From: Apoderus coryli
Taxonomy: Eukaryota; Arthropoda; Insecta; Coleoptera; Attelabidae
Assembly: GCA_911728435.2 (NCBI GenBank)
Contig: OU452198.1
Span: forward strand, 16,092,001-16,156,000
DNA length: 64,000 nt
Direction of reading: 5' to 3'
Below the pieces are notes generated by a model that was not told the DNA's origin, searched no databases, and saw only the letters and a program-made list of their open reading frames with translations. Both the position numbers and the translations under genes were made by a program. Of this stretch, positions 1-64,000 are shown in pieces (position 1 is the first letter of the stretch; the number at the start of each line of letters is the position of its first letter).

Positions 1-1778
1 TGTCTTAAAAAGTGAAAGACCTTGAGGGGCGATTTTGAAATTTGTACGTTTATGTAGGTATATAATTATTTGTTTAATTTGAAGCGCCTTAAAATAATTA
101 TTGAGAAATGTTTATACAAATTACGGTATAATGTTAATTTAACACGTCTCTTTCACTTATTCACACTGCATTGCATTTACATATACCACACATTTTATGC
201 AAATTGTTGCGTTACTTCCAATAATGTGTGGTGATTTTGTTACGCGAAGTCCAAGTTCTGTCTCTATTCTTTTATACAGGGCGTGCACAGCTTCTACTTT
301 TGTATCCAATTATTAGGTACAATTTTAATCCTTATATTTTCTGCTAGTGCTGTCTCTGTCGTCGAAAATCTGCAAAAAAATTACCGCTATCTTCGTGACT
401 TAACTTAAAGCTGCAGCGAAGGTGCAGCCGCAGGTCTGTCTATATAGAAAATTTGTTTTTCGCTGCATCCCAACGGGTACTTATCAAGGGGATTTAATGC
501 GGCCACACTATTTTATTAATGAATTTAATTACATCTACAACAGTTCATTTTGTGTTCGACGCAGAGGGAGATATCAACTATTTCCCATCCATCTGACTTA
601 GGTTATTGACAAACATATGATCACATCCATGCATCTGACGGCTCTCTGGCACTTTACGTTATTAACACTTTTTCAGTAATATTACTTCAAATACACAATG
701 ACAACTTCTAAATTTACTACAACTATATGGAATACCCATTTTATCACACTACAATATACAACATGTTGATAGAAATTGATCTTAAACAAGAAAATAATGC
801 CAAAAACTTTTAGACTATTAATGTAAACAAAGAAAATAATATAAACTAGTTGACACAAGCAATTTGTCTGTCGTGTTAGAAAAAACGTCTTACCAAAACC
901 AAATTATGATGTGAAACTAGAGGTGTCAACTAAACTAAAATAAGTGATACCAACGTTAGAAAAAAATATTATCAAATTATGACAAACCAACGAACCATAA
1001 TAGAGAGATATGGTAGTCCTAAAAAATAACGTCCGCCGCTATTAACGTTAATTTAACACCAACGAGTTTCAAATAGAGAGATATGGAAGTTCTAAAAAAT
1101 AACGTCACCTATGATGACAATCATATTATAGGCATCCATTTTTAGGCTAGCAGATTTAAAATACCGATCTAATATATTTATAGTAGGTATTTAGTATAAA
1201 ATTTCATAGGGGTATTGAATTTGACAAGTGGATTTATTATTATTATAAATTATTAATTATAAATTTGTGTTTCGTTTTTTGATTTGGCAGTAGGTTAAAA
1301 TAAGGACTTTTTGGAATACTATGTATTGGAGTTTACGTAATCTTAAAAATCCTCCATTGAAAAAAATAAAATATCTCATCTATGGTGACGACTCATTAGG
1401 ACATTTTAGAGACTATACCTTGAATTGAATTTCGAAAATTTCGGTGTCTGTATTGTCCAATATAGTGCACTCAAATAACATAATACCAACTGCATAGCAC
1501 TTCTGGTTATACCGGAAGTTGATGGCAACTTTGTTATTTTAAATAGAACACCCTGTAAATTATTACTTTTTTGGATTCTCCATAAGATTCTGGACATGTT
1601 TCATGTATCATGTCCTATGCATATGTTTTTGATAATATATCAAGATTTTTGTCAATATTGACACTTCAGGGCTAAATAATAATCACATTTTTTTCTCATA
1701 AGGTAATCTTTGTTGATTATAAATTAAAGAGGTTTCTTAATTTCATACGAGATATGTTTTAAAATTTCAAAATGACAA
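1..1778. other. 5' flank, no gene recognised
   Basis: AT-rich sequence upstream of the myosin gene. I see no open frame with recognisable protein similarity. A 40-bp motif (AGAGATATGG followed by CTAAAAAATAACGTC) occurs twice, near 1003-1034 and 1074-1106. Untranslated first exons and the promoter of the myosin gene may lie here or further upstream, but I could not identify them. Confidence 0.5.
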
Positions 1779-2139
1779 GTATATTTTTATAATTTTATCC
1801 TACTTATCATTAAAAATTAGGTCATTTTTGTAATAGGTTGTCGATTTCGAAAATGCATAATTTTCGAAATATCCTCAGTACCGTTGACTATGCTCGAATG
1901 GCTTGAATAGTATTTTGGGTAATTTCTGGTTACTGCCAAAAATTGTTATTATTTTCATGGCTAACTAAATTAATTACCCAAAATAATATTCGATCCATTC
2001 GAGCATAGCAAACGGTACTGCAGAAAAATGTTACATTGCCGCTATTTCGAGAACTACCTACGCTTTTTAGGAATCAACAACCTATTACAAAATTGCCCTC
2101 ATTTTTAATGCTAAGTAAGACAGAATTATAAAAATATAC
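1779..2139. repeat. Foldback (inverted-repeat) element
   Basis: Two imperfect inverted arms, about 1779-1926 and 1972-2139, flank a spacer of about 45 bp. Both arms contain GCTCGAATGG, TTTTGTAATAGGTTGT and TTTTGGGTAATT in opposite orientation. It carries no coding capacity. It resembles a MITE or foldback element sitting some 190 bp upstream of the first coding exon. The family is not recognised. Confidence 0.7.
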
Positions 2140-2330
2140 CTTAATATCTTCAAGAAGTTCGGTAGGATCTTCTTGAAGATATTTTACTACACATACAAAA
2201 GGTCATCGATTATTGTACTGACTAGATATTCGATGCCATAGTTCTTATTCGTTCTCTATCTATAATCTTATTGAATATTTTTATTAGCTAGTTGTTAAAT
2301 AATAATAGACTAAAACAACAGTGATTCAAT

Positions 2331-3194
2331 ATGTTACACATGGCTTCAATATTTGCAAATTCATTGAGAAACAATAATGCATCAGCCGACATCAAAAAGA
2401 ACCATAATCATTGCAAAGGAACAGCGCATGGAAGTGGTAATTATACCTCTGTGGATTTAGATGAGGATATCTCAAATCCATCACCATTTCAAAGAACGCA
2501 TTCAAAAAAATATGCCAGAAGTTCCAGCCCAGGACTTGCGAAACACAAATCGAATGAAGTTCCTAGTTCGCCACAGTTTCAACGGAACGCCTCAATACGG
2601 ATTTCAAATTCGTCAATCAGAAGCAGTCTTAGAAAGAAACCACCGACTCAATCAAAGAATATTCCAAAAACAACGCCTTCTTCTACCAAACCTTCAGCGA
2701 GCGTAAGTTCAGAAAACTTCAGTGAGTCAGATTCGCTGGAATCGGTAGAAAATAAAACTAGAAGTTCAGATAAACTACCCGGCGCCGGTGTTACCAATAG
2801 ATTGTTTAATAATACTACTAAAGCTTCAATTGCTAAGACTTCAAAAATGCGTCATTTAGACATATTTGATGTTGAAGATGGTTCTTGGGCAGGTGGTTTA
2901 AGGAAATTTTCTGATGGCATTTCTGAAAAGAAAAGTAGTGTTAAAGTTAATAGTAACTTTGTGCGTGTTAATAGCGGTAGATTCGAAAAACCAGAAACAC
3001 CAAAAGTGCCTCCTCGTAACAACAATAGTTTGCTTCGGAGAAGTTTGCGGAAGAATAAGAATAAGTTTGCTACTTATGAAGAAATTGTATTTGTGAGTGC
3101 TAATAAGAAAAGTTGTGGATATTTTTTAAATTTGGACAAGATTAATTGTTTCAAAGATTTTGGAGAGTTGCTACAATCATCAAATGTTATAAAG
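2331..3194 (+). CDS. Myo18: Myo18 exon 1: N-terminal low-complexity extension
   Basis: Encodes residues 1-288, rich in Ser, Asn, Lys and Arg. It has many SSP/SP-type sites and basic clusters, a likely disordered and phosphorylatable extension like that preceding other class XVIII motors. A TGA lies in frame 9 nt upstream of the ATG at 2331; a second ATG three codons on (2340) has a G at +4 and could serve instead. The frame stays open past 3194, but GTAATT right after AAAG at 3194 is a fitting donor, phase 0, joining to the exon at 13858. No KE-rich or PDZ region is visible. Assignment rests on position, phase and composition, so it is less certain than the motor exons. Confidence 0.75.
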
Positions 3195-3442
3195 GTAATT
3201 TTTATTTATTTTACAGTAAATTCTTTAAAATATGATTTAATAAATACAGACACAATTTCTAGGATTCTTGAAATAATTAATGGGTTGGTTGAAAAGTATT
3301 ACATGTAGTGAAATATTTTAATGCATTTCATGAAAGTTTTTCGCGTGTTTCTGTGGCGGTCTTTCGTAATGCTTTGGTCAACAATCAATAATTATTAGTT
3401 TCATCCTCATCTATCCGTTTTCAATCATAAATGATTTTTTTT
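3195..3442. other. Start of intron 1
   Basis: The first 250 bp of a 10.7-kb intron. The exon 1 frame stays open to 3308, but the extra 37 residues are AT-rich and look like read-through. Nothing else seen. Confidence 0.6.
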
Positions 3443-5186
3443 AGCTCTCCATATCATATGTAATACTTATATGGAGACTATTAGTTTCATGAAAAAAAAA
3501 TTTTTTTTTAATTTCACCGGAAATACTTGGCAAGGAGCTGATTAGATTTTGGGAAACATTGAGCGTAGGCAAGGGGTTTAAAAGACGGTTCAAAAATTAA
3601 AAAAATTCATAGTTCTTAAACTTATCCGAAATACTGCATAATTTTTTACACATTTTATTGAATATAAAATATTAGACCACATTGGCGTTCGAAAATAGTG
3701 TAAAATGGAGTAAAAATATTTAAAAAAAAAACGTACTTTCTAAACATGGCAGAAATATTAACTAATTATTTATAGCTTTAATAGAATATAAGCTACAAAG
3801 TGTGTCATAAATAACTTACTTTCATAGGCGTTCGTAGATAGTGGAAAAGGGATCAAAACAGAAAAAATATATATTTCCTAAACATATTCGAAATATAGAA
3901 TAATTTTTTATAGTTGTGATAGAATATAACCTAAAAAATGTTACATAAAAGAATTGGTTCACACAGGCGTACGAAAATAGTCTAAACAAAGGGTCAAAAA
4001 CGAAAAAAAAATGTTTCCCAAATATACCAGAAAAACTGGCTAATTATATATAGCTTTGATATCAGATAAGCTAAAAAATGCAGCATAAAATTTTTATTTA
4101 CATAGGCGTTCGTAAATAGCAGAAAAAGGGGTAAAAAAATAAAATGTAAAAATTTTTATATGTAACTAGTTGAATTGGTGTTAAAAATACACGACAAAAA
4201 TTAATGTACCATAGGCGTCCTTGAAAATTCTATAAAAGGGTCAGAAAAAATTTGTATCCGTGATAACTCAAAAACCACTTTTTAACGGATTTTAACCCCA
4301 TTTGGTACGAAAACACTACAGGATATTTATAGGTAGTGATTAACATTGAGCGTAGGCAAGGGGTTTAAAAGAGGGTTCAAAAATTAAAAAAATCATAGTT
4401 CTTAAACTTATCCGAAATATTGAATAATTTTTTGTGCGTTTAATTAAACATAACCTTAAATATTTAACCTAAACAATTAGACCACATTGACATTCGAAAA
4501 AAGTGTAAAATGGGGTAAAAAGGTTAGAAAAAAAGAATTTCTTAAACATAGCAGAAATATTGACTAGTTATTTATAGCTTTGATAGAATATAACCTAAAA
4601 AATGTGTTATAAATAACTTGTTTTCATAGGCGTTCGTAAATAGTGTAAAAGAGGCAAAATAAAAACATATATACTTCCTAAACTTATTCAGAATACGGAA
4701 CAATTTTTCGTAGTTGTGATAGAATATAACCTAATAAATGTTACATAAATGAACTGGTTCACACAGGCGTTCGAAAAAGGGTCAAAAACGAAAAAAAAAA
4801 TGTTTTTCCAAATATAACAGAAAAATTGGCTAATTATATATAACTTTGATATAAGATAACCTACAACATGCAGCATAACAATTTTGTTTACATAGGGGTT
4901 CGTAAATAGTAGAAAAGGGGGCAAAATAAATTTTATAATAAAACTAAAAAAAAATCAATAATTTTGCGTACAAGAACTTGGCCTAGAGGATCTGAAATAT
5001 AAAATATGTACGTATAAATAGTGCCTCCAAAGAGAAGAAAAATGAACAAAACTCGATACTTAAAAAAATAGCTGATGTCTAGAACAAAACAAAAATTTAT
5101 TAAATTTAGATAAATGACAAATAGGTCATAAAATTATTACTTTTACACTTAAATCTGGAGAGCTATTCGTGCCTCGAGGGCAACAG
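3443..5186 (-). repeat. Tandem-repeat-bearing element, copy 1
   Basis: First of three copies of one repeat family (others 20792-23244 and 58779-60815). One end reads AGCTCTCCATATCATAT; the other ends in CTCGAGGGCAACAG near 5186 and contains AGAGCT, so the termini share a short inverted AGCTCTCCATAT. The body is made of diverged units of about 110-145 bp, each marked by GGCGTTCGTAAATAG or a variant. The conserved block TTGAGCGTAGGCAAGGGG occurs near 3560 and 4345. No protein is encoded. The layout (short terminal repeats, a microsatellite near one end in copies 2 and 3, central tandem repeats) resembles non-autonomous Helitron/Helentron-derived (HINE/DINE-like) elements, but that is inference. 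Confidence 0.75.
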
Positions 5187-5294
5187 TTTATTTTAAATAG
5201 AAACATAGATTGTTTATTAGAGAATCGTATTCTACAGAAAAAACATTTATTTGCCATTACACGAAAGAAAAAGGTCTTGTAACCTTGAAATTTA

Positions 5295-5640
5295 TTATAA
5301 TAAATGCTCAAAATGATGACCTCCAACTTCAATGTACTTATCAATTCGCTTTATGAAGGATTCCTGACTCAGTTTCAAGAACAATTTGACAGAAACCACG
5401 TAGTTGCCATGTTTGTTATAGTTGTTGTTGTTGGCCTCTGAAGGTTTGATAAACCTTTTTGATTGTCTTAGGCCTGGAGTGTTTCTCCAGTAGGACTTAA
5501 GTTGTTCCTTTCCCATCTCCGAAGTTCTTCCTTCATATGGCTTTTTGGAAGGCCAAAGATGGGTTCCGGGCCGCAGAACAGAGCGTTTGCGCCCTCTTTT
5601 GCAAGTTGGTCCGCCGCTTCGTTCCCCTCTTGTTTGTTAT
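5295..5640 (-). pseudogene. LINE RNase H remnant joined to transposase C-terminus
   Basis: On the minus strand 5640 to 5400 reads GNEAADQLAKEGA, the signature of the RNase H domain of non-LTR retrotransposons. With one frame change it continues into ELRRWE, KEQLKSYWRNTPGL and SKRFIKP. Downstream (about 5390-5295) a different tail, SFIKRIDKYIEVGGHHFEHLL, matches the typical C-terminus of insect Tc1/mariner-type transposases (compare GDHFEHL at 37915). Two unrelated transposon scraps are therefore abutted. Both are dead. Confidence 0.7.
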
Positions 5641-6705
5641 AGTTACATAATAATATGTGCGATTTTTATGGGAATTAAATTTTGATTTTTGGCTTGAATA
5701 ATGGTTTTACCGCAATTTTTTTTAATCTACGACTTCAAATGCTGTCTTTCTGATAAAAAAACAGAAGATTCCACGGTCTCTAAAGTCGACCGTACCCCAG
5801 TTAATCTAAATAAATACCAAAAAGCTCACTCAAAATATTATGGAATTGATGCGATTTTAATGGATACTTTAATTATAGTACAAAATTTCCGTTATCTTTA
5901 ATTTTCGTAATGCCTCAAACAAATTAGGTTGCGTTAGCATAAATATATATTTATAAACGTATATTTTTAAGATTTATCGACTTTTAATGAAAAGCACTTT
6001 AAGTCTTATTGCACGGGCTGCATATTATGTACTTCCTTATTGTTCTTGTAAACATTTGTTATTCTACTTAAGTGAAAATTAGTTGCGTTTGTTTTTGATG
6101 AGTTTATTTGTGATTAGCAGCATTTTGTTTAATTTCAAACTCTTCAAAAATTAAAGTATTCTTTTATGACACGTAAATTGAAAACGCCATTACACTTCCA
6201 AGCAGAGTAACTGTAGTTTTTCGAGTTATCAGGTAGTCGTCTTCTAGAATTTTTTCTCAACGTTCACCCACGCGAGTTGTATGTATTTTTAAGAGTTATA
6301 GTGATGATATTAACTACACTAATGATGATTAACCAAGGAGGAGTTGCGTACCACTTCCGTGTGTAGTCTAATAGACTTGTAGCTCTACTGACATTCATTT
6401 TTAGAACCGTGTACCATCCCTTGTCCATGCCCTCAGTTGTATTTGTTTTCTGTTACTGAGATCGTCGTTACTTCTGACAATAGATTCAGTGTTGCAACTA
6501 AGAGCAATCAAAGCAGTGTCATATGTGTTTTGAAGAAAGAAAACGTGAACTATTGAAGTTCTTACCTGTTTATGTTGTTAATCCCAGTTCCACAACTTGC
6601 CGGCCGGCATTCGCACTCCTATCCTTCCACAAAACGTTCACAATAACATAAAAATACGTGTTTAATTATGCGGTTATCTTTCGAAAAAATGAACACGGTA
6701 TATTA
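5641..6705. other. Intron 1 sequence, no feature
   Basis: AT-rich intronic DNA. An open frame of 66 codons at 5701-5901 has no recognisable content. I see no repeat boundary except the flank of the mariner at 6706. Confidence 0.5.
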
Positions 6706-7854
6706 CGAGAGTTGCCTTTTATATTTCGGGATTTTGGCAACCCTGGCGTTGCAGTCTAGCAACTGACAGCTCTATCGTAAAGTTGGACATGTTTGAGGTT
6801 ATACGTACTCAGAACGTTTTGACATACGAACGCTATTTGTGTTGTTTACAGTAACTTAAAAGATTTATCTCGGCCCAAAAATGGAATTAAATCGTGAACA
6901 TTTTTGTGCGAATATTTTTTACAACTTTCGACGTGGATTAACTCAGCAACAGTGCATGGATGAACTTAATTCAATTTTTGGCGAAGAAGCTCCATCAAGG
7001 ACCAGTGTATATCGATGGTATGGTGAATTCAATCGTGGTCGTAGTTCACTCCAAGATGAATTTCGTGAAGGTCGTCCAAAATCAGTTGTTGTTCCGAAAA
7101 CCATTGATGCTGTGCGCGAACTGATATTGCAAGATCGTCTTGTGACCTACCAAGAGAGATTGAGACAACCAACGATCGCGGTGCTTCGAAACACGTCTAT
7201 GACATCGTGACAGGTGATGAATCGTGGATTTACGCGTATGAGCCCGAAGTAAACAGCAGTCGACTGTATGGGTGTTTCAAGATGAGCCAAATCCAACAAA
7301 AGTTGTTCGTGCACCAAGCACTTCCAAGCAAATGGTCACCTGTTTTTTCGGAAAAACTGGACATGTCGCAACCGTACCACTAGAACAACGCAGATCAGTC
7401 AATTCTGAGTGGTACACAACCATTTGTTTGCCAGTTGTCTTCCAAGAAATCAGGAACACCAACCGCCGAAGACGGATCACTCTTCACCACGACAAGCGAG
7501 CTCTCACACATCGGCTCAAACAAGTGCATTTTTGAGCATTTAAAACATCGATTTGATGAGTTATTCACCGTATAGTCCTGACTTGGCCCGGAATGACTTC
7601 TTTTTATTCCCGTGCGTAAAAAACAAACTGAGAGGTCAACGTTTTTCGACACCTGTAGAAGCGGTTGCTGCGTTCAGAATGCATATTTTAGAGATAGCTC
7701 AATCAGAGTGGCAAAAGTGCTTCGACAATTGGTTCAAACGCATGCAAAAGTGTATAGATCTTCATGGGGAATATTTTTCAAAACAATAAAGTGATTTTCG
7801 ATGATTAATATTTGTTTTTGTTCTCTAATCCCGAAATATAAAAGGCAACCCTCG
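6706..7854 (+). mobile_element. Mariner transposon, internally deleted
   Basis: A 1149-bp element flanked on both sides by TA (6704-6705 and 7855-7856). Imperfect terminal inverted repeats of about 28 bp start CGAG(A/G)GTTGCC and end TTTCGGGAT. The left end lies at 6706 and the mirror image ends at 7854. It holds a broken DD34D transposase, listed separately. The left flank CGGTTATCTTTCGAAAAAAT and right flank CGGTTATATTTTGAAAAAAT also resemble each other in direct orientation. Confidence 0.9.
6881..7789 (+). pseudogene. Mariner transposase, broken
   Basis: The frame at 6881-7210 gives the N-terminal paired-like helix-turn-helix half (YRWYGEFNRGR, DEFREGRPKS). A deletion removes the linker and the start of the catalytic domain. 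From about 7196 the sequence resumes as YDIVTGDESWIYAYEPE, which holds the first catalytic Asp, then STVWVFQDEPNPTKV in a shifted frame, HHDKRALTH (normally HDN) with the second Asp, and YSPYSPDLARNDFFLFP with the third. It ends GEYFSKQ at 7789. At least three frame changes and one deletion of roughly 80-100 codons make it inactive. Mariner transposases cut and paste DNA at TA sites. Confidence 0.88.
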
Positions 7855-8559
7855 TATCATAAAAACGGTTTTCATTATCCGGTTATATTTTGAAAAAATG
7901 AACACTTTATTTAGCGGCGGTGTATATTATTCAGCGGTTTGATTAGAAGAGTCGTGTCCTTCTCCTTCAAGATAGGTGCGGAAAAAACTTCAATATTCTT
8001 AAGAACGCGAAATATTAATTTGAAATTGAATGAAAGAATAAGGCTTAATTTTAGTTATTAATTACTGTTTATTTATTTATTTTTCTTTTTAGGTATTAAT
8101 AGAATAAAATGATTTTATTAATAATTGATTGAGATTTAATTAAATGAAGAATTAATAAAAATGAAAATAATAGAATTTGAGACGAAACAATATGCGCAAA
8201 GGGCCTAGGTGTTGTGATAGGTTCTTAGATATCGCTGCGCTCGCTGGAGAAAATATAGGTATATACATACCTTAGTGCTTCCTGCCAGGGTCTGTCGAAA
8301 GCTCTAGCAACATTCAAGAATAGGATTTCTGTGACATATTCTTCAGTATAGCCTCAATGCATATTCCTACGAGTCCTAAAAGTAGTACCCCCAGGGAAAC
8401 GGGTCGTTTCTATTTCATTGCCTGGAGTGGTAGTTGAGATTTGGTGCTTCAAGCTTAGGCTCGTAGCGTGTTGCATAATTTTTAAGTTATTATTTTATTC
8501 TAATGAGCTTGCTTTAGTATGTATATTTTTCGCCATATAAAAATAAATAAAATTAACAT
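7855..8559. other. Intron 1 sequence, no feature
   Basis: AT-rich, with no recognisable coding or repeat structure beyond the mariner-flank repeat near 7880-7910. Confidence 0.5.
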
Positions 8560-9070
8560 TTATACCTAATACAAAAAGTGACCACCTCTAGCTCGGTTAC
8601 ATGAATCCAATCTTCTCCTCATTAAATGGCGAACTCTCTCTCAAAAATACCAGGGTCGTTTCTAATAGAATTACACCCAGTAATGATGCGATTCCTTGAG
8701 TCCTCCACAGGAGTAGCGTAAACTAAGGACTTCAGTTAGCCCCACAAGAAAAACTCCAGTGGGTTTAAATCTGGGAATCGCCAGGCCATAAGTGAGGTCT
8801 AACTCGGCCAACCCAACGATTTCCTTATGTTTCTGTTAAAAACTCACGAGCAACCCAACTAAAATGCGCTGGTGCATAAACCACATTGCATTTATTATTG
8901 CCAATGGTACGTTTTCCATAAATGCAGGAAGCGTGTATTCCACAAAGTCGCCATATATCTCTCCGCTAAGTCTTTATGGTAGAAATACGGGTCCAATTAA
9001 GCAGTCACCCATAATTCCAATCCAAATGTTCAACGAGAACTGATGTCTTGTAGCTTCATATGCAAGGATC
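8560..9070 (-). pseudogene. DD41D (rosa-like) transposase fragment
   Basis: Read on the minus strand, pieces give NVWIGIMGDCLIGP, then MWFMHQ and, in another frame, GNRWVGR. The tail matches the copy at 13190-13490 at nucleotide level (shared blocks include TCTAGCTCGG and ACATGAATCCAATCTTCTCC). It corresponds to the catalytic half of the transposase at 62576-63184. Many stops and frameshifts; no terminal repeats found nearby. Confidence 0.7.
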
Positions 9071-10055
9071 TTATTGTGGGTACAATTTGTTGTTTATACA
9101 AACCATCTTCTTACTACAATATCACTATCAAAACTAAACCGAATAAAATACCAAGCCCACCCTGGTGTAAGCAGATACCTGAGCAGAGGGTTTATGATCA
9201 TTTGGGATAATTGGTATTATAAAGTTATTTTCTTATATGTATATTCCTACTATACTAAGAATTCTAAACAAAATTCATGCAGAATTAAAATCTGCATCTA
9301 GGCAAAACAAAATTTACAGTGGGTTGAGAAAATCTATTAACTTCACTTTGACAGAATATAATATCTCTTTGTGGGGCCACCCTGTATACTTCCAATGTTT
9401 AGTTCTACATCAAATTTGTGGCAGTTTTGGTAAGAGTAAACTTGCTAGATTCACCCTGTATATGTCTATGTAAACATCTTCTTTCTAAGAATATATTCGA
9501 CATGAAACTATTAACGAAATCTATGACCATATCCCATTTAAGGTTACAATTTATTTTAATCTCGATTTAGATTAGTTATTATGTGATCAGACCTTGTGTT
9601 CCGAACTAAGACTATGACTAAATTTGATTTAAAACCAATAAGCTATCATATTATTAGTTATGGTATCAATAATTTAACAGTATAACCTTTCTTCATTTAT
9701 ATCTGTATATTACCTACATATTTAAAGAAAAATACATATTGCTGCGTTTATATGAGTAATATAGGTCTGCAGCAAACTAAATTAGGAAATCATTTACGTG
9801 TCTTTGCCTTGTAATTAGAAACTTAATGGAATGAATGAATGGTTGGAGCGCCAACATTGAACTTTATTAAAATTTATGGATATTTGCAAGTTGTAATAAT
9901 CTTTAATTTGAATTAATTTGGCGTCCATTTTTAAGCTTTTATTTCTTTCTAAAGTAATAACGAGTTTGAATATTTAGATAAAATACTTTTTATTTTTAGC
10001 CCTATTTGACACTCTTCACTGGTACTATATCAAAACTAACTTTATTTTTAAATTT
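9071..10055. other. Intron 1, old repeat scraps
   Basis: Two short CACCCTGTATA-type ends (near 9383 and 9453), like the termini of the DD41D elements in this window, indicate decayed copies. Nothing else recognisable. Confidence 0.45.
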
Positions 10056-10156
10056 CAATGGAAAAACACGTCGTCTCCACCAATTTATTACAAAAACAAA
10101 AACTTGATTTTAATTGTAGCGACATGTTTCGGAGTTTCAACTCCATCATCAGCCTA
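10056..10156 (-). repeat. Hammerhead-like 3' module, copy A
   Basis: On the minus strand, 10152 to 10121 holds CTGATGA, one extra T, a 6-bp stem GGAGTT/AACTCC, then GAAAC and ATGTC. About 60 nt further come GTGGAGACGACGTG and TTTTTCC. The same order (core, spacer, GTGGAGTAGACGTGTTTTATT) recurs at 31145-31237, 44117-44230 and 53117-53200. The core resembles a hammerhead ribozyme of the minimal type reported for Penelope-like retroelements, but has an unpaired extra base before helix II. Confidence 0.6.
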
Positions 10157-10779
10157 AAAGGCAACAATATAAAATCATTATGGTTGTTAAATCAATAGCA
10201 ACAACAATTAAGGAAGGCTTTGTAGATGCAAATATTAATTACATACCTACGTTATCAAAAATAGCACATTGTTGTGAAGGCAGAGATCAAAACTAAATAA
10301 ATAAAAATAAAATGCCCGAAAATGTCGAATTCGAAAAAACGTTACATGTACAGAGCGGCAAAAAGATGCGGCAATATTTAAGGGGGTGATTTCTCAGGTC
10401 ATTTTATCACCAAAAGTTCCCATAAACATACGTCCGGAAATGCATTGTTTCCAAAATACAAAGTGTTAAAGTTTTTTTTTTTTTATTAAGTCAATTATCT
10501 CCTTACCGATTTGGCAATGTGGTTGGTGTAAATAGGGAGCTTATATGGCCCTAACTATATAAAATGGAGTTGAACCAAACAAATATTTCTTGAGACAAAT
10601 ATATGGTTTATTTGAAATACCCAACTAATATTTATTTATTACCTATACTTACTTGTTAACAAGGCCCGAAAATGTAAGGATATATTTGTTTGCTTGAAGT
10701 AGACAGAGTTTTAGAAGAAAGATTCCATGTACTTGACCCAAAGGTGCTGCTACTTGGAATAAATAAATATTTGTTTATT

Positions 10780-11408
10780 CTGAATAAACATTTTTTTTAT
10801 ATTAAATATATGATTTGTTCTATCCAAACAAATACTTTGCTCCGGAAAATCTGATACTTTGCTTCCAATAAATACTTTGTTGGTTACAAATAAATATTTA
10901 TTTTTTTCTAGAAATTAATTTACAAATATTTTTGTCAATAAAACTATAGGAACTGTTTGGATGAATTGTTCAAAAAACACCTACGCACGTAGTAATTTGG
11001 AAATTGTTTTATTTTGAACACCCTGTAGATCTGATTTAAGATTTTTGTATTGAGTTTTATAAATAATGAACCTATTACCCAAACAAATTTGGCTACAACT
11101 AAATAATGTGCTCTTTAAAAATAATAATAATCTTAAATCAGATCTACCGGGTGTTCAAAATGAAACAATCCCCAAAAATATTACGTTTGTAGGTGTTTTT
11201 TGAACAATTGATCCAAACAGTTTCTGGCTTTATTAATAAAAATATTTGCAAATTAATTTCTAGAAAAAGAATGTTTGAAGAAATAAATATTTCTTTGTAA
11301 CAAACAACGTATTTATTGGAAGCAAACTATCAAATTTTGCCCGATCATATTTATTTGGATAGAACAAATCATATATTTAAAACAAAAAAATGTTTATTTA
11401 TATAGGTA
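10780..11408. repeat. Large hairpin (foldback) repeat
   Basis: Inverted arms, about 10780-11045 and 11128-11408, flank a loop of some 80 bp. Mirrored blocks include AATATATGATTTGTTCTATC, TTCTAGAAATTAATTT, GTTCAAAAAACACCTAC and GTAGATCTGATTTAAGAT. The inner ends carry CACCCTGTAG and CTACCGGGTG, suggesting two opposed DD41D-type ends. No coding capacity. Confidence 0.75.
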
Positions 11409-11904
11409 TACCTGATACGCCTAGTTGATTTCGCGTTTGACATAAACGCCCGTGAATTTGTTTCAAACAAATATTTGTTTGAACTGAATAAATATTTCAT
11501 TGGGTGATTTTCTTGTTGGTCCCTAAATATAAACAAGCTGCCATCTTTGTATTAAATACTGTTAAATAAAATCTCAGTTTCAAGATCATTTACACGTTAT
11601 CCACGTGTATCTACTACCCTTATTTTATCAATTCACTACGATAATATAAAAAAAAGTATCTTATTATAATATTAGGTTTAGGTATCTATACATATGCTTA
11701 CATGAAATAAAAAATCATGCATTAGTACTCAAGCAATTTAAAAATTTTTTGTCACCGTTTTAATTATAATTAACTTATAACATTTAGGCACTTACATTCG
11801 AAAAGGTGTCATATAAGTGCTCTAGGTTCCACACCACTATAATAACGATTCAACGAACATTTGTTTTATTTCAATTGGTTTGTGATTCTTGCATTATATG
11901 CATA

Positions 11905-11934
11905 ACACAAACTATAGTTGGTTCGTTTGTGTTT
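11905..11934. repeat. 9-bp-stem hairpin
   Basis: AACACAAAC at the left and GTTTGTGTT at the right form a perfect 9-bp stem around a 12-nt loop. It lies directly upstream of the hammerhead-bearing foldback and may mark its border. Confidence 0.6.
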
Positions 11935-11960
11935 ATCACATTGAATTATGAAAATTAACG

Positions 11961-12009
11961 CTGTCTTGCGGTGTTCCGCAACTGAAGAGACGAATCGAAG
12001 TCGAAACAG
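11961..12009 (+). ncRNA. Type III hammerhead ribozyme, left arm
   Basis: Complete hammerhead in 49 nt. Helix III: CTGT 11961-11964 with ACAG 12006-12009. Cleavage-site C at 11965. Helix I: TTGCGG 11966-11971 and CCGCAA 11976-11981, loop TGTT. Core CTGAAGA 11982-11988. Helix II: GAC 11989-11991 and GTC 12000-12002, loop GAATCGAA. Core GAA 12003-12005, with A12006 pairing T11964 as A15.1-U16.1. All invariant positions fit the established hammerhead consensus (CUGANGA, GAA, UH). Predicted self-cleavage lies between 11965 and 11966. That it is transcribed and active is inference. Confidence 0.88.
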
Positions 12010-12298
12010 TAGAATTGAGTCTTCTTCAAACAGAAAGTGCAAAACTTTGACTGACTGGATATTTCTAGTTAGTGTATTTGAAAACGCATTGGACTATGTC
12101 CAAAACATTTTTCTGTTGCTGTTCATCTTGTGAACAGCCAAGCACATTGTGCAATAACGACGCTTGTTTTCGCGAATATTCAACCCGCTACTTCCTTACG
12201 TAGGCCATACGAAGGAACATCACCTCGTTTTGTTTTCAGGAGTTGACACACCCGCTACTTCCCATATATTTACATATATCGACACGCCTTTTACACCA

Positions 12299-12351
12299 TG
12301 TTATATGGCTCTCCTAGCCATACTGATGAGAACTGTCCGAGTTCGAAAACA
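12299..12351 (+). ncRNA. Type III hammerhead ribozyme, spacer
   Basis: Second, different complete hammerhead in 53 nt. Helix III: TGTT 12299-12302 with AACA 12348-12351. Cleavage-site A at 12303 (UUA, an allowed NUH triplet). Helix I: TATGGCT 12304-12310 and AGCCATA 12316-12322, loop CTCCT. Core CTGATGA 12323-12329. Helix II: GAACT 12330-12334 and AGTTC 12340-12344, loop GTCCG. Core GAA 12345-12347. Helices are longer than in the arm copies and the sequences differ throughout, so the shared fold is not due to recent duplication. Predicted cleavage between 12303 and 12304. Confidence 0.86.
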
Positions 12352-12479
12352 GGTAGAATACCCACCCCAGCAACAGAAAAATGTTTTGGACATAGTCCAA
12401 TGCGTTTTCAAATACACTAACTAGAAATATCCAGTCAGTCAAAGTTTTGCACTTTCTGTTTGGAGAAGACTCATTTCTA

Positions 12480-12528
12480 CTGTTTCGACTTCGATTCGTC
12501 TCTTCAGTTGCGGAACACCGCAAGACAG
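12480..12528 (-). ncRNA. Type III hammerhead ribozyme, right arm
   Basis: Exact reverse-complement copy of the motif at 11961-12009. On the minus strand helix III is 12528-12525 with 12483-12480, the cleavage C is at 12524, and helix I is 12523-12518 with 12513-12508. CTGAAGA is at 12507-12501, helix II at 12500-12498 with 12489-12487, and GAA at 12486-12484. No base of the 49 differs from the left copy, whereas flanking arm sequence shows substitutions. Confidence 0.88.
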
Positions 12529-13189
12529 CGTTAATTTTCATAATTGGTTTTATTTATTATATAATAATATATTATATGTAGGTATTAGTCATAACTAACA
12601 CAATAAATTCCACCTTCTACATTGGACTAATACTAAACTAAGACGCGTGCGCTATGGAGTTGAATCCCTAACAGCCATGCGCGTCGGCTCATTTTATTAT
12701 TATTTATTTGATTCAAATAACGGTGGACTTGTTTCAAATAACCAGGAATTAACTTTAATGTGTTAATAAAATTAAATAAATAAAGAAATATTTAAAAAAA
12801 ATCAAATAACTATTCATTCCGGACAAACACTGTTTATTTGAGTCAAATAAATTTTGTTTGAGTTAAACAAATAAAAGCTAAATAATTATTTATTAGGGTT
12901 CATTTTTAGAATTTTTTTCAGTGAGATCAAAGTTATTAAGTCCAGTGACGTTAGGGGGGGCAAATAATAAAAATTATTGACAAAAAAAAATGTACGCCAC
13001 TCACTTTAATTTAATTTCGGTATTGTCGTGAGATAGAGCAATTTTTTTATCTCTTCTATTTTTTTCATATAAAATTAAAACATTTTTCATCATACCAAGA
13101 ATATTAGCGAATAATTCAACTAAAAATAACATTAACATTTCGAAGCAAGAAAAAAATAAATAAATAAAATGAACATATATAGGTACCTA

Positions 13190-13490
13190 ATACAAAAAAT
13201 GAATGAAAAAATGACAAAAACTGTTGAAAGTTACGACCTCTAGCTCGGATACATGAATCCAATCTTCTCCTCAGAGACTGGTGAACTCTCTCAAAAATAC
13301 CAGGGTTGGTTCTAATCGAATTACACCCAGCAATAATATGATTCCTTAGGTTATCCACATGTGCCACAGGAGTAGCGTAAACTAAGGATTTCATGTGGCC
13401 CCACATGAAAAAATCCAGTGAATTTAAATCCGGGGATCGTGCAGGCCATAATAGAGGTCCACCTCGGCCAATCCAGCGATTTCCGGACAC
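13190..13490 (-). pseudogene. DD41D transposase C-terminal fragment
   Basis: Open on the minus strand for about 100 codons: GNRWIGRGGPLLWPARSPDL, then NSLDFFMWGHMKSLVYATPV, then FERVHQSLRRRLDSCIRARG. LDFF carries the third catalytic Asp of this transposase type (compare 62576-63184). The N-terminal DNA-binding part and the first two catalytic residues are missing. It belongs to the element at 10351-13569. Confidence 0.8.
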
Positions 13491-13857
13491 GCCTATGGGA
13501 ACTTTTTTTTATACAATGCCCTCAGAAATCACCCCCTTAAATATTGCCGCGTCTTTTTGAAACACCCTGTATATGTATGAATATAAACAGGTAAGAAATC
13601 GACAGAATAAAAATTATTATTTATTATTTTATTTAATGACAGACTAAATCAAGTTGTAACTCCTTAAGGTCTAACAGAGCTTCGAATAAATGATATTACA
13701 TTCCACTGCATCCTATGGATTACTTTTTTAACTTTATTTTGTCAACTTGTGTTTCTTTCAGAAATAAGAGTCGAATATATTCACTAACGATATTCTAAAC
13801 ATCGCCTACTCCAACATAATGGTTTTTGAAATTGAAAATTATTTTCTTTTTTTCTAG

Positions 13858-14046
13858 GCGAAATCAGAAGAGCATTTAGAGCAGGAAAAAGAATGGATCG
13901 ATTCAGAACGAGTATGGCTAATGCACAGAGGTGGGTTCGCGGCTGCAAGAAAATTAAACGATTTGAATTTGGAACCGGGTAAAATCCAGATACAACTTGA
14001 AGAAACTGGCGATATACTGAATGTTGACGAAGATGATATTGAGAAG
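13858..14046 (+). CDS. Myo18: Myo18 exon 2: start of the motor (SH3-like region)
   Basis: Residues 289-351. The acceptor TTTCTAG ends at 13857 and the donor GTATAC begins at 14047, phase 0 both sides. The protein reads ERVWLMHRGGFAAARKL, then KIQIQLEETGDILNVDEDDI. This corresponds to the pre-motor SH3-like segment of class XVIII myosins (W-x-x-H-x-G-F, then VDEDEV). Acidic and well conserved in character; no disruption. Confidence 0.92.
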
Positions 14047-14165
14047 GTATACAACTAGTTGACATAAACTCACGTTTTGATAATAATCTGAAAATTTACA
14101 AGTTATTTTTGAAATGTATTCAAGTTACAGTTTCTTTTTCGTGTTCAAAAAAGTAACTTGTTACC

Positions 14166-14235
14166 AAGTAACTTGGGTACTTAAAAGTAACTTTTTTACC
14201 AAGTAACTTGGGTACTTAAAAGTAACTTTTTTACC
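14166..14235. repeat. 35-bp tandem repeat
   Basis: Two perfect 35-bp units (14166-14200, 14201-14235) starting AAGTAACTTGGGTAC, with partial units on both sides from about 14150. It lies in intron 2. Confidence 0.85.
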
Positions 14236-14257
14236 AAGGTACTACTGACACCTCTTA

Positions 14258-14864
14258 GACCAGAGTCGATAATTTTTGAGACCAAAAAAAATTATGGTAG
14301 GATGAAACCCATTGGAAAAGGTAGAGAGTATAACAAAAATGAAAGGAAAAATAAATTACTGGCATCTGAGGTCGGGAAGGGGGAGGGGGTGAGTTTTTAA
14401 CGGTACAAAACGGTTAATGTCGATTTCCGGTAAAACTGCAAGTCCTATGAAAAAAAGTTAAATGGCAAAGTTGTAGGTAATAAAAATATCTACAACTTTT
14501 ATATCGACACTTTTTTCACATAACCTTAAAATTTATGTGAAAAATTCGAATAACCGAGTTTTTGGTTTTTTATTTTTATCTTTTGCAAAAAAATTTATTT
14601 CTTCACGAAATTTTGTGAAAACTTACCTTTGTATGTCCCAAACATACAGTCATTTTTTTGATTTAAAATATTCATTTTTTCACCTTATTTGGACTTAATA
14701 TCGAAAAAGCTTCCTAATTTTCAATCGAAAATTCTCACGTCAAAATATCTGCTTTTTTAAAAAAGCTGGTGTGTTTTTTGTTCGTTGAAATCTCTACTTT
14801 CTGATGGTATAAAAAAATATACACCATACACTTTTTAACATTTTTAAAATCATCGACCCTGGTC
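14258..14864. mobile_element. MITE of 607 bp with TA duplications
   Basis: TA flanks both ends (14256-14257, 14865-14866). The termini are inverted: GACCAGAGTCGAT at the left and ATCGACCCTGGTC at the right. No coding capacity. It fills most of intron 2. TA duplication suggests mobilisation by a Tc1/mariner-type transposase. Confidence 0.8.
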
Positions 14865-14964
14865 TATCAATTAATTAAAATAATTAGTTTTCGCTTATTC
14901 TTCAAAATGCAGATGCTGTTTCTTGTTATAGCATTGAAATAATAGAGTATATTCTGCTTTGCAG

Positions 14965-15144
14965 GCTAATCCACCTCAATTCGATCGATTAGAAGACTTG
15001 GCTACTCTGAGACATTTAAATGAATCCAGCGTACTACATACTTTACGCCAACGTTATGCTACTAATTTAATACACACCTATGCTGGGTCAAGTACGTTGT
15101 TAGTGATCAATCCCATGGCTCCACTAGCGATTTACTCTGAAAAG
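14965..15144 (+). CDS. Myo18: Myo18 exon 3: beginning of motor core
   Basis: Residues 352-411. The acceptor GCAG ends at 14964 and donor GTGAGT starts at 15145. The protein begins [20 protein letters not shown] and contains [11 protein letters not shown] and LLVINPMAP. This matches the class XVIII version of the conserved myosin stretch (LNE..VL..L..RY...IYTY.G..L..VNP), where it binds the lever and transducer side of the motor. Phase 0. Confidence 0.95.
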
Positions 15145-15332
15145 GTGAGTTTAACGATATATTTTCAATGTGAGTGCCTACCAGGTTGCATCGAACTCAT
15201 TTAACGAATAGGAAGCATTCTGTTCGAGCATCAAAAGACATTCTTCCCTAGAAATCTTTGAGGCGAAATTACAAATTTTCTTTAAATATTTTCACCTGCA
15301 TTGACCTGACGCTTTTACTTAATTTGTATAGC

Positions 15333-15450
15333 TGCACAGTAAAAAATTGCGTGTTAAATTTAACACTCAATGGTGGTACATATAGGATCACAGGCAATCG
15401 GGTATATTAACCAATCATTAAATCTGGTAAAAATGAAATGTTTTTTTATA
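15333..15450. repeat. Possible left half of an interrupted MITE
   Basis: Contains CACAGTAAAAAATTG and the palindrome GTGTTAAATTTAACAC. Sequence of similar character, ending in CAATTTCTACCCAGGGTTAG, occurs at 18969-19175 across the LINE insertion. The two may be halves of one MITE split by the LINE. Similarity of the ends is only partial. Confidence 0.35.
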
Positions 15451-15853
15451 TAATAATAATAATAAATGACTTTATTGTGATTATAATTTTTACAACAAAT
15501 TACATCACAAAAGGCGAAGTTGAGGCATTGCATAGCCTCTTATCTTAACCGTACATTTATGGAACAAAATACCTACATTAATTTACAAAAAGAAACAAAA
15601 AAAAATGGAAAAAAAGAAGTCAAGCTAAACGGAAAATATTATACATATCAATAACCATTGTCCATATTATTTACAAAATAAAACACCACATATAATAAAG
15701 CACCTTACATATTTACAAAATATATCAAATCAAATTGTACAACCCATTCATAAAATCAATCATTGCCAAGAATCAATGTCAGTAAATGGCTCTTAAACGT
15801 TCTACCACACATAGTCTTGACATCATTGGGCAATCCGTTGTATAGTTTGGATA

Positions 15854-18547
15854 TCACGTAAGAAAACGACCTTTCGAATAATGCCGTATTATGTGAGGGT
15901 GCGCTATCACATTCTCATTTCGGGTATTAACATGATGTGCCAGCGCACGAAACTCAATCTTGCTATACAGATACCCCGGCGTCCTACTCAAAATAATTTT
16001 GTTAAACATCACTAGAGAGTGCATTCTCCGTCGCTGCTCCATATTCAACCACTTTAACTCTATTCTCTTTGCCGTTATTCCACGTTCCCTTCTTCTAATG
16101 CCAGATATTAGGCGAACACAAGAGTTTTGCATCAGCTGAATCCTACGCACCTCCGTACTAACAAGGCAAGGTCCATACACCACATCACCATAATTAAAAT
16201 GAGAAAGAACTAAGGTATCACACAGCAACCTCCTCAAAGACGAATCTAACAGTTTCCTCTGACCATATATTAGTTTTAAATTGATAAAGGCTCTTTTGAC
16301 ACATGCACTGACATGTTCCCTAAATCGTAATTCACTGTCTATATGTAAGCCCAAATTTTTAGCCACCTTAGTACATTGCAAATTAAAACCGTTAATGTTA
16401 AGTCTAAATATATCCTTATACCTATTTCGAGCCTTACATGGTCCCAAAAGCAATAGCTGCGACTTGCTGGGATTCAGGTGCAGACAATGCTGCTCCGAGT
16501 GACGCACAAGTTTTTCCAGATCAGAGTTGATACATTCTATACTCTGATAAACAGTCCGTGGATCAAACGAAAAGTATATTTGCGTGTCATCCGCATAAAG
16601 ATGTGCTGAACAATGTTCAAGCACCCTGGTAAGTTGCGAGGTATATATACTGAATAAGATAGGACCCAGTATAGAACCCTGCGGGACTCCACTACGCAGC
16701 GACCGGCGAGCAGACACACTATTCCCCAAACGAACAATCTGAGATCTGTCACTCAGATACACAGACAATAGAGACACGGCCGACTCCCCAAAACCCAGAT
16801 ACCGTAGTATTTCGATCAACAGCCCGTGGTCTAGTCGGTCAAATGCTTTGGAATAATCCAACATGATCAGAGCTGTCAATTTTCCATCATCTGCTTCATG
16901 AAGCACATCATCCAACACCTTCAACAATGCAGTTGAGCAACTGTGCCCCCGTCGGAACCCCGACTGAGTATCAGGCAAAAGCCTGTGCTGAAGGAGGTAG
17001 TCCTTGATCTGTTCATCCAGAATACGTTCCAAAACCTTAGAAACCGCAGGCAACACACTAATAGGCCGCAGGTCGCTCAACGACGCTGGCGAATGGCTCT
17101 TAGGAACGGGTATTACGTTGGCTAATTTCCAACAAGGATAGTTGTGAGTTTCAATAGAATAATTTACTATGTGCAACAGAACAGGAATGATATGAGGGCA
17201 GCTACGAGTCAACATATCAACACTGATCCCATCACTGCCCACCGCATTAGATTTAATCCTCGCCAAAGCATTCAGTACATCCTCATAATCAACCATCTTG
17301 AACTCAAAGGCTACATTATCTCCAACACGGTTAGAGCGATAATAGTCGATTATGTCAGGATCGGGATCAACAACTGGAATATTCACAAAGTAGTCATTCA
17401 CAGCATCAGCATCCTGCAGGTTAACAGGAATTTCAGCCCTATCTTTGCTATATATATTCATCTCGTGCAAAAGTTTCCAATTGTCTCTCCCTCCATTTTG
17501 CTGAATCTGATTGCGAAGATAATTTTTTTTCGCCCTGTCAATAGTTGTAGTTAGCAGATTTCTAATCTTCTTATAAGCAGTCCAATTCTCATACGTCCTG
17601 TTCATCTTGTATCTGCTCAACAGCCGCTGCTTTTGTCTCTTCAGCTCTTTAATATTCCTAGATAACCAAGGGGCCTTCTTTTTGGTAATCCTGACAGTTC
17701 TTACGGGAGCATGACGGTCAAATACACTCAATAGGTACTGATTAAATAAATCAACTTTTTCATTAATATCATTGAGATAAAATACACCATAAAGCGGCAG
17801 GCTCACCAAGTCAGCATAGAAGGAATTTTGATCAAAAGACCTAAAATCACGAAAGGTGTAATAAAATGGCTCAGGCTTGAAAACCTCTCCCTTAACGCAA
17901 CATACAACAGGAAAGTGGTCAGAGAGACGAGCATCATGATCCACCCTGACAGATGATAAACATGAATTAACAGAACACACAAATAAATCCAGCAACGAGG
18001 CCTGACCAAGGCTATGCCTTGTGTGCTCATTCACAACCTGTTTCAAGCTGTACATATCCAGCACACTAAGAAATCGTTGAACATAATTGCAGTCTAGATT
18101 TAAGACATTAATATTAAAATCACCAATACAAACAACATCTGAATCAACAAGAGTCTTACTAACATTTTCTTCAAATTCAAACAAAAATTCAGAGAAATCA
18201 GCAAAACCAGGGGGTCTATACAGCAATCCCAGAGTTGTATGCACACGATTTATTTTAAATCTTACTCAAATCTGTTCCGCCCTCAGCCCATCCAGATCCC
18301 GGATTTCATCAAAGCTAATAGAATTCCGTATATATATGATAACCCCCTCGCCATGCCCATGGCCGCGGTCACGTCGAACAAAGCGATAGCCCTCAATTAT
18401 CAAAAAATCATTATGTGCGTCCTCATTCAACCAGGTCTCTGTTACGCCAATGATATCAAAACCGTTGTTCAAAACATACGACTTAAATTGATTAAACTTT
18501 GGCAACAATGATCGTACATTTAACTGAGCAATACTTAAGGTAGCCAT
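15854..18547 (-). pseudogene. LINE ORF2: endonuclease-reverse transcriptase, one stop
   Basis: Near-complete ORF2 of about 900 codons. It starts MATLSIAQLNVRSLLPK at 18547, the apurinic-type endonuclease start, with VTETWL, then CIGDFNIN and ARLSDHFPVV as catalytic blocks. The reverse transcriptase follows: NVIPVPKSHSPASLSDLRPI, LPDTQSGFRRGHSCSTALLK, MLDYSKAFDRLDH, SGVPQGSILGPILFSIYTSQ, and the active-site YADDTQ. One TGA at 18266-18268 interrupts the endonuclease domain, probably a TGG to TGA change. Near 15885 a frameshift cuts off the last 40 residues, which continue in another frame (SYVISKLYNGLPNDVKT). Otherwise open, so a recent arrival. It copies LINE RNA into nicked chromosomal DNA. 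Confidence 0.92.
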
Positions 18548-18617
18548 TTTTAAATTTAATATACAAAACCCAAAAAAAATCAATAAAAAATATATAAATA
18601 AATAAATAAATTCCAGA

Positions 18618-18948
18618 TTATTCTTGATCTGATTTAAGCAACCCTATGTCATCAGCACTTTCAATCTTATAATATCTAGTCCCATCAGATTTACGACAAT
18701 AGACTTGTCCGTTTTTACACCATACATACTTGTACCCATGTTTCTTGAGTTGCCTAGCCTTACTAAACAATTCACGTACAGCCTTAGGCAGGTCCTCGTT
18801 GATAAATATTCTTCGATCAGGTCCAGCCACCCCCAGTGTTGCAGAATTTATCACTCCCAGATTTTTGCGCTTCTCCAATATGTCAGATCTGACCTTAACA
18901 TCATCAAAAGTGACTAACAGCGGCTTACAAGATGCCTTAGAGGGAAGT
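18618..18948 (-). pseudogene. LINE ORF1, C-terminal part
   Basis: Reads KLPSKASCKPLLVTFDDVK, RRIFINEDLPKAVRELFSKA, then KKHGYKYVWCKNGQVYCRKS. This is the C-terminal domain of CR1-type ORF1 proteins, which resembles the baculovirus FP C-terminal domain and binds RNA. It stops about 35 bp before ORF2. The 5' end of the element is missing upstream of 18968. Confidence 0.8.
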
Positions 18949-18968
18949 TTCTGTGTTATTCTTTTAAT

Positions 18969-19799
18969 TCATTGATAGGTACATTTCGCGTGTAAATTAA
19001 CTTAATTACAGTGTTAATATTTACACTCAAGGGTGTAAAATAAACAAAGCGACGTGTAAGTAAACCATCTTTTAATGGTAATTTACGGCTAATTATTGTA
19101 AATATCATATTATTATAGTGTATTGCATTTGGGTGTGAATTTACTATAGCGGGTGTAACAATTTCTACCCAGGGTTAGTATATACTTTCCAATTTGTTTA
19201 CGTCATTTATCATTATCAAACTAACCAGGCGTTTGAAATTTTATGTTAAAATTGTGCAAGATGTTTGCCATTATAAACCTTCGCTTAGTTTCCTACATGA
19301 TTGAATGACTTAATCAAAGCCGAAAGTACCAGCCTCTAATATAATATACTTACATTTTTCAAATCACTTCGAAAAGGTTTCGGAATGAATAATGACAATG
19401 TTGAATATACGATTTATTATTTATAAAACAAATTATAATTCAAACTATTTGGACAAAATGTCAACCTTAATATAGTACATAACATATGATCAATTTTCGT
19501 CTCCAGTAACAATCTGCGCCGGTACACCATTTTTATTTTCACTATAGAAGAAGAAGAACACTCATGAGAACAATAGTTGATTTTGCGGTGGCGCGTGAGC
19601 AGTTAGCACTGACCTTTGGCATGCCAAGACAATCATGCAGCATTTTAAAAGTGGTTGTACTCGATATTCCAACTATTTCTACGACTTGTTTCTTCTTCAG
19701 TTGAGCATCTTCGAGTATAGGCTTTTCAACAATTGCCGAAGTGATCATTTGAAAACTTTGGCTTTGTTCCTTTGTGGCTTCATATTTATTTAATTGCAA
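18969..19799. other. Intron 3 sequence; possible MITE half and unclear frame
   Basis: 18969-19175 may be the second half of a MITE split by the LINE. A minus-strand frame of 85 codons at 19542-19799 contains KKKQVVEIVGISSTTTFKML, which has the flavour of a transposase helix-turn-helix, but I cannot place it in a family. Confidence 0.35.
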
Positions 19800-20335
19800 T
19801 CAGTACCTTTCTTATAACGGGCTTAGATCGTCACATATGTGGCTTAATCTGGGGTGCCACAGGGCTCTACTTTGGGGTCTTTGCTGTTTTTATTATTCAT
19901 AAATACTGATCTTGATATTGACCTTTCCTGTGAAACATTAATTTTTGCTGATGACTGTAATAGTTTTAAACAAATCCACATTTATAATGACTGTGAGTTG
20001 TTACAGATGGATCTAAACAGGGTTGGGGTTTGGTGCCTAAGAAATCGATTTAATCTTAATCCCTCTAAATGTAAAGTGGTTAGTTTTTCTCGAAGGAAGT
20101 CCACTCTTGATTATTCTTATACCATTCAGAACACTCAGATTGCTAGAGATTTTACAATTACAGATTTAGGAGTTCTTTTTGATGCAGAACAATCTTTCGC
20201 TGGCCATATAGCATGGCTTCATTGTAAAAGAGAAAGCTCGTTTTATAAAAGTATTGTACGATTCGAAGTCGGGTGAATTTTTGTCTGCAATTACCTCTAT
20301 TTTGAAACTACTTATTTTTGTTATATTGGTTTTTT
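19800..20335 (+). pseudogene. Non-LTR reverse transcriptase fragment
   Basis: Plus-strand remnant: MPQGSTLGSLLFLLFINTDL, then LIFADDCNSF with the active-site FADD, then WCLRNRFNLNPSKCKVVSFS and FTITDLGVLFDAEQSFAGHI. This is the palm and thumb region of an insect non-LTR reverse transcriptase, a different lineage from the YADDT LINE at 15.8-18.5 kb. N-terminal domains and the 3' end are absent; it is a dead 5'-truncated copy. Confidence 0.85.
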
Positions 20336-20391
20336 GTTAGAATACATTTTTATTAATTTTTGAATTAATTCATATTTTTATCACTTTTTAG

Positions 20392-20745
20392 GTTGTGTCT
20401 CTATTCAAAGGCTGCAAATCGGAAGATATGCCGCCACACATTTATTCCATGGCTCAATCGGCATATCACAATATGCTAACAACACGAAGAGACCAATCTC
20501 TGCTCTTCATTGGACGTTCCGGTTCTGGTAAAACAACAAATTTCCGACACTGTGTTCAGTATTTGCTGACTGCAGCTGGTTCAATCAACAACGTGCTGAC
20601 TTTGGAGAAGTTAACAGCGCTTTGGACTGTACTGGAGAGTTTTGGTAATTGCAAAACTGTGATGAATTCGAATGCTACCAGATTTACACAGATTTTTAGT
20701 GTCGATTTTGATCAGAGTGGTGTGATTGCGTCGGCCAGTGTTCAG
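20392..20745 (+). CDS. Myo18: Myo18 exon 4: P-loop and switch I
   Basis: Residues 412-529. Acceptor TTTTTAG ends 20391; donor GTAGAA begins 20746. It starts VVSLFKGCKSEDMPPHIYSM and contains the nucleotide-binding P-loop as GRSGSGKT (residues 452-459) where active myosins have GESGAGKT. Switch I is NSNATRFTQI where active myosins have NxNSSRFGK. It continues SVDFDQSGVIASASVQ. These substitutions are typical of class XVIII and agree with the weak or absent ATPase of that class. Phase 0. Confidence 0.96.
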
Positions 20746-20791
20746 GTAGAATATCTATTAAATATTTCTAGAATAAACTCATTAAAACTAG

Positions 20792-23060
20792 CTGTTGCCC
20801 TCGAGGCACGAATAGCTCTCCATATTTAAGTGTAAAAGTCATAATTTTATGACCTTTTTGTCATTTATCTAAATTTTTGTTTTGTTTTAGACATCAGCTA
20901 TTTTTTTTTTTTTTGTATCGGGTTTTGTGCCTTTTTCTTCTCTTTGGAGGCACTATTTATACGCAGATATTTTATATTTCAGATCTAGGCCAAATTCTTG
21001 TACGCAAAATAATTGATTTTTTTTTAGTTTTATTATAAAATTTATTTTGCCCCCTTTTCTACTATTTACGAACGCCTATGTAAACAAAATTGTTATGCTG
21101 CATGTTGTAGGTTATCCGTTGGTTTTTGAGTTATCACGGATACAATTTTTTCCTGTTAAGTGGTTTTTGAGTTATCACGGATACAAATTCTGACCTTTCT
21201 ATAGAATTTTCACGGACGCCTATGGAACATTAATTTTTGTCGTGTATTTTTAACACCAATTCAACTAGTTAAATATAAAATTTTTTACATTTTAATTTTT
21301 TTTCATTTTACCCCTTTTTTTACTATTTACGAACGCCTATGTAAATAAAAATTTTATGCTGCATTTTTTAGGTTATCTTATATGAAAGCTATATATAATT
21401 AGCCAATTTTTCTGGTAAATTTGGGAAACATTTTTTTTTCGTTTTTGACTCTTTTTTTAAGACTATTTTCGAACGCCTGTGTGAACTAATTCTTTTATGT
21501 AACATTTTTTAGGTTATATTCTATCACACCTATAAAAAATTATTCAATATTTCGGATAAGTTTAAGAACTATAACTTTTTTAAATTTTTGAACCCTCTTT
21601 TAAACCCCTTGCCTACGCTCAATGTTAATCACCACCTATAAATAGCCTGTAGTATTTTCGTACCAAATGTGGTTAAAATCCGTTAAGTGGTTTTTGAGTT
21701 ATCACGGATACAAATTTTTTCTGACCCTTTTATAGAATTTTCACGGACGCCTATGGAACATTAATTTTTGTCGTGTATTTTTAACACCAACTCAACTAGT
21801 TAAATATAAAAATTTTTACATTTTAATTTTTTTTTATTTTACTCCTTTTTCTACTATTTACGAACGCCTATGTAAATAAAAATTTTATGCTGCATTTTTT
21901 AGGTTATCTTATATCAAAGCTATATATAATTAGCCAATTTTTCTGGTATATTTGGGAAACATTTTTTTTTCGTTTTTGACCCTTTTTTAACACTATTTTC
22001 GAACGCCTGTGTGAACTAATTCTTTTATGTAACATTTTTTAGGTTATATTCTATCACAACTATAAAAAATTATTCAATATTTCGGATAAGTTTAAGAACT
22101 ATGATTTTTTAAATTTTTGAAACCTCTTTTAAACCCGTTGCCTACGCTCAATCTTAATGACCACCTATAATTATCCTGTAGTATTTTCGTACCAAATGTG
22201 GTTAAAATCCGTTAAGTGGTTTTTGAGTTATCACGGATACAAATTTTTTCTGACCCTTTTATAGAATTTTTACGGACGCCTATGGTACATTAATTTTTGT
22301 CGTGTATTTTTAACACCAATTCATCTAGTTAAATATAAAATTTTTTACATTTTAATTTTTTTTTATTTTACCCCTTTTTCTACTATTTACGAACGCCTAT
22401 GTGAATAAAAATTTTATGCTGCATTTTTTAGGTTATCTTATATCAAAGCTATATATAATTAGCCAATTTTTCTGGTATATTTGGGAAACGTTTTTTTTTT
22501 CGTTTTTGACCCTTTTTTTAAACTATTTTCGAACGCCTGTATGAACCAATTCTTTTATGGAATATTTTTTAGCTTATATTGTATCACAACTATGAAAAAT
22601 TATTCCATATTTCGAATAAGTTTAGGAAATATATATTTTTTATGTTTTGACCCCTTTTCCACTATTTACGAACGCCTATGAAAGTAAGTTATTCATGACA
22701 CATTTTATAGGTTATATTCTATCAAAACTATCAATAACTAGTTAATATTTCTGCTATTTTTAAGAAATACGTTTTTTTTTAATCTTTTTTACCCCATTTT
22801 ACACTATTTTCGAACGCCAATGTGGTCTAATATTTTATGTTCAATATTTTAGGTTATATTCAATTAAATGCGTAAAAAATTATGCAGTATTTCGGATAAG
22901 TTTAAGAACTATGAATTTTTTTAATTTTTGAACCCTCTTTTAAACCCTTTGCCTACGCTCAATGTTTCCCAAAATCTAATCAGCTCCTTGCCATGTCCAA
23001 TAGTATTTTTGTACCAAATTTGGTTAAAATCTGTTAAGCGGTTTTTGCGTTTTCGTGGAT

Positions 23061-23111
<51 letters not shown>

Positions 23112-23244
23112 TTTTTTTAAAACTACTTATTTATGTATAAAATGACCAAAAAGAAGTATTTCCGGTGAAATTAAAAAAAAATTTTTTTTCATGAAACTAA
23201 TAGTCTCCATATATACATATATTACATATATGATATGGAAAGCT
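20792..23244 (+). repeat. Tandem-repeat-bearing element, copy 2 (most complete)
   Basis: Opposite in orientation to copies 1 and 3. It begins CTGTTGCCCTCGAGGCACG at 20792, immediately after Myo18 exon 4, and ends GATATGGAAAGCT at 23244. The body repeats units of about 110-145 bp marked by CGAACGCCTATGT. Four such units form a higher-order period of about 520-537 bp: markers at 21214, 21751, 22271; at 21337, 21864, 22388; and at 21468, 21999, 22530. The block CCTTGCCTACGCTCAATGTT (spelled GTTGCC in one copy) recurs near 21609, 22139 and 22950. A GACA microsatellite sits near the 3' side. No protein. Confidence 0.85.
23061..23111. repeat. (ACAG)n microsatellite
   Basis: About 12 uninterrupted ACAG units inside the tandem-repeat-bearing element, just after TTTTCGTGGAT. 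The copy at 58779 has a shorter (GTCT)n at the matching place. Confidence 0.97.
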
Positions 23245-23390
23245 AAAAATTGTCGAATAAACCAGTATTAGTCCAACCTAAGTCTAGATAATATCACATT
23301 TTTTCTTCAACTGGATTCATCAAAAACTTATATTTCTAATTAATTTTGATCAATTCTATATTTTTATTGCTGCAGGCAGTAACATTGGTG

Positions 23391-24350
23391 TTAATAATTA
23401 ACTTTGGCTACGTTCGTAACAAAAATACATGGAGATATGTGGTAGAATTTATTACTACCGTAGCAAAAGTTAACATACCATTACTGTATTAGTAAATGGT
23501 CCATTGTAACCTTTGCTCTGTGTAGTACAACACTAAAGTACAGGGTTGGGTTGGGTTTAATACGATTGACCATTTAATCATACAGTTATTGTACGTAACT
23601 TTGGCTACCGTCGCGTCGTAAAAAAATACTTGGAGATATGTAGGAGAATTTGTTACGACCCTAGCAAAAGGTAACATACCATTACTGTATTAGTAAATGG
23701 TCCATTGTAACCTTTGCTCTGTGTAGTAACACCACTAAAGTACATGATTGGGTTGGGTTTAATACGATTGACCATTTAATCATATAGTTATTGTACGTTA
23801 ACTTTGGCTACCGTCGCGTCGTAACAAAAATGCTTGGAGATATGTAGGAGAATTTGTTACGACCGTAGCAAAAGTTAACATACCATTACTGTATGAGTAA
23901 ATGGTCCATTGTAACCTTTGCTCTGTGTAGTAACACCACTAAAGTACATGATTGGGTTGGGTTTAATACGATTGACCATTTAATCATATAGTTATTGTAC
24001 GTTAACTTTGGCTACCGTCGCGTCGTAACAAAAATGCTTGGAGATATGTAGGAGAATTTGTTACGACGGTAGCAAAAGTTAACATACCATTACTGTATGA
24101 GTAAATGGTCCATTGTAACCTTTGCTCTGTGTAGTAACACCACTAAAGTACATGATTGGGTTGGGTTTAATACGATTGACCATTTAATCATACAGTTATT
24201 GTACGTTAACTTTGGCTACCATCGCGTGGTAATAAAAATACTTGGAGATATGTAGTAGAATTTGTTACCACCGTAGCAAAAGTTAACGTACCATTACTGT
24301 ATTAGTAAATGGTCTATTGTAACCTTTGCTCTGTGTAGTAACACCACTAA
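23391..24350. repeat. 203-bp satellite, about 4.7 units
   Basis: Units start with TAACTTTGGCTAC near 23398, 23596, 23800, 24003 and 24207. They are highly alike. Each unit holds two dyads: GTTAACTTTGGCTACCGTCG mirrored about 60 bp later by CGACCGTAGCAAAAGTTAAC, and ATTACTGTATTAGTAAATGG mirrored by CCATTTAATCATACAGTTAT. The array ends abruptly at ACCACTAAAG before TGGTGGTGG. Confidence 0.92.
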
Positions 24351-24438
24351 AGTGGTGGTGGTATCTAATTAAATTAAGAATGTCAGCAATGTCAGTTGAT
24401 TGTTCCTGGAGTATTGCACTACAAACGTGCCTTTTATA

Positions 24439-24933
24439 CGAGGTGCTATAGAATGTTGTGAGACAATCTTAGGTTTTATATTTAAAAATATGAAAAAAGC
24501 TCATATATTTCATCATCATATAGATTTCTCTTTAAAAATTGCCTCTCGGATTAGAAATATAAATTGTTAATAAGCTGATTTCAGAATCGTAATTAAAAAT
24601 GGAATCTAGTTGACATTTTCAGTAAGTGTCTTGTCAAAATAACATAATTTGATGTATAGAAAAGCGTACATATGATCATCTTTGTGGGAGAAATAAGGAA
24701 AATATTTTAAGAGTGTTCGAACAAAATCCCAAAAGAGATATGACGCGTCTAGTAAAGGAATTGGGAAATACCAATCACATTAATGGTTACTGAATTAATA
24801 CTTCATGAACAATAGCTCTAACTTTATCATGAAAACGGAGCAATTCTGGATTCATGTTTATGAACTTTTTTCTTATTTTTAGACCTATAGAATCTACTCT
24901 TCAATTTTCCTCACACCATTCTGTAACACCCTG
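24439..24933. mobile_element. Short DD41D-type element, degenerate
   Basis: TA-flanked (24437-24438, 24934-24935), 495 bp. Termini CGAGGTGCTATAGAATGTTG and, inverted, CAGGGTGTTACAGAATGGTG. Inside, FEQNPKRDMTRLVKELG can be read on the plus strand near 24717, which looks like the helix-turn-helix start of a DD41D transposase. The rest of the gene is deleted. Confidence 0.7.
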
Positions 24934-25363
24934 TATATCTTCTAATAGCACATGCGCTGGAGAGCGGTGACAGGCTATTGGATCTGGCTCTCGGAATCAG
25001 TATTCCAGACATACTTGAGTTGCTGGAAATGAGACATTCGAACAATCATTCTGGAGCCTCATTTCGTAGGAGTTGAGCTGAGCTTTTCAAAAGACAAATT
25101 GAGTTCGTCTTGAATTAATAAGCAGAAGGAGTACTGAAAGCCAGTGAGGAAGGAAATCACAGAATATATCAGAAGGAAAATTAGGAGCTATTAAGGAAGG
25201 CAGATGATTTTGTGTTAAATTAGTAACCGTAGGAACAAAAAATCATAAGAAACGGGACGTAGTGATTCTCCAATAATTCTGCTTTTGCTAATGAACATTT
25301 GTTTAATTTCTAAATATTTTCTTCCGTATGATAATCATCACTTATTTAAATTGTATTTTTTAG

Positions 25364-25676
25364 GTTTTATTGCTGGAAAAGACTCGTATTGTGCGCAAAA
25401 TCGAGCAAGAAACCACATTCCATATAATGCATAGATTACTTTGTGGCGTAGAAGGTAATTTACGTAAAGAACTCTTCCTCGAAAATCTGTCAGGGAATGA
25501 AAATAATGCTTTTATGAGTTTACCCCAAAAGCATGAAGATAAGCAAAGAGCACAGGCTGAGTTTGTTAAAACTCTTCAAGCTTTAAGTATTTTGGGAATC
25601 AGTGAAATTGAAAGGAAGAGTATATTTTCAGTTTTGGTTGCTATTTTCCATTTGGGATGTGCTGGTGCAGTTAAAG
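25364..25676 (+). CDS. Myo18: Myo18 exon 5: upper 50K region
   Basis: Residues 530-633. The acceptor TTTTTTAG ends at 25363; the donor is the weaker GTTAGT at 25677, leaving phase 1. The protein begins VLLLEKTRIVRKIEQETTFH, which is the class XVIII equivalent of YLLEKSRV...ERNFH in other myosins, and includes LGISEIERKSIFSVLVAIFH and LGCAGAVK. The frame would hit a stop three codons past the donor, which supports splicing here. Confidence 0.94.
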
Positions 25677-28086
25677 GTTAGTGCTAATAGTTACAAAATA
25701 GTAGTAATAATAGATTAGTAAGTGAAATATCAACTAGAATCTATTGGTTCTGATTGGGTATTACTTTTTGTGAGATAATCTCGAAGCCATTCTACAGCTT
25801 TAGGAGTCGGTACTCTTGGAAAAATATAATTTTATTGGGACCTAAGATAAACTCTCACTGATTCGATAAGAATTTTGAACGAGGATAAGTAGGATTGGAT
25901 AATTTTCTGAATTCTTCATCTAAAAATTTTTAAATGTTATAAGTCGGAGGTGAAAGAGCGGATACACTTGGTCAAATGGATTTAACGGGATTATGGTAGA
26001 CAATATAATTTTGAAATCATTGAATTACATATTTGCAACGTTTGAAACCAGCCTAAGTTTTTTCTCCCACTAGCAGGAATATTTCAAACAAACTTGAGTC
26101 GACCTTTCAGACAAGGGGTCTTTGTTTTCTTTAGCTCATGATTGCCAAAAGCTGTGAGCGTCAAGCTTTGCACTTTTCTAGGATATTGCGGTCACGACAT
26201 TCATGATGCCTGTTATGAAATGATTGGTTTACCTGGCCTTTAACAAATTCTATTCACCCAATGTATGTGTAGAGCTTTGCTCCACCACAAATTGACAAGG
26301 CATCTCTCTTCTTCAATTCTCGTTGGTCTAGTAAACGGATACAAATCTAGCAGGACACAAATTAATGCACATCATCTTCATAGATTCCGTTATCTACAAG
26401 CGTTCCTGTCTCAAAATCAGGGGCACAGTTGACTTTTTAACGTACGCTACTAAACCACTGGCTCCTATTAGACTCTAGGTTTTGTAAACGATGTCGTAGT
26501 CCACCTCTATCTTATTTCTTCCGTTTCATTAGGTTGAGGAAATACATTTCATCCTCTGAACATACGTCAGCTTCTTCTAGAGTTTCATAACTTTCAATCC
26601 AAGCAGCTTTGAGGTGAATTTACATTAAATGAATAGGAAAACTATCCTCTTCTCTCCATTGTTACAATAGAACAGGTAATCTACATTGTTACGAAAAAAA
26701 TTCGGGAAGTGGTAAAAAATCGTTTGCGTTGGCTTTTCTTTGCCATTAAGTCTCCTGCCGCGTCAGCGGCAAAGTTTCACAGAAGATCATCTATTCTAAA
26801 TGCCAAATGCGATGCAACAGCCAGCTGTGCCCACGTTCCTGTACGGAGCTTCCTGTTCGGTCTTACACCCTTCAACTATAGACGCTTGAAGATCTCTAGC
26901 CATCTAATTTGCTAGTTATTGCCCTGCCAAAGGCTCCTGGCCTGGACAAGTCTAGTAGCAATTAAACCACCACTTTCAATACACACTACGTTGTGGCAGG
27001 GCAGGGAATTAGGGAGTATTGTTTACACCCAGATAGAATACTAATTCATAGCTCAGCCCAGGTGAATCCCGATATGCTATTGCACACTGGTTCGATTCAA
27101 GCTTTACGAGCGGCTTGTACTTCAAGTTGTAATTAAAGAAAGAACAAACAAAGAATATCAACTTTATTAATCTGTATTAAAATCAAATTAACTGACCTTA
27201 TATGATTGTAGATCTCTGCTTGTCACACATAATTTATCTAAAAGAAAACCACTGATTAAATGACCCTTCTGTTCACCAAAATATCTAAAGCTTTATTGAA
27301 ATAAAAACGCACGATTTGGGCTTTTCAAAACAACTAAATTTAATGAATAATTAATAAAGAAAATGTATAACAATCAAATAAATATGTATTAATAAAAAAA
27401 GAATAAAACATTAAAAGAAAATGAAAATCAAAAAGGGAAATCTTAGTCTATGAACTGTACAACTTAAAATAGGTAATATGAATAATTATATTAATTCCCG
27501 CACAAAAATTTTAATTACAATTGCTAACTGACAATCATAACAGACATTAGTTCGAGTATTCGAAATATCAATCAATTAGAAAATGAAATAAGCTTTAATC
27601 TTTATTAAAACTGATTTAGAAAACAAAAAGGCCTTCAATCTTTAGAGAAATCAAAAAGAATAAACAAAGAACTTACTGAATCTTTACGTTGATTAACTAT
27701 TAAGAAAACTTTAGAAAACTCACTGTTTCAGAGCGAAAATGAAATGGACTTTATCTTTATACTGATATACTTTTATCCAATTTGAAAATAATTCTTAAAC
27801 TGTGTAAAATCCAAAAACAATTTAAAATATTTAATTAACTTTATAAAACTGGTACATCTAAACCATTTAGAGGCTAGAACCAATCTAAACGTTTTGGAAA
27901 ACGAACACATTGCAAATAGCCCGTAATAGAGAAATACTATTCCTTTGAAGAAGGATAGAAAGAAAAAGCCAATAAGAAAGAGCATTGAAAATACATCCAT
28001 ATAAAATGCAACTACAGAGTGAGAGCAGTTTCGTTTTAGAAATAAAATATATTTTTATTTCGACTGTGATGATTGTTGATTTCTAA
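25677..28086. other. Intron 5, no recognisable gene
   Basis: About 2.4 kb. A relatively GC-rich patch at 26700-27000 is unlike its surroundings and is probably an old transposon piece; one frame reads LPKAPGLDK, faintly like a non-LTR reverse transcriptase, too little to call. The rest is very AT-rich. Confidence 0.45.
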
Positions 28087-29296
28087 AGCCCGGTTTAGCC
28101 AACGTTTTATGTATAACGCAGTGAATATAATTTTGTCACAGTTTTAGTGTATAATGCATAACAAAAACGAGCGTTTATCCAACATATAGTCATAAAAACA
28201 AGCATAACCAAAGTGCCGAGCCAATCAAAATCTGTATATTATGCGCATGCGGGATGCGGGCAATAATACACAACATGATTATTTTTATTTTTGTTCGGGC
28301 CATACCAAACAATAAACATTATTCTATGTTATCAAACATTTAAAACAATTTTGTAAATTTGTCCACAATTTTGCATCATACTTCATAGATTTCCTATGTT
28401 ATGTAACACAAAATGTAATATACATTCAGCAGTTTTATTTTTAAAAGTGTTGTGTACTTTCGATACCGATACCATTGTCTTTAAAGATAATGCCGATACC
28501 TAAGAGTATCGATACTTTTTAGACAAGTATCGGTAGAATCCATACTTGGCAAAAATTACGGGTATCGGAATCGATACTTTTTACTATTTTCACATCCCTA
28601 GTTCCTCTTCTTCAATTATATGGCCTGAACCTCAGAAAAGTAATGTTTATTTTTTTTTTTTTTGATGAAGAAACTAGGAGGGCACAGGAATGTATGTATG
28701 AAAACTGATGGTAAAAGGAATCGGAACGTCCAGGAAATAATCTACATTGAAGCTCTTTATCTTTTTTTATAGGTTACATTTTATATTGGTTTTTTAAGCT
28801 CGCCTGCGGACCTGCGCACATTACATTGTCATTTGTAGTAATTCATAATCCATAAAAGTTGAAATAATTGAACTTTCACAAAAAAGTCTTTTGTCACTAA
28901 AACTCGGCCGTAGTCGTCGACGTTCGGAAACGTCATTGCGGGAAATTCAAACTACGGCATAATTTTGTTGATAGCAGAGACATAATAATAATATTTTCAT
29001 AATTTTATATCATAAAGTTAATGAAATTTCAATTATCATATATCTAATATGCGATTATGTCAATAGTTTGAATTTTCTCGCAATAACATGTTTCCGAATG
29101 CCGACGCCTATAGCCCAGGCTGTCGCTATTCTTACTATAACATTGAAAGTTATGACAATTACAAATCATTACAACTTTTAAACTAAACGTTGTATAAACG
29201 ATATCATTTGCCATAATGTATTTTAACTAGTGGTGCTTGTGACTATAACTATACACTAATCATATTCTTATGCTTATTCGTTGGCTAAACCAGCCT
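28087..29296. mobile_element. Harbinger-like non-autonomous element, nested
   Basis: TAA flanks both ends (28084-28086, 29297-29299). Termini AGCCCGGTTTAGCCAACG and, inverted, AGGCTGGTTTAGCCAACG differ at two of 18 positions. The 3-bp TAA duplication suits PIF/Harbinger. Inside are an inverted pair with CGGAAAC and TTGAATTT/AAATTCAA (28918-28955, 29062-29106) and a segment with repeated ATCGATAC (28450-28601). No transposase. Confidence 0.6.
28450..28601. repeat. TATCGATAC-rich repeat end, hAT-like
   Basis: Several copies of GTATCGATAC or close variants, ending ACTATTTTCACATCCCTAG. Read inverted, CTAGGGATGTGAAAATAG resembles the start of some insect hAT-type termini. Only this end is seen. 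Classification uncertain. Confidence 0.4.
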
Positions 29297-29299
29297 TAA

Positions 29300-30388
29300 G
29301 ATATCTTATGTTGGAGTTCTTTCAGAAGATCAACAAGACACTACCGTTTGTAAAGTCAGAAACAATACGATTATATAATGACTCCTTAATCTCCAGAAAA
29401 GCTAACTGGATGAAACCCCATATTATAATGTTTTCTATGCCCTTTAATATATATTATTTGATATGGGAAACCGTGTTAACCCTCCAACTACCTATGTATA
29501 TACAAAAATAATCTGACATTTAACTTATATGAAGGTATTTCGATAATTTTGAAGAATGACCACCCCGTTACTAAAACATCTGGTTATCCTTTCCAATACG
29601 TGCATTTATATTTTCAAAAACCCATAAAACAAACATAATATTTTCGACTAAAACGACCCTTTTTAGGTACTAATTCTTTTATCACATTGGAAAAGGCACC
29701 AGAGATAATAAGTTTATTATTTACAGATGTTGCATAATATTTACAATATGATTGTAATATTCGTACAAGATAAAGAACTTAAAACTTTTATTTTTGTCAT
29801 TCGAAACTACCATAGAAAAAATAAACATAAAACCGTCCCATTTATACAAATTAAAGAAACCATGTGTACGTTAATGCCAGTGGCGTGGTGTTTTGTTACA
29901 ACGTCACTCTCTGAACAAGTAGTTGCTATAACGGTCACTACAGCACTGGCCGGTATGTTCTGTTAAATTCTGTCAATACCCTAGCTGACCAAATCTATCT
30001 GACCTTTCTTTCTATTATCCTTCTGATTGCGATATATTCTTGTGGTAATGGCTTGTAACACCGATAGTTGTTCCGAGAGTTGATGTAAAGTGAGGTACAA
30101 TCCTAGGTACTATCGATGTATAAAATTCGTCGGGTAGTAGCTAGTAGCGTCAAAAATCTTAGCGTCTATCTGCGCATGATAGGTGAGGGTAACTATCACG
30201 CATGGAAACACTAATCTCGTTAATTCATTGTTGCAATTCTATTAGCAAGACCCCTCTTTTTGTTGTTGTCCAGTATTGTTAATTTGTTGTTGATAGAGGA
30301 AACTTACGCCAGCAATAACAATTAAAGCGAAGCTCGTGTTGTTTTTTATTGAATTACATATTTGATAATAATCGCTCTCATTCTTTAG
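29300..30388. other. Intron 5, final part
   Basis: No recognisable coding or repeat structure. The intron ends in TTCTTTAGCAG, a tandem acceptor. Confidence 0.5.
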
Positions 30389-30662
30389 CAGGCACAAATA
30401 ATCGTTACCAATTTGCTCATCCACAAAATGCTCTTAAGGCAGCCACTTTACTTGGCACTACACTGGAAGAGTTGTCGCGTGTTACATTTGGATTGGCATC
30501 TGGTGGTATGGTAACTCCAAATACACCTAGAGCACCATTTAGAACACCTTCACCAACGGATAAAGGTTTGGATAGAGAAGCTGTGGGATTGGAGGCGGTG
30601 GAGGGCATGATTATTGGATTATACCATGAAGTTTTTAATTGTGTGGCTTCATTAATCAATCG
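30389..30662 (+). CDS. Myo18: Myo18 exon 6: motor core, class XVIII insert
   Basis: Residues 634-725. The exon starts after TTTAG (30387-30388) or, using the next AG, at 30392; both keep frame and differ by one Ala codon. The protein runs FAHPQNALKAATLLGTTLEE, then a Ser/Thr/Pro-rich insert TPRAPFRTPSPTDKG, then LEAVEGMIIGLYHEVFNCVA and SLINR. Such an insert before the E-x-x-GM-x-GLY motif is seen in class XVIII. Donor GTATGT at 30663, phase 2. Confidence 0.94.
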
Positions 30663-30717
30663 GTATGTAATACATTTCATCCTGTTTATTTCGATACTAA
30701 TAACTTGATGATTTTAG
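30663..30717 (+). other. 55-bp intron 6
   Basis: GTATGT to TTTTAG, 55 bp. It restores an Arg codon across the junction (CG, then A). All other introns listed range from about 500 bp to over 10 kb. Confidence 0.92.
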
Positions 30718-31119
30718 ATGTATTTCGGCTCCTACCCATACCGTTACATCAATCTTACTGATCGATACGCCAGGTTTCCAGAATCCTGCGACATGCGGAA
30801 GGCAAATAGGTGCATCATTCGAAGATCTCTGTCACAATTATCTACAAGAACGACTCCAATTGTTATTTCACAATACAAATCTAGTAGCACCGAAAGATCG
30901 TTATTTACAAGAAAGCATTGAGTTTGATTATGACGAGAATGAAAATGAAAACCTAATAAATCCGATACCTTTGGTAAATCTGTTGGATAAGACTGCTCAA
31001 AATAGTATGATTAGGACTTCACAGAATGATTTACATGAAGCAGATAGACGTGGACTTCTATGGTTACTGGATGAGGAGTCTGCATATCCGTCAGCTAGTG
31101 ATGATTCGTTTTTAGAAAG
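30718..31119 (+). CDS. Myo18: Myo18 exon 7: switch II
   Basis: Residues 725-859. It begins CISAPTHTVTSILLIDTPGF with switch II as DTPGFQNP, where active myosins have DIxGFE; the Glu is replaced by Gln, as in class XVIII. It continues GASFEDLCHNYLQERLQLLF (the relay helix, normally FE..CINY..E.LQ..F), then RYLQESIEFDYDENENENL and EADRRGLLWLLDEESAYPSA. Acceptor TTTTAG, donor GTAAAT at 31120, phase 2. No lesion. Confidence 0.96.
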
Positions 31120-31144
31120 GTAAATAAGAACAATAGTTTATTTG

Positions 31145-31237
31145 AATAAAAAGTTGTCTACTCCACAATACGTACTTCATATAATTAAATTATCAATAAA
31201 CCATTCATATTTCGAGATTGGTAAATCTCATCATCAG
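31145..31237 (-). repeat. Hammerhead-like 3' module, copy B
   Basis: Minus strand 31237 to 31210: CTGATGA, extra T, 6-bp stem GAGATT/AATCTC with loop TACC, then GAAA. Helix I-like pairing of ACCA before the core with TGGT after it. Further on, TTGTGGAGTAGACAACTTTT and TATTCAAATAAAC match the tail of the other module copies. Core after GAAA has decayed. Confidence 0.55.
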
Positions 31238-31835
31238 TGGTGATATCACAATTTCGAAAATCATTGGACAGTGAACATAATATATTCTTAATTGTCAATA
31301 TAAATTATCTAAGTCACACTGTGGAAAAAGGGGGAGAATTTTTAACTAAAACAAAACTAAAACTTGAAAAATTAATTGGTGTACGTTCGAAGGGAAAAAT
31401 ATTTATAATTTACTAAATTATAAATGAGCTTTACTGGAGAATACTGTAATGTACGTTTTAAACACTCGTTCTATCCTAATTTCGATACAATAAGATACGG
31501 GGACAACTAATTACCAAATTTGTTTAAAATGGCAACGTAATGGATAATTTCACAATTTTTTTTTGTCCGCTACTTTTTTACAAGCATGCCTGTTACTTTT
31601 TCATAGATCAGACTGTTTTCTTCATAGCTTAACAAACACTAAATATTATTAAAGTTGCTCTGAATATCGAACCACACTGAAGTTTAAACAATGTATTGTT
31701 TTGACCATAAAACTATAATTAATAACTATCTTGGATCTAGTCTAGCTGATCTCTTGTTGCAAATAGTTTAGGAATTTTAATGTGCCAATTAGACCCCACG
31801 TTGGGCGCCAAAACACTATGAGTCTTGAGGCTATA
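31238..31835. other. Intron 7; isolated primer-binding-site-like sequence
   Basis: AT-rich. At 31793-31810 the minus strand reads TGGCGCCCAACGTGGGGT, which looks like a gypsy-type retrotransposon primer-binding site. No LTR is identifiable next to it, so it is at most a scrap. Confidence 0.35.
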
Positions 31836-32026
31836 CACTGTGTCCAAGATAAGAATGGTATAGCTTTGGAATCTTGGAAACGGTAGGAGTTACAGTGTCG
31901 TTTAAATTAGAGAAAAGTTGTACAATTTGAACACTAAATAAATGGTGTTTTCAAAAGTAAACTAACTTTAGCGCTTTTCGAGAATTTTTGAAAAAACGCT
32001 TTTAGTTTTTGTTTATTTCTGACTTT

Positions 32027-33196
32027 TGTAACGATTGTTTCACGTGGCGGTCGTTACTAGGTGGCGTGTTCGGGTTTTCGGCGGCTTATTCCTCGGGCGC
32101 CAGTTTATTAACGTGGTATGCTCCACGGACACCAGGTAACTCTAGTGGAGATAGTAATTCCAGGGTCGAGATTTTAATTCGACGAAAAGAGGGCCTAAGG
32201 CTTAGTCCAGGTGTTTAACTAAAGACAAAACGGGATAACAAATATTAACAGTTTATTAATTAAAATATATACAATTCAACCGTTCCTAAATAAAATAAAG
32301 TAAATACACAACAATAAAATTAATACAATACGGTAACATGAATGTACGGCGCTCGGTCTGCAAAACGTGCGCGGCCAGGAGGTAGGATATTACCGGGTGT
32401 GTTTCTCCACGTGGCAGTGTTACGGTATTTCTTGAAACAACTAAAACGGGCGTACCTCTGAGATTACCACGGTGTAGCCGGTGAGTTTGCCTTGATTCGG
32501 GTCGTTAGATCCTTGCCAATTAGCTACTGCTAATGGTCCGGGTTCAGGTCGCCCCTTCACAGAACAAACTCGGCTTAGTACAGTAGGGATGTCTGACGTG
32601 GCCCCGGAACGGTAGTTGGACGGGCACGGGCTAAGGCGTCTCACGAATGTCGCCGTAGCTTTGACAAACGCAAGAGACCCCCCGGGTGGTCCGCACGCAG
32701 ATTCGGGACGTCCAGACACCACAACCCCCCACTAATGGCAATCTCAGAAACCCTCACACTTACTCGTTTCCACTTGCCACGCTTATACACACTCACCCTT
32801 ATCCGGTACTGGCCCGCACACAACACACTTACGTGCTACCCTTGCTGCTGGACGGTTGACTGCTGTTGACTCCACTACTACTGCTGCTACTGCTGCTGCT
32901 GCTGCTTGCTGTTGCTGCTGGTCGCTGCCGGTCGTCGACTGACTGTTTCTGTGTGGTGATCTGGTATTTATGCACCACGGCGCTGTCCCCACTGGCCGGC
33001 TTCTCTCTCCCTACCACGAGGCCAGCGCGCATCATGTTCACGCTAAGCACAAGCCACGTCGCTGTCGGTCGATGCACGGTCGAAGCGGCGGGGTATAATA
33101 CAAGGTGGACGGAATTACGTCAACATATTGAAAGGAAAATACAATACGGATACTATACAGGGTGGATAGAATTAAAAAAAAAGTAACTTCGTTACA
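32027..33196. mobile_element. Solo LTR, 1170 bp
   Basis: Starts TGTAACGATTG and ends TTCGTTACA, the TG...CA ends of an LTR with short inverted repeats. It is flanked by a 4-bp duplication CTTT (32023-32026, 33197-33200), as expected for Ty3/gypsy or related elements. It is far more GC-rich than its surroundings and interrupts the left arm of a foldback. A CTG/TGC repeat lies at 32872-32920. No internal gag-pol region remains, so it arose by recombination between LTRs. Confidence 0.87.
32872..32920. repeat. Trinucleotide (CTG)n-like repeat
   Basis: Impure CTA/CTG/TTG triplets inside the solo LTR. Open frames through it (poly-Leu on +, poly-Gln/Ala/Ser on -) are products of the repeat. Confidence 0.9.
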
Positions 33197-34137
33197 CTTT
33201 ATATAAAAAACTGAAAAGCACTTTCTCAATGTTACTTTTTGAGGAGAATAAGAAAGCTGTTACATATTTTCACTCCGACGTTTCGTTATTGAAAAACCAT
33301 CATCATCATACGGTTCTCGATGTCTTATTGTTAAATTTAAAGCCATTTTCAATTAAAAAATAGGTGGTATATCACATGTAATGGTTTAAACAATTTTTCA
33401 GTGTTTTTAGCTGTTATTTAAAATTATTCAAGGGAAATCGTCATAGTTTGGCACTTAACTGACTGAATGCAGAGTAGTAGGTTTTGCAAAAATATTCTTT
33501 CGTCGTTACTCACATGTATTTATTATTATTTGACAATTTATTTCTGTATCAGAACAACATTTTATTCTGTACGCGGTTTTTTAGATTTAGTTGAAATTTT
33601 TGTGCTATTTGAAGTTATTTAAAAAAATGCCTTTCTCAGATGAATATTTTGCGCAAAAAAAGTGCCAAACTATGGCGATTTTTCTTGAATAATTTTAAAT
33701 AAACAGCTAAAAGACTGCATTTGTTTAAACCATTACGTGTGCTATACTACCTATTTTTGAATTGAAAATGGCTTTAAATTTAACAATAAAAAATCCAGAG
33801 CAGTATTTAAAAAACCAATTTGATGATAGTTTTTCAAAAACCAAACGTCGTAATGAAAAGTTGTAAATGCTATCTTAGTCTCATCAAAAAGTAACATTGA
33901 AAAAGTGCTTTTAATTTTTTTGTATGTGTAAAATAATGTCAGAAATAAACAAAAACTAAAATCCCAAAACATCGTTTTTTCAAAAACTGCCGAAAACGGC
34001 TAAAGTTAGTTTACTTTTGAAAACACCCGTTATTTAGTGTTTAAATTGTACAACTTTTCTCTAATTTAAACGACAGTGTAACTCCTACCGTTTCCAAGAT
34101 TCCAATGCTATACCATTCTTATCTTGGACACAGTGTA

Positions 34138-35625
34138 TATAATAAATTAATTCACAATATCTTTAATTTGAAAAATAAATCAATAGGTAGACTAATCTGT
34201 TGTTTTTTTTTTATGTTATAACTGAATGAAAATTATACGATTCCAATAGAACGTATTTTTTTTTTTTTTTTGAGGTAATCGCAAAGCCAAAACGGCGAGA
34301 GAACAGTAAACGGCGATAGCAAATTTATAATTTAATAATAACTTTAACAAGTTAAGTTTAAAGAATTATTAACACATTTCTTCAGAACTCCATGATGTAG
34401 GTGTGACTTAATGCGAAATATATTGTTTTAGAGACATTTTTCATGTTCATAACATTAGTAAATTAAATTTTTTAACATCTTATAACCTAAATTATATATT
34501 TTTTATTGTATTTCAGTGATTTATTTGGTTAATTTGATGCGAAAAAGCTAAATCATATTTTCGAATTAGTATTTATTTAAAAAACTTGTGCTTGTAAGTC
34601 AACTGGTGAATTCAAATAACTTATATTCGTAAAAATCAGTGTTGTGCCTTTGCAGTCTATCTTAAAATAGAGTTCTTACATAGCTTCTATATGTTTGTTG
34701 TGGCGCGAATAAATTAAAGCTCATTATTTGGGTATTTCGCCACTATTTAAAATGCCGAATATTAAGCAATCAAAAATAATCCTTTCGAATTAATAATAAA
34801 AGCCACTGCTTGGCTATTATGTTAATTAAATTTGGATAAAACGTAATATAAACAGAAACGTAAATTAAAAAAGTTATCTTTATCGAGTCCTAACGTTCTT
34901 AGATATTAAAAAAAATTTTGGTCAATTAATTTCAAAATATCAGCACTTAAAAGTTCCCGCAAAACGACAAATTTAAAGGGATGGTCTGATTGGTTTGACG
35001 TAACCCGGCTTGTTTACGTTTTGCTATATTCTGTAGGCATCATATCATTAGGCATTTACAAGAATTAATTTCTGTAATTGTGTAATTATTTGAACAAATG
35101 TCAGCAACAGTACTGAACTACTAGTACACTTGGCAAAAAACACCATTTATTTTGTTTACCATACATATTTATTCGTCATATTATGATGTCACGAATTAGA
35201 AACTCACGCACAACATAAATATTATAACATTAAGTCCTTCACTCAATACAAATTTTCATTAAAAATTATTTTTGTTGACGTTCATATGGCCGATGTCGTC
35301 ACTAGCGCTTGACCTCGTGATTAGCTGTTTTCGCGCGAATTTTTTCAGTTTAAATTTCGATGGTCAAAAATCTATTACAATCTATAACAACGCAAAACAA
35401 CTAAATATATACATAACATTTTTTGATAACGGGGACATATTGGTCTCACATCGCAAAAATCTTAATTTCTGCATATTTTTTTAGTAGCAATATAATATCT
35501 ATATTATGCATCACACAAAAGTAACCATCACATTCAAAAAACGATTGTCTGATATTTGCGTGCTACATAAAAGTAGCTATTCTCTGAAATTGGCAAATTT
35601 ATTCAATAGTTCCTATTAATTACAG
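34138..35625. other. Intron 7, remainder
   Basis: AT-rich; no recognisable gene or repeat borders. An A/T run lies near 34257-34272. Confidence 0.5.
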
Positions 35626-35814
35626 ATTATTCACACATTACGGTGATAGAGACCATCAATTGCTATTGCGAAAAGCACCTGGGAACAATCAGTTTATATT
35701 ACAACACTTGCAAGGGACAAATCCAGTACTCTACAGTTGTAAGGGTTGGTTGAAAAGCAGCAGAGAGAATCCAGTAGCCAAGGCTGCGGTGACTGTGTTA
35801 CAGGAGAGTTGCAA
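35626..35814 (+). CDS. Myo18: Myo18 exon 8: lower 50K region
   Basis: Residues 859-921. The acceptor TTACAG ends at 35625; the donor GTAAGT starts at 35815, phase 2 on both sides. Reads LFTHYGDRDHQLLLRKAPGN, FILQHLQGTNPVLYSCKGWL and NPVAKAAVTVLQESCK. This is the class XVIII form of the F.I.H.AG.V.Y...GWL.KN..P stretch, with the canonical HxAG motif replaced by HLQGTN. Confidence 0.94.
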
Positions 35815-36009
35815 GTAAGTGATACTGAAATTCAGAACAAAATTAATTTTTTTTTATTTTTTAAATTTATTAAAAATGTACTTAACTTTTTTCAGTTGAT
35901 TTTTCTTGGGGTGTTCGGTTCTTATAAAAAAAATTTACAAAACTTTTTTTTCTAAATTAAAACAATATCCAGTTTTATTTTCGCCAAATAATTAAATAAA
36001 ACGATAACG

Positions 36010-36045
36010 ACGTTTCCGTAATAATTAATAATTTCTTCAGGTTGA
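36010..36045 (-). repeat. Decayed hammerhead-like core
   Basis: Minus strand: CTGAAGA, an AT-only stretch, then GGAAACGTCG and, further on, TTTTATTTAATTATTTGG. It has the order of the other modules but no clear stem II. Confidence 0.35.
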
Positions 36046-36117
36046 ACAATTTTTCTGAATTACATACATACATTATTTTAGATAGTTTTTATTTCTTTTT
36101 TTCTTATATAATATATA

Positions 36118-38695
36118 CCGGGTATTCCATTAAGGGTGAGCAGGTAGCATATCTCAGGAAATAATAGTCGTAGGATAATGGGGATAAAATTCTTTTAGGG
36201 AAATTGACCATGGGAAATCGCTGGAAATAGTTTTTTTAGTTCCTAACTATACCGCTAGGGGGCGTAATAGATACAGTAATGCGAAAAATACATTTTTATT
36301 GAAAATTTCGCAATATAAGTTAGAAAAACAATACTGCCACAGTAATGCTACTCAGATTTGGCATCTTTTTGGTTTAACACTTTTAATTGTGCGGCTTGAA
36401 TTAAAGGCAGCAGGGATGGCCGAAATTTTACCTATTATAATGTCTATAACTATGGTTTGGCTTAGCTGAATTTATCAATCTAATTTTTGTTTAAGAACTG
36501 AAGCCTTGCTGATGAAGAAAAAAAATATTTGAAATCATAATTGTTTTTTGGGGCTCCGCTAGATGGCGCTATTTGCAACGCCCAAGGTTTTTTTTATTTT
36601 TATTTACAATCTTAAATGGAATGATACAAATATTTTATCAAAAATTAAAAGTAAATTGAGTTGCAACAAAAAAGTCCAAAACCGCACATCAAAATCTTTA
36701 TTCGTTTCAGAGTTATGGCCAAAAGAATGTTGTTCACCAAAATTCGTTGAAAACTCATGTATCTTTAATTTTCCGTCATCAAGAATGCCATGGGAAATAA
36801 AGAAATAGGTTTAAACTTTATTAAACTGATAGTTTAACAAATAAAAATAATGAAAAAGCCATTAAAATTACCAAAATGCAGAGCTTTCATAAAATTTGTT
36901 AAAAAAGGTAGATCCTAGATACCCATGAAACAAAATTGGCAAGTTTCCATGGAGACAAATAAACATTGACAAATTGTCAAACAGTTTATTTCTAAATATT
37001 AAAAAAGCGTTACAGTTACAATCTTCGTGAAACTATTTGGGATATTTACTAGAAATTGTTTTACAAAATGGCTTATAGTAATGCAGAGGCATACGATATG
37101 CTTGCGGTATATTTCCAGTGCTTTGAAAATGCAGCTGTTGCGAAACGCGAATATGCTACTAAATACCCTGACCGAAGACACCATAGCAGAAAGTGTTCCG
37201 TCGGTTAGCAGTCCGTTTACGAGAAACGGCAAGTGTAAGAGTTGATCTAGGCCCGTTCAGAAGACGTCCAGTTAGCAGTGAAGATAATATTATAAACGTT
37301 CTTGCGTATGTGAAAGCGAATCCTCATGTAAGGTCAGTGACATTTCTTTAGACTTAGGAATACATCGCACTTCAGCGTTCCGGATTTTAAAATCTTTTAA
37401 ACTGCATCTTTACAGAAAACCCGCAATTTCTCTCACAGATTTTATGGACTGGTGAAGCAAGATTGTCTAGTTGTGGTAGTGTTAATCTACACAATACGCA
37501 TTATTGGTCACAAACAAATCCTCATTGGATGCGGGAAGTTGACCATCAAAGTAGAGGGAATGTAAACATGTGGTGTGGAATCGTAGACGGCAGAATTATT
37601 GGACCATTTATAATTGATGGCCATCTGAATGGAGAATCGTATTTCAATTTTTTAAATCGCTGGATTGGAAGGGGTAGCGTATTTTTGTGGCCACCTATAT
37701 CCCCGGACTTGATAGTGTTAGATTTTTACTTGTGGGAAAGGATAAAAAACATGGTTTACCAAACACCACCAACCACTCGAGAGAACATGATTGAGCGAAT
37801 TCAAATTGCAGTGGCGTCGCTTCCACGAGCTGAAATCGAGGCGGCGGTTGCTAGTACATTAAAAAGAGCCAATAGCTGCATTTTGCAACATGGGGATCAT
37901 TTTGAACATTTATGAAAGTTCTGTTGGTAGTTATAATGTTGTTGTTGTTGTTTTGTTATTATTAGTGTTATTGTTAATTTTTGTTATTTTCATTGGTTAT
38001 CCATTGTTATTTCTTTATTTCCCATGGCATTCTTGATCACGGAAAATTAAAGATACATGATTTTTTAACGAATTTTGGTGAACAACATTCTTTTGGCCAT
38101 AACTCTGAAACGAATAAAGATTTTGATGTGCTGTTTTGGGCTTTTTTGTTGCAAATTCAATTTAATTTTCATTTTTGATAAAATATTTGTATCATTCCAT
38201 TTAAGTTTTTAAAGAAAAATCAAAAAAACCTTAGGCGTTGCAAATAGCGCCATCTAGCGGAGCCACAAAAACAATTATGATTTTAAATATTTTTTTCTTC
38301 ATCAGCAAGGCTTCCGTTCTTAAACAAAAATTAGATTGATAAATTCGGTTAAGCCAAACCCTAGTTATAGACATTATAATAGGTAAAATTTCGTCCTTCC
38401 CTGCTCCCTTTAATTCAAGCCGCACAATAAAAAGTGATACACCAAAAAGATGCCGAATCTCCGTAGCATTTCTGTGGTAGTATTGTTTTTTTAACTTATA
38501 TTGCGAAATTTTCAATAAAAATGCATTTTTCGCATTACTATATCTATTACGTCCCCTAGCGGTATAGTTAGGACCGAAAAAACTATTTCCAGCGATTTTC
38601 CATGGTCGATTTCTCTAAAAGAATTTTTCCCTCATTGTCCTACGACTATTATTTCCTGAGATATGCTACTTGTCCACCCTTAATTGAATACCCGG
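36118..38695 (+). mobile_element. DD41D-type transposon with about 690-bp inverted repeats
   Basis: TA-flanked (36116-36117, 38696-38697), 2578 bp. Ends: CCGGGTATTCCATTAAGGGT and, inverted, CCGGGTATTCAATTAAGGGT. The inverted repeats run 36118-36806 and 38008-38695, more than half the element. Mirrored blocks include CCGCTAGATGGCGCTATTTG and CATGTATCTTTAATTTTCC. Between them is a broken transposase (37068-37915). Confidence 0.9.
37068..37915 (+). pseudogene. DD41D-type transposase with DUF4817-like N-terminus, broken
   Basis: Starts MAYSNAEAYDMLAVYFQCFE, the insect transposon helix-turn-helix domain annotated as DUF4817, then REYATKYPDRR. It is broken by a stop near 37207. Later pieces: YVKANPHV, FRILKSFKLH, then the catalytic part from 37463 with HWMREVDHQSRGNVNMWCGI, IIGPFIIDGHLNGESYFNFL, a deletion removing the HDG second-Asp motif, then NRWIGRGSVFLWPPISPDL and VLDFYLWERIKNMVYQTPP, ending GDHFEHL. 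Inactive. Confidence 0.85.
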
Positions 38696-39087
38696 TATAT
38701 TTTTTGTATTACCTATCTAACACAAATTCCACATGTTAAATTCAAAAATAACAAACAATTTTCTTTATAATTAATAATAGTTAATTGTGTTGACATAGTA
38801 GTAGTAGTAGTAGCACAGCATTAATAAGTACAGCATTTCGACTCCACGTTGGCACTTTGAAATAAACTGTGACGTATACCGCCGCCATTTTGGGTTACAA
38901 GTCAGGTACTTACTAAGAATAATTATAGTTTTCGGTTTCTAACCACAGTACTGTATTTTCATTTTTGTAAAAATATTTAAGTACATAATAATATCGCTGT
39001 CAATTTCAGAAATATTTGTGGTGTGTCATAGTGATTGAAAACAGCCTTGAGTGGTGGTATCAGTTAAATGTTGACATGATTGGGTGA

Positions 39088-39720
39088 CTTTTAATAATAA
39101 TAATAATAAACACAACAATAATATAGACTTTATTAGTAAAAAAGACATTTTTATAGAAGTTGAAGCAGTGCTTCCTAACTTAACCTAAACGTAACTTATA
39201 TTTTAGCTTAAACCTATCTGAAAATAGTTTTACATCGCTGGCCAAATTAAGTAGGTAGCTTATGTTTACAAATTAATTTGTTCTATTACGTGTCAGATAG
39301 CGCTCTTAAACGAAAACCCCTGTAAACTTTTTATATTCTCCGGTAGAGCGTTGTAATATTTTTTAAACCGTATAGGAAAATGACCGCTCAAAGATTGATG
39401 TTGAGTCTAGCGGTGGCGTAATAACAGTTTTATGAGGAATATTCACATCATACACCGATCCCCGGAACTTCAATCTTTCATATAAGTATTCCGCCTATTT
39501 TCATCTGATGATTTTTATTAGTCAAAATTAGTGAATGAAAATCCGACGTTGTTTCATTCTTAACCAGCCGATTTCATTAATCTTATTGCCAGCCTCTTTC
39601 ACCCCTACGAATTCCACATACAAGCCGTATGCCTGAATTCTGCATCAACTGAATCCTGTTCTCAGCAATTTTAGTCAAACAAGGGCCATATATATATTGT
39701 CAATAATATAACCCCTAGCT
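39088..39720 (-). mobile_element. CR1-like LINE 3' fragment
   Basis: Minus-strand 5'-truncated copy of a relative of the LINE at 15451-18968. It ends in an AATAAT simple-repeat tail at 39093-39110 and, reading upstream, shows GPCL, NRIQLMQNS and GIRR as in the C-terminal part of that ORF2. Many stops. Confidence 0.75.
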
Positions 39721-40189
39721 GATTGCGTTATCATGCTATCTCGCCACGAGACAACTTGTGTTTATGTTTTACTTTCATTTAGTTTAAAAACATATTAGAT
39801 ACTGCCATTTCGTAATATAAATTTTACGGTTATACAAATAGTTGTTATAAACAGCACATACATGTCCTTCCTGATTGTTCATTGTATTAATCATAAGATA
39901 CGTTAATAAAAATAAAATCCTTTTAATTCTCACGAACACTATACCAAAAACACAAAACACAGAATTAGATTTAAACACAATATTTATTTATCTCGTACAC
40001 GCCGACAATGAACTATATATTGAACACAGGAGTGAACGGTATTCATCTACGTCTATGTGATTATTGTGACGTTGTAACCCATAATGGCGGCATGCGCGAC
40101 GAAATGCGCAGGACGACTCGCAAGCGGAAAGTCAGAATACTGTATTATTTATTTTACTGTAGTAGTAGTACAAATTTTATAATATTGTC
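39721..40189. other. Intron 8, no gene
   Basis: CGCCGCCATTTTGGGTTACAA at 38880 and TTGTAACCCATAATGGCGGC at 40074 are inverted, so 38870-40105 may be one old element carrying the LINE fragment. No other feature. Confidence 0.4.
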
Positions 40190-40490
40190 ATAGATACTGC
40201 TTAGATGTTGATTGTAAGTTCTGTCATTAACGCTGCTTTTATTTCTTTGATGTAGGTATATCATTTCTAAAAATTCTCTTCTTTGTGTTTTTCTATGTCT
40301 TAGTTTGGTATAACGAAAGTTGAAAGTGTGGATTGTGGCCTCCATACGTTGTTTAATTGCTGTTTTGTTATTAGACTTTTTGTGTCCGTTTAATATTTTT
40401 TTCTAAATTTTGCATGGTTTGTCCAATATTGACACTATCGCAATTATTGTTTCATGGAATTTGGTAAACTACATAATATGATTTTTTGAG
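40190..40490 (-). pseudogene. Penelope-like GIY-YIG endonuclease remnant
   Basis: Minus strand: VVYQIP, SVNIGQT (decayed YIGQT), then HTFNFRYTKL, TQRREFLEMIYLHQRNKSSV and NDRTYNQHLSSIYDNI. These match the C-terminal GIY-YIG endonuclease of Penelope-like retroelements, from a lineage different from the pair at 44-50 kb. Stops and frameshifts in the N-terminal half. Confidence 0.75.
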
Positions 40491-40746
40491 ATGTGGTGAT
40501 ACTCTCATCGCCCATTTAAATGAAGACTAAAGCTGTCCTACTGGTTTATTTCAAACAACCCTCATAAAGGTAAAGTTCAACGGAATTGAGTCTACATATT
40601 GATTCTGTTAAATTTTACCGTTACAAGCAAAAGAAATCCACAAAGATAAATATATTATAATTATATATTAATTACAATATGAATATTATTATATTTTTAA
40701 TGTTTTTCAGAACACCTACTTATAGTAGTTTTTTATTTTATTTTAG

Positions 40747-40915
40747 AGAGGAACTTAGCAAGCTTTTTGTAGCAATCAGAGGTTTGGGTGCTTCCAGTTT
40801 TAGCGGTTCTTTAGTTGGTATTGAAGGGTCGCAATCATTGCGTAGAGCGTCAAGTATTCGAAGGACATTTAATGCGGGCACAGCTGCAATAAAGAGAAAA
40901 AGCATTTGTTTGCAG
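40747..40915 (+). CDS. Myo18: Myo18 exon 9: loop 2 region
   Basis: Residues 922-978. Acceptor TTTTAG ends 40746, donor GTAATA begins 40916; enters in phase 2 and leaves in phase 0. Encodes EELSKLFVAIRGLGASSFSG, GIEGSQSLRRASSIRRTFNA and GTAAIKRKSICLQ. This is the actin-facing loop 2 area before the SH1 helix side; the RRASSIRR stretch is a strong basophilic-kinase type site, conserved in class XVIII as LRRATSMRKTF. Confidence 0.95.
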
Positions 40916-41396
40916 GTAATAGAGATACACAGTGTGTGATTTTATAGGTTTTAATACAAAATGTTGTATAAAAAACATGTTTGAAACAATTTAATATTTT
41001 CAAAGCATGGTAGCTAATTGTGAAAAAGCTTTTATAGTTTAAGATAACTGAACTGCTGGTCAAAACAAGCGGACCGGACAAAATGTTGCCTTCATTTCAA
41101 ACCATTGAGATATAAGGAGTCGCTATAAGCATTATTTTACATTGTACACAAACGGGTGCATTGGGTGGGGCGTAATCGTATACCAATATGGCGGATTCTC
41201 CAGAGCCGCATTAACTATTTTTGTTGACGTTTTTGCTTTTAATTTGCAGCTTGGGTTTATACTTTATTTTGAAATATTATGCAGTGTACAAAATACTTAT
41301 ATATAGGTAATTATTGATATTTGATACCTAAATACAGGAATAAAAGACGTTAGTACTTTATAAATTATATATTAATACCCCTTAAACAAAACAATT

Positions 41397-41914
41397 TTAT
41401 TTAAATGTTGCGCTATGCTTATCCACTTTATTTTTACTTAAATAATACATCCTGGTATTAACATATTTAGTCGCAATAGATTTGATCAGTAAATGTATAT
41501 GGTTATCAAACACTGATTGATCAAAACCGTGCACAACTAAATTAGGAAAAATATTACTATTCACAAATTCCTTTAAAACAAGGTTTATTATGAATCCTGC
41601 GGACAACTTTTCATTAGTAGCTACTACACGATTTTTTATGGTCTTTTCGGATTGGAAGCAAACGTCTAAAACATCTTTTGAAGGAATTTGTAAATCCTTT
41701 TTTGCCTTCATTTTAATAAAAGAATAACACTTATTAATGCATCTCGACATTCTCTGCAAATAATTTGCTTCTTTAAACTAAAAACAACAAATCTAGCAAT
41801 ATAAACAATAATGAATTTCGAAAATTCAGAAAATGGTCCAGGAAGATAATCATGATCTGGATAAATTATATTTGTGTACATTTCTCGTTGGTATCCAATT
41901 AATTCGAGACACAT
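41397..41914 (-). pseudogene. P-element-like (THAP9-type) transposase remnant
   Basis: Two minus-strand frames. 41914-41708 contains YIARFVVFSLKKQIICRECR and DALIS, the P-element motif YIAG(F/Y)V..KL...I.C..C..AL. 41759-41397 continues CYSFIKMKAKKDLQIPSKDV, VLKEFVNSNIFPNLVVHGFD and HIHLLIKSIATKYVNTRMYY. This is the C-terminal part of P-superfamily transposases related to THAP9. The THAP domain and catalytic core are missing. Confidence 0.72.
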
Positions 41915-44116
41915 ATTCTATCCAGATATGTCTACGAGCAGGATCTTTAGGAAATCTAAAAACCAGAATATGTTTTTAACACACATTTAGGGGTCTTTTT
42001 TGCTAGAAAGTGATGAAAAAGTAGAGAGTTTGAGAGTAGAAATCAAGTAAAAGAATTTGTAAAAAAAAAATAAACTACAATGCATGTGTCAATTGTTCAG
42101 TGCAGAAAGAGAATGCTACCAGACTCCTATAATAATGTTCTCCTAAAAACCCCTAAATACGTCCATGTACAATGTTTACAATATTTGGTACATACCTATG
42201 AAACGTTATTCCTGATATTTTCTGGTCGATTTCACTTCTACTACTGCAACTACGCACAGCACAGGACACCATTGTAGTATATTGTCAAATAACCGTCCAA
42301 AAAAACACGAAAAACTTGTAAAATACTCGTAAATAACACTATAAGCTTGACAGCACGACAAATGATAGAGGTCGTATACCAATATAGCGTACCTGCACCC
42401 GCTTTTGGCCACGTTAGAGCGTCTCCCCCCACCTCAATGTTTCAAACTCAAAGTTGCTGAACAGACGGTTTTTTTCTCTGTCGAGGGGTACCGTACTGAA
42501 TCTTGCCCAATTGCGTTAAAATTTTGTTGTTGAGAAAAGGATAAATTGTACAAACATCTACACAGGGTGACTACTATGTTGAAAATTTGGCAACCGTAAT
42601 AAAATACTACGATCTACAATTTTAACCATGCGGTGTTGCCGCTTCTACTCTAAACCGGTGGCAACATCGCTATTTCAAATGGAACATGCACTATATTTTT
42701 TAGTTTTCGAAATGCTCCTGTACCTATAACCACCATTGCTTAATACTTTCCTATACCTATTTGTAGCCGATTACCGAGAATAAATTAGTTTCAATTTTAT
42801 TTTAACAAAAACAGGACAACAAATTCCAATATCCAAAAGCAACAATTTTGAGCTGAAATTTGGGCCTTACCTGAACAATACATCTATGCATTCTATTGGT
42901 CACTTCTAAGTTTAAGTCTACAGGGTGCTCCAGAACTTTTTGTTGTTAACTTACAAAAATGACAGAAAACCGATTTTTTTTAAATGGAACACCTTATGTA
43001 TTAAAACGGATTTGAAAAGCTCAGGAAACTCGCTTTTAGACTATGTAAGTCTTCAAGTTATCAATTTATTAGTGTTTATTGATAAAATTTCATAAATCGA
43101 CAAACTTTAAACAGTTTAATAATATGGATTTTACAATATAGTTACCATGGAAACTTGTTTAATGGAAATGTGATTCTTTTAAAGACGACAATTATTGGTA
43201 ATTAGAGCCGTAAAACTCAATTTTTTAAATTTAATGCTCGCTGATATTTATGTTTTTTTGTATACAGAATTTTATTGTTTCGCTTATAGAGAAAAACATT
43301 TTTGATATCTCGTCAATTTTGGAAGATATAAGTAAGCTCTTTGAGGAATTTTTGGGCCCCACCAAAATCTTAAGCGCGGTTACCTATTATAGCCTCAAAG
43401 CGTTGCCTTAAATGATTATGGGGGTCTTACCAACACCGTACAACTCAGCAATTATCCTCAATAATAAACCTTTACCGAGTAATTTTAAGCATTATCTCAC
43501 CGTTTTGAGCGTGTCATTAAAAAATTCAAATAACGTTAATTTCCGTAACTATTGACTTTTGTACATTTTGATTTGTTATAATAGTCAAAATCAATTTAAA
43601 AACGTCTTAACAATAGGGGGCCTGAAAAGCTGTGGTTCGAAGTTACAGGGTGTTTAAATTTTATAATATTACAACAAAATAGCTGCAGATCAAAAGTATA
43701 GAGCTACTTGATAGTAAAAATTAAAATTTTAAAATAAGCAACCAAAAAATCTAAACCAATATTAAATATTGTTTCTTAATGTCTCTATCTATTTATTAAA
43801 CAATGAACATTGTTAAAAGAGATTTTTAATATTAATGAACCGAAATCCAAAGAAACAGAGATAAATTGATTATCTGTAAAAGACAATAAATTTGTCTAAA
43901 TTCGCATTTTTTTTGTTAGTGCTATAAATTCATCATTAAAATATCGCACCCTAATGAACTTGTGTATACGATTATTAGAGAACTAAGTAAAGTAAAACCC
44001 CGTTTCGGCATATTGGTCTATAGCTTTTACGACAAATGTTCGAATACTTTATAACCTAAACATACTTCTTAAATCCGATAATAATAAATGACAAAAATTG
44101 TTAAATTTCTATTTTT
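41915..44116. other. Intron 9, old repeat scraps
   Basis: ACAGGGTG starts near 42563, 42921 and 43646 look like DD41D-type termini, but I could not pair them. CGTATACCAATATGGCG (41179) and CGTATACCAATATAGCG (42370) are direct repeats around the P-like remnant. Nothing else. Confidence 0.45.
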
Positions 44117-44165
44117 ATTGATTGAATAAAACACGTCTACTCAAAACATCACAAAATGATTTATA

Positions 44166-44596
44166 TATATATATATGTTGAAATCTTCTAAATTAGCCAG
44201 ACATGTTTCGGATCATATGTCCATCATCAGTGGCTTAAAGAACCTAGTTACAATATGAATGTGACAATTGTGTTAATGTAGTAGTCGTAGGATTGAAACA
44301 TTTATACACATCACTTTGTTGAAATTAAATTATTTGTTAATCAGATAAATAAAATATGAAATTTGATATAAAATGAAGTTTAAATTAAATTAGATCATAC
44401 TTGGATATTGGATTTGTTTTTCTTTTTACGCCTACTATTGGTTTTCATAATTTTATTATATTTGGAGATCAGGTGTCGTTCATAACGTACAAAATGATAT
44501 CATTTCACGTTATGAACGACACCTGATCTCTAGGTTCTTTAAGCCACTGATGATGGACATATGATCCGAAACATGTCTGACTAATTTAGAAGATTT

Positions 44597-44632
<36 letters not shown>
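44166..44632. repeat. Inverted repeat carrying hammerhead-like cores
   Basis: 44166-44247 and 44530-44632 are inverted copies, each starting at an AT microsatellite (GTTGAAATCTTCTAAATTAG) and ending in AAGAACCTAG. Each holds CTGATGA, an extra T, stem GGA/TCC, then GAAACATGTC: minus strand 44230-44200 and plus strand 44547-44577. Helix I-like pairing AGCCA/TGACT is partial. Same module family as 10056-10156, 31145-31237 and 53117-53200. Confidence 0.7.
44465..44530. repeat. 66-bp palindrome
   Basis: GAGATCAGGTGTCGTTCATA (44465-44484) plus ACGT pairs with its exact complement ending GACACCTGATCTC at 44530. The centre AAATGATATCATTT is itself palindromic, so all 66 bp fold with at most one mismatched pair. 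Confidence 0.93.
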
Positions 44633-44634
<2 letters not shown>

Positions 44635-44702
44635 CTTGAGATGTTTTTGGGGAATCTGCCTGTATACTATTATGAAATAAAACTCTTGTTTACATGCCAA
44701 GC

Positions 44703-44736
44703 TTTCGGAAATTTATTGATTTGTTTCCTTCTTCAG
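44703..44736 (-). ncRNA. Hammerhead-like core in Penelope-like element, left copy
   Basis: Minus strand: CTGAAGA, one extra A, stem GGAAA, 12-nt loop, TTTCC, then GAAAGC. It lies in the 3' region of the element, beyond the endonuclease. Helices I and III are not evident. The mirror copy is at 50058-50091. Confidence 0.45.
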
Positions 44737-45592
44737 GGCTGTGGATAAGTAAAAAACACAAATCGCAATTGATGTACAATACGAAAACGAAAAAAAAAGG
44801 AAAACTGTACAATAATCTCTTTAAAACTTCCTTACCTTGCAAGGTGAGTTAACAATTTTGAAGATAGTCTAAGAAGTAGAACATTATTATTGTTGAGAAA
44901 TTTGACGGTTACATTCACAAACAAACATATAGGTACCAAACAGACATACCAAAGTTATTATTGTTTATACATTTTTTGGTCTTGTAAATAAAACAATATT
45001 TCACTGAACGTGATCACAAAAATTGAAACATCCAACCTACAGTATCTATGTATTTTATTGCTTATCATTTCATTTTTATTAAATTCATTTACACCTAGTT
45101 TTTGTAAATTTTTAAGTAGTCTAACTTATGCACAACCGTCCCAAAGATTTTAGAAAGAGGCTGTTAGTGTGTATTAGTTTTATGAAAAGTATTTTATAAA
45201 ATAAAAAACTCGCAATGGGTAGTGCTGTTCATGATCGTTTTTTAGGCTTTTTTACCATGTATGCAAAAACATAATTATTTTATTTTATTATTTATATGCT
45301 ATTATGGTGGTTGTTGGGAATGGAACCTGTCACTAGTTTCACTACCAACCTCCACGGTGAACCTACAAAGCCTTTTATCTACTAGTTATTTTTGACGATC
45401 TGGTTGTTTGATTCTAGGGAGTTACCCAGAGATTGAACCAAGGGTTGCCACATTCCCAGATCCAACCCCACAAGGAGACCCACCAAAACCACATTCTTTC
45501 ATATTATACCACACTCCCCCATTGCCATTCAAAGGTGGAAGTTGAAATTAATTAATATTGCTAAAGTTGAAAAGATTTGCTATTATAACCAA

Positions 45593-46324
45593 TTAAATGA
45601 TGCTTGATTGCTCGCTTAAGAGATTGGAGTATATGATGTTAATATCTTCAATGTCTTTTCTTTTATTCATGGCCTTTTTATTTGTGTTGGTTTCTACCAT
45701 TTCTAGAAAGAGTCTTTTGCGTAAGTTCCTCTCCATAAAAACTATTTCCGAATCTTCGTAGTTTGGTGTGTGACCTGTGTCCAAATAATGTTCAGACAAC
45801 GCACACGACCGTTTATGGAGTCTGCAGTCACTTCTGTGTGCGGTTATTCTGTCTTTTAGGACTCTAGAAGTTTGTCCTATGTATACTTGTTTACAAGAAG
45901 AGCAGGGGATTGAATATACTACCTCCGATGATTTTGAAGGTAGATCTCTATCTTTAGTTTTAGAGAATAGGTTGCCAATTGTTTTTACACTTTTTTGAGC
46001 TATTCGTATTAATGGTTCATTTTTCAAAATTTTTATAATTTTTTGTGTAACACCATCAATTGCCGGCAAAGAATAATAAGTGAAGTTGTTAATTGTAGGA
46101 GGGTCATTAATATCTCTGTTGATTTGATTAGTGATATGCGGGCGATCTGAGGAGGTGTTAAAGATTAATTTGTTGAGAAGGTGTTTTGGATATGAATTTT
46201 CTAACAAGATATTGAAAAGTTTTCTTTTATTAATTTGAATGAGGCTAGAGTGACAGATTCTTTCGATTCTGGTTTTTAGACCCTGTACTAAATTGATTTT
46301 GATCTTTTCAGAGTGATGGGACAT
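45593..46324 (-). CDS. Penelope-like GIY-YIG endonuclease, left copy
   Basis: 243 codons. The N-terminal part (HSSLIQINKRKLFNILLENS) continues the thumb/linker of the upstream reverse transcriptase. The C-terminal half is the GIY-YIG nuclease: VVYSIPCSSCKQVYIGQTSR with paired Cys, then DRITAHRSDC, EHYLDTGHTPNYEDSEIVFM and KRLFLEMVETNTNKKAMNKR. This nuclease nicks target DNA for target-primed reverse transcription. It overlaps the reverse transcriptase frame by 37 nt in another frame; a one-base loss in TTTAACTAT appears to have split one ORF. Identical in sequence to 48470-49201. Confidence 0.93.
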   Translation of the reverse strand: MSHHSEKIKINLVQGLKTRIERICHSSLIQINKRKLFNILLENSYPKHLLNKLIFNTSSDRPHITNQINRDINDPPTINNFTYYSLPAIDGVTQKIIKILKNEPLIRIAQKSVKTIGNLFSKTKDRDLPSKSSEVVYSIPCSSCKQVYIGQTSRVLKDRITAHRSDCRLHKRSCALSEHYLDTGHTPNYEDSEIVFMERNLRKRLFLEMVETNTNKKAMNKRKDIEDINIIYSNLLSEQSSII

Positions 46325-47631
46325 ATAGTTAAATACCTACCAGAATTCGTAGGTTTTAAATACCAGTCCAAAATTATTTTGTTTTCACTAGTTCTTATTA
46401 GTTTTGTGTCTAGAAATGGCACTGAGCAATTGTGTTCTTCTTCTATTGTAAATTTAATGTGATCATTATAGTTATTGAATATTGTAAGGATTTCGTTGCC
46501 TTTATCGAATGGAACTGAGCAAATGATGTCGTCAACGTATTTTTTTAAGAAGGGTAATTGAAAGGAAAGCCTGGGGATACAGTCCTCGAGTAAATCGTCC
46601 ATCACTATTTGGGCAACGATTGGTGAAATGGTTGCTCCCATCGGAGTTCCTAATACCTGTTTATAATATTTGTTATTAAATTTGAAATATGTATTGTTGA
46701 AGATAAAACCTATTATTTCGAGAAATTCTTTTTTTGGTATTTCAGTGTTGTTCGCAATAACAGACCATCTTTTATTTATACTGTTTAAAACTAGTTCTAG
46801 GGGTATGTTGCTATATAGAGACACTACATCTAAACTGATCAGTACGTAGTGTTGAGGTAACTGTCTGTCATTTGTTATATTCGCGAATTCAAAAGAGTCG
46901 TTAATGTAGAAGTCGTTGTTTTTTGAGTATGTTGCTGTGAGAATATCAGTAATTAATGTGGATAACTTACTCGTAGGTGCGTTTATGGAGGAGATTATTG
47001 GACGCAAGGAGAGGGTAGGTTTGTGAATTTTGGGGAGGCCATAGAATTTAGGGGAGGTTTGGTTGTAAATAGTTAAGGACTTCGCTATGTTGTCTTCTAT
47101 ATACTTTTTGTTTTTTAATAGTGCTACAAATTTATTCGCTTTTTGCTGTATGGTGGACGTGGGATCATCTCTAAGAATTTTGTAATAATTGGTATCAGAT
47201 AAAATGTCATTACATTTTTCGAGATATAAATTTCTCGTTAAAATAACAGTGACATTGCCTTTATCTGCTTGTGTTATAATCAAATCTTTGTGTGCATTAA
47301 TGAACTTTTTTGTTTTTAGGAAGAGTTCGCGAAAAAATGTGGATGTTATAGGATTTTTGTAATAATTAGTGAGCACATTTGTTATTTTTGCTCTGTACTG
47401 ATTTTTTCTTTGTTCACTTACACCGAAAATAATATTTTCTATGTCCGCCAATAGTTTTTTAACACAAACGTCTTTCTGACTTGGGCATATGGAGAATTTG
47501 AAACCCAACGCTAAAAAACTCTTTATGTCACTCGGTATGTTAATGTCGGTTAAATTTTTTAACCAATTTTCATTGGTACGTAGCAACTTTTGTGATATTT
47601 CCTCCTTTAAACGGCTGAGCTTTCGAATGTT
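46288..47631 (-). CDS. Penelope-like reverse transcriptase, left (longer) copy
   Basis: Begins inside the frame at NIRKLSRLKEEISQKLL (47630); the open frame extends 14 codons past the junction into the inverted copy, which is chimeric and not real. Motifs: SDIKSFLALGFKFS, FINAHKDLIITQADKGNVTV, FYGLPKIHKPTLSLRPIISS, LISLDVVSLYSNIP, QVLGTPMGATISPIVAQIV and the active site KYVDDI, then VPFLDTKL. These are the Penelope-type reverse transcriptase blocks, related to telomerase. The 5' end of the element is missing. The frame ends after GRYL because of the frameshift described for 45593-46324. Confidence 0.92.
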   Translation of the reverse strand, partial: NIRKLSRLKEEISQKLLRTNENWLKNLTDINIPSDIKSFLALGFKFSICPSQKDVCVKKLLADIENIIFGVSEQRKNQYRAKITNVLTNYYKNPITSTFFRELFLKTKKFINAHKDLIITQADKGNVTVILTRNLYLEKCNDILSDTNYYKILRDDPTSTIQQKANKFVALLKNKKYIEDNIAKSLTIYNQTSPKFYGLPKIHKPTLSLRPIISSINAPTSKLSTLITDILTATYSKNNDFYINDSFEFANITNDRQLPQHYVLISLDVVSLYSNIPLELVLNSINKRWSVIANNTEIPKKEFLEIIGFIFNNTYFKFNNKYYKQVLGTPMGATISPIVAQIVMDDLLEDCIPRLSFQLPFLKKYVDDIICSVPFDKGNEILTIFNNYNDHIKFTIEEEHNCSVPFLDTKLIRTSENKIILDWYLKPTNSGRYLTICPITLKRSKSI

Positions 47632-47633
47632 AC

Positions 47634-48506
47634 ACGTCCACCATACAGCAAAAAGCGAATAAATTTGTAGCACTATTAAAAAACAAAAAGTATATAGAAG
47701 ACAACATAGCGAAGTCCTTAACTATTTACAACCAAACCTCCCCTAAATTCTATGGCCTCCCCAAAATTCACAAACCTACCCTCTCCTTGCGTCCAATAAT
47801 CTCCTCCATAAACGCACCTACGAGTAAGTTATCCACATTAATTACTGATATTCTCACAGCAACATACTCAAAAAACAACGACTTCTACATTAACGACTCT
47901 TTTGAATTCGCGAATATAACAAATGACAGACAGTTACCTCAACACTACGTACTGATCAGTTTAGATGTAGTGTCTCTATATAGCAACATACCCCTAGAAC
48001 TAGTTTTAAACAGTATAAATAAAAGATGGTCTGTTATTGCGAACAACACTGAAATACCAAAAAAAGAATTTCTCGAAATAATAGGTTTTATCTTCAACAA
48101 TACATATTTCAAATTTAATAACAAATATTATAAACAGGTATTAGGAACTCCGATGGGAGCAACCATTTCACCAATCGTTGCCCAAATAGTGATGGACGAT
48201 TTACTCGAGGACTGTATCCCCAGGCTTTCCTTTCAATTACCCTTCTTAAAAAAATACGTTGACGACATCATTTGCTCAGTTCCATTCGATAAAGGCAACG
48301 AAATCCTTACAATATTCAATAACTATAATGATCACATTAAATTTACAATAGAAGAAGAACACAATTGCTCAGTGCCATTTCTAGACACAAAACTAATAAG
48401 AACTAGTGAAAACAAAATAATTTTGGACTGGTATTTAAAACCTACGAATTCTGGTAGGTATTTAACTATATGTCCCATCACTCTGAAAAGATCAAAATCA
48501 ATTTAG
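47634..48506 (+). CDS. Penelope-like reverse transcriptase, right copy, truncated
   Basis: Open from the junction (TIQQKANKFVALLKNKKYIE) to the same frameshift end as the left copy. It lacks the first 155 or so codons present in the left copy, but retains LPKIHKP, SLDVVSLYSN, GTPMGATISP and YVDDI. The protein sequence where both exist is identical. Confidence 0.92.
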   Translation, partial: TSTIQQKANKFVALLKNKKYIEDNIAKSLTIYNQTSPKFYGLPKIHKPTLSLRPIISSINAPTSKLSTLITDILTATYSKNNDFYINDSFEFANITNDRQLPQHYVLISLDVVSLYSNIPLELVLNSINKRWSVIANNTEIPKKEFLEIIGFIFNNTYFKFNNKYYKQVLGTPMGATISPIVAQIVMDDLLEDCIPRLSFQLPFLKKYVDDIICSVPFDKGNEILTIFNNYNDHIKFTIEEEHNCSVPFLDTKLIRTSENKIILDWYLKPTNSGRYLTICPITLKRSKSI

Positions 48507-49201
48507 TACAGGGTCTAAAAACCAGAATCGAAAGAATCTGTCACTCTAGCCTCATTCAAATTAATAAAAGAAAACTTTTCAATATCTTGTTAGAAAATTC
48601 ATATCCAAAACACCTTCTCAACAAATTAATCTTTAACACCTCCTCAGATCGCCCGCATATCACTAATCAAATCAACAGAGATATTAATGACCCTCCTACA
48701 ATTAACAACTTCACTTATTATTCTTTGCCGGCAATTGATGGTGTTACACAAAAAATTATAAAAATTTTGAAAAATGAACCATTAATACGAATAGCTCAAA
48801 AAAGTGTAAAAACAATTGGCAACCTATTCTCTAAAACTAAAGATAGAGATCTACCTTCAAAATCATCGGAGGTAGTATATTCAATCCCCTGCTCTTCTTG
48901 TAAACAAGTATACATAGGACAAACTTCTAGAGTCCTAAAAGACAGAATAACCGCACACAGAAGTGACTGCAGACTCCATAAACGGTCGTGTGCGTTGTCT
49001 GAACATTATTTGGACACAGGTCACACACCAAACTACGAAGATTCGGAAATAGTTTTTATGGAGAGGAACTTACGCAAAAGACTCTTTCTAGAAATGGTAG
49101 AAACCAACACAAATAAAAAGGCCATGAATAAAAGAAAAGACATTGAAGATATTAACATCATATACTCCAATCTCTTAAGCGAGCAATCAAGCATCATTTA
49201 A
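48470..49201 (+). CDS. Penelope-like GIY-YIG endonuclease, right copy
   Basis: 243 codons, identical to 45593-46324, including the frameshifted junction and all nuclease motifs (IPCSSCKQVYIGQT, EHYLDTGHT). Followed by the same 3' UTR to about 50163. Confidence 0.93.
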   Translation: MSHHSEKIKINLVQGLKTRIERICHSSLIQINKRKLFNILLENSYPKHLLNKLIFNTSSDRPHITNQINRDINDPPTINNFTYYSLPAIDGVTQKIIKILKNEPLIRIAQKSVKTIGNLFSKTKDRDLPSKSSEVVYSIPCSSCKQVYIGQTSRVLKDRITAHRSDCRLHKRSCALSEHYLDTGHTPNYEDSEIVFMERNLRKRLFLEMVETNTNKKAMNKRKDIEDINIIYSNLLSEQSSII

Positions 49202-50057
49202 TTGGTTATAATAGCAAATCTTTTCAACTTTAGCAATATTAATTAATTTCAACTTCCACCTTTGAATGGCAATGGGGGAGTGTGGTATAATATGAAAGAA
49301 TGTGGTTTTGGTGGGTCTCCTTGTGGGGTTGGATCTGGGAATGTGGCAACCCTTGGTTCAATCTCTGGGTAACTCCCTAGAATCAAACAACCAGATCGTC
49401 AAAAATAACTAGTAGATAAAAGGCTTTGTAGGTTCACCGTGGAGGTTGGTAGTGAAACTAGTGACAGGTTCCATTCCCAACAACCACCATAATAGCATAT
49501 AAATAATAAAATAAAATAATTATGTTTTTGCATACATGGTAAAAAAGCCTAAAAAACGATCATGAACAGCACTACCCATTGCGAGTTTTTTATTTTATAA
49601 AATACTTTTCATAAAACTAATACACACTAACAGCCTCTTTCTAAAATCTTTGGGACGGTTGTGCATAAGTTAGACTACTTAAAAATTTACAAAAACTAGG
49701 TGTAAATGAATTTAATAAAAATGAAATGATAAGCAATAAAATACATAGATACTGTAGGTTGGATGTTTCAATTTTTGTGATCACGTTCAGTGAAATATTG
49801 TTTTATTTACAAGACCAAAAAATGTATAAACAATAATAACTTTGGTATGTCTGTTTGGTACCTATATGTTTGTTTGTGAATGTAACCGTCAAATTTCTCA
49901 ACAATAATAATGTTCTACTTCTTAGACTATCTTCAAAATTGTTAACTCACCTTGCAAGGTAAGGAAGTTTTAAAGAGATTATTGTACAGTTTTCCTTTTT
50001 TTTTCGTTTTCGTATTGTACATCAATTGCGATTTGTGTTTTTTACTTATCCACAGCC

Positions 50058-50091
50058 CTGAAGAAGGAAACAAATCAATAAATTTCCGAAA
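50058..50091 (+). ncRNA. Hammerhead-like core in Penelope-like element, right copy
   Basis: CTGAAGA 50058-50064, extra A, GGAAA 50066-50070, TTTCC 50083-50087, GAAA 50088-50091. Mirror image of 44703-44736. Followed by GAGTTTTATTTC, similar to the tail of the other modules. Confidence 0.45.
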
Positions 50092-50195
50092 GCTTGGCAT
50101 GTAAACAAGAGTTTTATTTCATAATAGTATACAGGCAGATTCCCCAAAAACATCTCAAGCAATATTTAATAAACTAGCCAAATAATTATTCAACA

Positions 50196-50235
<40 letters not shown>

Positions 50236-50922
50236 CATTTTGTGGAGTAGACGTGTTTTATTCAATCAATATCAATCACTCCTCGATAAATGGATTACTT
50301 CAGAAGATTCTATTTTTATTACAGTCTATAAATTTGTATGAGTATGTTAGGGGGTTTATTTTAAACAATATCTATAGTAAGTCAATATCAATCACAAAAT
50401 GTCAGACTGACTTTGTATCAGATCAGATCAAGATGAATCCAAATGACTTCCTTTTTTTACAATCTCGCTATCTACCAAAATTTACGAGATATAAAAAATT
50501 TCTTCAAATTGTTTTTTCTCTATAAACTAAACACTAAAATACTGTATCCAAAAAAATATTAAAAATTTTTGCGAAATTTGGAGTCTTAAACTAGGAGAAA
50601 AAAACAGGAGTTCTGTTTACACCCTGTAAATTTCGGCGGCAACTAAATTTAAAAAATCGAGTCTCGTGGCTCCAATTACAAATAATTTGTCTTTAATCTC
50701 CCAAAAACCGTATGTCCGTTTCTCTTCTGGTTTTTGAAATATTTCCGTTTGATATGAAAGCAAAATTTGGTTCGGTTCGCTTGTTCTGGCCAACAGTGTA
50801 TTTAGAGACATTTTTTTACTGTCATAAAACTTCTGTCCTGTATGTAATCGTTGTTCATTTAAATTTCATAATTATGAGGATAATCATCAGGTTGAATGAA
50901 ATAACCTTAAACCTTTTTGCAG

Positions 50923-51105
50923 ACAAAATTTACCGTAGATGGATTGGTCGAAACTTTACGACGCACAAAATTGCGGTTCATTCAGTGCATTCTACCACAA
51001 CATAATGCTGGTTTATGTGAAATCAATGGGTCTCTTATAAGTGTTAAAGCTTCCAATCGGGACACTGAGGATGGATTAATAAATGTGCCTCTGTTAAGGT
51101 CGCAG
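50923..51105 (+). CDS. Myo18: Myo18 exon 10: SH1-helix region
   Basis: Residues 979-1039. Acceptor TTTTTGCAG ends 50922; donor GTATGT begins 51106; phase 0 on both sides. Reads TKFTVDGLVETLRRTKLRFI, QCILPQHNAGLCEINGSLIS and GLINVPLLRSQ. This corresponds to the L..LM..L..T.PHFVRCI.PN segment of myosins in its class XVIII form, with an insertion before the VPLLR(S/T)Q motif. Confidence 0.95.
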
Positions 51106-51600
51106 GTATGTACATTTACTTAAAACTTAAACTTTTCTGTCTGTCTTTTAAAATCTTTTGCTCTGTAAAATGTAACAACAATTCAAATATACACACAGTG
51201 TTGTATTTGATATAGAAATTTTTTTTTGTAAAACCTTATTTTAGAAAGGGTCTGTCGACAAAATTCTCCTGTTCCGCTGTAGTTTTAAAATTTCTATTCG
51301 ACAACAACTGTGTTTCTTTGCCCTCAAATTATTCTGAAGAATAAAAAAACAAAATGTTATAATTTATTTTAATGTTTATACTTCAATTTAGAATACTTTT
51401 TTCACCAAGTAACTGTTTTAAGTAGAAAATATTTATTGTAATGCCACGTAAGTTCCGAAACATTTTTGGCAAATTCACATCTGTTTTCGTATTTTGTGGA
51501 GCAGACGTGTGTGATTTTCCTAATGGACTACTTCAGAAAATATTGTAAAGAACATATTATTATATCATGTCATATAGGAGCATTTTATTATTTTTTTTAG

Positions 51601-51810
51601 ATACGTGGAGGTCAAATCTTAGATTCCGTCCGACTCTATAAACAGGGATATCCAAATTTTATGCAATTGGGTGAATTTAGGCGACGATTCCGTTTGCTTG
51701 CTGGTGAAAATAAAGTTCAAAGTCCCGTCTTAGATGAGCATAAGGCTGTGGAAGATATGCTGCTGACATTGGACTTAGAATTGTCAAGTTACCGTGTAGG
51801 ATTAAGCCAG
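51601..51810 (+). CDS. Myo18: Myo18 exon 11: converter start
   Basis: Residues 1040-1109. Acceptor TTTTTTTTAG ends 51600; donor GTATGT begins 51811; phase 0. Reads IRGGQILDSVRLYKQGYPNF, GEFRRRFRLLAGEN and AVEDMLLTLDLELSSYRVGL, ending SQ. This matches LR..G.L.....R..GYP.......F..R(Y/F)..L of the myosin converter region. The next coding exon should begin with the (V)FFR motif and was not found in the remaining 12 kb. Confidence 0.95.
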
Positions 51811-53100
51811 GTATGTGATTCTCTATTTATATTTTAACTTATTGTTTGAGAACTTTCAGAGCAAGATAAAAAAAAAGTTAAAGACTTATTTACATATTTA
51901 TGCTAATATTTATAGTTTAAAATCTACTTGCATTTTTTACATTATACTCTACTATAAAAAATATCAAATGTTAAAGTGTGTATACATGGACACTCACGCA
52001 CCGCGTCCATTAAAAATTTTCAGGTAATTATTTATGAATTTGGTTGATTTGGATGATATAGAACGCTATCTTTTTTCATACAACTTAAGATTCTACATAG
52101 AAAATCTTCTTCATTCATTCTTCTATTCATTTGACTTAAATCGTTTCTAAAATATTTAGGGTTAAAAAAATGAGACTACGAATCTCAAATTTAAATTATG
52201 TTTCTGTGATTTGGTAAACCTAACTCAGCCTAAAGTTTATTAAAGAATTTGTATATATTTTTTTATAAAACCACAAGTGGATGTGATGTTATTAGTTTTA
52301 TTGTAATTACTTAAAGCTTTATGGTAACAAAAGAATGTTATAGTCATCAAATCAATTAAAAAAGCACAAAATAGATTCTTACTCACTTATTAGATATATA
52401 CTCTGTGAGTAGTGAAACCACATTTTAAAACACTTTAAATATCAACGCGCGTTTCGCAAACACTGTGACGATCCTCATAAGAGAATTAAAACTAAATTAT
52501 CCTAACTACACACGGCCTTATATATCATATGCTCTGTACGTGGTGCGTTATGATTGATCGAAAAATAATCAATAAGTGCGCAGCTCACACTGCTTCATAA
52601 ACAATACGCTATAATCTACTTATATACTATAGGGCGAACATCTCGTCCACACACCTACTTCTTATTACTTATTAGATTGCTTTTTTGGAACGGAGATTAT
52701 CAAAAAAGAGACAGAGCCTTCCTTAGATGAGCCATGAACCAACAATGGCAACACCGCAATATACACGATATATTTGTACACACTACTAGTTTTATAAAAA
52801 GAAGGCTCTTTACGGCCCAAAAATACAAGCAAGTTGTATCCCGCTATTTTTACCGACGTTCAAAGAGTCCAAACAAATCACTTTCTGACAATATTGTTTA
52901 CGTTAAGTAAACTAACATTTACTTTTGCGGAATTCCATAAAAATGTATACTTACAGAGAAATAAAAATAAATCTGATTTACCAAAAAGAAAATTTCGTAA
53001 AATATGACCTTTTAGGTCCTTTTATCTTCTAGCTTAATTTTATTTGGATTTCTAATGTTACAATTTAGTTTCCTTTCGTAAAAAGTAAATTTCCAGCAAA
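51811..53100. other. Intron 11, first part
   Basis: AT-rich. Near 52449 the minus strand has TTATGAGGATCG and GCGAAACGCGCGTTG, a weak echo of the hammerhead-like modules. No coding exon seen. Confidence 0.4.
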
Positions 53101-53116
53101 GTTGTGTGGTAGATAA

Positions 53117-53200
53117 CTGATGATGTCCTCAGCTAGGGTCGAAACATGTCTTGTTAGTTGATTAGTTGAATAAAGACATAATTTTGGTGGATATGACAGT
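53117..53200 (+). repeat. Hammerhead-like 3' module, copy D
   Basis: CTGATGA 53117-53123, an extra T, a short stem (TCCT/AGGG with a G-U pair), then GAAACATGTC to 53150. Helix I-like pairing: GATAA before the core with TTGTT after it. The tail TTTTGGTGGATATGACAGT and ATTTTATTTC matches the order in the other copies. Confidence 0.55.
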
Positions 53201-54199
53201 ATTTTATTTCTCTTTATCACTTTAGTTTATTAACTAACATTCTATCCAATATTGTAACTTACACAACATTTATACACACTTACCACTACTCGTTTTATAA
53301 AAAAAACTGTTTTAATTAAGCCGAATAAGCACTGATTTAATTAGACCGCGTGTTACAATGTAATAATGTAAACACAAACAAATGAACTGGAACTCGACGT
53401 TACCAAATATACTGTTTCATGGCTTGTCTAAAGAAGGCATTTTAAAAAAGATAATATGGACAGAATAATAATAATATTTTGCTGGATTTGTAATGATCAA
53501 TCAAGATCGATATGAAATTTATCCGGAAAATTTGAATGCTAATGTTAAATCAAATATGTAAAGGGATTTGCTACGAGTCTTAGAAGAAGTTCAGTCTGAT
53601 CAATGATGGTATTAGTTGGACGGATCTCCGGTACATTTTTGTAGAAAAGTATATCAGCAATTATGTGCATTGTTGTTTGAACAGATGGATAGGTAGTGCT
53701 GAAGATCCCACACCGATCTATTATTATTTGTGCAGACTAATAAAGAATCGTGTTTATAATCAACACGTAAACACTCGGAAAGAACTCAGTTACTACACGC
53801 AGCCTTCGCATAGTTAAATCTTTATTACGGCATATTGAAAATTTAACCTGTATTGTTCTTAAAAACTAGTCTCTTTAAAATATTTATTTCTCAAATAAAA
53901 TCAGAGTTAACAAGAATATCAACTTATTTTATCATTAACAGTTTGTAGATATCTTTCTTGAATTTTTTAGTTATTTCAATAAAGCTTTATTTCTAATTAG
54001 ATTTAGTTAAATCACGCTTTTTAATTTGAGACTAGTGCGTTTTTGAATATGTTACCGCACTAGTGCGGTCATGGGAATGTTGTTTGTCTATGTTGCTAAT
54101 AGCCAATATTATTAACAATACGTTGAATTTAAATCGTATTTTTTATAAATTTTTATAATATACTGTTTTTAATACTAATAATAAACAGTTGTAGATAAA
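53201..54199. other. Intron 11, no feature
   Basis: AT-rich with no recognised gene or repeat border. A 12-bp palindrome CGCACTAGTGCG lies at about 54056. Confidence 0.5.
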
Positions 54200-54650
54200 A
54201 TTTAAATTTAAACTCACTGGGGACATTTTAAACGCAATTTTATCGAGAATTCTGATGGCAAATATCAAAAGTGACCTATCGCTGTAAAGCAGATAAAAAA
54301 TGGTTTAAAATGATGTATCACTCGACCCCTACTGATATAGGAAAATTTAGTGGTTGTGTCCACCCCTTTCATAGGGCTTAAGCGATATCAACCAAAATGT
54401 AATGACTTCATCCTAGGACTACCCCAAACTCACATACCAAAATTTAGCTCAATTGGTTAAAGCGTTTAGGCGCTATCGTGGAAGAATACATACAGACACA
54501 CATACATACACAGACACAGACAGACATACTTCCATCTGCAAATCGTCTTAATCGTATCACGGAACTTCAAAATAGTTATATCCGTCTTTATCTCAATTTT
54601 TTTTTTGCGCATTCACAATACTTTCCCTGTGCGGGAAAGTAAAATGTATA
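54200..54650 (+). repeat. Repeat with microsatellite and terminal hairpin
   Basis: Contains ACCAAAATTTAGCTCAATTG, GCGCTATCGTGG, a (CAGA/CATA)n microsatellite at 54487-54530, and near the end a hairpin ACTTTCC...GGAAAGT (about 54621-54641). The layout parallels ACCAAATTTGGTTAAAATC, TTTTCGTGGAT and (ACAG)n in the tandem-repeat-bearing elements, suggesting a distant relative, possibly Helitron/Helentron-derived. Confidence 0.45.
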
Positions 54651-54765
54651 TATAAATTAAGAAAGTGAATATAAATTTTGTGAATGTGAGATCAATCTGT
54701 CCCTGCTATCGAAAATGTTATTTATAAATTTAGAGACTAAGGCAAAACAACTACTCCACTGGCTA

Positions 54766-55030
<265 letters not shown>

Positions 55031-55035
55031 AATTC

Positions 55036-56754
55036 AAGCATTTTTTGCCATTGAACCCATGTCCGCAAATGCTTCGTTATCGTGATACAGGGTGTCCAAA
55101 TTTAGTGGTCAAATTAGCTTTTTTTTTCATTCCTGAAAAACTAGCTAGCCGATTTTGACAAAATTTTACATGCATTTGGGTACCGATAACCTAAAATAAT
55201 CTGCATTACTTTGACTTTCATTAACTGTTCATTGGCGTAGATATAGAGGGCATTTGGGTAAATTTTACACATAAATTAATTACAGATAGCTTTGACAAGC
55301 TTCATTATTTTAAATTATTATTTTTTTAAAAACAGCAACTTATAAGTTACAAAAAAGTTAATTACGCCGATGTTGTGGTTTATACCATTTTTATGAAAAC
55401 CGATAAATTGCAAGTTAATGGTAGATTTAATTCAAAGTAACGTTCACCAGAAAACAAAATGAAAAATCAAAGTTGCCGTAGAAAATAATTTAATAATAAC
55501 AAAATACACATAAACAATAAAAAAACTAAACTCGAAATTAAAATAAGAAAATTTATTGACAGTAATGCACATTCTACATCTTTCAACTAATGAATTTGTA
55601 GCTCTAATAAGGATATTATGATCGTTTCTTATTTCCCTCGCAGCTTCATGCACTCTCTCCAGTAGTTGGTTTTCATTTCTAATTGGTTTACTGTAAACTA
55701 ATTGTTTCATGTACCCTCATAAAAAAAAGTCGAGCGGATTCAGATCCGGTGATTTTGGAGGCCACTCAATGGGACTTCCCAAACCAATCCAATTGTTTCC
55801 AAACAGTTGATTTAAAACTTCTGTTATTTGTCTACCACGATGCGCAGGGGCTCCGTCATGTTGATACCACATGTTTTGAACAATATTCAGAGGTATATCC
55901 TCAATAAATTCGAGTAGGCGGTTTTGTAGAAAATGACTGTATTAATTTGAGTTTAACTGCCCATTAATTACGAACAACGGCAATAATTGATTGTTAAACA
56001 TGCCACCCCAAACATTGATACTAAAACGTTCTTGAAAATTTTGCGGCCTAATAGTACGAGGGTTGTTTAAAGACCATACATGTTCATTATGGTTTGTATT
56101 TATGCCATCTCTAGTAAAAGTTGCTCCACCAGAGCACTTTCTCTAAAAATCTTTCATCTTCTTGATGCTTACCAAGAACCCAATTACAATATAGTAAACG
56201 CCTTTCACGGTCTCCAGGATGTAGGGCCTGGACATCTTGAAGATGATAAGGATGCAGCATTTCTCGATTTAATACTCTCCAAACAGTTGTTTGAGGTAAT
56301 GCCATTCGTTTTCCATGGCAACTTGAATTTTCATTTGGTTTTCTGGTAAACGTTACTTTGAATTAAATCTACCATTAACTTGCAATTTATCGGTTTCCAT
56401 AAAAATGGTAGGAATCACAACATCGACGTAATTAACTTTTTTGTAGCTTATAAGTTGCTCTTTTTAAAAAAGTAATAATTTTAAATAATGAAGCTTGTCA
56501 AAGGTGTCCTTAATTTATGTGTAAAATTTACCCAAATGCCCCCTATATCTAAGTCAATGAAAAGTTAATGAATGCTAAAATAATGCAGATTATTTTAGGT
56601 TATCGGTCCCAAATGCAAGCATGCAAAATTTGTCAAAATCGGTTAGCTGGTTTTTGAGAAATTAACAAAAAAGTTAATTTGACCACTAAATTTGGACACC
56701 CTCTGTATCTCGATGACGAAGCATTTGCAACATGGGTTCAATGGCAAAATGCTT
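55036..56754 (-). mobile_element. DD41D-type transposon, 1.6 kb, within a wider inverted repeat
   Basis: Core element 55088-56705, flanked by TA (55086-55087, 56706-56707). Ends CAGGGTGTCCAAATTTAGTG and, inverted, CAGAGGGTGTCCAAATTTAG; inverted repeats are about 375 bp (to 55460 and from 56325). The mirror symmetry continues outside to 55036 and 56754 (TTGCCATTGAACCCATGT each way). Between the arms are transposase pieces on the minus strand. Confidence 0.85.
55444..56305 (-). pseudogene. DD41D-type transposase, broken
   Basis: From 56305: TTVWRVLNREMLHPYHLQDV and ALHPGDRERRLLYCNWVL, the second half of the helix-turn-helix region and start of the catalytic domain. From 55710: MKQLVYSKPIRNENQLLERV, ending RCRMCI. 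The part between contains W-R-(V/I)-G-L and SPDLNPLDFF-like scraps in several frames. Inactive. Confidence 0.75.
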
Positions 56755-58620
56755 AAATTACTTTAAGGAATCTCCAGTTTTCGTTAGTTGCAACCATGAT
56801 GAATCACCCTGTATATGGTGATAGACCCAACACAATAATTTGGATTATAATTGTTAATAAATCAAATTAATTGAAATAATACTTCACAAGAAATAAGATA
56901 TAATAATTTGATGATTAAATAGTATTATCTAATAAAAACTAGATAATGATTAATAATGTAATCATAATTTATTTAATAAAAAGCCTCTTGGAATCAATTC
57001 TGTATCTATTTTTGGATCAACATAATTTGTTTTCTTCGGAAGTAACTCAATAGTTCATTGGGCTGTTCTTCTTTTTAGCAGACGTTATTGCGTTATTTGC
57101 ACAATGTATTTATGAGACTGTGGCTACATTGTGAGATGCCAACATTTTACAAACAAACTTAAATAATGTATTTTGGTCGTGTGAGAGGAACAGAATGATT
57201 TGAAATATATGCAAATGTTTTTATTAGTTAATCAAAAATTGGGTTTTGTCTTTTGTGTTGGGTTCTATAGATTAATTGAGCAATCTTGGTGCTTGTTAGA
57301 ATAAGGATATCTGTGCTGGACGCTAGAGGCCAAACTTTGAAGTACGAATTATGACATAACATATTAACATATTTTGGTAGTGGGGAGCAGACGCGGGTGA
57401 ATGACTTCTTTGAACACTGAAAAGTTTTGTTCTTATTGTGTGTATTGTAAATTATTTTATCGAAAATGTTTCTTTCCAACTAGCGTTGCCAGACCAGAGA
57501 ATTTTGAGGTAGGACAAACTTATAAAAATACTTACTTGCTCTACAAAATGTGCAATAAAAAGTTGATGTGCATAATAACGCCGTTATTGTACAAATGGGA
57601 AATGTGGAAAACAAACAACCGTTGATACATGAGTAGTTTTTTTTTACTTAAATTATAAACTTTGGTAGATAGGTACCTATTATATGACTTTGAGTTTAGA
57701 GTTGGGTCTAAAATTAAAAATATTGATTATCAAGAGCAGGTCTTATACACTAGCCGCCACTGTCTTCAACGTTGACATGTGTATTTACAAAATGGACACT
57801 CTGTAGTAACTAATGATAATTGTAATAATATTTAAAGAGAATGTCTATGTCGCTTTCTTCATCATCAACACTGCATCATATTTTTTGCCATACCCACATT
57901 ATTAGAAACTTACTTAAGTCACAATCACCGTTTTGAATAATCAAATTTATAATCACGTACTAGTAGGTAAGGTAGGTTAGGTCCAAACAAACAACACATT
58001 CTGCTCATTAAAATAAATTGCGACATATTAAATACAAACATTGCTGGTACAATGTGGCTATGGTTGCAATAATTTTACAATATTTTGCTTATTCATTTAA
58101 TCCTTTTCTCGATAAAATAGATGAATATTCAGAAAGCAAGTGGAAATACCGGAAATATAAGAATCAAGTAAAAAACGAAATTACTATTTGACGTGATTCT
58201 CCTAGAGCATAGGGCGTTGTTTTCCTACTACCACACGAGAAACATGGTATTTATTTTAAATGTGATAAACTGTACGAAATAAACAGAACTCATGTGGTAT
58301 GCATATAATGTATAAGTTCGTATTGCATAGTTGCGTAGACGTTTGTATAATATATTTACAAAATACCGGAGTAGGTATTATACACAAAAAGTAAATAAAA
58401 GAAAAATTGTACATTATTTGTAAATCAAAATCTTAACGGATGCATCAGAAATTGTAATTATTGCAAATATCTTGGACCTTTTTTATGTAACAATGAGGAG
58501 AACACTGATATTTTTAATACAAACGTAAATACACTGCGGCACAAAAAAGTTACACTAGTTTTTATGTAATCAAAGTGGTGCAGAGAGCGCCTCTATAATT
58601 CATATGAAAATTATCAACAA
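56755..58620. other. Intron 11, no gene
   Basis: AT-rich. One CACCCTGTATA end near 56805. No exon matching the expected myosin continuation. Confidence 0.5.
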
Positions 58621-58624
58621 ATTC

Positions 58625-58778
58625 AAATTCCTGGACCCCAAAAACCCGATTAGAAAGGACCCTGGTATTTTTGAGAGGGTTCGCCAGTCAGTGAGGAGAA
58701 GAGCTGAAGGTGGTCACTTTGAATAGTTTTTCTAATTTTTTGTATTAGGTATATATATGTTAATTTTATTTATTTATT
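58625..58778 (+). pseudogene. DD41D transposase 3' scrap
   Basis: Plus-strand relative of the region at 13180-13310: ACCCTGGTATTTTTGAGAGG, GTTCGCCAGTCAGTGAGGAG and TTTGTATTAGGTATATATA. It ends exactly where tandem-repeat element copy 3 begins. Confidence 0.65.
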
Positions 58779-60815
58779 AGCTCTCCATATCATATATGTA
58801 ATATATTATGTATATATGGAGACTATTAGTTTCATAAAAAACATTTTGTTCTTTAATTTCACCGGAAATACTTGTTTTTGGTCATTTTATACATAAATAA
58901 GTAGTTTTAAAAAAATGTCTGTTAGTCGTCTGTCTGTCTGTCTGATTTTAACCAAATTTGGTACAAAAATACTATTCGACATGGCAAGGAGCTGATTAGA
59001 TTTTGGGAAACATTGAGCGTAGGCAAGGGGTTTAAAAGAGGGTTCAAAAATTAAACTTATCCGAAATACTGCATAATTTTTTACGCATTTAATCGAATAT
59101 AACCTAAATTATTTAACATAAAATATTAGACCACATTGGCGTTCGAAAATAGTGTAAAATGGGGTAAAAAAGATTTAAAAAAAACTTATTTCTTAAACAT
59201 AGCAGAAATATTACCTAGTTATTTATAGTTTTGATAGAATATAACCTATAAAATGTGTCATAAATAACTTACTTTCATAGGCGTTCGCAAATAGTGGAAA
59301 AGGGGTCAAAACATAACAAATATATATTTCCTAAACTTATTCGAAATATGGAATAATTTTTCATAGTTGTGATAGAATATAACATAAAAAATGTTACATC
59401 AAAGAATTGGTTCACACAGGCGTTCGAAAATAGTCTAAAAAAGGGTCAAAAACGAAAAAAAATGTTTCCCAAATATAACAGAAAAATTGGCTAATTATAT
59501 ATAGCTTCTAAAAAATGCAGCATAAAATTTTTATTTAGGCGTTCGTAAATAGTAGAAAAAAGGTTAAAATAAAAAAAAAATAAAATGTAAAAAATGTTAT
59601 ATTTAACTAGTTGAATTGGTATTAAAAATACAGGACAAAAATTAATGTACCATAGGCGTCCGTGAAAATTCTATAAAAGGGTCAGAAAAAATTTGTATCT
59701 GTGATAACTCAAAAACCACTTAACGGATTTTAACCACATTTAGTACGAAAATACTACAGGATATTTATTGGTGGTGATTAACATTGAGCGTAGGCGAGGG
59801 GTTTAAAAGAGGGTTCAAAAATTTAAAAAATCATAGTTCTTAATCTTATCCGAAATATTGAATAATTTTTCATAGTTGTGATAGAATATAACCTAAAAAA
59901 TGTTACATAAAAGAATTGGTTCACACAGGCGTTCAAAAATAGTCTAAAAAAAGGATCAAAATCGAAAAAAAAAAATGTTTCCCAAATATACCAGAAAAAT
60001 TGGCTAATTATATATAGCTTTGATATAAGATTACCTAAAAAATGCAGCATAAAAATTTTATTTACATAGGCGTTTGTAAATAGTAGAAAAAGGGGTATAA
60101 TAAAAAAAAATAAATGTAAAATTTTTTATAATTATTTAGTTGAATTGGAGTTAAAAATACACGACAAAAATTAATGTACCATAGGCGTCCGTGAAAATTC
60201 TATAAAAGGGTCAGAAAAAATTTGTATCCGTGATAATTCAAAAACCACTTAACGGATTTTAACCACATTTGGTACGAAAATACTACAGTATAATTATAGG
60301 TGGTGATTAACATTGAGCGTAGGCAAGGGGTTTAAAAGAGGGTTGAAAAATTTAAAAAATCATAGTTCTTAAACTTATCCGAAGCATTGAATAATTTTTT
60401 GTGCGTTTTATTAAACATAACCTAAAATTATTTAACCTAAACAATTAGACCACATTGACATTCGAAAAATGTGTAAAATGGGGTAAAAAGGTTAGAAAAA
60501 ACGTGTTTCTTAAACATAGCAGAAATATTGACTAGTTATTTATAGCTTTGATAGAATATAACCTATAAAATGTGTTATAAATAACTTTTTTTCATAGGCG
60601 TTCGTAAATAGTGTAAAAGGGGTCAAAATAAAAATATATATAAGACATCTCTCTCTCAAGAATATATATACTTTTTAAACTTATTCGAAATACGGACTAA
60701 TTTTTCATAGTTGCAATAGAATATAACCTAAAAAATGTTACATAAATGAACTGGTGCACACAGGCGTTCGAAAAAGGATCAAAAACGAAAAACAATGTTT
60801 TTCCAAATATATTTA
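58779..60815 (-). repeat. Tandem-repeat-bearing element, copy 3
   Basis: Begins AGCTCTCCATATCATATATG, with TTTCACCGGAAATACTTG, a short (GTCT)n at 58930, then the AACATTGAGCGTAGGCAAGG block near 59010, 59782 and 60310. GGCGTTCG-type markers follow near 59141, 59279, 59418, 59537, 59926, 60068, 60596 and 60760. The distal terminus is lost: it breaks off at about 60815 against a DD41D terminal fragment. Confidence 0.82.
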
Positions 60816-60837
60816 TCTCAATACAGTATCGAAATTG

Positions 60838-61130
60838 GATAATAGTCAGTGGCGTACATTTTGTTTTGTCAATAATTTTTATTAAGTTACACCCTTAACG
60901 TCACTGGACTTACTAACTTTGATGTAGTTAGGCCCATGTAAGCTTCCTATTTCTAGCAACAATGCTGCCGAATTTCATATAATTGACTTAATTAAAAAAA
61001 TCATCATTTAAAAAAAAAATTCAACATCTTGTATCAGTGCATTTCCGGACGTATGTTTATAGGAACTTTTTTGTATAAAATGACCGGAGAAATTACCCCC
61101 TTAAATATTCTTGAAACACTCTGTATTAAT
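60838..61130. repeat. Isolated DD41D terminal repeat
   Basis: Matches the right terminal part of the element at 10351-13569: GTCAGTGGCGTACATTTTG, AACGTCACTGGACTTA, TTTCCGGACGTATGTTTATA, ATTACCCCCTTAAATATT and the end AAACACTCTGTATTA. No partner end. Confidence 0.75.
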
Positions 61131-62141
61131 AATAGGAAAAAAAATTAACCGTCACTACTATACCTATTTCACATTTTGCAATATAGTGTTTGAAAGTAAG
61201 GCGTAGTTTAGATTAAGCAAATAAACTGACATGTAAAAATGTGGGTTTATAAAACTGTGGGCAGACGTTTACAAACAATATAGTTGCAGAGTTCATTGAA
61301 AATTATTGTGATATTGTGTAATGGTGAGGTTGAACATTTTTTTATGTGGCAATGTGTTCTATTACTCTTAATAAATTATTTGACAATCGCTTTTATTATT
61401 GAATTTTTTGGTTTACAGGGCGGACACTTTCGATATGAAGGATTTAAAAGTAAATAAGCTCCGAGAATAAAACAGTTAAAATTACTTAAATGGTAACTCG
61501 ATATTATTAGCTGTTTAATTCAGTTTTATTTGCAAATTTTAAATAAAAGAAACTCCAAAGCCTGTCCTGAGAAAACAACCTGTTATTTTTTGCGTTTAGT
61601 GGTATTCAAAACATATAAAACCGCATTTGCTACATCTTGACATGGCCATAAAAACCATAGCCTTATACGAAACGAGTAGGTATATGCGTTAAATGAAACA
61701 CAAACTTATTTATTTGATTAAAAATAGGAAGAAGATATTTACAGTTAGACGGACCGCGATACAACGTGTTAGAGTGATAGAAATGCAAATCATAGTGAGA
61801 TTCCTATATAGATGAGTCTAACGATAAATATTTTCTGTCATAAGAATTTTATTCCGAATGAAAAATTTCAGAATTTTATACGATTTTTACATATCGATTA
61901 GTGAGATAGTAGTTATTCAAATCAAATCCAAGTCTAGAAATAATGTGCATCTTCATGACATCATCAAAAGTAGTTATAGTTTGTTTTAGTGTCTGTTTAT
62001 TGGTTTTGGGGAGCAGCCAGAAAAATTAAAGATTTATATGCTGATGCGTAGTTATCGCTATTAGGTTAATATCAACAAAAACCGAGTTTGTGGAAACCAG
62101 GTACTGTTGCATCACAGAGGATGGGTTCCACGGTACATATA
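61131..62141. other. Intron 11, no feature
   Basis: AT-rich, no recognised gene or repeat. Confidence 0.5.
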
Positions 62142-64000
62142 CAGGGTGTCCCCTCTCAATTGGAAAAAACTTCTGGGGCATATTGAGGAACCATAGACAA
62201 GCAGTTTGAGATAAGAGACTGATGTCCGGAAGTGCATGGTTTTCAAAATACAGGGTGTCAAAGTTTTTTTCAAAATACCTTTTTTTATCAATATCTCAAA
62301 GACACGTTAACCAATTTTCTTGAAATTCGCTGGTGATGTAAGCTTAGTTAGCACTAATTAAATGTTAATTATGACTTCCAGTGGCGCCCGGGCGACAGTG
62401 TCACGAATAAAAATGACAAAAAAATGTACGCTACTGACTTTTTTGAAAATTTTATATATTTTTTAGAAAGCCCAGTTAAAAATAAAACTTTTTTGTCACT
62501 TGATATTTTTTCGTATCTCTCTCCGTTTTCGAAAAAAAAAAATTATTAAAAACTTTATTAAAAGGTTCATTATTATTAGAAAGAAAAACAAGGAGACTTT
62601 TTTACAAATAATTTATTATTAATAGTGTAGCAAATGGTCAAAGTGGTCACCATGCATTTTCTGCACCTGTCGAGCCAGGATTCGCGCACCCGAGCAAACA
62701 CGCCTGGCTCGTTCGCGATAAATTCCGCTGCCACCACAACTCTAGCAACTAGGTCCTCAATTGTCGGCACAGGAGTTACATAGATCAACCGTTCCATTTC
62801 GCCCCAAAGAAAAAAGTCCAGGGGGGCCAAGTCCGGCGACCTTACTGGCCAAGGGACGGGACCACCTCTACCAATCCACCTATTGTTGTAGGTTTGGTCG
62901 AGGTAAACTCTCACGGTGCGCGCAAAATGCGCTGGACAACCATCATGTTGGAACCAGGCCTCTCTACGCAACTGGAAGAGTACATCTTCCAGCAGCTCGG
63001 GCAGAATATCTCGCAAAAAAACTAGATAGCTACTCCCGTTGAGGTGATCAGATAGAACGTACGGCCCAATCAAATGGTCGCCCAGAAAACCTGCCCAAAC
63101 ATTAACACCAAACTTCTGCTGATATCCTCTGATCGTGGTTATTACGAGGATTGAATGTCCCCTCGCGCGAAAATCCTTTTTCATCGCTGGTAAAGATTAT
63201 ACTTAAAAAATCAGGGTTTTCATCCGCTTGACCGAGCAACCACTCGCAGATCTCGAGCCGCCGAGGAGCGTCGCCAGGCAGTAGATGTTGCACCTTTTGA
63301 AGTTTAAATGGATGCAGATCGTGGAGTTTCAATACTCGATGGACAGTATTTTTGCTGCAATCAAGTCGCGACGCAATCTGACGAGTGCTAGTGTTGGGCT
63401 CATTCTGAATGCGTGCCATGACTTCATCCTCAACGGCATCTCTGATCGGACACTGCCTTGCAAATTCTCGAATAGGCTGCAAAGATAACAAAGCCTCTTA
63501 GATTGGCTGTAAAACAGAAACGCGCAAGAAAAAAACACAGAAAGTTGCCATTTCTGCAATACTTACCACGAATGAGCCCCCGTAGATTTTGATTAATTTT
63601 GACAAAAATCTTATGGTTTGGCAATTTACGATTTGGGAACCGCTACCCGTACAACCGGTGTGCTAACAAAGAATTACCGCGCGCTTCCCCATACAACAGA
63701 TGCATACCTGCAAGCTCGGTTAGTTCAAAACGATTCATTTTTGCAATTAGTGTAACATTTGCAGACAATTAAGTACTTATAAACTGACACTATTACTAAA
63801 GTTTGACATGTTTATGTATTACCATGACGACATTGTTTTGTTTTAAATTTTCACTATTAATAATAAATTATTTGTGAAAAAGCATCCTTGTTTTTCATTC
63901 TAATAATAATGAACCTTTTAGTAAAGTTTTCAATAAAAAATTTTTCTCGAAAACGAAGAGAGATACGAAAAAATATCAAGTGACAAAAAAGTTGTGTTTT
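62142..64000 (-). mobile_element. DD41D (rosa-like) transposon, cut by window end
   Basis: The left terminus CAGGGTGTCCCCTCTCAATT follows TA at 62140-62141. The left inverted repeat runs to about 62626. Its mirror begins at 63852 (CACTATTAATAATAAATTAT) and is still going at 64000, so the right terminus should lie near 64336, giving an element of about 2.2 kb with 480-bp repeats. It holds the best-preserved DD41D transposase of the window. Confidence 0.88.
62576..63491 (-). pseudogene. DD41D transposase, one frameshift
   Basis: N-terminal frame 63491-63102: REFARQCPIRDAVEDEVMAR, helix-turn-helix TSTRQIASRLDCSKNTVHRV, GDAPRRLEICEWLL, and the first catalytic Asp in FTSDEKGF. After a frameshift near 63130-63180, frame 63184-62576: NVWAGFLGDHLIGPYVLSDH, WFQHDGCPAHFA (second Asp), NRWIGRGGPVPWPVRSPDLA and PLDFFLWGEM (third Asp). 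Forty-one residues separate the last two Asp, the spacing that defines the rosa (DD41D) group of Tc1/mariner. Only one frameshift was noticed, so this copy is fairly young. Confidence 0.87.

Follow-up and report, generated by a model that had tools for sequence, protein, structure and literature searches.

How does an insect chromosome come to hold, within 600 bp, two unrelated hammerhead motifs, and what sort of element could have brought them there? The question is raised by the stretch of Apoderus coryli DNA shown above, all 64,000 nucleotides of which we call the window. Three motifs, two of one sequence (A) and one of another (B), were found in it both by direct reading and by a descriptor scan:

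11960-12010, + strand: hammerhead A, type III, predicted cleavage 11965/11966
12479-12529, - strand: hammerhead A, second copy, type III, predicted cleavage 12524/12523
12299-12351, + strand: hammerhead B, type III, predicted cleavage 12303/12304

Both methods find in A and in B the CUGANGA and GAA segments, the A15.1-U16.1 pair, an H17, which is C in A and A in B, and mismatch-free helices I, II and III. In the descriptor scan helices I, II and III measure 6, 3 and 5 bp (one G-U included) in A and 7, 5 and 4 bp in B; helix III is open and helices I and II are closed by loops, which makes the layout type III. A sequence-only reading of this DNA had already recognized three complete type III hammerheads, with cleavage at 11965/11966 and 12303/12304, and our analysis arrives at the same motifs and the same sites. 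In other words, A and B are confirmed as complete type III hammerhead motifs, for which self-cleavage is predicted.

Could such motifs arise by accident? A relaxed descriptor (helices I, II and III of at least 4, 3 and 3 bp) found 4 matches on both strands of 40 Mb of sequence simulated with an order-2 Markov model built from the window, or 0.006 per 64 kb, and with helices of at least 6, 3 and 4 bp it found none in those 40 Mb; given this rarity, two different motifs within 600 bp are not a matter of chance. The hammerhead core pattern is matched 14 times in the window, A and B included, against a mean of 1.65 in shuffles. The covariance check that the sequence-only reading had pointed to gave no such comfort. 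No Rfam family reaches gathering score in the window, a permissive scan of the whole window returns zero hammerhead matches, and a permissive scan of 11900-12600 returns as its sole hammerhead matches two mirrored, partial type I hits (13.1 bits, E 9.6) lying over both A motifs. The Rfam hammerhead models likewise find nothing at E <= 10 in four related loci of the genome (L034, L038, L045 and L049). These missed thresholds count against A and B as textbook members of the family. Folding z-scores of the isolated motifs are modest (-1.0 to -1.6), and when short pieces are folded, the predicted minimum-energy structure is more stable than the hammerhead by 0.8 (A) and 3.0 (B) kcal/mol.

What, then, holds the three motifs together? 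Mapping to a unit of ~582 nt found elsewhere in the genome, for which locus L038 supplies the reference, resolves the surrounding DNA as follows (window positions are L001 positions plus 10443):

11863-11871: left target-site duplication (TSD), GTTTTATTT, an exact 9-nt repeat abutting both element ends, read directly
11872-12546: the full insertion, 675 bp, a tail-to-tail pair of incomplete ~582-nt units (L038 mapping and TSD)
11872-12123, + strand: arm 1, with the 'long' end, monomer ~467 to 583 and on from 1 to 165 (mapping to the L038 unit)
12124-12135: 12-nt filler at the inner joint (joint comparison)
12136-12546, - strand: arm 2, inverted, with the 'short' end, monomer 404 to 1 and then ~14 nt (L038 mapping)
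12547-12555: right TSD, GTTTTATTT, an exact 9-nt repeat

The element had earlier been placed at 11945..12545; its right end holds to within about a nucleotide, and its left end, by the mapping and the 9-bp GTTTTATTT repeat, reaches out to 11872. The stretches 11944-12121 and 12368-12545 (178 nt) are 99% complementary. Arm 1 holds A and arm 2 holds B and the second A, with B of opposite polarity to A within arm 2. There are three motifs rather than four because arm 1 stops short of B; the fuller foldbacks L045 and L046 read A(+), B(-), B(+), A(-).

The same reading had nested the element in a DD41D transposon, an idea that found no support in the stretches compared, although a transposon extending past them may exist. 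The interval 10500-14000 has 81 inverted pairs; in the longest 25 of them, no pair that spans the element exceeds 31 nt (71%), and the flanks (11500-11862 and 12556-13115) have no match around the other transposase copy at 8575-8824. Degenerate transposase copies do occur in the window, at 8575-8824, 13116-13490, 37463-37915 and 62576-63491; we take them to be mariner-like, and Pfam gives no match for 13116-13490 or 62576-63184. An exon for a myosin motor domain (Pfam Myosin_head) lies at 20395-20829(+), and the element may be intronic to, or upstream of, this myosin gene.

A single copy says little about what is being copied, and the genome says a good deal more. A search of the host assembly (428 Mb in 129 contigs) gave at least 112 matches, a lower bound with 40 of 372 candidates scored, and at least 37 related loci, all 37 of which were examined (L001, L025, L026, L029, L030 and L031-L062); the proposal of a mobile family in many copies is borne out. 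Some of these loci are segmental duplicates of one another. A left flank is common to L025, L026, L029 and L030 and a right flank to L025, L026, L030 and L051, and because of these shared flanks we think that the five probably go back to a single insertion that was duplicated, or nearly so, although each is counted in the 37 and L025, L029 and L051 are also among the 28 elements tested for TSDs. L046, with two copies in identical flanks, is counted once.

Adjoining A and B lie on opposite strands in 37/37 loci. On the L038 unit (583 nt, with the predicted A cleavage between monomer positions 9 and 10), runs head to tail cover 1.9 units in L038 itself, 2.0 in L043, 1.3 in L050, 1.16 in L041 and 1.17 in L053, the last known from mapping on that unit. 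Self-comparison gives a period of 582-583 in L038 (513 nt, 98%), L043 (593 nt, 96%), L050 (202 nt, 96%) and L041 (91 nt, 90%). L034 belongs to an older subfamily in which the A motifs lie 604 nt apart; its head-to-tail arrangement comes from motif order, its ungapped self-comparison being weak (66%), and the unit length is thus 582-604 nt. L040, L044, L048 and L049 offer 12-26 nt for self-comparison, too little to judge by, and L049, whose length had suggested a head-to-tail copy, was set aside on an unsupportive 12 nt at 58%. The head-to-tail copies and the opposite polarity of A and B point to a ~582-nt monomer, made from a template that would most simply be circular or multimeric. As the copies read, the repeat unit is this monomer, in which A and B occupy opposite strands, and not the foldback DNA element of the sequence-only reading; the foldback is only one of several outcomes of insertion.

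Where do copies begin? There are two recurrent points, monomer ~467 (the 'long' end) and ~571 (the 'short' end), neither of which coincides with a predicted cleavage site. Every inverted copy with two resolved ends has one of each (17/17), for which independent and equal choice would give a probability of 0.5^17, or ~8e-6. The ends of these 17 were pooled from several mappings, one of which had spans that missed the right ends of L040 and L053; L037, among the 17, has a long end traceable just to monomer 509, and the count leaves out L034, with its three arms, and loci lacking two resolved inverted ends. A TSD of at least 10 nt flanks 15/28 elements, against 1.1% of swapped-flank controls. TSD lengths run from 8 to 16 nt in the 17/28 elements that have one, lengths that may include microhomology because the analyst set the ends and the match could slide by as much as 6 nt. 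In 11/28 elements (L029, L037, L038, L043, L044, L048, L049, L050, L052, L057 and L059) no TSD reached 7 nt. The inner joints are variable: in the 14 listed, the arms overlap by 1-11 nt or are separated by a filler of 1-12 nt, in one case of 285 nt. Three non-inverted copies with TSDs (L041, L051 and L025, the last two of which may be a single duplicated insertion) begin with the long end and break off at differing places, as from 5' truncation.

The 285-nt filler, in L039, is worth a closer look. It is antisense, and one reverse-strand frame is free of stops over 94 codons and encodes a peptide that resembles the part just before the reverse transcriptase (RT) domain of a LINE ORF in L042 (50% over 84 residues, E 8e-21) and the same part of a LINE ORF in L050 (35%, E 1e-9); RVT_1 is found in both ORFs. 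(The L042 ORF, L042:1360-3020(-), ends ~130 bp from that locus's element, outside its TSD.) Pfam reports no LINE family in the 94-aa piece, and the piece matches neither the window's own LINE ORF nor the best 120 of that ORF's 724 protein relatives. That ORF lies at 15854-18244(-). Of its 724 relatives 120 were listed, and all those with a named organism (8/8) come from beetles, namely Brassicogethes, Leptinotarsa, Photinus and Callosobruchus, pointing to a beetle as the probable host. The strand of the L039 piece is the one that a long-end cDNA would leave after a jump to a LINE mRNA, and the simplest account of this single chimeric joint is that a non-LTR (LINE) enzyme acts as the inserter.

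Might we instead be looking at a foldback (TIR) DNA transposon family that carries hammerheads by chance and is moved in trans by a transposase? The long, nearly perfect arms of the window copy and the numerous inverted copies in the host genome would suit it. The genomic copies would not: their ends are unlike in all 17 two-ended inverted copies, TSD length is not constant, inner joints differ from copy to copy, non-inverted and head-to-tail copies exist, and one joint contains a piece of a LINE. The identical inverted ends and constant TSD length of TIR transposons are both absent. We have dropped this explanation in view of the unequal ends, variable TSDs and head-to-tail units, and we find it barely credible.

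A derivative of a Penelope-like element (PLE) has to be weighed also, if only because the window offers one as a neighbor. An RT-bearing inverted dimer occupies 44626-50168, with arms of 2536 nt at 100%, 471 nt apart, whose ORFs end outward (both 3' ends outward); RVT_1 (Pfam) lies within it at 46288-47673. We take the dimer to be Penelope-like; a downstream ORF in it has a GIY-YIG-like motif. PLEs can insert as tandem or inverted copies. Nearby are minimal type I hammerhead-like motifs (GAAACATGTC) at 44206-44230(-), 44547-44571(+) and 53117-53144(+), and another lies at 10127-10152(-), where helix I is poor; their helix III has 2 bp, one additional base separates CUGAUGA from helix II, and they resemble PLE hammerheads. 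Dimer and motifs both speak for such a derivation, the motifs at 44206(-), 44547(+) and 53117(+) being the PLE-type ones. Against it, these motifs are minimal, of type I and marked by the extra base after CUGAUGA, in contrast to the type III layout and full helices of A and B; within the window, a BLAST search with the element has no match outside it at E 1e-4; and the L039 joint carries a piece of a LINE ORF. We judge a PLE origin very improbable.

The window has other repeats of its own. Between two inverted type I motifs, at 44462-44535, is a strong hairpin with sub-threshold matches to microRNA models. A ~204-bp tandem repeat at 23414-24340, with five copies of the reference piece, has sub-threshold matches to a MIR6217-like foldback. 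Composite repeat arrays with a spacing of ~530 bp and ~135-nt subunits lie at 3574-4950, 21036-22946 and 59009-60640, the middle one inverted relative to the other two.

If the unit is copied through RNA, have the ribozymes been kept? In seven diverged copies compared with L038, A is 86-98% and B 86-96% identical, against 64-70% at monomer 243-404, so that the claim of a fold kept beyond recent copying holds between subfamilies. Ribozyme positions are better kept than the rest in 7/7 of these copies (Fisher p 9.9e-4 to 9.6e-9, in tests that share the one reference, L038, and involve related copies and so are not independent). The stretch between the ribozymes, 59-176, is 64-89% identical to L038 in the seven; in L034, L035 and L060 it is about level with A (86-89% against 86-88%), and the contrast therefore leans mainly on monomer 243-404. 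Within the young subfamily (L043 and L050 against L038) ribozymes and rest diverge alike, which suggests that copies decay neutrally after insertion and that constraint acts on the source lineage. Neutral decay, which the sequence-only reading had named as a refuting outcome, is seen within the young subfamily; across subfamilies the ribozymes are better kept.

Compensatory change, the other thing to look for, gives a mixed picture. In 26 distinct rows of B, helix III exchanges C-G and U-A in 3 and helix II goes from G-C to A-U in one: two pairs and 4 cells, with a covariation score reached by 0/500 shuffles of rows that are related; a control with the structure slid by +2 also yields two double-sided pairs, in 2 cells rather than 4. 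In 31 distinct rows of A there is no double-sided pair change, and pairing and covariation are not above shuffles. The core is intact in 43/49 A and 31/41 B full-length rows. (The alignments took 49/58 A and 41/50 B BLAST matches; the 9 omitted from each were, as far as checked, under full length.)

The obvious economy would be to let A do all the work. In an ordinary retrozyme of a single polarity, genomic copies would be transcribed and the RNA circle reverse-transcribed, with A alone of importance and B a by-product. Animals and plants both have retrozymes (PMC7229834 and PMC4918200), and tandem copies and TSDs are compatible with one. Yet B is kept as well as A between subfamilies, its core is intact in most full-length rows, and it alone shows compensated pair changes; in plant retrozymes, by contrast, PMC4918200 reports the opposite-polarity RNA to be without self-cleavage. 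We consider this economy improbable.

The RNA itself is unusual in its folding. One genomic unit folded as a circle reaches -173 kcal/mol on the plus strand, against -149 +/- 6.8 in 60 shuffles (~3.5 sd), and -154 on the minus strand, against -123 +/- 6.5 in 60 shuffles (~4.8 sd); the predicted circular fold is branched. Minus-strand frames free of stops run to 118-150 codons in the five units read, beyond the 90th percentile (106) of 200 shuffles, and we entertained a coding role for them. The longest shows no codon-position bias between subfamilies (mismatches 17/20/17) and has 65 gap positions, on which grounds we dropped coding capacity and regard the unit as non-coding. A Pol III B box is absent from both strands of the L038 unit.

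Paired hammerheads and a stable fold are features of viroid-like RNAs, and one may ask whether an exogenous RNA infecting the insect, viroid-like or satellite, has been endogenized repeatedly, with nothing genome-borne about it. Subfamilies at 64-70% in monomer 243-404 may then be separate agents. Of three narrow motif patterns none was matched in a viral collection (a weak test), and one pattern run against a prokaryote genome collection gave nothing; these nulls say little, since neither is an animal collection. Dozens of copies, some spread by segmental duplication, fit a resident element too. We hold repeated endogenization to be unlikely, though it deserves a hearing.

We think it quite probable that the element is a ~582-nt non-coding, non-autonomous one that exists as circular or multimeric RNA, with one type III hammerhead for each polarity (A for plus, B for minus). 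Its copies are best read as those of a retrozyme-like or retroviroid-like element that has paired type III hammerheads and owes its insertion to a non-LTR reverse transcriptase. How might such an element work? A would cut multimeric plus RNA, and B multimeric minus RNA, into unit-length RNAs, which would be ligated into circles. At a chromosomal break, the enzyme of one of the host's non-LTR retrotransposons would copy minus RNA into cDNA (target-primed), the first cDNA being primed near monomer 467 and, in inverted copies, a second near monomer 571 on the opposite side. Each cDNA would extend a variable distance, sometimes for more than one circuit, and a tail-to-tail joining of two cDNAs from the same RNA would make a foldback whose ends are unlike, one long and the other short; the foldback copies, with their 17/17 pairs of unlike ends, suggest just such a joining. 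Transcripts of tandem copies would release unit RNA anew.

Does RNA also copy RNA? It may; a symmetric RNA-to-RNA rolling circle would require two conserved ribozymes of opposite polarity, as are present here. Only tentatively, and as something that we rather doubt, do we offer the fuller idea of an animal retroviroid: a genome-borne replicon with a symmetric RNA-to-RNA rolling circle (A cutting plus RNA, B minus) and a DNA archive made through a LINE RT. If true, it would connect viroid-like replicons with retrozymes in an animal. Given a chromosomal element with paired hammerheads, paired ribozymes in a metatranscriptomic circle would cease to argue against a genomic origin. The element also offers an animal system in which to ask whether viroid-like replicons and ribozyme retroelements interconvert, and from the pattern of two starts one can read how such a template is used by a reverse transcriptase.

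How does all this compare with systems already described? The parts of the open-access literature that our search covered describe no animal element with paired hammerheads. Two features of retroviroid-like sequences are present, hammerhead motifs in both polarities and DNA copies in a host genome, as is one of retrozymes, a non-coding, ribozyme-bearing unit repeated head to tail with a period of 582-583; the single ribozyme of retrozymes as so far described, the 4-bp TSD of the plant ones and the type I hammerhead of the animal ones are absent. The ~1.5-1.7 kb genome of deltavirus-like agents is not matched by a unit of 582-604 nt that lacks a coding signal. Carnation small viroid-like RNA (CarSV) has hammerheads in both polarities. 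Like CarSV, the present element is a small viroid-like unit with a DNA counterpart and hammerheads in both polarities, here as motifs in DNA; CarSV belongs to a plant, its DNA lying in a pararetrovirus or the plant genome, whereas the insect genome holds dozens of dispersed copies of ~582 nt, many with TSDs. CarSV is treated as a retroviroid-like element, a small viroid-like RNA with a DNA counterpart (Daros & Flores 1995, as described in PMC7461866).

Plant LTR retrozymes share the type III hammerhead, the lack of coding and a passage through circular RNA, in units of 600-1000 nt (PMC4918200, PMC6155905, PMC7229834), but they have LTRs (with PBS and PPT), TSDs of 4 bp and a lone ribozyme in a single polarity, where our element has longer TSDs and a ribozyme for each polarity. 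Metazoan non-LTR retrozymes come closer in being animal, in short tandem units, low GC, the lack of an LTR and TSDs of more than 4 bp (PMC7229834), although theirs are type I hammerheads, one to each (PMC11721086), in circular RNAs of ~170-400 nt (PMC7229834), and ours are paired and of type III. PLEs with their minimal hammerheads are also ribozyme-bearing retroelements, with candidates in this same window, but they have the minimal type I motif and encode a reverse transcriptase (PMC6155905, PMC7761336), where our element is type III and non-coding. Among RNA agents, hammerhead viroids, viroid-like satellite RNAs and zeta viruses likewise have hammerheads in both polarities of a small RNA circle (PMC11721086); here the copies are chromosomal DNA without a coding signal. 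Type III hammerheads are known in insects. Delta-like RNAs of termite and toad have them in both polarities of a circRNA, with a long helix I and extra hairpin, a pseudoknot, a length of ~1.5-1.7 kb and a delta antigen, unlike our compact motifs (PMC7936874); termite and dipteran genomes have isolated type III motifs (PMC7936874), while ours sit in a repeated unit. By analogy with these systems, the element appears to behave most like a retrozyme or a plant retroviroid-like element, a non-coding ribozyme RNA that has a DNA form.
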